Of a stretch of 64,000 nucleotides of DNA, positions 1 through 64,000 are shown in pieces. The translations under genes were made by a program, and so were the position numbers. The notes under the pieces were generated by a model. It was not told the DNA's origin, made no database searches, and saw nothing but the letters and a program-made list of their open reading frames with translations. This DNA is from Branchiostoma floridae (Eukaryota > Chordata > Leptocardii > Amphioxiformes > Branchiostomatidae). The stretch spans positions 24,043,019 to 24,107,018 of the forward strand of contig NC_049986.1 in the NCBI RefSeq assembly GCF_000003815.2, written 5' to 3'. Every line of letters begins with the position of its first letter. Position 1 is the first letter of the stretch.

Positions 1-326
1 CGGAAGCTGCAATAGACGGGTCAATTTAGTCCTAACTGTTTTCCCGGTGTTGGTTAAATAAAATTCAGATGCTTTATAAATTTTGGTCTCCCTCTTGTGA
101 CTCACTTAAGACATGAGCCTTTCCAGAAAAGTGACGTCAGGGGTTGATTGAACGTAACATAAACGTGTCAGGAAGTTGATACCGTTCCCCATATGGCGTT
201 AAAATTCTATCCTGGATTTCTTTTCTTCGTGTTGGATGAATGATTCAAAACCTTTTACCGTCACAGTGTGTCTTAACAACGAAGATGACCACCCATTCTG
301 ATGCCTAATGTTTTGCATACTCTCAG

Positions 327-1116
327 GACGTCCTGAGTTCTGTGCAGACCATTGCTACCTTCCTAGACATCACCCTGGATGGAGCAGCCATCGCCGCCAT
401 AGCAGAAGAATCAACGTTTGACAGGATGAAGCAAGACTTTAGTGCATCGCAGTGGCCGACAAGAAGGATCCTTCCCAGGAAAGGTACCAGTTTTTGTGAA
501 TTCAAAGTGACGAACTATGACCGGTTCTATGTTCATTTAAGGTAACTGAAATTAAAGGACGTTAAATCCACATAGAAGAGTTGAACTGTTTTCCAACATA
601 GCTAAAACAAGTTCTCATAATTAGTTAATATCTTTGGTATTACTATTGATTTCAGGTATTTTCTTTGGATTCTAAAATTACAGAAACACAGCACACGGGC
701 TGGCAATTCATGTTCAGGTTATTTTTTAGAAGTAAATTGTTTTGCAATTAATTTTTTGGCTCATTTTCTTTGTGTAAAATTGTAACAGAGTGCCTCGGCA
801 GACAGTGAAGTCAGACACAAAGAGGTGCCGTGACCTTTAGAAGTGCATATAATGATCCTTAATTACAAGGTACTCATCTGATCTTCTCGCTTCTGGCTGT
901 TCCTGTTCCTACCTTTATCTAATAGGCATAAATGTGTTCCTGCTTTTGCAGTTTCCTCAACAGAACGGTAACATTAATTAGTACTTTTTTATTCTACATT
1001 GCACAGGCATTGCCGGAGACTGGAAGAACATGTTAAGTCCAGACGAGAGTAAAGCATTTGACTCGTGGTGTGAGAAGAAGTTATGTGGGACAGGCCTTAA
1101 TTTTGAGTTTGAATAA
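327..1116 (+). CDS. Cytosolic sulfotransferase, 3' end only (last two exons; gene enters from left edge)
   Basis: Two exons are visible: 327-483 (after TCTCAG, before GTACCAG) and 1007-1116 (after GCACAG, ending at TAA). They join in phase and end in the sulfotransferase C-terminal signature: an RKG at the exon junction, then GDWKN, which in this family helps bind the cofactor PAPS. The preceding exon begins DVLSSVQTIATFLDI and ends RRILPRK. Both exons are near-identical to exons 5 and 6 of the complete gene at 1769-6396, and the intron sequences also align in part, so this is the upstream tandem paralogue. Catalytic His and the PAPS-binding loop would lie left of the window. An AATAAA overlaps the stop codon and a second lies about 140 bp downstream. 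Substrate cannot be told from sequence. Confidence 0.85.
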
Positions 1117-1593
1117 AATAATATTTGAGTTAAGGTAGCAAGGTTGTCTTGTGGTCAGGGTTCTTAACGTCGAATCTGAAGGTTTTGAGTCCGAATACGA
1201 AGAAAAATGATTTTCTGTGATTGGTTTGTTTGTAAACCAAATGACGTCAAACAAACAATAAACTTGGTGTGAAAAACAAGTGATTGAGTCATGAAAGCGT
1301 GTTTTGATAATGTTTGCCTTCGCTATGAACGACACAGTCTCGACAAGTCCCTAGGCCCTCTTCAGCCAGTTTGAGTGGTAAAAGTCAGTCACAGAAGGGT
1401 ACGCAGTTCTGTTTTTGGTACCCTCTGGCAGTCAGGTATGGAACATGCCGTAACGTCATCATCAAAAGGTTCAAATGTCAGCTGTGAATAACCGGTTTGT
1501 TCGGAGAGGACGTTGACTTACTAGGATGGGTCTGGCTATCTCCCCGGGCTATAGTTAAAGTGGATCTATCAAGACCAGCCTAAAACATCCAAC
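1117..1593 (+). other. Sulfotransferase 3' flank followed by RTK-type upstream module
   Basis: There is no gene here. From about 1225 the DNA matches the RTK gene flanks: a TTTGTTTGTAAACC segment, then ACAAACAATAAACTTGGTG (the same poly(A)-like motif seen after the RTK genes). From about 1320 there is an RTK upstream module with TCTCGACAAGTCCC, TGGCAGTCAGGTATGG, CGTAACGTCATC and a CAGCTG E-box. It is nearly identical to 6397-6870. Confidence 0.6.
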
Positions 1594-1713
1594 ATGAACA
1601 ACAAGAAGGCATTTGTCGTCCTCTTGACCTGCCTGGCCGTCCTCGACAGTGTCCAGGGAACGCTACTGTTGTCAGCGAACGTCCCAGAAAACGCTCACGC
1701 GGGGGAAAGTTAG
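1594..1713 (+). pseudogene. RTK 5' fragment 1 (signal peptide plus start of cadherin-like domain)
   Basis: ATG at 1594 opens MNNKKAFVVLLTCLAVLDSV, clearly the RTK signal peptide, followed by QG and VPENAHAGE. Homology stops abruptly after GCGGGGGAAA, and a TAG at 1711 ends the frame after 39 codons. The DNA that follows is unrelated to the RTK, and the sulfotransferase start codon lies only 56 bp further on. The fragment keeps its own upstream module, so transcripts may still start here. I read it as a truncated RTK copy joined to the sulfotransferase gene by rearrangement. Whether it serves as 5' leader for that gene is inference. Confidence 0.75.
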
Positions 1714-1768
1714 TGCCCCACTTCTTTGCATAGTTGTCCTATAAACTGAATGAAACAATCAGGTCAGT

Positions 1769-4700
1769 ATGGCAGCAACGAGGTTCTGGACCTACCAGGA
1801 TATGCACTTTCCCTTCAGTGCTACCAGAGAGACGCTGGAGGCCTTACCCGACTTTCAGATCCGCGATGACGACATTGTTGTGGTAAGCTACCCGAAGGCA
1901 GGTGAGCAGTTAGGGCACGCCTGTTGATGATATTCATTAGAGAGCTTTTCATGCACACCTTAGGCCCCTGTCGCAGGAATGCACATGCTATATGATTTTA
2001 AGAGACACCCTTGGACCTGTCAGCCTGTGCACTTAAGCAGTTCTCGCTCCGGTTAGGGCCGTCCCTCGGATAGGTCGTTAAATGTAGCTCCGGTGTTTGA
2101 AGAGAGCCACACCTCCAGCATGTTAAAGATCACACTTATCGAAAATAATAGGGGTCCTTGCCGGTGTGAGTGGTTAAAAACTTACAGTCCCGTGGCCGCA
2201 CCAATTACTGTCCTATTGAAGCTACTCCGCTCCAGACCCTTGCGATTTAGCCCCACCAACTGTAAGCTCCTCGCAATTCAGCCCCTGTCTGCAATGAGAA
2301 AATAGTCGGCTCACCCAATAACAACAATCAAAGAGCCGTTGCGGTTATAGAAACAATTAAGAGCCGTAGGTTATGCCTGATCCTGTCAGCTCCCAACCAC
2401 AGATGTCCTTGCTCATCACCGGTACCAACTCCCAACTATGGTCTGGAGAAGGTCGCTTAACTCAGCCTGAGTACCATCCTCCGTAGTGACCGCTGGCTCA
2501 ATCCTTTCGTTTGCGAGCTAGCGGTCACTACGGAGGATGGTTCTCAGGCTACGCGATACTATCTTCGGCTATGTGATAGCGTTACACTATTAACATGTAC
2601 ACCGGCTACTAAAATGTGGTTAATTAATGTGAATGAACAAATCACTTTGTTCAAGGGTCGAACTGGCTTATGGTGATCATCTGTAAGCTGCTGAGAGCGG
2701 CGGGTAGGACAGAGGAGCCGGTGGATACTCTGTTGTCAGGACCGATGGAACTGACTCTAAAGATGGCCGAACAGCCTGGTTACGTCACACTCGCTGCCAG
2801 GTCCTCCCCCCGCATCTTCAAGACTCACCTCCCGATCCGCTTCGCACCGCGGGGGGTGTCCAAGCCGCAGAACAAGGTGGGGCCATGGTATCTGTATGTT
2901 TTTGCCCACATGGACTTAACGCCGGTGCAATGGCCGAGTAAGTTGAATATTCTTGATGCCTTGCATTCGGTAGGTCGTGAGTTCGATCCCCAGCCGAGTC
3001 ATACCAAAGAATTTTAAAATGGTACATTCTACTTTCTCTGCTTAGCACTCAGCACTAATGAGGAAGAGTATGGAAGTCAAACACACATCACTACCAGCGG
3101 ACCAGCCCCCTACTGTAGTCACTAACTTGACTTGCACAAATGTGTGGCCCAAGGGCTACTAGAAATGGAGATGGGCTACACCCCTAAGCATCTGCACAGA
3201 TGTACGGGAAACTTTAACTTTTTAACCCTATTCAGACCGGGGGGGGGGCTTTTGAGGCCCGCGCTAACTTCGATGTCCTATAACGCCAGAACGGCTTACG
3301 CTAGAGCCACCAAATTTGGTGAGTTTTCCTAAAATATTGTTGGCAACAATTTTACGAAGTTTGACAAATTTTCCATTTTTTCTTGTTGCCATGGCAACCG
3401 TTTGTTGACAGGCAGTTTTGCCAAAAATCACAATTTTTGATTCTAACTATGTATTTTTCACATTTATTTGCTATATTACTGCAATTTTGTTACATAAATA
3501 AAATCTTATATTATTCAGCATATCTTTCATAATTATATATGCATAAATTATGCTAATTTGATGACGTCATCAGCCCAAAATCCAAGATGGCGGACCGAAT
3601 GGCCAGATCAAGAATAACAAGCTAATTATCCCTTAAAATTTGTAACTACCTGGTATTTTTTCATCAAAAACCATCTAAATGAATGAATTTAGTCTATTGC
3701 CATTGCCCTTTGTGATTATTTGTTGCAAAAAAAGTATTTTTAAAAATTCAAGGTGATGGATATAATATGGCGGAGCCCAACTCGTATCTTAGACGTACAT
3801 GACGTCATTTTATGACGTCATATTGACGTCATTGATGTTGCTATTGGCAACGCAAGTCGTAATAAACATTATTATTCTGTTATCTGCACTTGTTGTTACA
3901 TTTTTGCAGCATAACTTGAAGTTTTCTGAGAATACCCATTTTTCATGGGTTTGGCCAATGTAATCAAATTGATGACGTCATAATTACGTCATCTTACGTC
4001 AACGTAACGTCAAACGTCACATACTTGTTAGATATTATGTCGAAATCATGTCCTGAAAATTTGGTGGCCCTACGGCACGTCGTTTTAGAGTTATAGGACT
4101 TAGAAGTGGAGGGCCTCAAAAGCCCCCCCCCCGGTCCAGGGATGACCAAAAAAGCCCGCTCTGAATAGGGTTAACTTAATGCAGTAGTTATACTCATACT
4201 TGAAAAACTAAGGATAAATTACCCTATGCTCTTGTCCCCATGGCAGGTAAAAGTGCTGGTGATGATGAGAAACCCGAAGGACTCCGCGGTGTCATATTAC
4301 CACTTCAGCAACAAACTCTGTCCGCTGCTGGGCCTGGGAGAACCTCCGGCCTGGGAGGAGTTCGCTCGGGCTTTTGTGGGCGGACAAAGTCAGTAATATT
4401 GTTTATGTCATACCTGGGCCGCGATAACGTTCGATTTGGGTGTTCCGGACCGTGCGATAACTTTGGTTATTACACGGGCCTATATGGCCTTGTTTGAACG
4501 CACTTCGAGTGACGCGCTAGCAAACATTTTAATACCGGATTCAGATGTTGGAATTAATTTTGTTACAGTTTTTGTTTGTTTGAGGAAACAGAATTACCTC
4601 AACGTATGGTGAATTTTGCATTGAAATGTGTTTGTTTTATCCGATGGGCATGACATAAATAAAACACAACACGGTATATTCCGCATCAACCCCGGTCCCT

Positions 4701-6396
4701 TCCCGCCAGTCGGATCGCTCTACGCCCTTAAACCGATCCTACCCGCGGTCGGGCTGGTACTCAGGGTCTTACGGAATACACCGTGTTGTATTCTATATTT
4801 ATGTCATACCTGTGTCGTGATCACGGTCGATAGGGTGTATGTATAAACACATTACTGAACAGTGGAGGACTTAAAAACTATTCCACGACATTTATGTATG
4901 GCACAAAGAAGGTTATATGTTTTCCGTCGTGCTATGGTAGAGTGGCTGTGGACGGAGTCAAAACTCGAGTTTTGATGATATTTGGTAATGGGCATCTCAG
5001 CTCCTTCCTACGGCGCGGAACCTGTATGTTAATTTACTTTGTGCAACAGTTCAGTACGGAGACTTCTGTGACCACGTGTTGGGCTGGTGGCAGATGCGGG
5101 ACGATCTTCATTTCCTCTTCCTCAAGTACGAGGACATGAAAAAGGTGTGGTATAGTCTGAAACTAAAGTGTAGCTTATTTACTATTGCTCTTACGAGAGA
5201 CAGGTTGGCGCGAGGACTTCAAAATTTTATCCAATGCAAAAAAAGGATACACACAATGCGACTTTAGACAAACACTTTGGTGTTCCGTAGGATTACAGCA
5301 GACGTGACCATTGAACTATTTTCCAAGTTAGTTTAGTTTCTTCGTAAACTTTTGTCTTCCTCTAGTATTCCTTTCATTCAGTTCAGGCATGCATAAGTAA
5401 CATGACGTCATGGGTTGATTCAACCTACTATAAACGTGTCAGAAAGTCGATACCGTCCGCCGTCTGACGTCAAAATTTGTCTTTGTGTCGGATGAATGGT
5501 CTTACCATGTCTCTTAACAACGTAGGATTTTACGTAAAATTAGGATTTTACCATGGTCAATATTGACTGAAGGAGGCCATATATATGACAAAGTAGATGA
5601 CCTCAGCTCCTATTCTGATGCCTAATGTTTTTGTGTACCCTCAGGACCTCCCGGGTTCTGTGCAGACCATTGCTACCTTCCTAGACATCACCCTGGATGG
5701 AGCAGCCATCGCCGCCATAGCAGAAGAGTCAACGTTTGACAGGATGAAGCAAGACTTTAGCAGATCCCAGTGGCCGACGAAAAGGATCATTCCCAGGAAA
5801 GGTGTGTGTGTGTGATAAACTATGACAAGTTCTACGTTCATTGTCAAGTAAATGGGTTTCAAGGGACGTCCCATCCACATTCAAGGGTTTTGCTTGGGCG
5901 TTGTGTCAACATGAAACTGTTTTCCACCATAGCTAAGACAAAGAGCTAACCCAGAGCATACGCACAGGCTGCCAAAAAATGTCCGCGTTATGTATAGCTT
6001 AATAGGTAGGTTTAATTGTATACAAATGCTCATCTGGTCATTCTTGTTGTAGAACAGTAATAGCAGAGGGGGAAGTGCCTCTGCAGACAGTGAAGACTGA
6101 CACAAAAAGGTGGCAAGGACCTTAGAAGTGAACTTAATGATCATTAATTACAAGTTACTCTTATTCTCGTCTCTGGCTGTTACTGTTCATAGTCTTATCT
6201 AATATGCATAAATGTGCTCCTGTTTTATAGGTTCCTCAACAGAACAGTAATGTCAATTACTTTTTTATTCTACATTGCACTTACAGGCATTGCCGGAGAC
6301 TGGAAGAACATGTTGAGTCCAGACGAGAGTAAAGCATTTGACTCGTGGTGTGAGAGGAAATTATGCGGGACAGGCCTTAATTTTGAGTTTGAATAA
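1769..6396 (+). CDS. Cytosolic sulfotransferase (SULT family), complete, six exons, 285 aa
   Basis: Transfers sulfonate from PAPS to a small hydroxyl or amine acceptor in the cytosol (family knowledge). Exons read by GT-AG rules and phase: 1769-1901, 2656-2876, 4247-4388, 5050-5144, 5645-5801, 6287-6396; total 858 nt including stop. Exon 1 begins MAATRFWTYQDMHF and ends in the 5'-phosphosulfate loop, which continues in exon 2 as YPKAGSNW (family YPKSGTTW). Exon 2 holds KTHLP with the catalytic His. Exon 3 holds the 3'-phosphate site RNPKDSAVSYYHF. Exon 4 holds the FLKYEDMKK region. Exons 5-6 give RKG...GDWKN. Length is normal for the family and no defect is visible. The first introns hold a SINE, a TTAA-flanked element and foldbacks. 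The start lies 56 bp after a truncated RTK fragment, whose promoter may drive it. Acceptor unknown. Confidence 0.9.
2050..2330 (+). repeat. Possible dispersed SINE-like repeat in sulfotransferase intron 1
   Basis: A segment of the form GGTTAGGGCCGTCCCTCGGA followed by a GTTAAATG block and a TTTGAAGAGAGCC block resembles a dispersed deuterostome repeat I have seen before, but I cannot name it. It has no coding capacity, and no terminal repeats or target duplications could be defined. Confidence 0.3.
2464..2550 (+). repeat. Long-arm hairpin (31-nt arms) in sulfotransferase intron 1
   Basis: Arms 2464-2494 and 2520-2550 are reverse complements with a single mismatch over 31 nt. The left arm starts AGCCTGAGTACCATCCTCCG. 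The loop is 25 nt. Probably the remnant or tip of a foldback element; strong cruciform or RNA-hairpin potential. Confidence 0.75.
2918..3221 (+). mobile_element. tRNA-derived SINE in sulfotransferase intron 2
   Basis: A box-A-like TGGCCGAGTA (2931-2940) and a box-B-like GAGTTCGATCC (2979-2989) are spaced as in a tRNA-type Pol III promoter, followed by an unrelated body of about 230 bp ending ACTTTAACTT. This is the layout of a tRNA-derived SINE. It begins about 40 bp after the exon 2 donor, and a second transposon starts directly at its 3' end. The family name is not assigned. Confidence 0.6.
3226..4170. mobile_element. TTAA-flanked terminal-inverted-repeat element (piggyBac-like, non-autonomous)
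   Basis: Ends are CCCTATTCAGA and its reverse complement, immediately flanked by TTAA at 3222-3225 and 4171-4174. TTAA duplication with CCC-starting ends is the hallmark of piggyBac-type transposition. Inner imperfect inverted segments (a G-run then CTTTTGAGGCC, mirrored near 4110-4133) extend the ends. No transposase ORF is seen. The interior is AT-rich and holds five TGACGTCA palindromes (3562, 3800, 3813, 3824, 3973). It lies in intron 2 of the sulfotransferase gene. Confidence 0.75.
4652..4805. mobile_element. Small foldback/MITE-like element in sulfotransferase intron 3
   Basis: Left end GACATAAATAAAACACAACA and right end (reverse complement GACATAAATATAGAATACAA) form imperfect arms of about 32 nt that continue into CACGGT(A/G)TATTCCG. 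The total is about 154 bp with no coding capacity. Confidence 0.55.
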
Positions 6397-6874
6397 AATA
6401 ATATTTGAGTTAGGGTAGCAAGGTTGTCTTGTGGTCAGGGTTCTTAACGTCGAATCTGAAGGTTTTGAGTCCGAATACGAAGAAAAATGATTTTCTGTGA
6501 TTGGTTTGTTTGTAAACCAAATGACATCAAACAAACAATAAACTTGGTGTGAAAAACAAGTGATTGAGTCATGAAAGCGTGTTTTGATAATGTTTGCCTT
6601 CGCTATGAACGACACAGTCTCGACAAGTCCCTAGGCCCTCTTCAGCCAGTTTGAGTGGTAAAAGTCAGTCACAGAAGGGTACGCAGTTCTGTTTTTGGTA
6701 CCCTCTGGCAGTCAAGTACGGAACATGCCGTGACGTAATCATCCAAATGATTCAAATGTCAGCTGTCAAAAACCGGTTTGTTTGGAGAGAACGTTGACTT
6801 ACTACACTGGGTCTGGCTATCCCTCCGGGCTATAGGTACTGTAGATTCAATCAGACAAGCCAAAAACATTCAAC
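6397..6874 (+). other. Sulfotransferase 3' flank plus RTK-type upstream module (second copy)
   Basis: Nearly identical to 1117-1593. It carries the same AATAAA/TTGGTGT motif near 6537, the TGGCAGTCAAGTACGG segment, a CGTGACGTAATC site where other units have TTACGTAACG, and a CAGCTG E-box. It precedes RTK fragment 2. Confidence 0.6.
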
Positions 6875-7040
6875 ATGGACAACAACAAGGGACTTTTTGT
6901 ACTGCTGACCTGCCTGGTCGTCTCCGACAGAGTCCAGGGAACGCTACAGTGAACGCGAACGTCCCAGAAAACGCTCATGTTGGGTAAACCGTCACCGGTG
7001 TTCGGTCGGCCATAGGGGAAGAGAAGGAGGAAGTAAGATG
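6875..7040 (+). pseudogene. RTK 5' fragment 2 (decayed signal peptide and cadherin-like start)
   Basis: ATG at 6875 opens MDNNKGLFVLLTCLVVSDRV, the RTK signal peptide. A small deletion after CTACAG creates a TGA at 6950 (25 codons). Homology to the RTK N-terminus continues in other frames to GGAGGAAGTAAGATG at 7040. It then jumps directly into the intergenic sequence normally found upstream of the next RTK (CTGAAAACACGGATAAGG). A deletion has therefore removed the rest of this RTK copy. Confidence 0.75.
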
Positions 7041-7631
7041 ACTCCTTCATCTGAAAACACGGATAAGGAATACATGAGAGGCAATTATAATGTGCTGGTC
7101 AGCTAGCCACCAAATAATACACCTATTCGTAGAGGCGAAGATGGGAGCTTTTTTCAAAAGCACTGCTTTAGTTCTTGACTCAGCCGCTCGGTCAACCTGC
7201 AAGCTCTTTGTCTCCAGACGTAACCTTGTTTTTGTCACATCTGACTTCTTTGGGCCTTACCATTCCCCTACCTGTAAAGGGTGGTTTCTTCAAAACACAA
7301 CAATGATTGTGTGAGTCTCGTCATGAATGCCTGTTTTGATGATTTTTGCCGTCGCTATTAAACAATCAGTTTCCACAGGTCCCTCCTCGGGCAAGTTGTA
7401 GTGGTGAAAACCGGTCACAAGTGGACAAACTATCGTTGCGCCCACTGTTCTGTTTCTCGTCCCCTCTGGCATTCAGGTAAGGAACATACCGATCCTGTTA
7501 CGTAACGATATAAGCAGGCTTAGGTTCTATTTTCAGCTGTTCAACAAAAACCTGTTTGTTTGGAGAGGACGGTATGCTTACCATGCTAACACCCCAGGTT
7601 AGAGCCTAAAGCAGTCGACAAGGACAGAAAC
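7041..7631 (+). promoter_or_regulatory. Upstream region of RTK copy 1
   Basis: Contains the conserved middle block (TTCGTAGAGGCGAAGATGG, TTGACTCAGCCGCTCGGTCA) and the proximal module from about 7314, with GCATTCAGGTAAGGAAC, the palindrome TTACGTAA at 7498-7505 and TTTGTTTGGAGAGGAC near 7555. The distal module present in other units is missing, removed with the deletion that made fragment 2. Confidence 0.6.
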
Positions 7632-10425
7632 ATGAAATTTTTCGTTCTCTTGACCGTCTACGTCTTGGTAGTCTCCGACAGAGTCCAGGGGACGCTACAG
7701 TTGTCAACGAAGGTTCCAGAGAACGCTCATGTTGGGGAAACCGTCACCAGTGTTCGGTCGGCCAAAGGGGAAGGTAGGGAGGAAGTGATATGTAAAATCG
7801 TCGCCGGAGACAAGAACAGACGCTTCCTTGTGACCGACTGCGTGATCCAAGTGGCGCGTCCGTTGGATTACAGCGTCGACCCGAGCTACAACCTCACGGT
7901 AAACGTCACCGGGTCCTCCGGAAACCCCGAGCAGCTGTATGTTGATGTACAAGTCCAAGACGTGGAGGGATACCCGCCTGTTTACAACGACACGTGCGAA
8001 ATGCCGACTCGAACAGCATGGGGGAATTCAGGCGATTTGAACGTCGATATGAAATGGACAGTCAAGGGCATGTCAATGAATATTGGAGAGGTGTTTTTCT
8101 CGAATCACTTTTATTACAATCCCAATAGTGTTAAGGACCAGGTTTCAACAAGAGTATACTCGGATAACAATAATTGTCTAGTGCAGTTTGTATGGAAGCC
8201 CATGAATGGCGATGATATCACTTTTATTAATTCGTTGTGGAGTACGTCGATAGAACGACCGTGCTTGAACTGTTCTGGATCAACAGATGGGGCATCCGTC
8301 CTCCAATTTGAAGTATTGCACAGTTCTACAGGCTTTACTCCCAGTTCGTCTGGCAGCTGTTACACAGGGCCTATTCCTCAAACTGATAGACAATTTATAT
8401 TTGGTGGTTCGTTGACGATTTCATCCATGAAAAGGAATCTTTTCACATGCGACCTGCCAGACAATATCTCGGTCTCCTTAATTCCACATGGCAACGGTCG
8501 TGACATAATACCTCTACTTGTAGAGTTTGATGCCCAGCCAGTCGGATGTCCCCCTAACAAGTACGGCGTGTTGTGTGACCAGAACTGCACCTGTGAGAAC
8601 GGTGCCCGCTGTCATGGGCTGAACGGGGCCTGCAAGTGTCAGCCTGGATGGCAGGGTGTCGTCTGCGACATACCTTACAGTACAGTGGTCATCATCGAGA
8701 CCCCTGGCGACTCACGACGGATTTACATCTCCGGCACTGTTACGTTGCACTGCAAGGTTTTCCATCTGACTGCTGACAGGATGATGTGGACATTTCCTAA
8801 TAAAACGGAAAAGTGGCTGCAGGGCGCTCAGGAAGATCGTGTAAGGATCCAAAACATACAGTCCGAACACAACGGTACCTACACCTGTACTGTGTTAACG
8901 GAAGATGGGGCGGCCATTAACGCAAGTTATGAGCTTCAGACCGTCGCTTGTCCTCCCGGAAAAACGGGTGAATCGTGCGAAGAGGAGTGCGTCTGTAGCC
9001 ATGGCGGCAGCTGTGACAGGTGGGCCGGCTGTGTGTGTCCGCCGGGATGGACAGGAACCACGTGTCAGACCTCCTGCCCAGTTGGCACCTACGGACAGGG
9101 TTGCAGCAGGCGGTGTCGGTGTCAGCATGACGCCACCTGCTTCCTTACCGACGGCCGGTGTAACTGCACGGAAGGCTGGTTCGGCAGTAACTGCAGCAGG
9201 CCCTGCCCCGCAGGTCGGTACGGATGGAAATGTTGGCATGCTTGTGCCTGTAAGAACAATGCCAAGTGTAACAACGTGGACGGAACCTGCGCCTGCGTGC
9301 CACCCTGGACTGGTAAGTTCTGTGACGTCATCGAAACGGACACATACACACTCCAGATTGTCATACCCCTGGTACTGACTCTGCTTGTTGCTGCACTAGT
9401 ATTGCTAATACTCTACAAACGACAGAAGGCTAAACATGGGGCACAAGAAGAGCCTTTAGAGGAAACCAGAGTTCTTCTAGAGCTGAGAAACATGGAAGAC
9501 GACCTGGCACAGAGTTTGCAGCCCGGCTGGCTCAACCGGTGGGAGAGGAACGCCGACGATCTGACTCTGAACGAACTGGTCGGGCTGGGCGCGTCCGCAC
9601 AGATCAGGAAAGGACGGCTTCGAACGGCTGACGCTGACGTCACGGTGGCGGTCAAGTCCGTCCGCATAGAGGACAGGCGGTGCTACCGAGCCTTCTGCCG
9701 GGAAGTCGCCCCGCTGATAGCCGTGCACGAAAACCAGGGAGGAAGAAAAACGGGGGACATCCCAACATCGTCAAGCTCTTTGCGGTCCTCACGATGTCCA
9801 CACCGAAGTGTATTCTCTTGGAATTTGCTGCCAAGGCGAACTTTTGCTCATTCTAAAACAACCTCAGCAGAACGGTCCTCTTGGCAGGTTTGTCCGTTAT
9901 GCCGTCCAGATATCTCATGCCCTGGACGAGCTCCGACGTCTGCGTATCGCTCACGGTGACGTTGCCGCCCGAAACGTCCTGGTCAGCGGCGATGACGTGG
10001 CCAAACTTGCTGACTTCGGTCTGGCCCATGACGTGTACACCGAGACTACCTACGTGTCCGCAGTAAATAACGACGTCGACGAACTCCAGCCCATGAAGTG
10101 GATGGCTCTGGAGTCGCTGGAGTCTCGCGAGTTCACGTGCGAGAGCGACACGTGGTCGTTCGGCGTGCTGTTGTGGGAGATCGCCGCCTTCGGGGAGGAG
10201 CCCAGCTACCAGCGCCAGCGCCAACTGAGTTGTCCCAAGTTGGTGGGGCTCCTGAGGCAGGGGGTCCGTCTGGACAGGCCGCCCGGATGTCCGGACAAGC
10301 TTTATGACGTCATGAAGTCGTGTTGGCGGGAGGAGCCGTCGGCAAGACCAGAGCCGGCAGAACTGGAGCAGAAGCTGACGGAATGTTGCCAAGAGTTGGA
10401 CCCACTTCTGGCTGTGGATATTTAG
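7632..10425 (+). pseudogene. RTK copy 1 (version A ectodomain), start moved and kinase frameshifted
   Basis: The usual start ATGGACAAAAACGTG (as in copy 5) reads AAGGACAGAAACATG here. The normal ATG is therefore lost and translation must begin four codons later at 7632. The frame then gives signal peptide, cadherin-like repeat, version A domain, EGF, Ig, three EGFs, membrane helix and kinase N-lobe through the helix-C Glu. Compared with sister copies, two extra bases near 9735-9752 shift the frame, and one missing A near 9834 shifts it again (net +1). The open frame ends at 9959. The remaining kinase, with the HGD motif, DFG and tail ending LLAVDI, is open from 9808 to 10425 in another frame. 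If expressed, it would be a membrane receptor without catalytic function. Sequencing error cannot be excluded, but start loss plus two shifts favours real decay. Confidence 0.85.
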
Positions 10426-11280
10426 ATCCTTGTGTGGATAACAAATGTAAAGTAGGGCAGCTTGCAATATGAATTTTTGATTATGCAAACAAATTTAAAG
10501 CCTGCTTGTGGGTCGAAATACCGAGATATTGATCTAGTTTGTTTATTGTTTTTCGACCCTTTCATTATATCAAATATCTGAATAAGTAGGAAGTTTTTTT
10601 CGTGCATTCAAGCCTTTCGGAGACAGATGTTAATCAGGGTACCTACATTAGAATCTGTCTGTGTGTTCATTGTAGAAAACTTTGAATATTGTTAATTAGA
10701 GCTTCGTATTTTTAAAGATTTTATTTTACCTTTATTCAACCTTGATACATTTTCGGCCTAAGCCGTTACTCCGTATACGTATGTTACTTTACGTAACTTT
10801 TACAGATTATACATTGTTAGAACATATTTGCCATAACGAAATGTTATATCGATGAATTTTGCAATCATCATTCATTAATGTATGAGATATGTGCATATTT
10901 TAGGTATTATAGACAGTTTATCAGAGGGACCATAACGGTTAGTACGCATGTGTTAGACATATTAGTATGCTCGACGCTTTTTTATGTACCATGTCCAAAA
11001 TGCTGCAACAGTCTTGCACTCTATTATTTAGTATATGTGTTTCTGAAGTGTTTTGTTTCTAGAGAATGTACATTGTTAGCTATCTAGAAATGAACGTTGG
11101 CCATTTTTACTGTTTTGTTTGTAAACCAGATGACATAAAACAAACAATAAACGTGGTGTCAATAACAATTGATTGACTCACGTCATTAAAGAATGCTTGC
11201 ATGTAGTTTCTACGTCCTGTTTTTAACGTCTTAAAGTACAGGAAGATTGGCTACGTACAAGTTAATGTATGAAAGCTTTT
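10426..11280 (+). other. 3' flank of RTK copy 1 (type alpha)
   Basis: Non-coding and nearly identical to the flanks after copies 5 and 8. A likely poly(A) signal AATAAA at 11146-11151 is followed by CGTGGTGTC, a GT-rich downstream element, about 720 bp after the stop. Confidence 0.5.
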
Positions 11281-12560
11281 GGGCTGTATAAAATATCCAA
11301 GTATCATAGTTTTTGTAAGCTTGGCCGTCGCCATGTACGATCGATCCAGTCTCCACAAGTCGCTCCTCAGTCCCTTTGAGTGTGAAGATCAGTCACAATT
11401 GGAAGAACCATTGGTGGCCCCGCGGTTCTGCTTCTTCTCGCTCTGGCAGTCAGGTATGCGAAACACGCTGAACTTGTTACGTAACGTTATAAGCAGTAGA
11501 CGGTTCAAATGACAGCTGTCAAATACAAATGTATGTACCAGTTTCATTGGACAGGACATCGATTTGATATATACAACGCTTTCGTCTTGCAATCAGGAGA
11601 TCAAACCGAGACTTTTGCATTTTTTCTAAACATCTATTCGACAAAACAATCTTTATTGACACGACTAAAGTGCAGCGACTTTCGTAAGGTCGACATGTAT
11701 AACAACTACTTACAGTACAACTAAACACATATATATGGATATCTATAGGTGTGAATACATCAACATAAAGGGTCTAGCATGTCATTTATACTATTGGTTC
11801 TACGGTACAAACAATCGTGGACATATTTGCCTACTTGTACACAGTGAGGATTATCGCCCCCAGAAAGTAGTTGAGTTTATCTATCATTTGTAAAGTATAT
11901 AGTCGATACGTCTTAACATTGTGCCTCTCAAATGGCGGCTTTATCTTCAACAGTACTCCCTAATCTTAAAACAGGGATAAGGAACACATGAGAGGCAAAT
12001 ATAATGTACTGGTCAGCTAGCTACCAAATAATACGCCTTTTTGTAGAGGCGAAAATGACAGATTTTTTTTCAAAAGCACTGCAGTAGTTCAGCCGCTCGG
12101 TCAACCTGAAAGCTCTTTGTACATGTCTCCAGTCGTAACCTAATACCTTGTTTTTGTCACATTTGACTTCTCTGGGCCCTACCATTCCCCTACCTGCCTT
12201 CTTCAAAACAGAACAACGATTGCATGAGTCTCGTCATGAAAGCCTGTTTTTGTAAGGAGTGTGGTCGCTATGTGCGAATCAGTCTTTATCAGTCCTTCCC
12301 CATTTGATAGTGGTGAAAATAGGTCACAAATGGACGGACCATTGGTGGGTCCTCGGTTTTACTTATACCCCCCCCCCCCCCCCCTCCCCCGGCAGTCAGG
12401 TACGGAAAATACCGATCTTGGTACGTAACGTAAGCATAAGCTCAAATGTCACCTGTCAATAAACAAGGCGATCAAGGTAAGCGCAGCCGTCCCCGAATAA
12501 ACCGGTTAAACAGGTTCTCCCTCCGGCTAAAACCGAGCAGAAGAGCCTTAAATATTCAGC
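11281..12560 (+). promoter_or_regulatory. Upstream region of RTK copy 2 (two related modules)
   Basis: Distal module from 11281: GGGCTGTATAAAATATCC, GGCAGTCAGGTATGCG, TTACGTAA at 11477-11484 and a CAGCTG E-box. Proximal module from about 12225: a C-run of about 20 (near 12367), GGCAGTCAGGTACGG and GTACGTAACG at 12421 (first base of the palindrome changed). TTAAATATTCAGC immediately precedes the ATG. The two modules are diverged copies of one another. Confidence 0.55.
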
Positions 12561-15386
12561 ATGGACCACAACGTGGCATTTTTCATTCTCTTGACCTGCC
12601 TGGCCGTCTCCGACAGTGTCCAGGGAACGCTACAGTTCTCAGCAAACGTCCCAGAAAACGCTCACGCGGGGAAAACCGTCACCAGTGTACGGCCGGCCAT
12701 AGGGGAAGGTCGGGAGGAAGTAAGATGTGAAATTGTCGCCGGAGACAAGAACAGACGCTTCCTTGTGACCAACTGTGTGATCCAAGTGGCGCGTCCGTTA
12801 GATTATAACGTCGACCCGAGCTATAACCTGACGGTAAACGTCACTAAGTCCTTCGGAAACCCCGAGCAGCTGTATGTTGATGTACAAGTCCAAGACGTGG
12901 AGGGATACCCGCCTGTTTACAACGACACGTGCGAAATGCCGACTCGGAATGGTCCGGGGAAGTCAGGCGATTTGAACCTAGATATGAAATTGACAGCCGA
13001 GGGTATTGCAATGGATGTAGGAGAGGTATTTGTCTCAAAATACATTCATTACGAAAAAGAAAGGGACCCATTTTCGATTTCAGAGCAGTATATTTTTTTC
13101 ACCGATAACGAGAATTGTCTGGTGCAGGTGATATGGGAGCCATTCAATTCTTATGACACCATAACCGCTCAATCGCTCTCGGACTCCCTAGTAGAACAAT
13201 GCGTGCAATGTGTTAGTTCGGCAGGCGTGGCATCCGTCGTCCAATTCGAAATATTTAAAAGGTGGTCCGGATTTAACCCAGAGGCAAAGAATTCCCGCAA
13301 ATGTTATCTGGGGCCCATTCCTGAAACTGGGGGATACTTTATACTGGCCGGTTCATTCGTGCTTTCTTCCAACATCAAAAACCATTTTACGTGCAAGCTA
13401 CCAGAAGATATCTCAATCTCTGTTTTTATAAATGATATGCATCAGAAAACAATACCTGTACGTTTAGAATTTGATTTCAAGCCAGTCGGATGTCCCTCTA
13501 ACAAGTACGGCGTGTTTTGTGACCAGAACTGCACCTGTGAGAACGGTGCCCGCTGCCATGGGCTGAACGGGGCCTGCAAGTGTCAGCCTGGATGGCAGGG
13601 TGTCGTCTGCGACATACCTCACAGTACAGTGGTCATCATCGCGACCCCTGGCGACTCGACACGGATTCACATCACTGGCTCTGTAACGCTGCACTGCAAG
13701 GTTTTCCATCTGGCTGCTGACAGGATGATGTGGACATTTCCTAATAAAACGGAAAAGTGGCTGCAGGGCGCTCAGGAAGATCGTGTAAGGATCCACAACA
13801 TACAGTCCGAACACAACGGTACCTACACCTGTACTGTGTTAACGGCAGACGGGACTGCCATTAACGCAAGTTATGAGCTTCAGGCCGTGGCTTGTCCTCC
13901 CAGAAAAACGGGTGAAACGTGCGAAGAGGAGTGCGTCTGTAGCCATGGTGGCAGCTGTGACCGGTGGGCCGGCTGTGTGTGCCCGCCGGGATGGACAGGA
14001 AACACGTGTCAGACCTCCTGCCCAGTTGGCACCTACGGACAGGGTTGCAGCAGACGGTGTCGGTGTCAGCATGACGCCACCTGCTCCCCTACCGACGGCC
14101 GGTGTAACTGCACGGAAGGCTGGTTCGGCAGTAACTGCAGCAGGCCCTGCCCCGCAGGTCTGTACGGATGGAAATGTCGGCATGTTTGTGCCTGTAAGAA
14201 CAACGCCACGTGTCACAACGTGGATGGAACCTGCGCCTGCGTGCCACCCTGGACTGGTACGAGGTGTGGCGACATCAAAACGGACACATACACATACACA
14301 TTCCCGGTGTCTCTCCAGATTGCCACACCCCTGGTACTGACTCTGCTAGTCGCTGCACTAGTTTTGTTTATAGTCTATAAACGGAAGAAAGCTAGACGAG
14401 CGGAACATGAAAACAATCTAGAGGAGACCATGGTTGTACTGGAGCTGAGAAACATGGAAGAAGACCTGGCGCAGAGTTTGCAGCCCGGCTGGCTCAACCG
14501 GTGGGAGAGGAACGCCGACGATCTGACTTTGGACGAACTGGTCGGGCTGGGCGCGTTCGCACAGATCAGAAGAGGACGGCTTCGTACGGCTGACGGTGAC
14601 GTCACGGTGGCGGTCAAGTCCGTCCGCATGGAGGACAGGCGGTGCTACCGAGCCTTCTGCCGGGAAGTCGCCGCGCTGATAGCCGTGCACAAAAACGGTG
14701 AGGAAGAAAATGGCGGACATCCCAACATCGTCAAGCTCTTTGGGGTCGTCACGATATCCACACCAAAGTGTATTCTGTTGGAATTCGCTGCAAAAGGAGA
14801 ACTTTTGCTCATTCTAAAACAACCTCGGCAGAACCATCCTCTTGGCAGGTTTGTCCGCTATGCCGTCCAGATATCCCGTGCCCTGGAGGAGCTCCGACGT
14901 CTGCGTATCGCTCACGGGGACGTGGCCGCCCGAAACGTCCTGGTCAGCGGCGATGACGTGGCCAAACTTGCTGACTTCGGTCTGGCCCACGACATCTACA
15001 CCGAGACTACCTACGTGCCCGCAGTCAATGACGACGTCGACGAACTCCTGCCCCTGAAGTGGATGGCTCTGGAGTCGCTGGAGTCTCGCGAGTTCACGTG
15101 CGAGAGCGACACGTGGTCGTTCGGCGTGCTGCTGTGGGAGATCGCCACCTTCGGGGAGGAGCCCAGCTACCAGCGCCAGCGCCAACTGAGCTGTCCCAAG
15201 TTGGTGGGGCTCCTGAGGCAGGGGGTCCGTCTGGACAGGCCGCCCGGATGTCCGGACAAGCTGTATGACGTCATGAAGTCGTGTTGGCGGGAGGAGCCGT
15301 CGGCAAGACCAGAGCCGGCAGAACTGGAGCAGAGGCTGACGGGATGTGGCAAAGAGTTGGACCCACTTCTGGCTGTGGATAATTAA
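12561..15386 (+). CDS. Receptor tyrosine kinase copy 2 (version B ectodomain), 941 aa
   Basis: Single-pass surface kinase. Signal peptide 1-22; cadherin-like repeat about 23-121; version B domain about 129-308, containing a KYIHYEKERDP stretch and cysteines in NENC, CVQC, KCYLGPIP and FTCKLP; EGF 311-351; Ig about 353-441; three EGFs about 445-570; membrane helix about 585-606; kinase about 653-925. Kinase residues: GLGAFAQI loop, ATP Lys686, HGD 785-787, DFG 805-807, activation-loop Tyr 813 and 818. The loop keeps the Phe of GxGxF. Asn-Gly follows a charge change (VHKNGEE) in the alphaC-beta4 loop. Tail ends LLAVDN. No intron is needed. Ligand unknown. Confidence 0.9.
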   Translation: MDHNVAFFILLTCLAVSDSVQGTLQFSANVPENAHAGKTVTSVRPAIGEGREEVRCEIVAGDKNRRFLVTNCVIQVARPLDYNVDPSYNLTVNVTKSFGNPEQLYVDVQVQDVEGYPPVYNDTCEMPTRNGPGKSGDLNLDMKLTAEGIAMDVGEVFVSKYIHYEKERDPFSISEQYIFFTDNENCLVQVIWEPFNSYDTITAQSLSDSLVEQCVQCVSSAGVASVVQFEIFKRWSGFNPEAKNSRKCYLGPIPETGGYFILAGSFVLSSNIKNHFTCKLPEDISISVFINDMHQKTIPVRLEFDFKPVGCPSNKYGVFCDQNCTCENGARCHGLNGACKCQPGWQGVVCDIPHSTVVIIATPGDSTRIHITGSVTLHCKVFHLAADRMMWTFPNKTEKWLQGAQEDRVRIHNIQSEHNGTYTCTVLTADGTAINASYELQAVACPPRKTGETCEEECVCSHGGSCDRWAGCVCPPGWTGNTCQTSCPVGTYGQGCSRRCRCQHDATCSPTDGRCNCTEGWFGSNCSRPCPAGLYGWKCRHVCACKNNATCHNVDGTCACVPPWTGTRCGDIKTDTYTYTFPVSLQIATPLVLTLLVAALVLFIVYKRKKARRAEHENNLEETMVVLELRNMEEDLAQSLQPGWLNRWERNADDLTLDELVGLGAFAQIRRGRLRTADGDVTVAVKSVRMEDRRCYRAFCREVAALIAVHKNGEEENGGHPNIVKLFGVVTISTPKCILLEFAAKGELLLILKQPRQNHPLGRFVRYAVQISRALEELRRLRIAHGDVAARNVLVSGDDVAKLADFGLAHDIYTETTYVPAVNDDVDELLPLKWMALESLESREFTCESDTWSFGVLLWEIATFGEEPSYQRQRQLSCPKLVGLLRQGVRLDRPPGCPDKLYDVMKSCWREEPSARPEPAELEQRLTGCGKELDPLLAVDN

Positions 15387-16404
15387 ATCCTGGCTTGAAT
15401 AACGATGCAAAGTAGAATTGCTCGCAAAAGGAAATTTTCTATGTGCAAGCCATGTGGGTCTAAATACCAAGATGTTGATCTAGTTTGTTTATTGCAAAAA
15501 AGTTGTTACTCAAGCAACTGGGTATGATTTTGCTTGCTTGAGTAACTACTTTTTGGCGTATCTTATTACCTGGATGTCTAACGTACATCGACGTAGTTTG
15601 TTGATTGTTTTACGACCATTTTATTATATCAAATATCTGAATAAGTAGGAATTTTGTTCGCGCATTCAAACCTTTCGGAGACAGATGTTATTCAGAGTAC
15701 CTCAATTTGAATTTGTCTTTGTGTTCATAGTAGCAAACTTTGAAAATTGTCAATTAGACCTCAGTTTTTTTGGAAGCCTATTTTTTAAGACCTTTATTTA
15801 ACCTTGATACATCTTCGGCCTAAGCCGTTACTCCCTATACGTATTTACTTTACGTAACTTTTACAGGTTATACATTGTTAGAACATCTTTACCATAACGA
15901 AATGTTATATCAATGAAATTTCCAAACATCATTCATGAAGGTATGAGATATGTGCATAATTTAGGTATTATAGTGGTTTTATCAGAGGGACCATAATGGC
16001 TAGTATTTAGAACGCATTTTAGTATGCTCGACGTTTTTTTATGTAGGAGGAGGTCGACGTGATCAAACATGTTCAAACATGATCAAACATGTTCGCACAT
16101 GTATTTATGTACCATGTCCAAAATGCTCCAACAGTCTTGTACTCTAGTATTTAGTACATGTGTTGTTGAAGTGTTTTGCATCTTAAGAATTTACACATCT
16201 GGATATAAATGGTTGTCATTTCTTACGACTGTTTTAATTGTAAACTAGATGACGTAAACAATAAACCTCGTGTCATAAAGAATTGATATATATATGATTG
16301 ACTTACGTCATTAAAGAATGTTTGTATATAATTTGTACGTCCTGTTTTAACGTCTTAAAGTACAGGAAGATTAGCTACGTACAAAGTAACGTAAGAAAGC
16401 TATT
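15387..16404 (+). other. 3' flank of RTK copy 2 (type gamma) with hairpin insert
   Basis: Non-coding. A foldback insert at about 15494-15556 has arms AGTTGTTACTCAAGCAA and its near reverse complement. A short tandem repeat of GATCAAACATGTTCAAACAT lies at 16061-16100 and is unique to this unit. The intact site GTTATATCAATG near 15909 lacks the retrotransposon found there in units 4, 7 and 9. A poly(A)-like AATAAA is at 16260-16265. Confidence 0.5.
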
Positions 16405-17363
16405 GGGCTGTATAAAGTATCCAAGTATCATATTTTTTGTAAGCTTGGCCGTCGCTATGTACGGACCAGTCTCCACAAGTCGCTCACCAGCCCCTTTGAC
16501 TGCTAAAAATCGGTCACAATTGGAAGAAACATTGTTGGGTCCGCGGTTCTGCTTCCGGTCGCTCTGGCGGTCAGGTATAGGGGAACATGCTGAACTTGTT
16601 CCGTAACGTTATAGGCAGAAAAGGGTCACATGTTAGATGTCAAATACCAGTTTGTTTGGAGAGGACATCCATTTGATTTATACAAAGCTTTCGTCTAAAA
16701 TATATAATATAAAGTATATACTTAATACGTCTTGACGTCAAATGAAGGCCTTATCTTCAGCAGGACTCTCTAATCTGAAAACATGGATAAGGAATACATG
16801 AATACATGAGAGGAAATTATAATGTGCTGGTCAGCTAGCCACCAAATAATACTCATTTTCGTAGAGGCGAAAATGACAGCTTTTTCAAAAGCACTGCTTT
16901 AGTTCTTGACTCAGCCGCTCGGTCAACCTGCAAGATCTTTGTCTCCAGACGTAACTTAATACTTTGTTTTTCTCGCCTTTGGCTTTTCTGGGCCCTACCA
17001 TTGCCCTACCTAAAAACTGGGGTTTCTTCAAAACACAACAATAATTGTGTGAGTCTCGTCATGATAGCCTGTTTTCGCAAGGTTTGCCGTCGCTATGAAA
17101 GAATCAGTTTCCACCGGTCCCTTTTTGGGCCGGTTGTAGTGCTGAAAACCGGTCAGAAGTGGACAAACTATCGTTGGGCTCACTGTTCTGTTCTGGTCCC
17201 CTCTGGCAGTCAGCTACTGAACATACCGATCCTGTTACGTGACGGTATAAGCAGGCTTAGGTTCTATTTACGCAAGAAAAAACTTTTTGTTTGGAGAGGA
17301 CAGTGTGCTTGTGAAGCTAGCCCTCTGGGTTAGATCCGCCCAGACGAGCTAAGAACACTCAAC
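16405..17363 (+). promoter_or_regulatory. Upstream region of RTK copy 3
   Basis: Distal module: GGGCTGTATAAAGTATCC, GGTCAGGTATAGGGG and TTCCGTAACG (palindrome weakened). Middle block: TTCGTAGAGGCGAAAATGAC. Proximal module: CCGGTCAGAAGTGGACAAAC and TTACGTGACGG at about 17235, followed by TTTGTTTGGAGAGGACAGTG. Nearly identical to the proximal part before copies 6 and 8. Confidence 0.55.
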
Positions 17364-20162
17364 ATGGACAAAAACATGCCCTTTTTCGTCCTGTTGACCT
17401 GCCTGGTCGTCTCCGACAGTGTCCAGGGAACGCTAAAGTTGTCAGCGAACGTCCCAGAAAACGCTCACGCGGGGGAAACCGTCACCAGTGTTCGGTCGGC
17501 CATAGCGGAAGGTAGGGAGGAAGTAAAATGTGAAATTGTCGCCGGAAATAGGAACGGACGCTTCCGTGTGACAACCTGCGTGATCCAAGTGGCGCGTCCG
17601 TTGGATTACGGCGTCGACCCGACCTATAACCTCACGGTAAACGTCACCGGGTCCTCCGGAAACCCTGAGCAGCTGTATGTTGATGTACAAGTCCAAGACG
17701 TGGAGGGATACCCGCCTGTTTACAACGACACGTGCGAAATGCCGACTCGGACAGCATGGGGGAACTCAGGCGATTTGAACGTCGATATGAAATGGACAGT
17801 CAAGGGCATGTCAATGAATATTGGAGAGGTGTTTTTCTCGAATCACTTTTATTACAATCCCAATAGTGTTAAGGACCAGGTTTCAACAAGAGTATACTCG
17901 AATAACAATAATTGTCTAGTGCAGTTTGTATGGAAGCCCATGAATAGCGATGATATCACTTTTATTGATTCGTTGTGGAGTACGTCGATAGAACGACCGT
18001 GCTTGAACTGTTCTGGATCAACAGATGGGGCATCCGTCCTCCAATTTGAAGTATTGCACAGTTCTACAGGCTTTACTCCCAGTTCGTCTGGCAGCTGTTA
18101 CACAGGGCCTATTCCTCAAACTGATAGACAATTTATATTTGGTGGTTCGTTGACGATTTCATCCATGAAAAGGAATCTTTTCACATGCGACTTGCCAGAC
18201 AATATCTCGGTCCCCTTAATTCCACATGGCAACGGTCGTGACATAATACCTCTACTTGTAGAGTTTGATGCCCAGCCAGTCGGATGTCCCCCTAACAAGT
18301 ACGGCGTGTTGTGTGACCAGAACTGCACCTGTGAGAACGGTGCTCGCTGCCATGGGCTGAACGGGGCCTGCAAGTGTCAGCCTGGATGGCAGGGTGTCAT
18401 CTGTGACATACCTTACAGTACAGTGGTCATCATCGAGACCCCTGGCGACTCACGACGGATTTACATCTCCGGCACTGTTACGTTGCACTGCAAGGTTTTC
18501 CATCTGACTGCTGACAGGATGATGTGGACATTTCCTAATAAAACGGAAAAGTGGCTGCAGGGCGCTCAGGAAGATCGTGTAAGGATCCAAAACATACAGT
18601 CCGAACATAATGGTACCTACACCTGTACTGTGTTAACGGAAGATGGGGCGGCCATTAACGCAAGTTATGAGCTTCAGGCCGTCGCTTGTCCTCCCGAAAA
18701 AACGGGTGAATCGTGCGAAGAGGAGTGCGTCTGTAGCCATGGCGGCAGCTGTGACAGGTGGGCCGGCTGTGTGTGTCCGCCGGGATGGACAGGAACCACG
18801 TGTAAGACCTCCTGCCCAGTTGGCACCTACGGACAGGGTTGCAGCAGGCGGTGTCGGTGTCAGTATGACGCCACCTGCTTCCCTACCGACGGCCGGTGTA
18901 ACTGCACGGAAGGCTGGTTCGGCAGTAACTGCAGCAGGCCCTGCCCCGCAGGTCGGTACGGATGGAAATGTTGGCATGCTTGTGCCTGTAAGAACAATGC
19001 CAAGTGTAACAACGTGGACGGAACCTGCGCCTGCGTGCCACCCTGGACTGGTAAGTTCTGTGACGTCATCGAAACGGACACATACACAATCCAGATTGTC
19101 ATACCCCTGGTACTGACTCTGCTTGTTGCTGCACTAGTATTGCTAATACTCTACAAACGACAGAAGGCTAAACATGGGGCACAAGAAGAGCCTTTAGAGG
19201 AAACCAGAGTTCTTCTAGAGCTGAGAAACATGGAAGATGACCTTGCACAGAGTTTGCAGCCCGGCTGGCTCAACCGGTGGGAGAGGAACGCAGACGATCT
19301 GACTCTGGACGAACTGGTCGGGCTGGGCGCGTCCGCACAGATCAGAAGAGGACGGCTTCGAACGGCTGACGCTGACGTCACGGTGGCGGTCAAGTCCGTC
19401 CGCATAGAGGACAGGCGGTGCTACCGAGCCTTCTGCCGGGAAGTCGCCGCGCTGATAGCCGTGCATGAAAACAGTGAGGAAGAAAATGGCGGACATCCCA
19501 ACATCGTCAAGCTCTTTGGGGTCGTCACGATGTCCACACCGAAGTGTATTCTCTTGGAATTTGCTGCCAAAGGCGAACTTTTGCTCATTCTAAAACAACC
19601 TCGGCAGAACCGTCCTCTTGGCAGGTTTGTCCGCTATGCCGTCCAGATATCCCGTGCCCTGGAGGAGCTCCGACGTCTGCGTATCGCTCATGGTGACGTG
19701 GCCGCCCGAAACGTCCTGGTCAGCGGCGATGACGTGGCCAAACTTGCTGACTTCGGTCTGGCCCATGACGTGTACACCGAGACTACCTACGTGCCCGCAG
19801 TCAATGACGACGTCGACGAACTCCTGCCCCTGAAGTGGATGGCTCTGGAGTCGCTGGAGTCTCGCGAGTTCACGTGCGAGAGCGACACGTGGTCGTTCGG
19901 CGTGCTGCTGTGGGAGATCGCCGCCTTCGGGGAGGAGCCCAGCTACCAGCGCCAGCGCCAACTGAGTTGTCCCAAGTTGGTGGGGCTCCTGAGGCAGGGG
20001 GTCCGTCTGGACAGGCCGCCGGGATGTCCGGACAAGCTGTATGACGTCATGAAGTCGTGTTGGCGGGAGGAGCCGTCGGCAAGACCAGAGCCGGCAGAAC
20101 TGGAGCAGAGGCTGACGGAATGTTGCCAAGAGTTGGACCCACTTCTGGCTGTTGATAATTAA
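17364..20162 (+). CDS. Receptor tyrosine kinase copy 3 (version A ectodomain), 932 aa
   Basis: Reference copy for version A. Signal peptide 1-22 (MDKNMPFFVLLTCLVVSDSV); cadherin-like repeat 23-121 with VPENAHAGETV, ARPLDY, YNLTVNVT and a DVEGYPPVY end in place of DxNDNxPxF; version A domain about 128-305; EGF 308-348; Ig about 350-438 (Cys376, Trp388, Cys421); EGFs 442-567; membrane helix 577-597; kinase about 644-918. Kinase landmarks: G653-x-G655 with Ala658 at the third glycine position, Lys677, Glu693, H776-G777-D778, D796-F-G, Tyr804/Tyr809, A827-L-E in place of APE, Asp841. Several N-glycosylation sequons lie in the ectodomain. The tail is short and has no tyrosine. Tail ends LLAVDN. 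EGF3 carries QYD where sisters have QHD. Confidence 0.92.
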   Translation: MDKNMPFFVLLTCLVVSDSVQGTLKLSANVPENAHAGETVTSVRSAIAEGREEVKCEIVAGNRNGRFRVTTCVIQVARPLDYGVDPTYNLTVNVTGSSGNPEQLYVDVQVQDVEGYPPVYNDTCEMPTRTAWGNSGDLNVDMKWTVKGMSMNIGEVFFSNHFYYNPNSVKDQVSTRVYSNNNNCLVQFVWKPMNSDDITFIDSLWSTSIERPCLNCSGSTDGASVLQFEVLHSSTGFTPSSSGSCYTGPIPQTDRQFIFGGSLTISSMKRNLFTCDLPDNISVPLIPHGNGRDIIPLLVEFDAQPVGCPPNKYGVLCDQNCTCENGARCHGLNGACKCQPGWQGVICDIPYSTVVIIETPGDSRRIYISGTVTLHCKVFHLTADRMMWTFPNKTEKWLQGAQEDRVRIQNIQSEHNGTYTCTVLTEDGAAINASYELQAVACPPEKTGESCEEECVCSHGGSCDRWAGCVCPPGWTGTTCKTSCPVGTYGQGCSRRCRCQYDATCFPTDGRCNCTEGWFGSNCSRPCPAGRYGWKCWHACACKNNAKCNNVDGTCACVPPWTGKFCDVIETDTYTIQIVIPLVLTLLVAALVLLILYKRQKAKHGAQEEPLEETRVLLELRNMEDDLAQSLQPGWLNRWERNADDLTLDELVGLGASAQIRRGRLRTADADVTVAVKSVRIEDRRCYRAFCREVAALIAVHENSEEENGGHPNIVKLFGVVTMSTPKCILLEFAAKGELLLILKQPRQNRPLGRFVRYAVQISRALEELRRLRIAHGDVAARNVLVSGDDVAKLADFGLAHDVYTETTYVPAVNDDVDELLPLKWMALESLESREFTCESDTWSFGVLLWEIAAFGEEPSYQRQRQLSCPKLVGLLRQGVRLDRPPGCPDKLYDVMKSCWREEPSARPEPAELEQRLTECCQELDPLLAVDN

Positions 20163-20319
20163 CAAATTGTTTTATGATGTTTAGATCTTCCTGTTGTGAA
20201 TAATTGACAAACTGTACAAATTTCTTAATGACAGCAAATTAATTCAGGTTTTGAATTTTTTCTGACACGTTCGAAAAATTTGGAAATATGATACGAAGAG
20301 AGGTGATATATGGTGCATA

Positions 20320-21014
20320 GAGTCCATTCCAAGACACCATGCGGATGTTTGTTGACATTGTTTAGAATTGATTTTAACGTTTTGTAATTATATGTCTCGG
20401 ACATTTGATACTTCAGAAATATTTTTAACACTGTTTCAACTTTATAAATATTTCCCTGGTCCTGTAAAACTTTGGAAATATTCATGGTGTGGAATTGGAT
20501 ACTTCTAATGGTTTCTAAATAATGATAACAGCATTCTACCATTATTCACCATTTTCTACCATTTTCTACCATTTTTTGTAAATGGTTCGGTGGGCTGGGA
20601 AGATAGCAATTCACACATCCTTGCAAAGTATGGTTGGGTGCCATGCAACAATGGCCCACCACAAAGGATCCACCAGTGCCCAGCAGTGAAATCTAAAAAT
20701 ACACAGATGCAACAATAGGGCTTACTAATAAACTAATTTTACCATTTGGCCAGGTTTACCATTTTTTGTAAATATTTGTAAATGTGAAATAATCACAGAG
20801 AGGTTTCACAATTATTCTAAATAAAGATATTTTTGTACAGTTACTTTCAAAATGTTTCTAAAATATTCAAAGAAATTCAAATAAATGAGTATTTTCTTAG
20901 TCAATTTTTTGAAAATAATTTAATTATTGTGGCTCAGATATTCCTTTATTCAAAATAATTCATACTAATTATAAATATCGCCTAAAAACCCTCATGGTGT
21001 CTTGGAATGGACTC
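20320..21014. mobile_element. TA-flanked terminal-inverted-repeat element (mariner/Tc1-like MITE)
   Basis: Perfect 22-nt inverted ends start GAGTCCATTCCAAGACACCA and are directly flanked by TA on both sides (20318-20319, 21015-21016). The 695-bp interior has no transposase frame and contains repeated ACCATTTTCT units. The homologous flank after copy 10 (TA at 56381) lacks the element, giving an empty site that supports insertion at TA. Confidence 0.75.
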
Positions 21015-21028
21015 TAATTGCACAGGCC

Positions 21029-21031
<3 letters not shown>

Positions 21032-21067
<36 letters not shown>
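21032..21067. repeat. TA dinucleotide microsatellite (about 36 bp)
   Basis: Pure (TA)n run just beyond the MITE. The corresponding run after copy 6 is longer (about 57 bp). Confidence 0.9.
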
Positions 21068-21070
<3 letters not shown>

Positions 21071-21622
21071 TTTTTTGAGAATATGTAGAACCATGTGCAT
21101 TTGGAAAAGAAAATTTCACCGGTATTCTATGATTACACATTTTTTACATTCATGTGTAATGCTTTATTTAACAGATTTGTACTGCACAAAAATGTAATAC
21201 TAATATTCACTAGATTTTATGCATTTTATTAATATAAACTTACAATTACATATGTGGCAGTATGACTTATTAGTGTGATTGACGCTTTGTTTTGATTCCA
21301 ACGAAAATAAACTTTATTCCATTTTTGTATACCATGTCCAAAATTCTGCAAAAGTCTTGTGCTCTTGTATTTAGTATATGTGTTGCTGAAGTGTTTTGTG
21401 TCTCAAAAATATACATTACTAAGTATCTAGAAATGATCCGTGGCCATTTTCTACGACTGTTTTAATTATAAACTAGATGACACTAAACAAGCAATAAACG
21501 TGGTGCCATAATGACTGATTGACTTACGGCATTAAAGAATGTATATAATTTGTACGTCCTGTTTTTAACGTCTTAACGTACAGGAAGATTGGCTTCGTAC
21601 AAATTAATGTATGAAAGCTATT

Positions 21623-22879
21623 GGGCTGTATAATGTATCCAAGTATCCTAGTTTTTGTAAGCTTGGCCGTCGCTATGTACGATCCAGACTCCACAAGTCG
21701 CTCCTCAGCCTTTTTGAGTGGTAAAATTCGGTCACTGTTGGACGAACTGCTTCTGGTCGCCCCTCACAGTAAGGTACATGGCGAAATATGCTGACCTTGT
21801 TACGTAACGTTATAAGCAGAAGACGGTTCAAATGACAGCTGTCAAATACAAATGTATGTACCAGTTTGATTGGACAGGACATCGATTTGATATATACAAC
21901 GCTTTCGTCTTGCAATCAGGAGATCAAACCGAGACTTTTGCCTTTTTTCTAAACATCTATTTGACATAAACAATCTTTATTGACACGACTAAAGTGCAGC
22001 GACTTTCGTAAGGTCGACAGGTATAACAACTACTTACAGTACAACTAAACACATATATATGGATATCTATAGGTGTGAATACATCAACATAAAGGGTCTA
22101 CCATGTCATCTACACTATTGGTTCTACGGTACAAACAATCGTGGACATATTTGCCTACTTGTACACAGTGAGGATTATCGCCCCCAGAATGTAGTTGAGT
22201 TTGTCTATGATACTATCATTTGTAAAGTATATAGTCGATACGTCTTAACATTGTGCCTCTCAAATGGCGGCTTTATCTTCAACAGTACTCCCTAATCTTA
22301 AAACAGGGATAAGGAACACATGAGAGGCAAATATAATGTACTGGTCAGCTAGCTACCAAATAATACGCCTTTTTGTAGAGGCGAAAATGACAGCTTTTTT
22401 TTCAAAAGCACTGAAGTAGTTCTTGACTCAGCCGCTCGGTCAACCTGAAAGCTCTTTGTCTCCAGACGTAACTTAATACTTTGTTTTTCTCACATTTGAC
22501 TTCTCTGGGCCCTACCATTCCCCTACCTGCCTTCTTCAAAACAGAACAACGATTGCATATGTCTCGTCATGAAAGCCTGTTTTTGTAAGGAGTGTGGTCA
22601 CTATGTGCGAATCAGTCTTTATCAGTCCTTCCCCATTTGTAGTGGTGAAAATAGGTCACAAATGGACGGACCATTGGTGGGTCCTCAGTTTTACTTATAC
22701 ACCCCCCACCCGGCAGTCAGGTGCGGAAAATACCGATCCTGGTACGTGATGTAGGCATACTTTACGGTTCAAATGTCATCTGTCAATAAACAAGGCGAGC
22801 AAGGTAAGCACAGCCGTCTAAGGAATGAAATGGTTCTCCCTCCGGCTAGATCCGAGCAGAAGAGCCTTAAATATTCAGC
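21623..22879 (+). promoter_or_regulatory. Upstream region of RTK copy 4
   Basis: Distal module with GGGCTGTATAATGTATCC, TTACGTAA at 21800-21807 and CAGCTG. Middle block TTTGTAGAGGCGAAAATGAC. Proximal module with a short interrupted C-run (near 22700), GGCAGTCAGGTGCGG and GTACGTGATG. TTAAATATTCAGC precedes the ATG. Confidence 0.55.
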
Positions 22880-25681
22880 ATGGACCACAACGCGGCATTT
22901 CTCGTTCTCTTGACCTGCCTGGCCGTCTCCGACAGTGTCCAGGGAACGCTGCAGTTGTCAGCAAACGTCCCAGAAAAAGCTCACGCGGGGAAAACCGTCA
23001 CCAGTGTACGGCCGGCCATAGGGGAAGGTCGGGAGGAAGTAAGATGTGAAATTGTCGCAGGAGACAAGAATAGACGCTTCCTTGTGACCAACTGTGTGAT
23101 CCAAGTGGCGCGTCCGTTAGATTATAACGTCGACCCGAGCTATAACCTGACGGTAAACGTCACTGGGTCCTTCGGAAACCCCGAGCAGCTGTATGTTGAT
23201 GTACAAGTCCAAGACGTGGAGGGGTACCCGCCTGTTTACAACGACACGTGCGAAATGCCGACTCGGAATGGTCCGGGGAAGTCAGGCGATTTGAACCTAG
23301 ATATGAAATTTACAGCCGAGGGTATTGCGATGGATGTAGGAGAGGTATTTGTCTCAAAATACATTCATTACGAAAAAGAAAGGGACCCATTTTCGATTTC
23401 AGAGCAGTACATTTTTTTCACCGATAACGAGAATTGTCTGGTGCAGGTGATATGGGAGCCATTCAATTCTTATGACACCATAACCGCTCAATCGCTCTCG
23501 GACTCCCTAAAACAATGCGTACAATGTGTTAGTTCGGCAGGCGTGGCATCCGTCGTCCAATTCGAAATATTTAAAAGGTGGTCCGGATTTAACCCAGAGG
23601 CAAAGAATTCCCGCAAATGTTATTTTGGGCCCATTCCTGAAACTGGGGGATACTTTATACTGGCCGGTTCATTCGTGCTTTCTTCCAACATCAAAAACCA
23701 TTTTACGTGCAAGCTGCCAGAAGATATCTCAATCTCTGTTTTTATAAATGATATGCATCAGAAAACAATACCTGTACGTTTAGAATTTGATTTCAAGCCA
23801 GTCGGATGTCCCTCTAACAAGTACGGCGTGTTTTGTGACCAGAACTGCACCTGTGAGAACGGTGCCCGCTGTCATGGGCTGAACGGGGCCTGCAAGTGTC
23901 AGCCTGGATGGCAGGGTGTCGTCTGCGACATACCTCACAGTACAGTGGTCATCATCGCGACCCCTGGCGACTCGACACGGATTCACATCACTGGCTCTAT
24001 AACGCTACACTGCAAGGTTTTCCATCTGGCTGCTGACAGGATGATGTGGACATTTCCTAATAAAACGGAAAAGTGGCTGCAGGGCGCTCAGGAAGATCGT
24101 GTAAGTATCCACAACATACAGTCCGAACACAACGGTACTTACACCTGTACTGTGTTAACGGGAGACGGGGCGGTCATTAACACAAGTTATGAGCTTCAGG
24201 CCGTGGCTTGTCCTCCCGGAAAAACGGGTGAGTCGTGCGAAGAGGAGTGCGTCTGTAGCCATGGTGGCAGCTGTGACCGGTGGGCCGGCTGTGTGTGTCC
24301 GCCGGGATGGACAGGAACCACGTGTCAGACCTCCTGCCCAGTTGGTACCTACGGACAGGGTTGCAGCAGGCGGTGTCGGTGTCAGCATGACGCCACCTGC
24401 TCCCCTACCGACGGCCGGTGTAACTGCACGGAAGGCTGGTTCGGCAGTAACTGCAGCAGGCCCTGCCCCGCAGGTCTGTACGGAAGGAAATGTCGGCATG
24501 TTTGTGCCTGTAAGAACAACGCCACGTGTCACAACGTGGACGGAACCTGCACCTGCGTGTCACCCTGGACTGGTAAGTTGTGTGACGTCATAAAAAAGGA
24601 CCCATTCCCGTTGTCACTCCAGATTGCCACACCCCTGATACTGACTCTGCTAGTCGCTGCACTAGTTTTGTTTATTTTCTATAGACGAAAGAAAGCTAGA
24701 CAAGCGGAAAATGAAAACAATGTAGAGGAGACCATGGTTGTACTGGAGCTGAGAAACATGGAAGAAGACTTGGCGCAGGGTTTGCAGCCCGGCTGGCTCC
24801 ATCGGTGGGAGAGGAACGCCGACGACCTGACTCTGGACGAACTGGTCGGGCTGGGCGCGTCCGCACAGATCAGGAGAGGACGGCTTCGTACGGCTGGCGC
24901 TGACGTCACGGTGGCGGTCAAGTCCGTCCGCATAGAGGATAGGCGGTGCTACCGAGCCTTCTGCCGGGAAGTCGCCGCGCTGGTAGCCGTGCACGAAAAT
25001 AGTGAGGAAGAAAATGGCGGACATCCCAACATCGTCAAGCTCTTTGGGGTCGTCACGATGTCTTCACCGAAGTGTATTCTGTTGGAATTTGCTGCCAAAG
25101 GCGAACTTTTGCTCATTCTAAAACAACCTCGGCAGAATCGTCCTCTTGGCAGGTTTGTTCGCTATGCCGTCCAGATATCCTGTGCCCTGGACGAGCTCCG
25201 ACGTCTGCGTATCGCTCACGGTGACGTGGCCGCCCGAAACGTCCTGGTCAGCGGCGATGACGTAGCCAAACTTGCTGACTTCGGTCTGGCCCATGACGTC
25301 TACACCGAGACTACTTACGTGTCCGCAGACAATGACGACGTCGACGAACTCCTGCCCCTGAAGTGGATGGCTCTGGAGTCGCTGGAGTCTCGCGAGTTCA
25401 CGTGCGAGAGCGACACGTGGTCGTTCGGCGTGCTGCTGTGGGAGATCGCCGCCTTCGGGGAGGAGCCCAGCTACCAGCGCCAGCGCCAACAGAGCTGTCC
25501 CAAGTTGGTGGGGCTCCTGAGGCAGGGGGTCCGTCTGGACAGGCCGCCCGGATGTCCGGACAAGCTGTATGACGTCATGAAGTCGTGTTGGCGGGAGGAG
25601 CCGTCGGCAAGACCAGAGCCGGCAGAACTGGAGCAGAGGCTGACAGAATGTGGCCATGAGTTGGACCTCGTTCATAATTAA
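22880..25681 (+). CDS. Receptor tyrosine kinase copy 4 (version B ectodomain), 933 aa
   Basis: Starts MDHNAAFLVLLTCLAVSDSV. Domain order as copy 2, with the version B central domain almost unchanged but two residues shorter at SDSLKQC. The juxtamembrane stalk is short (KKDPFPLSLQ), so the protein is eight residues shorter than copy 2. Kinase keeps Lys of VAVK, HGDVAARN, DFG and the YTETTY activation loop. It differs at YVSADNDD where most copies have YVPAVNDD. The C-tail ends HELDLVHN instead of LLAVDN, a change shared only with copy 9. Ig residue change RVSIHN. No frameshift or stop is visible, so it is likely functional. Confidence 0.9.
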   Translation: MDHNAAFLVLLTCLAVSDSVQGTLQLSANVPEKAHAGKTVTSVRPAIGEGREEVRCEIVAGDKNRRFLVTNCVIQVARPLDYNVDPSYNLTVNVTGSFGNPEQLYVDVQVQDVEGYPPVYNDTCEMPTRNGPGKSGDLNLDMKFTAEGIAMDVGEVFVSKYIHYEKERDPFSISEQYIFFTDNENCLVQVIWEPFNSYDTITAQSLSDSLKQCVQCVSSAGVASVVQFEIFKRWSGFNPEAKNSRKCYFGPIPETGGYFILAGSFVLSSNIKNHFTCKLPEDISISVFINDMHQKTIPVRLEFDFKPVGCPSNKYGVFCDQNCTCENGARCHGLNGACKCQPGWQGVVCDIPHSTVVIIATPGDSTRIHITGSITLHCKVFHLAADRMMWTFPNKTEKWLQGAQEDRVSIHNIQSEHNGTYTCTVLTGDGAVINTSYELQAVACPPGKTGESCEEECVCSHGGSCDRWAGCVCPPGWTGTTCQTSCPVGTYGQGCSRRCRCQHDATCSPTDGRCNCTEGWFGSNCSRPCPAGLYGRKCRHVCACKNNATCHNVDGTCTCVSPWTGKLCDVIKKDPFPLSLQIATPLILTLLVAALVLFIFYRRKKARQAENENNVEETMVVLELRNMEEDLAQGLQPGWLHRWERNADDLTLDELVGLGASAQIRRGRLRTAGADVTVAVKSVRIEDRRCYRAFCREVAALVAVHENSEEENGGHPNIVKLFGVVTMSSPKCILLEFAAKGELLLILKQPRQNRPLGRFVRYAVQISCALDELRRLRIAHGDVAARNVLVSGDDVAKLADFGLAHDVYTETTYVSADNDDVDELLPLKWMALESLESREFTCESDTWSFGVLLWEIAAFGEEPSYQRQRQQSCPKLVGLLRQGVRLDRPPGCPDKLYDVMKSCWREEPSARPEPAELEQRLTECGHELDLVHN

Positions 25682-26998
25682 ACCCTTGTTTGATTTATGA
25701 ATAACGATGCAAAGTAGGACAGCTTGCATTAGGAAATTTTCTATATGCAACCAACCAATTCTAGAGCCAGCATGTGGGTCTAAATACCAAGATATTGACC
25801 TAGCTTGTTTATTGTTTTTCGACCATTTCATAATATCTGAATAAGTATGAAGTTTTTTTCGCACATTCAAGCCTTTCGGGGAGTTATTCAGAGTACCTAA
25901 ATTTGAATTTGTCTGTGTGTTCTTAGTAGCAAAATTCGAATATTGTCAATTAGACCTCCGTATTTTTGGAAGCCTATTTTTACGATCTTTATTACACCTT
26001 GATACATCTTCGACCTAAGCCGTTACTCCGTTTACGTAGTTACTTTAACGTTTACAGGTTATACATCGTCAGAACATTTTTGCCATAACGAAATGTTATA
26101 TCATAATGAGTTTAATGAAAGATCAGCCATATGTAAGATAAGAACAAGCGCACATCCGTTAGAAATAGAAAGGGGCCGCTATAAACAGCTCCCTGTCCAC
26201 GAGAGATTGAGTACATATTGTCCAATGAATGCAGTGGAAAATGAAACACATTTTATCAGTCAGTGTACCCACTATGAAACCGAAAGAAAAACATTATTTC
26301 AAACAGTTCCCACAATTTCACCAAGCTTTTATCACCTAAGTGATCACCAAAAGACTACATTTCTATTAAAAGCACAAAATCCCACCATCATACAGAACGT
26401 GGGACAGTTCATTAACCACTGCCTTCAAAGAAGAAGTCAAACCCGACAATAGTATCCATAGTATCATGTAGTTGATTAGAAACTAGTTTTATGTACTTAC
26501 CTCTCTTAGTTCTTGAGACTGTGTATGCAATTAGCCCTCGGGCATGATATTGCAAATATATAAACAATATAAAGTTATACCGATAGATTTTGCAAACAAC
26601 ATTCATGCAGGTATGAGATATGACTATTTTAGGTATTATAAAGGTTTTATCAGAGGGACCATAATGGCTAGTATTTAAAACGCATGTGTTAGACATGCTG
26701 ACGCTTTTTCATGCACCATGTCCAAAATTCTATGACAGTCTTGCACTCTAGTATTTAGTTCATGTGTTGCTGAAGTGTTTTGTGTCTCAAGAATATACAA
26801 TGTTAAGTATCTAGAAATGATCGGTGGTCATTTTCGACGACTGTTCTGTTTGTAAACCAGATGACATTAAATGAATAATAAACGTGGTGTCGGAAACAAT
26901 TGATTAACCTACGTTATTAAAGTACGTTTTGTGTTTAACGTTTAAAAGTACATGTACAGGAAGATTGGCTACGTACAAAATAATGTAAGAAAGCTATT
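25682..26998 (+). other. 3' flank of RTK copy 4 (type delta) with retrotransposon remnant
   Basis: Non-coding apart from a LINE fragment at 26103-26573. A poly(A)-like AATAAA lies at 26877-26882, followed by CGTGGTGTCGG. Confidence 0.5.
26103..26573 (+). mobile_element. 5'-truncated non-LTR retrotransposon (ORF2 C-terminus)
   Basis: Encodes about 116 residues resembling the C-terminal region of LINE reverse-transcriptase proteins: HPLEIERGRYKQLPVHERL, then CPM, VENETHF and CTHYETER, a Cys/His motif. The frame ends at 26452 with a short 3' region ending AAACAATATAAA. GTTATATC before (26095-26102) and GTTATACC after look like a target duplication, and the unfilled site is seen after copy 2. 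The first Cys of the motif is Ser here (RLSTYC, against RLCTYC in the copies at 41668 and 51525). Non-autonomous remnant. Confidence 0.75.
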
Positions 26999-27996
26999 GG
27001 GCTGAATTAAGTATCCAAATATCCTAGTTTTTGTAAGCTTGGCCTTCGCTATGTACGAACCAGTCTCCACAAGTCACTCACCAGCCCCTTTGAGTGGGAA
27101 AAATCGGTCACAATTGGACGAACTATTGGTGGCAAGGCAGTTCTGATTCTGGTTGCCCCTGGCAACCATGTAGGTAACATGCTGAACTTGTTCCGTAGCG
27201 TGATAAGCAGAAGGTTCTAAAGTCAGCTCTCAAATACCAGTTTGTTGAGGACATCCATTTGATATATATATATACAACACTTGCATCTTGCAATCAGGAG
27301 GTCAAAACGAAACTGCGATTTTTCTAAACATCTAAAATTAATAATATAAACTATAGAGTCAATACGTCTTGCCGAGGTGCCCGTCAAATGATGGCCTTAT
27401 ATCTTCAGTAAGACTCGCTAATCTGAAAACACGGATAAGGAATACATGAGAGGCAAATAGAATGTACTGGTCAGCTAGCCACCAAATAATACTCCTTTTC
27501 GTAGAGGCGAAAATGGCAGCTTTTTTTCAAAGGCACTGCTTAGTTTTTGACTCAGCCGCTCGTCAACCTGCAAGTTCTTTGTCTCCAGACGTAACTTAAT
27601 ACTTTGTTTTTTCACAGTTGACTTGTCTGGGCCATACCATTCCCCTACCCATAAAGGGGGGTTTCTTCAAAACACAACAATGATTGTGTGAGTCTCGTCA
27701 TTTGGCCTGAATGTTATGGTTTGCCGTCGCTATGAAAGAATCAGTTTCCACAGGTCCCTCCCAGGGCCGGTTGTAGTGTTGAAAACCGGTCACAACTGGA
27801 CAAAATATCGTTGGGCCCACTGTTCTGTTTCTGGTGCCCTCTGGCATTCAGGTAAGGAACATACCGATCCTGTTACGTAACGTTATAAGCAGGCTTAAGT
27901 TCTATTTTCAGCTGTTAAACAAAAACTTGTTTGTTTGAAGAGGACAGTGCTAACACCCCAGGTTAGAGCCGTCAAGACAAGCCTAAAGCACTCGAC
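26999..27996 (+). promoter_or_regulatory. Upstream region of RTK copy 5
   Basis: Distal module with no TATAAA (GCTGAATTAAGTATCC) and a decayed TTCCGTAGCG. Proximal module with GGCATTCAGGTAAGGAAC and intact TTACGTAA at 27873-27880, then TTTGTTTGAAGAGGAC. Resembles the region before copy 1. Confidence 0.55.
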
Positions 27997-30819
27997 ATGG
28001 ACAAAAACGTGACATTTTTCGTTCTCTTGACCGTCTACGTCTTGGTAGTCTCCGACAGAGTACTAGTGCTGGGAACGCTACAGTTGTCAACGAAGGTTCC
28101 AGAGAACGCTCATGTTGGGGAAACGGTCACCAGTGTTCGGCCGGCCACAGAGGAAGGTCGGGAGGAAGTAAGATGTGAAATTGTCGCCGGAGACAAGAAC
28201 AGACGCTTCCGTGTGACCGACTGCGTGATCCAAGTGGCCCGTCCGTTGGATTACGGCGTTAACCCGAGTTATAACCTCATGGTAAACGTCACCGGGTCCT
28301 CCGGAAACCCCGAGCAGCTGTATGTTGATGTACAAGTCCAAGACGTGGAGGGATACCCGCCTGTTTACAACGACACGTGCGAAATGCCGACTAGGACAGC
28401 ATGGGGGAACTCAGGCGATTTGAACGTCGATATGAAATGGACAGTCAAGGGCATGTCAATGAGTATCGGAGAGGTGTTTGTCTCGAATCACTTTTATTAC
28501 AATCCCAATAGTATGAAGGACCAGGTTTCAACAAGAGTATACTCAGATAACAACGATTGTCTAGTGCAGTTTGTATGGAAGCCCATGAATGACGATGATA
28601 TCACTTTTATTAATTCGTTGTGGAGGACGTCGAAAGAACGAAAGTGCTTGAACTGTTCTGGATCAACAGATAGGGCATCCGTCCTCCAATTTGAAGTATT
28701 GCACAGTTCTACAGGCTTTACTCCCAGTTCGTCTGGCAGCTGTTACACAGGGCCTATTCCTCAAACTGATAGACAATTTATATTTGGTGGTTCGTTGACG
28801 ATTTCATCCATGAAAAGAAATCTTTTCACATGCGACCTGCCGGACAATATCTCGGTCTCCTTAATTCCACATGGCAACGGTCGTGACGTAATACCTCTAC
28901 TTGTAGAGTTTGATGCCCAGCCAGTCGGATGTCCCCCTAACAAGTACGGCGTGTTGTGTGACCAGAACTGCACCTGTGAGAACGGTGCCCGCTGTCATGG
29001 GCTGAACGGGGCCTGCAAGTGTCAGCCTGGATGGCAGGGTGTCGTCTGCGACATACCTCACAGTACAGTGGTCATCATCGAGACCCCTAGCGACTCACGA
29101 CGGATTTACATCTCCGGCACTGTTACGTTGCACTGCAAGGTTTTCCATCTGACTGCTGACAGGATGATGTGGAAATTTCCTAATAAAACGGAAAAGTGGC
29201 TGCAGGGCGCTCAGGAAGATCGTGTAAGGATCCACAAAATACAGTCCGAACATAACGGTACCTACACCTGTACTGTGTTAACGGGAGACGGGACTGCCAT
29301 TAACGCAAGTTATGAGCTTCAGGCCGTCGCTTGTCCTCCCGGAAAAACGGGTGAATCGTGCGAAGAGGAGTGCGTCTGTAGCCATGGCGGCAGCTGTGAC
29401 CGGTGGGCCGGCTGTGTGTGTCCGCCGGGATGGACAGGAACCACGTGTCAGACCTCCTGCCCAGTTGGCACCTACGGACAGGGTTGCAGCAGGCGGTGTC
29501 GGTGTCAGCATGACGCCACCTGCTCCCCTACCCACGGCCGGTGTAACTGCACGGAGGGCTGGTTCGACAATAACTGCAGCAGGCGCTGCCCCGCAGGTCG
29601 GTACGGATGGAAATGTCGGCATGCTTGTGCCTGTAAGAACAATGCCAAGTGTAACAACGTGGACGGAACCTGCGCCTGCGTGTCACCCTGTACTGGTAAG
29701 TTGTGTGACGTCATCGAAACGGAAACATACACGTTCCCGTTGTCACTCCAGATTGCCATACCCCTGGTACTGACTCTTCTAGTCACTGCACCAGTAGTGT
29801 TGATACTGTACAAACGGAAGAAGGCTAAACATGATGCACAAGAAGAGCCTTTAGAGGAAACCAGAGTTCTTCTAGAGCTGAGAAGCATGGAGGACGACCT
29901 GGCGCAGAGTTTACAGCCCGGCTGGCTCAACCGGTGGGAGAGGAACGCCGACGATCTGACTCTGGACGAACTGATCGGGCTGGGCGCGACTGCACAGATC
30001 AGGAAAGGACGGCTTCGCACGGCTGACGCTGACGTCACGGTGGCGGTCAAGTCCGTCCGCATAGAGGACAGGCGGTGCTACCGAGCCTTCTGCCGGGAAG
30101 TCGCCGCGCTGATAGCCGTGCACGAAAACAGTGAGGAAGAAAATGGCGGACATCCCAACATCGTCAAGCTCTTTGGGGTCGTCACGATGTCCACACCGAA
30201 GTGTATTCTCTTGGAATTTGCTGCTAAAGGCGAACTTTTGCTCATTCTTAAACAACCTCGGCAGAACCGTCCTCTTGGCAGGTTTGTCCGCTATGCCGTC
30301 CAGATATCCCGTGCCCTGGAGGAGCTCCGACGTCTGCGTATCGCTCACGGTGACGTGGCCGCCCGAAACGTCCTGGTCAGCGGCGATGACGTGGCCAAAC
30401 TTGCTGACTTCGGTCTGGCCCATGACGTGTACACCGAGACTACCTACGTGCCCGCAGTAAATGACGACGTCGACGAACTCCTGCCCCTGAAGTGGATGGC
30501 TCTGGAGTCGCTGGAGTCTCGCGAGTTCACTTGCGAGAGCGACACGTGGTCTTTTGGCGTGCTGCTGTGGGAGATCGCCGCCTTCGGGGAGGAGCCCAGC
30601 TACCAGCGCCAGCGCCAACTGAGTTGTCCCAAGTTGGTGGGGCTCCTGAGGCAGGGGGTCCGTCTGGACAGGCCGCCCGGATGTCCGGACAAGCTGTATG
30701 ACGTCATGAAGTCGTGTTGGCGGGAGGAGCCGTCGGTAAGACCAGAGCCGGCAGAACTGGAGCGAAGGCTGACGGAATGTTGCCAAGAGTTGGACCCACT
30801 TCTGGCTGTGGATATTTAG
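27997..30819 (+). CDS. Receptor tyrosine kinase copy 5 (version A ectodomain), 940 aa
   Basis: Signal peptide is longer than in sisters (MDKNVTFFVLLTVYVLVVSD then RVLVLG). The central domain is version A with charge changes (SKERKCLNC). In the last EGF, the conserved PPWTGK reads SPCTGK, adding an odd cysteine that may be unpaired in the folded receptor. Stalk and helix read TYTFPLSLQIAIPLVLTLLV, then an Ala-Pro inside the helix (TAPVVLILYK) where others have AALVLLILYK. Kinase loop GLGATAQIRKG; HGD, DFG, YTETTY and ALE as in the family. Tail ends RRLTECCQELDPLLAVDI. Open throughout; the membrane-helix proline and extra cysteine make altered folding or dimerisation possible (inference). Confidence 0.9.
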   Translation: MDKNVTFFVLLTVYVLVVSDRVLVLGTLQLSTKVPENAHVGETVTSVRPATEEGREEVRCEIVAGDKNRRFRVTDCVIQVARPLDYGVNPSYNLMVNVTGSSGNPEQLYVDVQVQDVEGYPPVYNDTCEMPTRTAWGNSGDLNVDMKWTVKGMSMSIGEVFVSNHFYYNPNSMKDQVSTRVYSDNNDCLVQFVWKPMNDDDITFINSLWRTSKERKCLNCSGSTDRASVLQFEVLHSSTGFTPSSSGSCYTGPIPQTDRQFIFGGSLTISSMKRNLFTCDLPDNISVSLIPHGNGRDVIPLLVEFDAQPVGCPPNKYGVLCDQNCTCENGARCHGLNGACKCQPGWQGVVCDIPHSTVVIIETPSDSRRIYISGTVTLHCKVFHLTADRMMWKFPNKTEKWLQGAQEDRVRIHKIQSEHNGTYTCTVLTGDGTAINASYELQAVACPPGKTGESCEEECVCSHGGSCDRWAGCVCPPGWTGTTCQTSCPVGTYGQGCSRRCRCQHDATCSPTHGRCNCTEGWFDNNCSRRCPAGRYGWKCRHACACKNNAKCNNVDGTCACVSPCTGKLCDVIETETYTFPLSLQIAIPLVLTLLVTAPVVLILYKRKKAKHDAQEEPLEETRVLLELRSMEDDLAQSLQPGWLNRWERNADDLTLDELIGLGATAQIRKGRLRTADADVTVAVKSVRIEDRRCYRAFCREVAALIAVHENSEEENGGHPNIVKLFGVVTMSTPKCILLEFAAKGELLLILKQPRQNRPLGRFVRYAVQISRALEELRRLRIAHGDVAARNVLVSGDDVAKLADFGLAHDVYTETTYVPAVNDDVDELLPLKWMALESLESREFTCESDTWSFGVLLWEIAAFGEEPSYQRQRQLSCPKLVGLLRQGVRLDRPPGCPDKLYDVMKSCWREEPSVRPEPAELERRLTECCQELDPLLAVDI

Positions 30820-31669
30820 ATCCTTGTGTGGGTAACAAATGTAAAGTAGGACAGCTTGCAATATGAATTTTTGATTATGCAAACAAATTTAAAGCCTGCT
30901 TGTGGGTCGAAATACGGAGATATTGATCTAGTTTGTTTATTGTTTTTCGACCCTTTCATTATATCAAATATCTGAATAAGTAGGAAGTTTTTTTCGTGCA
31001 TTCAAGCCTTTCGGAGACAGATGTTAATCAGGGTACCTACATTAGAATCTGTCTGTGTGTTCATTGTAGAAAACTTTGAATATTGTTAATTAGAGCTTCG
31101 TATTTTTAAAGATTTACCTTTATTCAACCTTGATACATTTTCGGCCTAAGCCGTTACTCCGTATACGTATGTTACTTTACGTAACTTTTACAGATTATAC
31201 ATTGTTAGAACATGTTTGCCATAACGAAATGTTATATCGATGAATTTTGCAATCATCATTCATTAATGTATGAGATATGTGCATATTTTAGGTATTATAG
31301 ACAGTTTATCAGAGGGACCATAACGGTTAGTACGCATGTGTTAGACATGTTAGTATGCTCGACGCTTTTTTATGTACCATGTCCAAAATGCTGCAACAGT
31401 CTTGCACTCTATTATTTAGTATATTTGTTTCTGAAGTGTTTTGTTTCTAAAGAATGTACATTGTTAGCTATCTAGAAATGAACGTTGGCCATTTTTACTG
31501 TTTTGTTTGTAAACCAGATGACATAAAACAAACAATAAACGTGGTGTCAAAAACAATTGATTGACTCACGTCATTAAAGAATGCTTGCATGTAGTTTCTA
31601 CGTCCTGTTTTTAACGTCTTAAAGTACAGGAAGATTGGCTACGTACAAATTTATGTATGAAAGCTTTTA
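30820..31669 (+). other. 3' flank of RTK copy 5 (type alpha)
   Basis: Nearly identical to the flank after copy 1; AATAAA at 31534-31539 followed by CGTGGTGTC. No gene. Confidence 0.5.
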
Positions 31670-32797
31670 GGCTGTATAAAGTATCCAAGTATACTAGCTT
31701 TTGTAAGCTTGGCCGTCGCTATGTACGAACCAGATTGCACAAGTCGCTCCTTAGCCCCTTTGAGTGGTGAAAATCGGTCACAATTGGACGAACCATTGTT
31801 GGGTCCGCGGTTCTGTTTTTGGTTAACCTCCAAGCAGATCCTACGGTGCCATACGATAGTATCAAAGCTGACCAATGAGTATAGCCGGACAAATGGAGTT
31901 AAATGGGCCCCGGAGTGGAACTGCTTGGAGATTACTTTTGGTCGCCCTGTCAGTCAAGTATGCAAAACATGCTGATCTTGTTACATAACATTTTAAGCAG
32001 TAGACGGTTTAAATGGCAGCTGTCAAATGCCAGTTTGTTTGGAGAGGACATCCATTTGATTTATACAACGCTTTCGTCTTGCAATCAGGAGGTCGAACCG
32101 ACAATTTGCGATTTTTTCTAAACATCTATTTGATATATAATATAAAGTATATAGTTAATACGTCTTGCAGAGGTGCCCGTTAAATGACGGCCTTATCTTC
32201 AGTAGGGCACCCTAATCTGAGAACACGGATAAGGAAGACATGAGAGGCAAATAGAATGTGCTGGTCAGCTAGCCACCAAATAATACTCATTTTCGTAGAG
32301 GCGAAAATGACAGCTTTTTCAAAAGCACTGCTTTAGTTCTTGACTCAGCCGCTCGGTCAACCTGCAAGATCTTTGTCTCCAGACGTAACTTAATACTTTG
32401 TTTTTCTCGCCTTTGGCTTTTCTGGGCCCTACCATTTCCCTACCTAAAAACGGGGGCTTCTTCAAAACACAACAATAATTGTGTGAGTCTCGTCATGATA
32501 GCCTGTTTTCGCAAGGTTTGCCGTCGCTATGAAAGAATCAGTTTCCACCGGTCCCTTTTTGGGCCGGTTGTAGTGCTGAAAACCGGTCAGAAGTGGACCA
32601 ACTATTGTTGGGCTCACTGTTCTGTTCTGGTCCCCTCTGGCAGTCAGGTACTGAACATACCGATCCTGTTACGTGACGGTATAAGCAGGCTTAGGTTCTA
32701 TTTACGCAAGAAAAAACTTTTTGTTTGGAGAGGACAGTGTGCTTGTGAAGCTAGCCCTCTGGGTTAGATCCGCCCAGACGAGCTAAGAACACTCAAC
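31670..32797 (+). promoter_or_regulatory. Upstream region of RTK copy 6
   Basis: Distal module with GGCTGTATAAAGTATCC, an unusual insert of about 110 bp near 31825-31935, TTACATAA near 31980 in place of TTACGTAA, and CAGCTG. Proximal module from 32483 is nearly identical to that of copy 3, including TTACGTGACGG. Confidence 0.55.
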
Positions 32798-35596
32798 ATG
32801 GACAAAAACATGCCCTTTTTCGTCCTGTTGACCTGCCTGGCCGTCCTCGACAGTGTCCAGGGAACCCTACAGTTGTCAGCGAACGTCCCAGAAAACGCTC
32901 ACGCGGGGGAAACCGTCACCAGTGTTCGGTCGGCCATAGGGGAAGGTAAAGAGGAAGTAAGATGTGAAATTGTCGCCGGAGACAAGAACAGGCGCTTCAG
33001 TGTTACAAACTGCGTGATCCAGGTGGCCCGTCCGTTGGATTACGGCGTCGACCCGACTTATAACCTCACGGTAAACGTCATCGGGTCCTCCGGAAACCCC
33101 GAGCAGCTGTATGTTGATGTGCAAGTCCAAGACGTGGAGGGATACCCGCCTGTTTACAACGACACGTGCGAAATGCCGACTCGAACAGCATGGGGGAATT
33201 CAGGCGATTTGAACGTCGATATGAAATGGACAGTCAAGGGCATGTCAATGAATATTGGAGAGGTGTTTTTCTCGAATCACTTTTATTACAATCCCAATAG
33301 TGTTAAGGACCAGGTTTCAACAAGAGTATACTCGGATAACAATAATTGTCTAGTTCAGTTTGTATGGAAGCCCATGAATGGAGATGATATCACTTTTATT
33401 AATTCGTTGTGGAGTACGTCGATAGAACGACCGTGCTTGAACTGTTCTGGATCACCAGATGGGGCATCCGTCCTCCAATTTGAAGTATTGCACAGTTCTA
33501 CAGGCTTTACTCCCAGTTCGTCTGGCAGCTGTTACACAGGGCCTATTCCTCAAACTGATAGACAATTTATATTTGGTGGTTCGTTGACGATTTCATCCAT
33601 GAAAAGGAATCTTTTCACATGCGACCTGCCGGACAATATCTCGGTCTCCTTAATTCCACATGGCAACGGTCGTGACATAATACCTCTACTTGTAGAGTTT
33701 GATGCCCAGCCAGTCGGATGTCCCCCTAACAAGTACGGCGTGTTGTGTGACCAGAACTGCACCTGTGAGAACGGTGCTCGCTGCCATGGGCTGAACGGGG
33801 CCTGCAAGTGTCAGCCTGGATGGCAGGGTGTCATCTGTGACATACCTTACAGTACAGTGGTCATCATCGAGACCCCTGGCGACTCACGACGGATTTACAT
33901 CTCCGGCACTGTTACGTTGCACTGCAAGGTTTTCCATCTGACTGCTGACAGGATGATGTGGACATTTCCTAATAAAACGGAAAAGTGGCTGCAGGGCGCT
34001 CAGGAAGATCGTGTAAGGATCCAAAACATACAGTCCGAACATAATGGTACCTACACCTGTACTGTGTTAACGGAAGATGGGGCGGCCATTAACGCAAGTT
34101 ATGAGCTTCAGGCCGTCGCTTGTCCTCCCGAAAAAACGGGTGAATCGTGCGAAGAGGAGTGCGTCTGTAGCCATGGCGGCAGCTGTGACAGGTGGGCCGG
34201 CTGTGTGTGTCCGCCGGGATGGACAGGAACCACGTGTCAGACCTCCTGCCCAGTTGGCACCTACGGACAGGGTTGCAGCAGGCGGTGTCGGTGTCAGCAT
34301 GACGCCACCTGCTTCCCTACCGACGGCCGGTGTAACTGCACGGAAGGCTGGTTCGGCAGTAACTGCAGCAGGCCCTGCCCCGCAGGTCGGTACGGATGGA
34401 AATGTTGGCATGCTTGTGCCTGTAAGAACAATGCCAAGTGTAACAACGTGGACGGAACCTGCGCCTGCGTGCCACCCTGGACTGGTAAGTTCTGTGACGT
34501 CATCGAAACGGACACATACACAATCCAGATTGTCATACCCCTGGTACTGACTCTGCTTGTTGCTGCACTAGTATTGCTAATACTCTACAAACGACAGAAG
34601 GCTAAACATGGGGCACAAGAAGAGCCTTTAGAGGAAACCAGAGTTCTTCTAGAGCTGAGAAACATGGAAGATGACCTTGCACAGAGTTTGCAGCCCGGCT
34701 GGCTCAACCGGTGGGAGAGGAACGCCGACGATCTGACTCTGGACGAACTGGTCGGGCTGGGCGTGTCCGCACAGATCAGAAGAGGACGGCTTCGAACGGC
34801 TGACGCTGACGTCACGGTGGCGGTCAAGTCCGTCCGCATAGAGGACAGGCGGTGCTACCGAGCCTTCTGCCGGGAAGTCGCCGCGCTGATAGCCGTGCAT
34901 GAAAACAGTGAGGAAGAAAATGGCGGACATCCCAACATCGTCAAGCTCTTTGGGGTCGTCACGATGTCCACACCGAAGTGTATTCTCTTGGAATTTGCTG
35001 CCAAAGGCGAACTTTTGCTCATTCTAAAACAACCTCGGCAGAACCGTCCTCTTGGCAGGTTTGTCCGCTATGCCGTCCAGATATCCCGTGCCCTGGAGGA
35101 GCTCCGACGTCTGCGTATCGCTCATGGTGACGTGGCCGCCCGAAACGTCCTGGTCAGCGGCGATGACGTGGCCAAACTTGCTGACTTCGGTCTGGCCCAT
35201 GACGTGTACACCGAGACTACCTACGTGCCCGCAGTCAATGACGACGTCGACGAACTCCTGCCCCTGAAGTGGATGGCTCTGGAGTCGCTGGAGTCTCGCG
35301 AGTTCACGTGCGAGAGCGACACGTGGTCGTTCGGCGTGCTGCTGTGGGAGATCGCCGCCTTCGGGGAGGAGCCCAGCTACCAGCGCCAGCGCCAACTGAG
35401 TTGTCCCAAGTTGGTGGGGCTCCTGAGGCAGGGGGTCCGTCTGAACAGGCCGCCGGGATGTCCGGACAAGCTGTATGACGTCATGAAGTCGTGTTGGCGG
35501 GAGGAGCCGTCGGCAAGACCAGAGCCGGCAGAACTGGAGCAGAGGCTGACGGAATGTTGCCAAGAGTTGGACCCACTTCTGGCTGTTGATAATTAA
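32798..35596 (+). CDS. Receptor tyrosine kinase copy 6 (version A ectodomain), 932 aa
   Basis: Same length and domain positions as copy 3, of which it is the block-duplicated partner. From the central domain onward only scattered changes are visible. The cadherin-like domain is more diverged (GKEEVRCEIVAGDKNRRFSV against copy 3 GREEVKCEIVAGNRNGRFRV), suggesting conversion by another copy at the 5' end. Kinase: GLGVSAQIRRG (Val in the glycine loop), Lys677, HGD, DFG, Tyr804/809. RLNRPPGCP has Asn where others have Asp. Signal peptide LTCLAVLDSVQG. Tail ends LLAVDN. Intact. Confidence 0.92.
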   Translation: MDKNMPFFVLLTCLAVLDSVQGTLQLSANVPENAHAGETVTSVRSAIGEGKEEVRCEIVAGDKNRRFSVTNCVIQVARPLDYGVDPTYNLTVNVIGSSGNPEQLYVDVQVQDVEGYPPVYNDTCEMPTRTAWGNSGDLNVDMKWTVKGMSMNIGEVFFSNHFYYNPNSVKDQVSTRVYSDNNNCLVQFVWKPMNGDDITFINSLWSTSIERPCLNCSGSPDGASVLQFEVLHSSTGFTPSSSGSCYTGPIPQTDRQFIFGGSLTISSMKRNLFTCDLPDNISVSLIPHGNGRDIIPLLVEFDAQPVGCPPNKYGVLCDQNCTCENGARCHGLNGACKCQPGWQGVICDIPYSTVVIIETPGDSRRIYISGTVTLHCKVFHLTADRMMWTFPNKTEKWLQGAQEDRVRIQNIQSEHNGTYTCTVLTEDGAAINASYELQAVACPPEKTGESCEEECVCSHGGSCDRWAGCVCPPGWTGTTCQTSCPVGTYGQGCSRRCRCQHDATCFPTDGRCNCTEGWFGSNCSRPCPAGRYGWKCWHACACKNNAKCNNVDGTCACVPPWTGKFCDVIETDTYTIQIVIPLVLTLLVAALVLLILYKRQKAKHGAQEEPLEETRVLLELRNMEDDLAQSLQPGWLNRWERNADDLTLDELVGLGVSAQIRRGRLRTADADVTVAVKSVRIEDRRCYRAFCREVAALIAVHENSEEENGGHPNIVKLFGVVTMSTPKCILLEFAAKGELLLILKQPRQNRPLGRFVRYAVQISRALEELRRLRIAHGDVAARNVLVSGDDVAKLADFGLAHDVYTETTYVPAVNDDVDELLPLKWMALESLESREFTCESDTWSFGVLLWEIAAFGEEPSYQRQRQLSCPKLVGLLRQGVRLNRPPGCPDKLYDVMKSCWREEPSARPEPAELEQRLTECCQELDPLLAVDN

Positions 35597-35755
35597 CAAA
35601 TTGTTTTATGATGTTTAGATCTTCCTGTTGTGAATAATTGACAAACTGTACAAATTTCTTAATGACAGCAAATTAATTCAGGTTTTGAATTTTTTCTGAC
35701 ACGTTCGAAAAATTTGGAAATATGATACGAAGAGAGGTGATATATGGTGCATAGA

Positions 35756-36447
35756 GTCCATTCCAAGACACCATGCGGATGTTTGTTGACATTGTTTAGA
35801 ATTGATTTTAACGTTTTGTAATTATATGTCTCGGACATTTGATACTTCAGAAATATTTTTAACACTGTTTCAACTTTATAAATATTTCCCTGGTCCTGTA
35901 AAACTTTGGAAATATTCATGGTGTGGAATTGGATACTTCTAATGGTTTCTAAATAATGATAACAGCATTCTACCATTATTCACCATTTTCTACCATTTTC
36001 TACCATTTTTTGTAAATGGTTCGGTGGGCTGGGAAGATAGCAATTCACACATCCTTGCAAAGTATGGTTGGGTGCCATGCAACAATGGCCCACCACAAAG
36101 GATCCACCAGTGCCCAGCAGTGAAATCTAAAAATACACAATGCAACAATAGGGCTTACTAATAAACTAATTTTACCATTTGGCCAGGTTTACCATTTTTT
36201 GTAAATATTTGTAAATGTGAAATAATCACAGAGAGGTTTCACAATTATTCTAAATAAAGATATTTTTGTACAGTTACTTTCAAAATGTTTCTAAAATATT
36301 CAAAGAAATTCAAATAAATGAGTATTTTCTTAGTCAATTTTTTGAAAATAATTTAATTATTGTGGCTCAGATATTCCTTTATTCAAAATAATTCAGACTA
36401 ATTATAAATATCCCCTAAAAACCCTCATGGTGTCTTGGAATGGACTC
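35756..36447. mobile_element. TA-flanked inverted-repeat element, duplicate of 20320-21014
   Basis: Same 22-nt inverted ends and TA flanks; 692 bp, a few bases shorter than its partner. It was carried along by block duplication and is not an independent insertion, because flanks and site are identical. Confidence 0.75.
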
Positions 36448-36461
36448 TAATTGCACAGGCC

Positions 36462-36463
<2 letters not shown>

Positions 36464-36520
<57 letters not shown>
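36464..36520. repeat. TA dinucleotide microsatellite (about 57 bp)
   Basis: Pure TA run, about 20 bp longer than the paralogous run at 21032-21067. Confidence 0.9.
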
Positions 36521-36523
<3 letters not shown>

Positions 36524-37075
36524 TTTTTTGAGAATATGTAGAACCATGTGCATTTGGAAAAGAAAATTTCACCGGTATTCTATGATTACACATTTTTTAC
36601 TTTCATGTGTAATGCTTTATTTAACAGATTTGTACTGCACAAAAATGTAATACTAATATTCACTAGATTTTATGCATTTTATTAATATAAACTTACAATT
36701 ACATATGTGCCAGTATGGCTTATTAGTGTGATTGACGCTTTGTTTTGATTCCAACGAAAATAAACTTTATTCCATTTTTGTATACCATGTCCAAAATTCT
36801 GCAAAAGTCTTGTGCTCTTGTATTTAGTATATGTGTTGCTGAAGTGTTTTGTGTCTCAAAAATATACATTACTAAGTATCTAGAAATGATCCGTGGCCAT
36901 TTTCTACGACTGTTTTAATTATAAACTAGATGACACTAAACAAGCAATAAACGTGGTGCCATAATGACTGATTGACTTACGGCATTAAAGAATGTATATA
37001 ATTTGTACGTCCTGTTTTTAACGTCTTAACGTACAGGAAGATTGGCTTCGTACAAATTAATGTATGAAAGCTATT

Positions 37076-38325
37076 GGGCTGTATAATGTATCCAAGTATC
37101 CTAGTTTTTGTAAGCTTGGCCGTCGCTATGTACGATCCAGACTCCACAAGTCGCTCCTCAGCCTTTTTGAGTGGTAAAATTCGGTCACTGTTGGACGAAC
37201 TGCTTCTGGTCGCCCCTCACAGTAAGGTACATGGCGAAATATGCTGACCTTGTTACGTAACGTTATAAGCAGAAGACGGTTCAAATGACAGCTGTCAAAT
37301 ACAAATGTATGTACCAGTTTGATTGGACAGGACATCGATTTGATATATACAACGCTTTCGTCTTGCAATCAGGAGATCAAACCGAGACTTTTGCCTTTTT
37401 TCTAAACATCTATTTGACATAAACAATCTTTATTGACACGACTAAAGTGCAGCGACTTTCGTAAGGTCGACAGGTATAACAACTACTTACAGTACAACTA
37501 AACACATATATATGGATATCTATAGGTGTGAATACATCAACATAAAGGGTCTACCATGTCATCTACACTATTGGTTCTACGGTACAAACAATCGTGGACA
37601 TATTTGCCTACTTGTACACAGTGAGGATTATCGCCCCCAGAATGTAGTTGAGTTTATCTATCATTTGTAAAGTATATAGTCGATACGTCTTAACATTGTG
37701 CCTCTCAAATGGCGGCTTTATCTTCAACAGTACTCCCTAATCTTAAAACATGGATAAGGAACACATGAGAGGCAAATATAATGTACTGGTCCGCTAGCTA
37801 CCAAATAATACGCCTTTTTGTAGAGGCGAAAATGACAGCTTTTTTTCAAAAGCACTGCAGTAGTTCAGCCGCTCGGTCAACCTGAAAGCTCTTTGTACAT
37901 GTCTCCAGTCGTAACCTAATACCTTGTTTTTGTCACATTTGACTTCTCTGGGCCCTACCATTCCCCTACCTGCCTTCTTCAAAACAGAACAACGATTGCA
38001 TGAGTCTCGTCATGAAAGCCTGTTTTTGTAAGGAGTGTGGTCGCTATGTGCGAATCAGTCTTTATCAGGCCTTCCCCATTTGATAGTGGTGAAAATAGGT
38101 CACAAATGGACGGACCATTAGTGGGTCCTCGGTTTTACTCATACCCCCCCCCCCCGGCAGTCAGGTACGGAAAATACCGATCTTGGTACGTAACGTAAGC
38201 ATAAGCTCAAATGTCACCTGTCAATAAACAAGGCGATCAAGGTAAGCGCAGCCGTCTCCGAATAAACCGGTTAAACAGGTTCTCCCTCTGGCTAGATCCG
38301 AGCAGAAGAGCCTTAAATATTCAGC
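37076..38325 (+). promoter_or_regulatory. Upstream region of RTK copy 7
   Basis: Distal module with TTACGTAA at 37253-37260 and CAGCTG, nearly identical to that of copy 4. Proximal module with a C-run of about 14 (near 38143), GGCAGTCAGGTACGG and GTACGTAACG. TTAAATATTCAGC before the ATG. Confidence 0.55.
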
Positions 38326-41148
38326 ATGGACCACAACGCGGCATTTTTCATTCTCTTGACCTGCCTGGCCGTCTCCGACAGTGTCCAGGGAACGCTACAG
38401 TTGTCAGCAAACGTCCCAGAAAAAGCTAACGTTGGGGAAACCGTCACCAGTGTTCGGCCGGCCATAGGGGAAGGTCGGGAGGAAGTAAGATGTGAAATTG
38501 TCGCCGGAGACAAGAACAGACGCTTCCTTGTGACCGACTGCGTGATCCAAGTGGCGCGTCCGTTAGATTATAACGTCGACCCGAGCTATAACCTGACGGT
38601 AAACGTCACCGGGTCCTTCGGAAACCCCGAGCAGCTGTATGTTGATGTACAAGTCCAAGACGTGGAGGGATACCCGCCTGTTTACAACGACACGTGCCAA
38701 ATGCCGACTCGGAATGGTCCGGGGAAGTCAGGCGATTTGAACCTAGATATGAAATTTACAGCCGAGGGTATTGCGATGGATTTAGGAGAGGTATTTGTCT
38801 CAAAATACATTCATTACGAAAAAGAAACGGACCCATTTTCGATTTCAGAGCAGTATACTTTTTTCACCGATAACGAGAATTGTCTGGTGCAGGTGATATG
38901 GGAGCCATTCAATTCTTATGACACCATAACCGCTCAATCGCTCTCGGACTCCCTAGAACAATGCGTACAATGTGTTAGTTCGGCAGGCGTGGCATCCGTC
39001 GTCCAATTCGAAATATTTAAAAGGTGGTCCGGATTTAACCCAGCGGCAAAGAATTCCCGCAAATGTTATCTTGGGCCCATTCCTGAAACTGGGGGATACT
39101 TTATACTGGCCGGTTCATTCACGCTTTCTTCCAACATCAAAAATCATTTTACGTGCAAGCTACCAGAAGATATCTCAATCTCTGTTTTTATAAATGATAT
39201 GCAACGGGAAACGATCCCTGTACGTTTAGAATTTGATTTCAAGCCAGTCGGATGTCCCTCTAACAAGTACGGCGTGTTTTGTGACCAGAACTGCACCTGT
39301 GAGAACGGTGCCCGCTGTCATGGGCTGAACGGGGCCTGCAAGTGTCAGCCTGGATGGCAGGGTGTCGTCTGCGACATACCTCACAGTACAGTGGTCATCA
39401 TCGCGACTCCTAGCGACACACGACAGATTTACATCACTGGCTCTGTGACGCTGCACTGCAAGGTTTTCCATCTGGCTGCTGACAGGATGATGTGGACATT
39501 TCCTAATAAAACGGAAAAGTGGCTGCAGGGCGCTCAGGAAGATCGTGTAAGGATCCACAACATACAGTCCGAACACAACGGTACCTACACCTGTGCTGTG
39601 TTAACGGGAGACGGGGCGGTCATTAACGCAAGTTATGAGCTTCAGGCCGTGGCTTGTCCTCCCGGAAAAACGGGTGAATCGTGCGAAGAGGAGTGCGTCT
39701 GTAGCCATGGCGGCAGCTGTGACCGGTGGGCCGGCTGTGTGTGTCCGCCGGGATGGACAGGAACCACGTGTCAGACCTCCTGCCCAGTTGGCACCTACGG
39801 ACAGGGTTGCAGCAGACGGTGTCGGTGTCAGCATGACGCCAGCTGCTCCCCTACCGACGGCCGGTGTAACTGCACGGAAGGCTGGTTCGGCAGTAACTGC
39901 AGCAGGCGCTGCCCCGCAGGTCTGTACGGATGGAAATGTCGGCATGTTTGTACCTGTAAGAACAACGCCACATGTCACAACGTGGATGGAACCTGCGCCT
40001 GCGTGCCACCCTGGACTGGTACGAGGTGTGGCGACATCAAAACGGACACATACACATACACATTCCCGGTGTCTCTCCAGATTGCCACACCCCTGGTACT
40101 GACTCTGCTAGTCGCTGCACTAGTTTTGTTTATAGTCTATAAACGGAAGAAAGCTAGACGAGCGGAACATGAAAACAATCTAGAGGAGACCATGGTTGTA
40201 CTGGAGCTGAGAAACATGGAAGAAGACCTGGCGCAGAGTTTGCAGCCCGGCTGGCTCAACCGATGGGAGAGGAACGCCGACGATCTGACTTTGGACGAAC
40301 TGGTCGGGCTGGGCGCGTCCGCACAGATCAGGAGAGGACGGCTTCGCACGGCTGGCGCTGACGTCACGGTGGCGGTCAAGTCCGTCCGCATGGAGGACAG
40401 GCGGTGCTACCGAGCCTTCTGCCGGGAAGTCGCCGCGCTGATAGCCGTGCACGAAAACGGTGAGGAAGAAAATGGCGGACATCCCAACATCGTCAAGCTC
40501 TTTGGGGTCGTCACGATATCCACACCAAAGTGTATTCTGTTGGAATTCGCTGCCAAAGGCGAACTTTTGCTCATTCTAAAACAACCTCGGCAGAACCGTC
40601 CTCTTGGCAGGTTTGTCCGCTATGCCGTCCAGATATCCCGTGCCCTGGAGGAGCTCCGACGTCTGCGTATCGCTCACGGTGACGTGGCCGCCCGAAACGT
40701 CCTGGTCAGCGGCGATGACGTGGCCAAACTTGCTGACTTCGGTCTGGCCCATGACATCTACACCGAGACTACCTACGTGCCCGCAGTAAATGACGACGTC
40801 GACGAACTCCTGCCCCTGAAGTGGATGGCTCTGGAGTCGCTGGAGTCTCGCGAGTTCACGTGCGAGAGCGACACGTGGTCGTTCGGCGTGCTGCTGTGGG
40901 AGATCGCCACCTTCGGGGAGGAGCCCAGCTACCAGCGCCAGCGCCAACTGAGCTGTCCCAAGTTGGTGGGGCTCCTGAGGCAGGGGGTCCGTCTGGACAG
41001 GCCGCCCGGATGTCCGGAAAAGCTGTATGACGTCATGAAGTCGTGTTGGCGGGAGGAGCCGTCGGCAAGACCAGAGCCGGCAGAACTGGAGCAGAGGCTG
41101 ACGGGATGTGGCAAAGAGTTGGACCCACTTCTGGCTGTGGATAATTAA
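38326..41148 (+). CDS. Receptor tyrosine kinase copy 7 (version B ectodomain), 940 aa
   Basis: Starts MDHNAAFFILLTCLAVSDSV. Version B domain with small changes (EKETDPFS, MQRETIPV). The Ig start reads ATPSDTRQIYITGSV, a form shared with copy 10 and close to copy 8. Downstream of the EGFs it follows copy 2 (TGTRCGDIKTDTYTYTFPVS), as does the tail (LTGCGKELDPLLAVDN). It therefore appears assembled from copy-4-like 5' and copy-2-like 3' parts. The linker RCGDIK places an extra residue after the final EGF cysteine. Kinase has GLGASAQI, Lys, HGD, DFG, DIYTETTYV and ALE. Intact. Confidence 0.9.
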   Translation: MDHNAAFFILLTCLAVSDSVQGTLQLSANVPEKANVGETVTSVRPAIGEGREEVRCEIVAGDKNRRFLVTDCVIQVARPLDYNVDPSYNLTVNVTGSFGNPEQLYVDVQVQDVEGYPPVYNDTCQMPTRNGPGKSGDLNLDMKFTAEGIAMDLGEVFVSKYIHYEKETDPFSISEQYTFFTDNENCLVQVIWEPFNSYDTITAQSLSDSLEQCVQCVSSAGVASVVQFEIFKRWSGFNPAAKNSRKCYLGPIPETGGYFILAGSFTLSSNIKNHFTCKLPEDISISVFINDMQRETIPVRLEFDFKPVGCPSNKYGVFCDQNCTCENGARCHGLNGACKCQPGWQGVVCDIPHSTVVIIATPSDTRQIYITGSVTLHCKVFHLAADRMMWTFPNKTEKWLQGAQEDRVRIHNIQSEHNGTYTCAVLTGDGAVINASYELQAVACPPGKTGESCEEECVCSHGGSCDRWAGCVCPPGWTGTTCQTSCPVGTYGQGCSRRCRCQHDASCSPTDGRCNCTEGWFGSNCSRRCPAGLYGWKCRHVCTCKNNATCHNVDGTCACVPPWTGTRCGDIKTDTYTYTFPVSLQIATPLVLTLLVAALVLFIVYKRKKARRAEHENNLEETMVVLELRNMEEDLAQSLQPGWLNRWERNADDLTLDELVGLGASAQIRRGRLRTAGADVTVAVKSVRMEDRRCYRAFCREVAALIAVHENGEEENGGHPNIVKLFGVVTISTPKCILLEFAAKGELLLILKQPRQNRPLGRFVRYAVQISRALEELRRLRIAHGDVAARNVLVSGDDVAKLADFGLAHDIYTETTYVPAVNDDVDELLPLKWMALESLESREFTCESDTWSFGVLLWEIATFGEEPSYQRQRQLSCPKLVGLLRQGVRLDRPPGCPEKLYDVMKSCWREEPSARPEPAELEQRLTGCGKELDPLLAVDN

Positions 41149-42587
41149 ATCCTGGCTTGAATAATGATGCAAAGTAGAATTGCTTGCAGAAGGAAATTTT
41201 CTATATGCAAGCCAGCATGTGGGTCTAAATACCAAGATGTTGATCTAGTTTGTTTATTGCAAAAAGTTGTTGCTCAAGCAACTGGGTATGATTTTGCTTG
41301 CTTGAGTAACTACTTTTTGGCGTATCTTATTACCTGGATGTCTAACGTACGTCGACGTAGTTTGTTGATTGTTTTACGACCATTTTATTGTATCAAATAT
41401 CTGAATAAGTAGGAATTTTTTTCGCACATTCAAGCCTTTCGGGGACAGTTATTCAGAGTACCTAAATTTGAATTTGTCTGTGTGTTCTTAGTAGCAAAAT
41501 TCGAATATTGTCAATTAGACCTCAGTATTTGTGGAAGCCTATTTTTACGATCTTTATTACACCTTGATACATCTTCGACGTAAGCCGTTACTCCGTATAC
41601 GTAGTTACTTTAACGTTTACAGGTTATACATCGTCAGAACATTTTTGCCATAACGAAATGTTATATCATAATGAGTTTAATGAAAGATCAGCCATATGTA
41701 AGATAAGAACAAGCGCACATCCGTTAGAAATAGAAAGGGGCCGCTATAAACAGCTCCCTGTCCACGAGAGATTGTGTACATATTGTCCAATGAATGCAGT
41801 GGAAAATGAAACACATTTTATCAGTCAGTGTACCCACTATGAAACCGAAAGAAAAACATTATTTCAAACAGTTGCCACAATTTCACCAAGCTTTTATCAC
41901 CTAAGTGATCACCAAAAGACTACATTTCTATTAAAAGCACAAAATCCCACCATCATACAGAACGTGGGACAGTTCATTAACCACTGCCTTCAAAGAAGAA
42001 GTCAAACCCGACAATAGTATCCATAGTATCATGTAGTTGATTAGACACTAGTTTTATGTACTTACCTCTCTTAGTTCTTGAGACTGTGTATGCAATTAGC
42101 ATGCTCGGGCATGATATTGCAAATATATAAACAATATAAAGTTATACCGATAGATTTTGCAAACAACATTCATGCAGGTATGAGATATGACTATTTTAGG
42201 TATTATAAAGGTTTTATCAGAGGGACCATAATGGCTAGTATTTAAAACGCATGTGTTAGACATGTTAGTATGCTGGACGCTTTTTTATGTACCATGTCCA
42301 AAATTATATAACAGTCTTGCACTCTAGTATTTAGTTCATGTGTTGCTGAAATGTTTTGTTTCTCAAGAATATACATTGCTAACTATCTAGAAATGAACGG
42401 TGGCCATCTCATACGACTGTTTTGTTCGTAAACCAGATGACATTAAACAAATAACAAACGTGGTGTCATAAACAATTGATTGACTCACGTCATTAAATAA
42501 TGTTTGCATGTAGTTTGTACGTCCTGTTTTTAACGTATTTAAGTACAGGAAGATTGGCTACGTACAAATTTATGTAAGAAAGCTTTT
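41149..42587 (+). other. 3' flank of RTK copy 7 (gamma then delta, chimeric)
   Basis: Begins like the flank of copy 2, including a hairpin at about 41260-41319 (arms AGTTGTTGCTCAAGCAA and near complement). From about 41410 it follows copy 4 and 9 flanks, with the LINE remnant. The poly(A)-like site reads AATAAC at 42450-42455, so the hexamer is lost. Confidence 0.5.
41668..42140 (+). mobile_element. 5'-truncated non-LTR retrotransposon (ORF2 C-terminus), second copy
   Basis: Same insertion site and sequence as 26103-26573. GTTATATC (41660-41667) before and GTTATACC after. The Cys motif is intact (RLCTYCPM...HFISQC). Frame ends at 42017. Spread by duplication of the unit, not by new transposition. 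Confidence 0.75.
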
Positions 42588-43600
42588 AGGCTGTATAAAG
42601 TATCCAAGTATACTAGCTTTTGTAAGCTTGGCCGTCGCCATGTACGATTGATCCAGTCTCCACAAGTCGCTCCTCAGCCTCTTTGAGTGTGAAGATCAGT
42701 CACAATTGGAAGAACCTTTGGTGGCCCCGCGGTTCTGCTTCTGGTCGCTCTGGCAGTCAGGTATGCGAAACACGCTGAACTTGTTACGTAACGTTATAAG
42801 CAGTAGAAGGTTCTAATGTCAGCTGTCAAATACCAGTTTGTTTGGAGAGGACATCCATTTGATATATACAACGCTTTCGTCTTGCAATCAGGAGGTCGAA
42901 CCGACAATTTGCGATTTTTTCTAAACATCTATTTGATATATAATATAAAGTATATAGTTAATACGTCTTGCCGAGGTGCCCGTTAAATGACGGCCTTATC
43001 TTCAGTAGGGCACCCTAATCTGAGAACACGGATAAGGAAGACATGAGAGGCAAATATAATGTGCTGGTCAGCTAGCCACCAAATAATACTCATTTTCGTA
43101 GAGGCGAAAATGACAGCTTTTTCAAAAGCACTGCTTTAGTTCTTGACTCAGCCGCTCGGTCAACCTGCAAGATCTTTGTCTCCAGACGTAACTTAATACT
43201 TTGTTTTTCTCGCCTTTGGCTTTTCTGGGCCCTACCATTTCCCTACCTAAAAACGGGGGTTTCTTCAAAACACAACAATAATTGTGTGAGTCTCGTCATG
43301 ATAGCCTGTTTTCGCAAGGTTTGCCGTCGCTATGAAAGAATCAGTTTTCACCGGTCCCTTTTTGGGCCGGTTGTAGTGCTGCAAACCGGTCAGAAGTGGA
43401 CAAACTATCGTTGGGCTCACTGTTCTGTTCTGGTCCCCTCTGGCAGTCAGGTACTGAACATACCGATCCTGTTACGTGACGGTATAAGCAGGCTTAGGTT
43501 CTATTTACGCAAGAAAAAACTTTTTGTTTGGAGAGGACAGTGTGCTTGTGAAGCTAGCCCTCTGGGTTAGATCCGCCCAGACGAGCTAAGAACATTCAAC
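42588..43600 (+). promoter_or_regulatory. Upstream region of RTK copy 8
   Basis: Distal module with GGCTGTATAAAGTATCC, TTACGTAA at 42784-42791 and CAGCTG. Proximal module nearly identical to those of copies 3 and 6 (TTACGTGACGG). Confidence 0.55.
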
Positions 43601-46399
43601 ATGGACAAAAACATGCCCTTTTTCGTCCTGTTGACCTGCCTGGCCGTCCTCGACAGTGTCCTGGGAACGCTAAAGTTGTCAGCGAACGTCCCAGAAAACG
43701 CTCACGCGGGGGAAACCGTCACCAGTGTTCGGTCGGCCATAGCGGAAGGTAGGGAGGAAGTAAAATGTGAAGTTGTCGCCGGAAATAGGAACGGACGCTT
43801 CCGTGTGACAACCTGCGTGATCCAAGTGGCGCGTCCGTTGGATTACGGCGTCGACCCGACCTATAACCTCACGGTAAACGTCACCGGGTCCTTCGGAAAC
43901 CCCGAGCAGCTGTATGTTGATGTACAAATCCAAGACGTTGAGGGATACCCGCCTGTTTACAACGACACGTGCGAAATGCCGACTCGGACAGCATGGGGGA
44001 ATTCAGGCGATTTGAACGTCGATTTGAAATGGACAGTCAAGGGCATGTCAATGAATATTGGAGAGGTGTTTTTCTCGAATCACTTTTATTACAATCCCAA
44101 TAGTGTTAAGGACCAGGTTTCAACAAGAGTATACTCGGATAACAATAATTGTCTAGTGCAGTTTGTATGGAAGCCCATGAATGGCGATGATATCACTTTT
44201 ATTAATTCGTTGTGGAGTACGTCGATAGAACGACCGTGCTTGAACTGTTCTGGATCAACAGATGGGGCATCCGTCCTCCAATTTGAAGTATTGCACAGTT
44301 CTACAGGCTTTACTCCCAGTTCGTCTGGCAGCTGTTACACAGGGCCTATTCCTCAAACTGATAGACAATTTATATTTGGTGGTTCGTTGACGATTTCATC
44401 CATGAAAAGGAATCTTTTCACATGCGACCTGCCGGACAATATCTCGGTCTCCTTAATTCCACATGGCAACGGTCGTGACATAATACCTCTACTTGTAGAG
44501 TTTGATGCCCAGCCAGTCGGATGTCCCCCTAACAAGTACGGCGTGTTGTGTGACCAGAACTGCACCTGTAAGAACGGTGCCCGTTGCCATGGGCTGAACG
44601 GGGCCTGCAAGTGTCAGCCTGGATGGCAGGGTGTCATCTGTGACATACCTCACAGTACAGTGGTCATTATCGTGACCCCTGGCGACACGCGACAGATTTA
44701 CATCACTGGCTCTGTAACGCTGCACTGCAAGGTTTTCCATCTGGCTGCTGACAAGATGATGTTGAAATTTCCAAATGAAACGGAAAAGTGGCTACAGGGC
44801 GCTCAGGAAGATCGCGTAAGGATCCACAACATACAGTCCGAACAAAACGGTACCTACACCTGTACTGTGTTAACGGGAGACGGGACTGCCATTAACGCAA
44901 GTTATGAGCTTGAGGCCGTCGCTTGTCCTCCCGGAAAAACGGGTGAATCGTGCGAAGAGGAGTGCGTCTGTAGCCATGGCGGCAGCTGTGACCGGTGGGC
45001 CGGCTGTGTGTGTCCGCCGGGATGGACAGGAACCACGTGTCAGACCTCCTGCCCAGTTGGCACCTACGGACAGGGTTGCAGCAGGCGGTGTCGGTGTCAG
45101 CATGACGCCACCTGCTTCCCTACCGACGGCCGGTGTAACTGCACGGAAGGCTGGTTCGGCAGTAACTGCAGCAGGCCCTGCCCCGCAGGTCGGTACGGAT
45201 GGAAATGTTGGCATGCTTGTGCCTGTAAGAACAACGCCAAGTGTAACAACGTGGACGGAACCTGCGCCTGCGTGCCACCCTGGACTGGTAAGTTCTGTGA
45301 CGTCATCGAAACGGACACATACACACTCCAGATTGTCATACCCCTGGTACTGACTCTGCTTGTTGCTGCACTAGTATTGCTGATACTCTACAAACGACAG
45401 AAGGCTAAACATGGGGCACAAGACGAGCCTTTAGAGGAAACCAGAGTTCTTCTAGAGCTGAGAAACATGGAAGACGACCTGGCACAGAGTTTGCAGCCCG
45501 GCTGGCTCAACCGGTGGGAGAGGAACGCCGACGATCTGACTCTGAACGAACTGGTCGGGCTGGGCGCGTCCGCACAGATCAGGAGAGGACGGCTTCGAAC
45601 GGCTGACGCTGACGTCACGGTGGCGGTCAAGTCCGTCCGCATAGAGGACAGGCGGTGCTACCGAGCCTTCTGCCGGGAAGTCGCCGCGCTGATAGCCGTG
45701 CACGAAAACAGCGAGGAAGAAAACGGCGGACATCCCAACATCGTCAAGCTCTTTGGGGTCGTCACGATGTCCACACCGAAGTGTATTCTCTTAGAATTTG
45801 CTGCCAAAGGCGAACTTTTGCTCATTCTAAAACAACCTCAGCAGAACGGTCCTCTTGGCAGGTTTGTCCGTTATGCCGTCCAGATATCTCGTGCCCTGGA
45901 CGAGCTCCGACGTCTGCGTATCGCTCACGGTGACGTGGCCGCCCGAAACGTCCTGGTCAGCGGCGATGACGTGGCCAAACTTGCTGACTTCGGTCTGGCC
46001 CATGACGTGTACACCGAGACTACCTACGTGCCCGCAGTAAATGACGACGTCGACGAACTCCTGCCCCTGAAGTGGATGGCTCTGGAGTCGCTGGAGTCTC
46101 GCGAGTTCACGTGCGAGAGCGACACGTGGTCGTTCGGCGTGCTGCTGTGGGAGATCGCCGCCTTCGGGGAGGAGCCCAGCTACCAGCGCCAGCGCCAACT
46201 GAGTTGTCCCAAGTTGGTGGGGCTCCTGAGGCAGGGTGTCCGTCTGGACAGGCCGCCCGGATGTCCGGAAAAGCTTTATGACGTCATAAAGTCGTGTTGG
46301 CGGGAGGAGCCGTCGGCAAGACCAGAGCCGGCAGAACTGGAGCAGAAGCTGACGGAATGTTGCCAAGAGTTGGACCCACTTCTGGCTGTGGATATTTAG
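43601..46399 (+). CDS. Receptor tyrosine kinase copy 8 (version A, recombinant), 932 aa
   Basis: The 5' part (MDKNMPFF, NRNGRFRVTTCV) matches copy 3 and the central domain is version A. The Ig domain switches to the B-like form (VTPGDTRQIYITGSV, LAADKMM), then the kinase and tail follow copy 1 (KQPQQNGPLGRF, LNELVGLG, tail LLAVDI). So this is a mosaic. The Ig core Trp, 12 residues after the first Cys in all other copies (RMMWTF), is Leu here (KMMLKF), a change expected to weaken the Ig fold. EGF1 reads CKNGARC for CENGARC. Kinase motifs HGD, DFG, YTETTY present; KLYDVIKSCW for KLYDVMKSCW. Open throughout. It also shows what copy 1 looked like before decay. Confidence 0.9.
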   Translation: MDKNMPFFVLLTCLAVLDSVLGTLKLSANVPENAHAGETVTSVRSAIAEGREEVKCEVVAGNRNGRFRVTTCVIQVARPLDYGVDPTYNLTVNVTGSFGNPEQLYVDVQIQDVEGYPPVYNDTCEMPTRTAWGNSGDLNVDLKWTVKGMSMNIGEVFFSNHFYYNPNSVKDQVSTRVYSDNNNCLVQFVWKPMNGDDITFINSLWSTSIERPCLNCSGSTDGASVLQFEVLHSSTGFTPSSSGSCYTGPIPQTDRQFIFGGSLTISSMKRNLFTCDLPDNISVSLIPHGNGRDIIPLLVEFDAQPVGCPPNKYGVLCDQNCTCKNGARCHGLNGACKCQPGWQGVICDIPHSTVVIIVTPGDTRQIYITGSVTLHCKVFHLAADKMMLKFPNETEKWLQGAQEDRVRIHNIQSEQNGTYTCTVLTGDGTAINASYELEAVACPPGKTGESCEEECVCSHGGSCDRWAGCVCPPGWTGTTCQTSCPVGTYGQGCSRRCRCQHDATCFPTDGRCNCTEGWFGSNCSRPCPAGRYGWKCWHACACKNNAKCNNVDGTCACVPPWTGKFCDVIETDTYTLQIVIPLVLTLLVAALVLLILYKRQKAKHGAQDEPLEETRVLLELRNMEDDLAQSLQPGWLNRWERNADDLTLNELVGLGASAQIRRGRLRTADADVTVAVKSVRIEDRRCYRAFCREVAALIAVHENSEEENGGHPNIVKLFGVVTMSTPKCILLEFAAKGELLLILKQPQQNGPLGRFVRYAVQISRALDELRRLRIAHGDVAARNVLVSGDDVAKLADFGLAHDVYTETTYVPAVNDDVDELLPLKWMALESLESREFTCESDTWSFGVLLWEIAAFGEEPSYQRQRQLSCPKLVGLLRQGVRLDRPPGCPEKLYDVIKSCWREEPSARPEPAELEQKLTECCQELDPLLAVDI

Positions 46400-47254
46400 A
46401 TCCTTGTGTGGATAACAAATGTAAAGTAGGACAGCTTGCAATATGAATGTTTGATTATGCAAACAAATTTAAAGCCTGCTTGTGGGTCGAAATACCGAGA
46501 TATTGATCTAGTTTGTTTATTGTTTTTCGACCCTTTCATTATATCAAATATCTGAATAAGTAGGAAGTTTTTTTCGTGCATTCAAGCCTTTCGGAGACAG
46601 ATGTTAATCAGGGTACCTACATTAGAATCTGTCTGTGTGTTCATTGTAGAAAACTTTGAATATTGTTAATTAGAGCTTCGTATTTTTAAAGATTTTATTT
46701 TACCTTTATTCAACCTTGATACATTTTCGGCCTAAGCCGTTACTCCGTATACGTATGTTACTTTACGTAACTTTTACAGATTATACATTGTTAGAACATA
46801 TTTGCCATAACGAAATGTTATATCGATGAATTTTGCAATCATCATTCATTAATGTATGAGATATGTTCATATTTTAGGTATTATAGACAGTTTATCAGAG
46901 GGACCATAACGGTTAGTACGCATGTGTTAGACATGTTAGTATGCTCGACGCTTTTTTATGTACCATGTCCAAAATGCTGCAACAGTCTTGCACTCTATTA
47001 TTTAGTATATTTGTTTCTGAAGTGTTTTGTTTCTAAAGAATGTACATTGTTAGCTATCTAGAAATGAACGTTGGCCATTTTTACTGTTTTGTTTGTAAAC
47101 CAGATGACATAAAACAAACAATAAACGTGGTGTCAAAAACAATTGATTGACTCACGTCATTAAAGAATGCTTGCATGTAGTTTGTACGTCCTGTTTTTAA
47201 CGTCTTAAAGTACAGGAAGATTAGCTACGTACAAAATAACGTAAGAAAGCTTTT
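46400..47254 (+). other. 3' flank of RTK copy 8 (type alpha)
   Basis: Nearly identical to flanks of copies 1 and 5; AATAAA at 47120-47125 then CGTGGTGTC. No gene. Confidence 0.5.
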
Positions 47255-48280
47255 GGGCTGTATAAAGTATCCAAGTATCATAGTTTTTGTAAGCTTGGCC
47301 GTCGCCATGTACGATCGATCCAGTCTCCACAAGTCGCTCCTCAGTCCCTTTGAGTGTGAAGATCAGTCACAATTGGAAGAACCATTGGTGGCCCCGCGGT
47401 TCTGCTTCTGGTCGCTCTGGCAGTCAGGTATGCGAAACACGCTGAACTTGTTACGTAACGTTATAAGCAGTAGACGGTTCAAATGGCAGCTGTCAAATAC
47501 CAGTTTGTTTGGAGAGGACATCCATTTGATATATACAACGCTTTCGTCTTGCAATCAGGAGGTCGAACTGACAATTTGCGATTTTTTCTAAACATCTAAT
47601 TGATATATAATATAAAGTATATAGTTAATACGTCTTGCCGAGGTGCCCGTTAAATGACGGCCTTATCTTCAGTAGGGCACCCTAATCTGAGAACACAGAT
47701 AAGGAAGACATGAGAGGCAAATATAATGTGCTGGTCAGCTAGCCACCAAATAATACTCATTTTCGTAGAGGCGAAAATGACAGCTTTTTCAAAAGCACTG
47801 CTTTAGTTCTTGACTCAGCCGCTCGGTCAACCTGCAAGATCTTTGTCTGCAGACGTAACTTAATACTTTGTTTTTCTCACATTTGACTTCTCTGGGCCCT
47901 ACCATTCCCCTACAAGTAAAGGGTGGTTCCTTCAAAACAGAACAATGATTGCGTGAGTCTCGTCAGGAATGCCTGTTTTTGTAAGGAGTGGTGTCGCTAT
48001 GTACGAATCAGTCTTTACCAGTCCTTCTTCGGGCCGTTTGCAGTGGTGAAAATAAGTCACAAATGGAAGTCCATTAGTGGGTCCTCGGTTTTACTTATAT
48101 CCCCCCCCCCGGCAGTCAGGTACGGAAAATACCGATCTTGGTACGTAACGTAAGCATAAGTTCAAATGTCACCTGTCAATAAACAAGGCGAACAAGGTAA
48201 GCACAGCCGTCCCCGAATAAACCGGTTAAACAGGTTCTCCCTCCGGCTAAAACCGAGCAGAAGAGCCTTAAATATTCAGC
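47255..48280 (+). promoter_or_regulatory. Upstream region of RTK copy 9
   Basis: Distal module with TATAAA, TTACGTAA at 47451-47458 and CAGCTG. Proximal module with a C-run of about 10 (near 48100), GGCAGTCAGGTACGG and GTACGTAACG. TTAAATATTCAGC before the ATG. Confidence 0.55.
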
Positions 48281-51097
48281 ATGGACCACAACGCGGCATT
48301 TCTCGTTCTCTTGACCTGCCTGGTCGTCTCCGACAGTGTCCAGGGAACCCTACAGTTGTCAGCGAACGTCCCAGAAAACGCTCATGTTGGGGAAACCGTC
48401 ACCAGTGTTCGGCCGGCCATAGGGGAAAGTCGGGAGGAAGTAAGATGTGAAATTGTCGCCGGAGACAAGAACAGACGCTTCCGTGTGACCGACTGTGTGA
48501 TCCAAGTGGCGCGTCCGTTAGATTATAACGTCGACCCGAGCTATAACCTGACGGTAAACGTCACTGGGTCCTCCGGAAACCCCGAGCAGCTGTATGTTGA
48601 TGTACAAGTCCAAGACGTGGAGGGATACCCGCCTGTTTACAACGACACGTGCGAAATGCCGACTCGGAATGGTCCGGGGAAGTCAGGCGATTTGAACCTA
48701 GATATGAAATTTACAGCCGAGGGTATTGCGATGGATGTAGGAGAGGTATTTGTCTCAAAATACATTCATTACGAAAAAGAAAGGGACCCATTTTCGATTT
48801 CAGAGCAGTATATTTTTTTCACCGATAACAAGAATTGTCTGGTGCAGGTGATATGGGAGCCATTCAATTCTTATGACACCATAACCGCTCAATCGCTCTC
48901 GGACTCCCTAGTAGAACAATGCGTACAATGTGTTAGTTCGGCAAGGGTGGCATCCGTCGTCCAATTCGAAATATTTAAAAGGTGGTCCGGATTTAACCCA
49001 GAGGCAAAGAATTCCCGCAAATGTTATCTGGGGCCCATTCCTGAAACTGGGGGATACTTTATACTGGCCGGTTCATTCATGCTTTCTTCCAACATCAAAA
49101 ATCATTTTACGTGCAAGCTACCAGAAGATATCTCAATCTCTGTTTTTATAAATGATATGCATCAGAAAACAATACCTGTACGTTTAGAATTTGATTTCAA
49201 GCCAGTCGGATGTCCCTCTAACAAGTACGGCGTGTTTTGTGACCAGAACTGCACCTGTGAGAACGGTGCCCGCTGCCATGGGCTGAACGGGGCCTGCAAG
49301 TGTCAGCCTGGATGGCAGGGTGTCGTCTGCGACATACCTCACAGTACAGTGGTCATCATCGCGACCCCTGGCGACTCGACACGGATTCACATCACTGGCT
49401 CTATAACGCTACACTGCAAGGTTTTCCATCTGGCTGCTGACAGGATGATGTGGACATTTCCTAATAAAACGGAAAAGTGGCTGCAGGGCGCTCAGGAAGA
49501 TCGTGTAAGGATCCACAACATACAGTCCGAACACAACGGTACTTACACCTGTACTGTGTTAACGGGAGACGGGGCGGTCGTTAACGCAAGTTATGAGCTT
49601 CAGGCCGTGGCTTGTCCTCCCGGAAAAACGGGTGAGTCGTGCGAAGAGGAGTGCGTCTGTAGCCATGGTGGCAGCTGTGACAGGTGGGCCGGCTGTGTGT
49701 GTCCGCCGGGATGGACAGGAACCACGTGTCAGACCTCCTGCCCAGTTGGCAGCTACGGACAGGGTTGCAGCAGGCGGTGTCGGTGTCAGCATGACGCCAC
49801 CTGCTCCCCTACCGACGGCCGGTGTAACTGCACGGAAGGCTGGTTCGGCAGTAACTGCAGCAGGCCCTGCCCCGCAGGTCTGTACGGATGGAAATGTCGG
49901 CATGCTTGTGCCTGTAAGAACAACGCCACGTGTCACAACGTGGACGGAACCTGCACCTGCGTGTCACCCTGGACTGGTAAGTTGTGTGACGTCATAAAAA
50001 GGGACACATACACATACACATTCCCGGTGTCTCTCCAGATTGCCACACCCCTGGTACTGACTCTGCTAGTCTCTGCACTAGTTTTGTTTATAGTCTATAA
50101 ACGAAAGAAAGCTAGACAAGCGGAAAATGAAAACAATCTAGAGGAGACCATGGTTGTACTGGAGCTGAGAAACATGGAAGATGACCTGGCACAGAGTTTG
50201 CAGCCCGGCTGGCTCAACCGGTGGGAGAGGAACGCCGACGATCTGACTCTAGACGAACTGGTCGGGCTGGGCGCGTCCGCACAGATCAGGAGAGGACGGC
50301 TTCGTACGGCTGACGCTGACGTCACGGTGGCGGTCAAGTCCGTCCGCATAGAGGATAGGCGGTGCTACCGAGCCTTCTGCCGGGAAGTCGCCGCGCTGAT
50401 AGCCGTGCACGAAAACAGTGAAGAACAAAATGGCGGACATCCTAACATCATCAAGCTTTGTGGAGTCGTCACGACGTCCACACCGAAATGTATTCTGTTG
50501 GAATTTGCTGCTAAAGGCGAACTTTTGCTCATTCTAAAACAACCTCGGCAGAACCGTTCTCTTGGCAGGTTTGTCCGCTATGGCATCCAGATATCTCGTG
50601 CCCTGGAGGAGCTCCGACGTCTGCGTATCGCTCATGGTGACGTGGCCGCCCGAAATGTCCTGGTCAGTGGCGATGACGTGGCCAAACTTGCCGACTTCGG
50701 TCTGGCCCATGACGTGTACACCGAGACTACCTACGTGCCCGCAGTAAATGACGACGTGGACGAACTCCTGCCCCTGAAGTGGATGGCTCTGGAGTCGCTG
50801 GAGTCTCGCGAGTTCACGTGCGAGAGCGACACGTGGTCGTTCGGCGTGCTGCTGTGGGAGATCGCCACCTTCGGGGAGGAGCCCAACTACCAGTGCCAGC
50901 GCCAACTGAGTTGTCCCAAGTTGGTGGGGCTCCTGAGGCAGGGGGTCCGTCTGGACAGGCCGCCCGGATGTCCGGACAAGCTGTATGACGTCATGAAGTC
51001 GTGTTGGCGGGAGGAGCCGTCGGCAAGACCAGAGCCGGCAGAACTGGAGCAGAGGCTGACAGAATGTGGCCATGAATTGGACCTCGTTCATAATTAA
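48281..51097 (+). CDS. Receptor tyrosine kinase copy 9 (version B ectodomain), 938 aa
   Basis: Starts MDHNAAFLVLLTCLVVSDSV; cadherin-like part AHVGETVTSVRPAIGESREE. Version B domain close to copy 2 (SLVEQC) with one charge change (SSARVAS). Stalk RDTYTYTFPVSLQ. The kinase is the most diverged of the intact set in its N-lobe: EEQNGGHPNIIKLCGVVTTS where others read EEENGGHPNIVKLFGVVTMS, plus RYGIQIS and NYQCQRQ, adding two cysteines. Catalytic landmarks (Lys, Glu, HGD, DFG, YTETTY, ALE) remain. Tail HELDLVHN as in copy 4. Intact. Confidence 0.9.
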   Translation: MDHNAAFLVLLTCLVVSDSVQGTLQLSANVPENAHVGETVTSVRPAIGESREEVRCEIVAGDKNRRFRVTDCVIQVARPLDYNVDPSYNLTVNVTGSSGNPEQLYVDVQVQDVEGYPPVYNDTCEMPTRNGPGKSGDLNLDMKFTAEGIAMDVGEVFVSKYIHYEKERDPFSISEQYIFFTDNKNCLVQVIWEPFNSYDTITAQSLSDSLVEQCVQCVSSARVASVVQFEIFKRWSGFNPEAKNSRKCYLGPIPETGGYFILAGSFMLSSNIKNHFTCKLPEDISISVFINDMHQKTIPVRLEFDFKPVGCPSNKYGVFCDQNCTCENGARCHGLNGACKCQPGWQGVVCDIPHSTVVIIATPGDSTRIHITGSITLHCKVFHLAADRMMWTFPNKTEKWLQGAQEDRVRIHNIQSEHNGTYTCTVLTGDGAVVNASYELQAVACPPGKTGESCEEECVCSHGGSCDRWAGCVCPPGWTGTTCQTSCPVGSYGQGCSRRCRCQHDATCSPTDGRCNCTEGWFGSNCSRPCPAGLYGWKCRHACACKNNATCHNVDGTCTCVSPWTGKLCDVIKRDTYTYTFPVSLQIATPLVLTLLVSALVLFIVYKRKKARQAENENNLEETMVVLELRNMEDDLAQSLQPGWLNRWERNADDLTLDELVGLGASAQIRRGRLRTADADVTVAVKSVRIEDRRCYRAFCREVAALIAVHENSEEQNGGHPNIIKLCGVVTTSTPKCILLEFAAKGELLLILKQPRQNRSLGRFVRYGIQISRALEELRRLRIAHGDVAARNVLVSGDDVAKLADFGLAHDVYTETTYVPAVNDDVDELLPLKWMALESLESREFTCESDTWSFGVLLWEIATFGEEPNYQCQRQLSCPKLVGLLRQGVRLDRPPGCPDKLYDVMKSCWREEPSARPEPAELEQRLTECGHELDLVHN

Positions 51098-52441
51098 ACC
51101 CTTGTTTGATTTATGAATAACGATGCAAAGTAGGACAGCTTGCATTAGGAAATTTTCTATATGCAACCAACCAATTCTAGAGCCAGCATGTGGGTCTAAA
51201 TACCAAGATATTGACCTAGCTTGTTTATTGTTTTTCGACCATTTCATTAATCAAATATCTGAATAAGTATGAAGTTTTTTTCGCACATTCAAGCCTTTCG
51301 GGGAGTTATTCAGAGTACCTAAATTTGAATTTGTCTGTGTGTTCTTAGTAGCAAAATTCGAATATTGTCAATTAGACCTCCGTATTTTTGGAAGCCTATT
51401 TTTACGATCTTTATTACACCTTGATACATCTTCGACCTAAGCCGTTACTCCGTATACGTAGTTACTTTAACGTTTACAGGTTATACATCGTCAGAACATT
51501 TTTGCCATAACGAAATGTTATATCATAATGAGTTTAATGAAAGATCAGCCATATGTAAGATAAGAACAAGCGCACATCCGTTAGAAATAGAAAGGGGCCG
51601 CTATAAACAGCTCCCTGTCCACGAGAGATTGTGTACATATTGTCCAATGAATGCAGTGGAAAATGAAACACATTTTATCAGTCAGTGTACCCACTATGAA
51701 ACCGAAAGAAAAACATTATTTAAAACAGTTCCCACAATTTCACCAAGCTTTTATCACCTAAGTGATCACCAAAAGACTACATTTCTATTAAAAGCACAAA
51801 ATCCCACCATCACACAGAACGTGGGACAGTTCATTAACCACTGCCTTCAAAGAAGAAGTCAAACCCGACAATAGTATCCATAGTATCATGTAGTTGATTA
51901 GACACTAGTTTTATGTACTTACCTCTCTTAGTTCTTGAGACTGTGTATGCAATTAGCCCTCGGGCATGATATTGCAAATATATAAACAATATAAAGTTAT
52001 ACCGATAGATTTTGCAAACAACATTCATGCAGGTATGAGATATGACTATTTTAGGTATTATAAAGGTTTTATCAGAGGGACCATAATGGCTAGTATTTAA
52101 AACGCATGTGTTAGACATGTTAGTATGCTGACGCTTTTTCATGCACCATGTCCAAAATTCTATGACAGTCTTGCACTCTAGTATTTAGTTCATGTGCTGC
52201 TGAAATGTTTTGTTTCTCAAGAATATACATTGCTAACTATCTAGAAATGAACGGTGGCCATCTCATACGACTGTTTTGTTCGTAAACCAGATGACATTAA
52301 ACAAATAACAAACGTGGTGTCATAAACAATTGATTGACTCACGTCATTAAAGAATGCTTGCATGTAGTTTCTACGTCCTGTTTTTAACGTCTTAAAGTAC
52401 AGGAAGATTGGCTACGTACAAGTTAATGTATGAAAGCTTTT
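51098..52441 (+). other. 3' flank of RTK copy 9 (type delta)
   Basis: Follows the copy 4 flank, with a LINE remnant. The poly(A)-like hexamer reads AATAAC at 52304-52309, as after copy 7. No other gene. Confidence 0.5.
51525..51995 (+). mobile_element. 5'-truncated non-LTR retrotransposon (ORF2 C-terminus), third copy
   Basis: Same insertion as in units 4 and 7, with GTTATATC at 51517-51524 and GTTATACC after it. Frame ends at 51874. Intact Cys motif (RLCTYC). A few substitutions (LFKTV, TITQNV). Confidence 0.75.
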
Positions 52442-53447
52442 GGGCTGTATAAAATATCCAAGTATCATAGTTTTTGTAAGCTTGGCCGTCGCCATGTACG
52501 ATCGATCCAGTCTCCACAAGTCGCTCCTCAGTCCCTTTGAGTGTGAAGATCAGTCACAATTGGAAGAACCATTGGTGGCCCCGCGGTTCTGCTTCTGGTC
52601 GCTCTGGCAGTCAGGTATGCGAAACACGCTGAACTTGTTACGTAACGTTATAAGCAGTAGAAGGTTCTAATGTCAGCTGTCAAATACCAGTTTGTTTGGA
52701 GAGGACATCCATTTGATATATACAACGCTTTCGTCTTGCAATCAGGAGGTCGAACCGACAATTTGCGATTTTTTCTAAACATCTATTTGATATATAATAT
52801 AAAGTATATAGTTAATACGTCTTGCCGAGGTGCCCGTTAAATGACGGCCTTATCTTCAGTAGGGCACCCTAATCTGAGAACACGGATAAGGAAGACATGA
52901 GAGGCAAATATAATGTGCTGGTCAGCTAGCCACCAAATAATACTCATTTTCGTAGAGGCGAAAATGACAGCTTTTTCAAAAGCACTGCTTTAGTTCTTGA
53001 CTCATCCGCTCGGTCAACCTGCAAGATCTTTGTCTCCAGACGTAACTTAATACTTTGTTTTTCTCGCCTTTGGCTTTTCTGGGCCCTACCATTTCCCTAC
53101 CTAAAAACGGGGGTTTCTTCAAAACACAACAATAATTGTGTGAGTCTCGTCATGATAGCCTGTTTTCGCAAGGTTTGCCGTCGCTATGAAAGAATCAGTT
53201 TCCACCGGTCCCTTTTTTGGCCGGTTGTAGTACTGAAAACCGGTCACAAGTGGACAAACTATCGTTGGCCCACTGTTCTGTTTCTGGTCCGTATGGCAGT
53301 CAGGTACGGAACATACCGATCCTGTTACGTAACTGTATCAGCAGACTTCTAAAGGTTGAACAAAAACCTGTTTGTTTGGAGAGGACAGTGTGTTTACCAT
53401 GCTAGCCCTCTGGGTAAGATCCGTCCAGACGGGCTAAAACACTCAAC
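52442..53447 (+). promoter_or_regulatory. Upstream region of RTK copy 10
   Basis: Both palindromes are intact: TTACGTAA at 52638-52645 (distal) and 53325-53332 (proximal). GGCAGTCAGGTACGGAAC and TTTGTTTGGAGAGGACAGTG precede the ATG. Confidence 0.6.
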
Positions 53448-56251
53448 ATGGACAACAACATGACATTTTTCGTTCTGCTGATCAGCCTGGTCGTCTCCGA
53501 CAGTGTCCAAGGAACGCTACAGCTGTCAGCGAACGTCCCAGAAAACGCTCACGCGGGGGTAACCGTCATCAGTGTTCGGTCGGCCATAGCGGAAGGTAGG
53601 AAGGAAGTAAAATGTGACATTGTCACCGGAAATAGGAATTCACGCTTCCGCGTGACCGACTGTGTGATCCAAGTGGCGCGTCCGTTGGATTATAACGTCA
53701 ATCCGAGCTATAACCTCACGGTAAACGTCACCGGGTCCTCCGGAAACCCCGAGCAGCTGTATGTTGATGTACAAGTCCAAGACGTGGAGGGATACCCGCC
53801 TGTTTACAACGACACGTGCGAAATGCCGACTCGGAATGGTCCGGGGAAGTCAGGCGATTTGAACCTCGATATAAAATGCACTGCCGAGGGCATGGCAATG
53901 GACGTAGGAGAGGTGTTTACTTCATACTACGTTACTTACAATCAGAAAAGTGTTGAGGAACAGTTCACTACTATAGGGTACACGAATAACAGTGATTGTC
54001 TGACGCAGTTTGTATTGAAGTTCTGGAGTAAAGGTGATACCACAATTATTAAATCGGTGTGGGATTCTACGCAACAACGATGCCTTAACTGTTTTAGGTC
54101 AGATGGGGCATCCGTCCTCCAAATGGAAGTATTGTACAGTTCGACAGGTTTCACTCCCAGTTCGTCTGGAAGCTGTTATTCAGGGCCTATTCCTCAAACT
54201 GATAGACAACTGGTATTGGCCGGTTCGTTGACGGTTTCTTCCATAAAAAGGAATCATGTCACCTGCGACCTGCCAGGAGACGTTTCGGTCTCCCTAGAGG
54301 GATATGGAATGAGTAGTGAAGTAATTCCTCTATTTCTTGAATTTAATGCCGAGCCAGTCGGATGTCCCCCTAGAAAGTACGGCCTGTTGTGTGACCAGAA
54401 CTGCACCTGTGAGAACGGTGCCCGCTGCCATGGGCTGAACGGGGCCTGCAAGTGTCAGCCTGGATGGCAGGGTGTCGTCTGCGACATACCTCACAGTACA
54501 GTGGTCATCATCGCGACACCTAGCGACACGCGACAGATTTACATCACAGGCTCTGTAATGCTGCAGTGCAAGGTTTTCCATCTGGCTGCTGACAGGATGA
54601 TGTGGACATTTCCTAATAAAACGGAAAAGTGGCTGCAGGGCGCTCAGGAAGATCGCGTAAGGATCAACAACATTCAGTCCGAACACAACGGTACCTACAC
54701 CTGCACTGTGTTAACGGCAGACGGGACTGCCATTAACGCAAGTTATGAGCTTGAGGCCGTCGCGTGTCCTCCCGGAAAAACGGGTGAATCGTGCGAAGAG
54801 GAGTGCGTCTGTAGCCATGGTGGCAGCTGTGACCGGTGGGCCGGCTGTGTGTGTCCGCCGGGATGGACAGGAACCACGTGTCAGACCTCCTGCCCAGTTG
54901 GCAGCTACGGACAGGGTTGCAGCAGACGGTGTCGGTGTCAGCATGACGCCAGCTGCTCCCCTACCGACGGCCGGTGTAACTGCACGGAGGGCTGGTTCGG
55001 CAGTAACTGCAGCAGGCCCTGTCCCGCAGGTCTGTACGGATGGAAATGTCGGCATGTTTGTGCCTGTAAGAACAACGCCACGTGTCACAACGTGGACGGG
55101 TCCTGCGCCTGCGTGCCACCCTGGACTGGTAAGTTCTGTGACGTCATCGAAACGGAAACATACACATTCCCGTTGTCCTCCAGATTGTCATACCCCTGGT
55201 ACTGACTCTGCTTGTTGCTGCACTAGTATTGCTAATACTCTACAAACGACAGATGGCTAAACATGGGGCGCAAGAAGAGCCTTTAGAGGAAACCATGGTT
55301 GTACTGGAGCTGAGAAACATGGAAGACGACCTGGCGCAGAGTTTGCAGCCCGGCTGGCTCAACCGGTGGGAGAGGAACGCTGACGATCTGACTCTGGACG
55401 AACTGGTCGGGCTGGGCGCGTCCGCACAGATCAGGAGAGGACGGCTTCGCACGGCTGGCGCTGACGTCACGGTGGCGGTCAAGTCCGTCCGCATAGAGGA
55501 CAGGCGGTGCTACCGAGCCTTCTGCCGGGAAGTCGCCGCGCTGATAGCCGTGCACGAAAACGGTGAGGAACAAAATGGCGGACATCCCAACATCGTCAAG
55601 CTCTTTGGGGTCGTCACGATGTCCACACCGAAGTGTATTCTCTTGGAATTTGCTGCCAAAGGCGAACTTTTGCTCATTCTAAAACAACCTCGACAGAACC
55701 ACACTCTTGGCAGGTTTGTCCGCTATGCCATCCAGATATCTCGTGCCCTGGAGGAGCTCCGACGTCTGCGTATCTCTCACGGTGACGTGGCCGCCCGAAA
55801 CGTCCTGGTCAGCGGCGATGACGTAGCCAAACTTGCTGACTTCGGTCTGGCCCATGACATCTACACCGAGACTACCTACGTGCCCGCAGTCAATGACGAC
55901 GTCGACGAACTCCTGCCCCTGAAGTGGATGGCTCTGGAGTCGCTGGAGTCTCGCGAGTTCACGTGCGAGAGCGACACGTGGTCGTTCGGCGTGCTGCTGT
56001 GGGAGATCGCCACCTTCGGGGAGGAGCCCAGCTACCAGCGCCAGCGCCAACTGAGTTGTCCCAAGTTGGTGGGGCTCCTGAGGCAGGGTGTCCGTCTGGA
56101 CAGGCCGCCCGGATGTCCGGACAAGCTGTATGACGTCATGAAGTCGTGTTGGCGGGAGGAGCCGTCGGCAAGACCAGAGCCGGCAGACCTGGAGCAGAAG
56201 CTGACAGAATGTGGCCAAGAGATGGACCCACTTCTGGCTGTGGATAATTAA
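53448..56251 (+). pseudogene. RTK copy 10 (version C ectodomain), one-base deletion before the membrane helix
   Basis: The first frame, 53448-55205 (585 aa), gives signal peptide, cadherin-like repeat, a third version of the central domain, EGF, Ig and three EGFs, then ends LSSRLSYPWY. Against copy 5 (CCGTTGTCACTCCAG) this copy reads CCGTTGTCCTCCAG near 55171-55184, one base short. The membrane helix (IPLVLTLLVAALVLLILYK) and complete kinase continue in the next frame to 56251, with Lys, HGD, DFG and ALE intact and tail LLAVDN. As written, the gene can make only a secreted ectodomain. The central domain begins like B (NGPGKSGDLNL) and continues like A (GFTPSSSGSCYSGPIPQTDR). The kinase has SHGD instead of AHGD. 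The open, undecayed kinase means a recent mutation, a sequencing error or a soluble receptor. Confidence 0.8.
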
Positions 56252-57343
56252 AAAATTGTTTTATGATGTTTAGATCTTCCCAGATTTCTTGATGACAACA
56301 TATTATTCCAGGTTGTGCTTTTTTCCGACACGTTTGAAAAATCTGTAAATATAATACGAAGAGAGGTTTTATATCGTGCATAAGTGCCCAGGGCTATTAG
56401 AAACATATATTTGTAGTAGGTTACTTTGGCCTTTACTGTTTGCCTTTTTTTAGAATATTTAGAATTTTTTGAAAGAAAATTCACCGTAATTCTATAATTA
56501 CCCATTTTTTACTTTACATGTTATACTTTTTGGAACAGATTTATTCGTTATACCACTTCACAGACTTGAAACAACAAAGTCTGAATTATGATGGCATTTA
56601 CATAAGTACACACACAAAGATGGAGAATTACTTAAAAACTTGGTTATATGGTTAAAAAGAATTGATTAAAACCCTGCGTGCATAACATAACATTAGAATA
56701 TAACATTGACATCAATATTTACAGAAACATGGTACACGGATCGTCCTCCGTAATCATCAGTAAACTAGATGTTGGTTACGCCAACAACATTTTTCTTATC
56801 TATTCTTTCTTACTCATTAATGATGTGCAGCATTTTTTTACGTTCGCACACTATCATTTTAAAACTTTTCGTATTGTAAAATGAAAAAAAAAGACCCACC
56901 TCGTCTTGGGAGGGAAATATATACAAATATACGAAGACAACCACGATGAGTCTCGTGTATGGCTGCAGTTGCTTTCATGTAAGAGCTTTTTGACATTTTA
57001 CAAGTTATTTTTTTCACTAAGAGCAGACTGGTTTTGAAAACAAATGGGACTTGGGAGATAAAATATTGCCAAACCCGTGCTTACCTAATGCCGATCTAAA
57101 GGTTTAGTTACTGATCATGGAACTTATACATTATCGGATTAAAACGACTATGAAAAATAAATCCAGGTATTCGAGCCAATTTCTAATCTCCCTTGACGCG
57201 GTGATGTGTTGATGTCTATTCAGGAACCTGGCGTTTATTTGTCTGACCTTTTTGACAGACGTGCTCGGGCAAGTTCAAGGTTTTAATAAAAAAAAGTCGT
57301 GCAACCTGCAGACTTCTAACGGAGGGGAGCAAGGGGCCAGGCC
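56252..57343 (+). other. 3' flank of RTK copy 10 and start of non-array DNA
   Basis: To about 56540 this is a diverged type beta flank. It has the TA at 56381 where units 3 and 6 carry the MITE, i.e. an unoccupied site. Beyond about 56540 the DNA no longer resembles the array, so the array's right edge is here. No gene recognised; AT-rich. Confidence 0.5.
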
Positions 57344-57746
57344 CTATACACCTTTCTCACGCGGCGGCCATGATAGATCGAAGAAGAGGTCAATGAGGCA
57401 AACAGACAAAACTTATTTCTAAAATCAGGTCCCATTTAGTTTTCCCCCAAACCACACAAATTTTCATGATATAAGATAGAATAATAAATATTACAAGAAG
57501 TGTTATGCACCGAAAGATGTAGCAATTTAGAGTAGTGTAGACTGACCCCATAGGCCCTTAAAAGATGCAAAATTACAACATAATAATGCAAATGTTTAAC
57601 GAATTTGCAGCCATTCACTTATTGGTCGATTTCCTAATTGGCAGGCTACCATTGGTCGAACTGCTAATTATGATGGACAGCCTTTTGTTTGCCACATTGA
57701 ACTCGTTTTAGATCTATCATGGCCGCCGCGTGAGAAAGGTGTATAG
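57344..57746. mobile_element. Terminal-inverted-repeat element, 36-bp perfect ends
   Basis: 57344-57379 and 57711-57746 are exact reverse complements (left end starts CTATACACCTTTCTCACGCG), with further imperfect pairing inward for about 25 nt. The interior of about 330 bp has no coding capacity. No clear target duplication. MITE class not assigned. Confidence 0.75.
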
Positions 57747-57930
57747 CTTAGGCACTTAGGCAGGTAAGCAGGCAACAGCACATATGCACGTTTTACAGTA
57801 AACCAGTACAAATTGAGTCATAATACATTATAGTACATATTTGCTCAGACAAGCACTTCATTCACTATATTTCCAACGTACCAACAGGCTATGACATATC
57901 AATGCATCTACATTCGATGTTAGGCACTTG

Positions 57931-58433
57931 AGAAATGGTTCGTCCCGTGTCTTGAATAATACATTATAGTCGAGCGACACTAGAAACGAACTCTGTCTAC
58001 CGAGAACCAAATATCGCAGTCGTGTCGCTGATGTTTGCGTCCCGACAAAGCGAGCTGGACTGTGAGTCGATCATAGAAGTCATCCGGCGCCGAAACGTAC
58101 ATATGCGTGCTTACGTAAAGGTAACATTAAAGGCAATCTTTACGTACACGGATAAAAGTGGTTTAGTTGCGGAAAGGGTGCAGAAACGTCACGTACACGT
58201 TGGGTTTAAGCTTGCTTAAATACCAGATTTGTGCATGGTCGATCATAGAAGTCAGCCTGCTTTAGAGGCTACACCAGAAAAACGGTTCGTCTTGAGTCTT
58301 GAATAATTTTTGCAGTAAACTGACGTCATCAGGAGTGAACTCTGTATACTTAGAACCAAATATCGCAGTCGTGTCGCTGATGGTTGCGTCCTGAGAGCGA
58401 GCTGGACTGTGAGTCGATCATAGAAGTCATCTG
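57931..58433 (+). repeat. Direct duplication of a ~155-bp exon-like segment
   Basis: Units 57931-58086 and 58275-58433 share GAACCAAATATCGCAGTCGT, GAGCTGGACTGTGAGTCGAT and flanking text with scattered differences. TCGATCATAGAAGTCA occurs a third time near 58239. Confidence 0.65.
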
Positions 58434-59121
58434 GTGAGTACAAGATTAAATGTCCTTCGTTTTTAACTGGAGTTGTCTCCAGCCTTTTTTTCAAATCTGT
58501 CATTCTATACTTACAAAAATACTAAGTCATCAGTTACAATGTCATAAAGTTCAGAATGCATTAAGAACGTCTGACTGTAGCCATTCTTTTGTTAAAATAT
58601 ATTCTATATTGATTATTACATACACAGCTACTATGACGATAGAACAGTTTTAGAATAATGTCAACTCTAATAATGGCACCTGGTATACCAAAAGATTGCC
58701 ACATAGAAAAAAAAGCGTTGTAATGCAAACTGCACGTAACATGGGGATTTCTAGCATTCCAGTTATCTTTGTCTGAATTCCAAACTGACGACCGTAATTC
58801 TGAAAATGTTGAAAGGCCATAGAATGGAATGCTGTAACAATCTTTGTTCAAATCTATAACATACATATTAAGTCCTGAAGTGACAACCACCAACGTTACA
58901 TCTGTTATCGTAATATTACTATTAACAAATAACACCGCCCTCAATATAAAAATATTATCTATGACAAAAAGATATTCATATTTACTGAAATATCATTTAT
59001 AAAAAAATAAAATGATGATTAGTTAGGTTCTTTTCCGATGGCTAATCTAACTCTTTTCAGACGAGGCATTTTTGTAGCTTGACGGTAGCCGGTCGCTTCG
59101 CCCTACAGACAAGGTAATGAT

Positions 59122-59268
59122 AAATGAATGAATGAATGAATGAATGAATGAATGAATGAATGAATGAATGAATGAATGAATGAATGAATGAATGAATGAA
59201 TGAATGAATGAATGAATGAATGAATGAATGAACGAACGAATGAATGAATGAATGAATGAATGAATGAA
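59122..59268. repeat. TGAA tetranucleotide microsatellite (~147 bp)
   Basis: Nearly pure (TGAA)n with two GAAC variants near 59231-59238. Bounded on both sides by GACAAGGTAATGAT. Confidence 0.95.
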
Positions 59269-60298
59269 GACAAGGTAATGATATGCTTCGCCTCGTCCGC
59301 TTTGCCTGAAATTATAACAAGATTAACGCGGCATCGTTGACCCCATTCTCAAAGAAGACTCAGGCCCTTTCTTTTGCATGTTATGTGATTGTTTCAGTGC
59401 CCCCAAAGCTAATTAGAAGTCAGTATAAAAACAAAATCGTGGCGACGGTAGACAATCTATTTCATACGAAAAGCGCTGATTTTACCGGCGTGTTTGGAAT
59501 ACAACCGTGATAGAACAGTGGGTGGGGCTTCAAGATCGACCTATTCAGTATCTAGCTGATATTCTAGCATTTTAAAAATATAGACTCTATTGAATTAATG
59601 TATGATTTTGAAATCTTGTAAAAGTTGATTCAGAATCAATTTAAACTTTATTGATGGGCAATTTGTTAGTTCGTCGATTTTGAAGTAGGTTGATTACTTT
59701 GACAGTAGAACTCTGACCTGTGAATTTGTATATGCTGTGTTGTCAAGCGGACCCTAGAAGGTTAGCGATGAAAAAGAGCAAATCTTAATTCAATCATTAG
59801 TTTCCGGGTTTACATATGCCAACGGCTGTTTTTTGGTAACTTTGGGAAGTGACAGACTCAAGCCATAGGAATACATATTTCGTAGTAAGTTTTTGCAACT
59901 GAGAATAATTCAGAAGGTGAAGAAGACAACTCCGTCTTACCGTTAGTCCTACCACGACGATCGGTCCGTGTACCGTATTTTGAGCGCATACACAAGAAGT
60001 GGGCATGGCCTTAAAACAACGAAGGCTCATACATACAATCTGCACCGGACGTATCTTGCTTTGTTACAGCATTTGTCCTAATAGTTAACACGAGCTGCTA
60101 ATGCGATAGACATCCACAAAACCCGGGACAGTACAGAGGGGTGCGGGTGATTGAACTACCTAAATATATATATATATATTGCAATATGAGAAGAAATATT
60201 TTAATTTTTTTGGCGCATTTCTATGAAACTATGTACGACTCTATGATGGTAAGGGTGAACGTTTCTTGTTATAACTACATGTATAACCAGGGTGAGGA

Positions 60299-63200
60299 AT
60301 GGTCATGGCTGAAGACATCATCACCACTGATGCTGTACCGAGAGTCCGCACAAACTTTAACGGTGTTTCGGAGGGTGGTTTGGCGCAAATACGTTCAGAT
60401 GCCGAAATGATTCAGAATCTTTATTGGTCGTATCCTGTTGTAAACGTGTTCCCGAATCCGACGTACGAAACAAGATGCTATCCTGAGAATGATGCTGTCA
60501 GTTCGGTTCATGTTCAAGATAGTACGACCAAACCTGAACTTCAAAGTACAGATGACAGACTTACTAACGCCAGGCACTCAGAAAATGACTTATCCATTGG
60601 GTATAATGAGAATGATGATGGGAATCATATGCTTGACACAACTGACGCTAAAGTTGACGCTGAAAGCATTTGTCAGAGTGACATGGTGGCTTCGAAATCA
60701 AACATTAATCCAACCTCCCTGCAAAATCCAGGCTGCACAGCAAGCATTCGTAGTTCCCATCCCTGCAACAACCTCCGCGCAGAAACGATTGCAACTACAA
60801 CAACGAACAACGACGATAATGGTAAAATTGAAACAACCAAAGACGACACTTACTCTGAGATTCCTGACGTAGTCGATAACATAGACAATGTTGCCAGTCT
60901 AGACTCTGATATGCCTTTTGCTGTCGCATCTGGATTCTCAAATCCATCGTCAGAATGCAACTCAACTGAACATAATGATGACAACGGGGTTCCCGGTAAT
61001 GACAACAATGACATACATGGAAACAGACATGTCCCGAGTACAGATCCGAACATGCGGGAAACGCTGAACAGGAACCCGATGTACGTGCGTAACGTACCGC
61101 AACAAGCACGTTGCCGTAAGTTTTATTTATTTTTTTAAGCCTAGGTTACACACATAGCCGAATTTAGCTCCAGACTCTCTCCCGACTATTGTTAGGAGTG
61201 ATTCGGGAGCTAAGTCGGCTGGCGTTCGGCTGAGTCGGCTGGTGTTCGGCTGCGCCATCCGAATGTTTTAAAATGTTCAAAACATTCGGCCCTCAACGGC
61301 AGGTCTTGCTTACTCCAAGTTTGTTTCCCCATCTACCAACGATTCACCCCCTAAACCGTAGACAAATCTCTGGTAACTCATTCCCAAGAAAAATTACTAT
61401 TACCAGCACGTAGGCGAATCGACCTCGAACTTCACACGACCGACATCCAGCCAAAAACAAAAAGAACCATAAATGCCGTATTAGAGCTATCTGTGATCCA
61501 AAATTGATCTCTTGGTGATGTTTACAAAATAGAAGAAAGGAATATTTTGATTAAAAACGAAAATGACCACTTTTTGAAATCGCTGATTTTGTCCATTTCA
61601 AGTCATGAAAGGGTCAGCAATCGGTTGGGAATCAGTCTGGAGTGATTCGGCAGTCTGCGGCTAGAGGTCGGGATGGTTTGGAATAGGTTAGATAGCATTC
61701 GGGACACAGTCGGGAGTAAGTCATTTATTGGTCGGGAGATGGTTAGGACATGTTCGGGACATGTTCGGCGCTGAAAGATAGGCGTGAACTATACTGGTCA
61801 GACTGCTCCCGAACTACTGCCAACTGACTTGAGTTGGCTAAAGGTAGGCTGGTGTTCGGGAGCTAAATTCGGCTATGTGTAACCTAGGCTTTAGGTTCAG
61901 ATATATGTTCATGTAATATTATCAAAATCGAACATATATATTAAGTAATTTTATGTTCTTTTAAACTTTCTTAATTACTGATTACAATTATTACGACGAT
62001 GGAGCAATACCTGAGAAAAGTGAAAAATAAAAATACTTAATATCTTAACTATTATAGTTCATTCATTTGTACTCAAATGTATTTAATTGTCTTGCATTAA
62101 AAAACAGATGGAGGCAATTCTTTTCAAATACCTATTTTTAGATACAATATCTTCTTTGTTTGGATGTTAAGGAACATTTGACATTTTTTTCTGTAAAAAG
62201 TGTAATAGTATTGACTGAAGTTTCGATGCAGTCCACTATACAACAGTTCTTTTCAATACCTAACCGGCTTTGATTGCGTACCCAAAAACCCAAATTATAA
62301 ACTTAGGAGTCGTGGTACATTGAAGATCGCTTTTATATCTGTGTACTACTTATTATCTGTAATGTATGTAGCGTTACTACGTGCTTCATTTTCACCGACA
62401 TCTTGACGTTTGCCTCATATGTATTTTCAGAGTGTAATTACGGCAGTATAGGCCTTGCCGTGATAATAACTACCTTGTTGGGGGCATCGATCATTTTCGG
62501 TACCTGGCTTTATTTCAACAACAATGTTCGGGAAGTTCCTAAGGTAGGACAACGGTCTTTATATCGTTTTGAGATGTAGCCTACGTGTATGTCTTTGTGT
62601 CATGGAAAAATGCTGGTGGCATTTTAGGAAGACATTGTTGGCACTGTACGTACTGTAAAAGCAAAAATCTCTACTATTTACAGACAATGAAGGCAGTAGA
62701 TGATAGGTCCAACCCTGGTCACCATACCGTGGACACTCCCTACACCAATGGCCATCCTGGTACGGACACTCCCTACACCAATGGCCACCCTGGTACGGAC
62801 ACTCCCTACACCAATGGCCACCCTGGTACGGACACTCCCTACACCAATGGCCACCCTGGTACGGACACTCCCTACACCAATGGCCACCCTGGTACGGACA
62901 CTCCCTACACCAATGGCCACCCTGGTACTGACACTCCCTACACCAATGGCCATCCTGGTACGAACACTCCCTACACCAATATTAATGGTCACCGTCTAGA
63001 GAACATCTAAATCATAATCTGATAATAAGGTGGTAGTATAATGCTGTTTATGAGTTACATGAGTAAGAAGCCCCTACCCCACCCCACCCCCATCCCAGGC
63101 TGAGCAAACAAGCTGGGTCTCAATAGGGTTAATGATGCTGGTAGAAGGAAAAGGTGTTCTTAACACCTGTTTCGCCATACCCTCCAAATGGAGAATCCTA

Positions 63201-64000
63201 ATAAATAAATAAATAAATATTCACATGCCCTCAAGGTTTCAGGATCGGCTAAATGAAGCTATGTTTTTCATGTGCATAATGATGAAAGCTACAGACCCAC
63301 GTTAGCGCCAATTGATATCTGCTAATGATCTGTAATTATTAGAAAATGATTTTTTTAATTAGATGAAAACAATTATTTTCTAATAACTACAGTTCATTAA
63401 CAAATATCAATTGGCGCTAACGTGAGTATGTAGCTTTCATCATTATGCACATGACAAACATAGCTTCATTGCAGTAGTATGTACCAAAGTGCTGTATTTT
63501 CTCATAGAAAAAATGATATTATGGGCAATAAAACCTGATGACGTCATCCATATTGCCCCAAAAATCAGATCTAGAATTCTCTTTTGCTCATCTATCAAAA
63601 TTCGTTAGGGATCCATTTTTTTTAATTCATTAATGAGAAAACAATGGAAGGTCCTAATGCCAATTTAGCCGATCCTGAAACCTTAAGACACCTTACCTCA
63701 TTTCCCCTTTTCTTCTGTATTAGTGTGCGCAATAGCAGACTACGTCAGTTTTAATGGGGTTTGCTACAAGGACTTTGCTAAGAAGAAGACGTACTGTGAT
63801 GCCAGACAGACGTGCGCCGCAGACGGAGGGTTGTTGGCCATGCCGAAGGACAACGCGACCAACACTTTCATCCACGACCTAGGAGGAACAACCGACCCAC
63901 GCTGGATTGGGTTGACTGACGCCAACACTGAAGGTCGATGGGTATTTGCGGACGGCCAAACCCTGGAACCATCCGGCTATACCAACTGGGGCACGGACGA
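60299..64000 (+). CDS. Type II membrane C-type lectin receptor with long NPxY-bearing tail (3' end beyond window)
   Basis: Exons seen: 60299-61115 (272 codons, donor GTAAGT), 62431-62543 (membrane exon), 62684 to about 62980 (stalk repeats, exact donor uncertain) and 63724 to the window edge (lectin domain). The first part is Asn/Asp/Thr-rich with no signal peptide, so it is probably cytoplasmic. It carries NPTY (53-56), YNEN (102-105), TYSEI (Tyr185) and NPMY (259-262), resembling PTB/endocytic NPxY, Grb2 YxN and YxxI sites. Membrane helix about 279-301 (IGLAVIITTLLGASIIFGTW). The stalk is eight 11-residue units TDTPYTNGHPG. The lectin domain reads CYKDFAKKKTYCDA, WIGLTDANTEGRW and TNWGTDE, i.e. 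the WIGL core. Ligand and Ca2+-site residues lie past the edge. If the stalk exon were read through, it would stop at 63010 without the lectin domain. Confidence 0.7.
61138..61890. mobile_element. TTA-flanked inverted-repeat element (PIF/Harbinger-like MITE) in lectin gene intron 1
   Basis: Ends start AGCCTAGGTTACACACATAG and are inverted repeats of 32-34 nt with one 2-nt gap. TTA flanks both sides, consistent with the 3-bp duplication of PIF/Harbinger elements. The interior repeats short TTCGGCTG/GTTCGGG motifs. No transposase. Confidence 0.7.
62729..62980 (+). repeat. 33-bp coding minisatellite (stalk repeats)
   Basis: Seven full units and one partial unit of a 33-bp repeat, core GACACTCCCTACACCAATGG, in frame with the lectin gene. 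Units differ at only a few positions (CAT/CAC, ACG/ACT, GAC/AAC), so the array is young or homogenised. Confidence 0.9.
63011..63723. other. Intron between stalk and lectin exons
   Basis: Contains CTCAATAGGGTTAA near 63119, resembling one end of a TTAA-type element, a short TAAA run near 63200-63220, and a foldback element. The acceptor TTCTGTATTAG at 63713-63723 precedes the lectin exon. Confidence 0.5.
63233..63684. mobile_element. Nested foldback element
   Basis: Outer inverted ends of 22 nt (AAGGTTTCAGGATCGGCTAA... at 63233 and its complement ending 63684) enclose a second, longer inverted pair. That pair is 63256-63322 and 63405-63472, both containing CAATTGGCGCTAACGT or its complement and TTCATCATTATGCACATG. 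No coding capacity. Confidence 0.7.

Follow-up and report, generated by a model that had tools for sequence, protein, structure and literature searches.

The locus raises the question of why neighbouring receptor genes, each readable as one continuous frame, should be alike over much of that frame and yet carry a central ectodomain stretch, here called the cassette, that comes in strongly different versions. The window, meaning the whole 64,000-nt stretch of DNA analysed (C8:24043019-24107018), contains ten tandem receptor tyrosine kinase (RTK) genes, all on the + strand and spaced at about 5 kb. Eight copies are intact, each with one uninterrupted frame of 932-941 aa, and from these open frames the receptor genes are read as single-exon genes. 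The frames of copies 1 and 10 are broken at the points given here:

7632..10425, + strand, RTK copy 1 (cassette A), frame broken inside the kinase
12561..15386, + strand, RTK copy 2 (cassette B), 941 aa open frame
17364..20162, + strand, RTK copy 3 (cassette A), reference copy, 932 aa open frame
22880..25681, + strand, RTK copy 4 (cassette B)
27997..30819, + strand, RTK copy 5 (cassette A)
32798..35596, + strand, RTK copy 6 (cassette A)
38326..41148, + strand, RTK copy 7 (cassette B)
43601..46399, + strand, RTK copy 8 (cassette A; EGF1+Ig partly B-like)
48281..51097, + strand, RTK copy 9 (cassette B)
53448..56251, + strand, RTK copy 10 (cassette C), frame broken immediately before the transmembrane (TM) segment

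Self-comparison of the window showed that copies 3-5 have been duplicated into copies 6-8 with an offset of about 15.4 kb, over 9.4 kb at 95.6% and then 6.1 kb at 92.2% identity.

The domain order of the receptors is cadherin, cassette, EGF, Ig, EGFs, TM and kinase. Judged by the sequence of copy 3, the predicted proteins have the make-up of RTKs, namely extracellular domains, one TM segment (recognised by eye) and a C-terminal tyrosine kinase, in which the catalytic motifs VAVK, HGDVAARN and DFG are present. A Pfam search with copy 3 detected the cadherin, Ig and kinase domains listed below, and EGF-type modules too. Three proteins were scanned in all; each gave one cadherin match, in one of them just under the curated cut-off, and none gave an FN3 match at E<=1. 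The features of copy 3 are:

17020..17363, + strand, presumed proximal promoter/5'UTR, a class-specific island by A-B versus A-A divergence
17442..17693, + strand, cadherin domain, residues 27-110 (Pfam PF00028, E 9e-8)
18447..18632, + strand, Ig domain, residues 362-423 (Pfam PF13927, E 5e-7)
19083..19163, + strand, TM segment, about residues 574-600 (hydrophobic stretch, by eye)
19299..20114, + strand, tyrosine kinase domain, residues 646-917 (Pfam PF07714, E 9e-63)

A preliminary description of this DNA had sorted the ten copies by cassette into versions A (copies 1, 3, 5, 6, 8), B (2, 4, 7, 9) and C (10), and we confirmed the copies, their coordinates and the three versions. The cassette comprises residues ~126-304, about 180 residues or 540 nt, and lies between two shared sequences, ATGCCGACTCG, which is exact in 9 of the 10 copies (copy 5 excepted), and CCAGTCGGATGTCCC, which is exact in all ten:

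8001..8537, + strand, cassette A of copy 1
12936..13481, + strand, cassette B of copy 2
17739..18275, + strand, cassette A of copy 3
23255..23797, + strand, cassette B of copy 4
28384..28920, + strand, cassette A of copy 5
33173..33709, + strand, cassette A of copy 6
38701..39243, + strand, cassette B of copy 7
43976..44512, + strand, cassette A of copy 8
48656..49201, + strand, cassette B of copy 9
53823..54353, + strand, cassette C of copy 10

Individual comparisons with the copy-3 segment (196 aa, including a few conserved edge residues) showed 93-98% identity for the other four A cassettes, 48-49% for the four B cassettes and 62% for C. Version C is partly mosaic, being B-like at the 3' end of the cadherin region and in the first ~25 cassette codons and nearer to A in its middle. 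The cysteine scaffold described before (NC, CxxC, CY.GPIP, TC.LP) was recovered with all six cysteines in each of the ten window copies. Among 27 family members the cassette cysteines C6, C98 and C157 occur without exception, C66 is kept in at least 90%, and the other two scaffold cysteines are not so conserved. The residues invariant in these 27 members are Y2, C6, C98, C157, P160, G189 and C190, the last two of which belong to the EGF edge.

Regional divergence between and within classes was calculated according to Nei-Gojobori. Between A and B, dS/dN amounts to 0.759/0.443 in the cassette, 0.218/0.083 in the cadherin region, 0.121/0.050 in EGF1+Ig, 0.063/0.046 in EGF2-4, 0.363/0.182 in the TM+juxtamembrane region, 0.087/0.024 in kinase N and 0.093/0.026 in kinase C. 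The corresponding omega is 0.58 for the cassette and 0.28-0.50 for the other regions, EGF2-4 excepted (0.73). At four-fold sites A and B differ by 0.41-0.53 in the cassette (34-38 shared sites) versus 0.06-0.10 outside; of the 20 possible A-B pairs 7 were tested, and for none of them did any of 20,000 permutations produce so large an excess. Since silent sites have diverged as well, the cassette is an island of old divergence that was spared by conversion. Within classes the picture is reversed: in A, dS/dN is 0.045/0.017 in the cassette, where dS is the second-lowest of all regions, as compared with 0.177/0.070 in the cadherin region and 0.017/0.018 in EGF2-4, and in B the cassette dS of 0.040 is the lowest of all. 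All five within-class pairs tested (16 possible) showed fewer four-fold differences in the cassette than outside. Given this low within-class dS, the cassette is not fast-mutating, and A and B represent two old, internally homogeneous lineages.

The flanks had been described as almost the same in all copies. This applies to the cadherin, EGF, Ig and kinase parts (A-B dS 0.06-0.22, dN 0.02-0.08), but not to the promoter/5'UTR, which is class-specific (0.25-0.42 per site for A-B versus 0.09-0.17 for A-A), to the first ~20 codons, which differ between classes and also within A, or to the TM/juxtamembrane region (dS 0.36). Promoter and TM/juxtamembrane are thus further islands, so that the flanks are only partly homogenised and a passive escape from conversion has to be considered.

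A search of the genome (513.43 Mb, 431 contigs) with protein and cassette sequences showed that the family numbers at least 61 loci, spread over 12 contigs (50 intervals after merging, of which 11 contain two genes each), a lower bound in which broken and partial loci are included. Most family loci read as one uninterrupted frame. The cassette searches gave 19 matches for A and 24 for B, all at or beside loci of this RTK family. From 41 full-length genes, 8 of them copies from the window and 33 from other loci, we obtained 792 pairs with at least one member outside the window. In the 206 pairs with kinase dS<0.6, which have genes in common and are hence non-independent, cassette dN was the highest in 192, and cassette dS equalled or exceeded kinase dS in 198 and cadherin dS in 202. 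The 14 pairs in which cassette dN was not the highest include near-identical cassettes, e.g. L026/L036. Pooled dS/dN/omega values are 1.01/0.49/0.49 for the cassette, 0.31/0.14/0.43 for the cadherin region, 0.44/0.13/0.30 for TM/juxtamembrane and 0.225/0.067/0.30 for the kinase; the pooled cassette omega of 0.49 compares with 0.30-0.43 in the other regions.

The loci L011 and L012 lie 1.35 Mb apart and have a dS of only 0.01 in EGF1+Ig, 0.01 in EGF2-4 and 0.03 in the kinase, and of 1.36 in the cassette. In bins of 60 nt their identity is 98-100% through EGF1+Ig and most of EGF2-4 (90% in the last bin), drops to 78% in TM/juxtamembrane and is 93-100% in the kinase, whereas the cassette core reaches 37-56% and the upstream sequence 29-49%. 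Cassette edges recur at codons ~121-140 and ~301-320 in 8 pairs from C8, C7, C12 and C17, which were hand-picked for close flanks and differing cassettes; the weakest case is L030/L032 on C17, where the cassette climbs to 91% identity at its 3' side. These edges are resolved to about 60-120 nt. The same island of ~540 nt is found in three gene clusters, in pairs with a kinase dS of only 0.03-0.12. Mean protein identities of the cassette are 0.44 within the C8 group, 0.61 within C7 and 0.51 within C12, those of the signal region 0.59-0.72 and those of the kinase 0.89-0.92. Between C8 and C12, identity is 0.15 in the signal region and 0.16 in the cassette.

Codon site models were run with our own code (not PAML) in 11 combinations of region and gene set, namely cassette, cadherin and EGF1+Ig in C8, C7 and C12, and the kinase in C8 and C7. 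The M0 omega of the cassette is 0.549 in C8, 0.768 in C7 and 0.555 in C12. An excess of cassette omega over the flanks, as the preliminary description would lead one to expect, was found in C8 (cadherin 0.440, EGF1+Ig 0.451, kinase 0.324) and in C7 (0.627, 0.433 and 0.352, respectively), but in C12 the cassette lies below both cadherin (0.609) and EGF1+Ig (0.622). The outcome that this description had named as refuting its view is thus seen in one set and not in the other two. A class of cassette codons with omega>1 was significant in none of the three sets, neither by M1a/M2a (p 1, 0.30 and 1) nor by M7/M8 (p 0.42, 0.16 and 0.22), and positive selection as the cause of cassette divergence is therefore unsupported. 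Tree lengths of 5.6-5.7 in two of the three sets suggest that silent sites are near saturation. The class with omega=1 holds 53-63% of the cassette codons under M1a in C12 and C7 and 58% under M2a in C8, so loose constraint could account for part of the divergence. One strong site-model signal appeared elsewhere, in EGF1+Ig of C12 (11% of codons with omega 5.8, p 1.6e-8); it coincides with a dip at codons 381-400, and recombination can fake such a signal.

These values bear on the explanation that the escape was passive: a loosely constrained cassette would have drifted past the similarity that conversion needs, with no selection for difference, and conversion would halt at its edges. The same process would cover the promoter, signal peptide and TM/juxtamembrane. 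It stays a live alternative because promoter and TM/juxtamembrane behave like the cassette, and it agrees with the island at the 5' end, the sharpness of the edges, the many codons at omega=1 beside a non-significant omega>1 class, the C12 cassette omega, which is not above cadherin or EGF1+Ig, and the signal region, which is as diverged between C8 and C12 as the cassette is. However, the cadherin region is nearly as loose by pooled omega (0.43 versus 0.49) and yet its dS is only a third as high (0.31 versus 1.01). Moreover, identical edges occur in clusters whose cassettes are only 16% identical (C8 versus C12), and the cassette retains its open frame and four invariant or nearly invariant cysteines. 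On balance we regard passive escape as a serious candidate, though rather doubtful.

Gene conversion outside the cassette had been proposed before, and it is borne out by the dS peak, by edges as narrow as ~60-120 nt, by low cassette GC3 and by mosaic copies. The cassette has GC3 group means of 0.42-0.45, as against 0.48-0.71 for cadherin, EGF1+Ig, EGF2-4 and kinase; gene by gene, the cassette lies below cadherin in 41 of 42 genes, below EGF1+Ig in 40 of 42, below EGF2-4 in 42 of 42 and below the kinase in 40 of 41. In a study of fugu protocadherins (PMC1852091) the same GC3 contrast serves as an indicator of conversion. The cassette GC3 is also low in the C1/C5/C11/C17/C18 group and may thus be an old property of the domain. 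Conflict between trees, in contrast, had to be dropped as a cassette-specific sign. In AU tests with six region trees of 15 taxa, the cassette data rejected all other region trees and all other regions rejected the cassette tree (p <= 2.2e-4), but rejection was obtained in 29 of the 30 off-diagonal comparisons, which points to recombination throughout the gene and to nothing special in the cassette. Targeted constraints gave a mixed result, with AU p<0.05 in 4 of 10 (L012 outside in the kinase, 0.004; copy 8 with B/C in the cassette, 0.0005; L010 with B upstream, 0.028; A+C+L009 in the kinase, 0.018) and 0.066 to 0.41 in the remaining six. As far as sequence comparison goes, the overall pattern shows recurrent homogenising conversion of the EGF, Ig and kinase parts; conversion, beyond recent duplication alone, probably also causes the likeness within classes.

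The cassette had further been called swappable, and one clear case fits this term. Locus L028 is copy-8-like at 50 of 62 informative sites in its upstream sequence and cadherin 1-240 and copy-10-like at 115 of 127 in its cassette (switch p 5e-25), and thus appears to carry a C cassette behind a promoter and half a cadherin region of A type; since L028 contains 733 N, a chimeric assembly is possible there. The other mosaics concern the flanks: in copy 8, A is matched at 182 of 188 sites of the cassette, while of 27 sites in EGF1+Ig 12 are A and 13 are B (p 1e-11), and L010 has a B-type cassette with a different promoter. If the flanks were ordinary recent duplicates and the divergent cassettes had been imported by recombination from other loci, arrangements like those of L028 and L010 would be expected. 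In L011/L012, on the other hand, the promoters look unrelated and the cassettes are old, while EGF1, Ig and kinase are alike, so it is the flank that has moved and not the cassette, and all 19 A and 24 B search matches lie at or beside loci of this very family. Replacement of cassettes is for these reasons an unlikely explanation of the pattern.

An assembly artefact, by which collapsed or chimeric haplotypes would produce seeming classes and mosaics, could draw on the undetermined bases of L028 and the broken frames of copies 1 and 10, but is very improbable as the pattern is repeated on several chromosomes, in many genes of full length with an open frame. A mutation rate raised locally in the cassette, or hypermutation targeted at it, would fit the raised between-class dS; this explanation is rejected on the within-class dS (B-B lowest, A-A second-lowest) and has against it the lower four-fold difference of the cassette in all five within-class pairs, leaving it next to no probability.

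The explanation that we prefer for the old cassette lineages, the homogenised EGF, Ig and kinase parts, the homogeneity within classes, the recurrent edges and the clear recombinant is a chassis homogenised by conversion with a cassette that is kept different as the recognition part. Recurrent conversion between copies, in tandem and across more than 1 Mb, would keep EGF, Ig and kinase alike and homogenise the cadherin part less strictly. The cassette would escape, and each receptor type would thereby retain its old identity; the pattern is compatible with cassette exchange inside one class, not across classes. The differences probably persist because binding is determined by the cassette, so that a swap between types would be selected against, while the signalling part can presumably be common to the types. 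Occasional recombination beside the cassette, as in L028, may give a cassette version a different promoter and N-terminus. In the germline this would yield a set of receptors that offer several recognition surfaces and share one output. Where duplicates undergo conversion, a peak of divergence has been described as a signature of selection keeping a difference (PMC3924837). We infer that selection maintains the cassette difference, that the cassette contacts the ligand and that the genes make up a set of recognition receptors with a common output. Taken as a whole, and jointly with the view that the cassette represents an extracellular domain not classified to date, of ~180-190 residues and with four invariant or nearly invariant cysteines, we consider this explanation probable, with modest confidence.

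Profile searches provided neither a convincing Pfam nor a convincing PDB match for the cassette domain. No Pfam family was found in more than one member, either among the 10 cassettes (best E 0.16) or among 27 (best E 0.0065); the latter value belongs to a phage-type nuclease family matched by one of the 27 members, which we take as chance, and no Ig family was among the Pfam matches of these 27. PDB profile searches gave a best E of 0.4 and about 0.03. The best matches were MHC class I/beta-2-microglobulin chimeras (E 0.03-0.05), in which two weak Ig domains are summed and no single stretch passes alone, followed by HLA-DQ beta (E 0.18) and single beta-2-microglobulin chains (E 0.26 or worse). 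An origin of the cassette as a copy of the adjoining Ig or cadherin domain was rejected (hhalign probability 0.6% and 0.4%, respectively). A viral relative was likewise discarded, as 28 pattern matches yielded 0 relatives by tblastn. Two structure predictions from the ten window sequences gave no usable model, their pLDDT being 29.2 and 30.7.

The array offers a natural experiment in which conversion and divergence can be seen to divide up a single open frame. It also suggests that an RTK family large enough for a recognition repertoire possesses a domain for specificity, and the A, B and C classes together with the recombinants make the idea of specificity directly testable. That the at least 61 RTK loci constitute a germline recognition repertoire directed at self, symbionts or microbes, with the new domain as its specificity, conversion providing the common chassis and recombination re-pairing promoters and N-termini, is a tentative proposal that we rate as unlikely at present. 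A search of open-licence literature brought up no paper recognisable as a description of this RTK family or the cassette. The receptor family may already be known: D'Aniello et al. 2008 (doi 10.1093/molbev/msn132) reportedly described an expansion of amphioxus tyrosine kinases, which probably includes it if the genome is that of Branchiostoma.

Like RET, Tie and other RTKs, the receptors combine extracellular modules with a C-terminal tyrosine kinase. Their order of cadherin, cassette, EGF, Ig and EGFs differs from that of RET and Tie. Tie receptors have FN3 repeats beside Ig and EGF, and FN3 was absent from the three proteins scanned at E<=1; RET has several cadherin-like domains and a Cys-rich domain, and here each scanned protein gave a single cadherin match.

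Clustered protocadherins have shared constant exons. Here, unlike in protocadherins, each gene has its own kinase, and in Pfam the variable part matches neither a cadherin nor an Ig family. Vertebrate clustered protocadherins, with regional gene conversion and variable EC1-EC3, are likewise tandem paralogues with homogenised and variable ectodomain parts, the homogenised part being higher in GC3; PMC1852091 describes six cadherin repeats, as opposed to the one match in each of our three scanned receptors, and reports positive diversifying selection for EC2/EC3 in mammals. Regional homogenisation that spares a variable ectodomain part, together with the GC3 contrast, is thus found in both systems. 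In the red/green opsin genes (Teshima and Innan), a peak of divergence over the presumed target of selection stands between regions of low divergence, as described in PMC3924837; there it concerns two sites in a gene pair, here a whole domain of ~540 nt in many genes. A dS peak flanked by low dS between paralogues, as expected where selection maintains a difference, is also what the receptor genes display.

Within the array, the type of promoter (about -340 to -1 upstream of the copies in the window) follows the class of the cassette, the variable ectodomain segment. One promoter type is common to the copies of classes A and C, and a different one precedes those of class B. An exception to this match is L010, a family locus outside the window. 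In the array, the agreement of promoter and cassette classes at the sequence level suggests class-specific expression.

Family loci on contig C12 (e.g. L025, L027, L026 and L029) display a short second variable spot within the Ig domain, at codons 381-400 in the numbering of copy 3, the reference copy. Analysis of EGF1 and Ig of the C12 genes under model M8 placed 11% of codons at an omega of 5.8 (p 1.6e-8), an estimate to be read with caution since recombination can mimic such a signal.

Comparison of eight kinase domains revealed the motif HGDVAARN in copy 3, L013, L014, L021 and L046, and HRDVA in the other three (L024, L025 and L030). The glycine loop of these three reads GEGMFG, in contrast to GLGASAQ in copy 3. 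Judged by these motifs, the kinase domains possibly comprise two subtypes.

Two incomplete or disrupted receptor copies and two repeat arrays were located:

window 6568-7100: receptor copy remnant, a degenerate 5' fragment upstream of copy 1
window 59123-59268: AATG tetranucleotide array, 36.5 copies
window 62731-62980: 33-bp minisatellite, 7.6 copies
C14:18934500-18939000: L048, a disrupted receptor copy on a different chromosome from the window

The remnant matches the upstream regions/5' ends of copies 1 and 10 at 66-70%. The left flank also contains a duplication (789-1708 versus 6074-6988, 89%) and, near 4.2 kb, a sulfotransferase-like reading frame; a C-type-lectin-like reading frame begins at the right end (63687-63998). 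Both reading frames were identified by eye. Protein identity of L048 to copy 3 is just 50% from the cadherin end to the cassette and 88% over the stretch 617-925, which includes the kinase.
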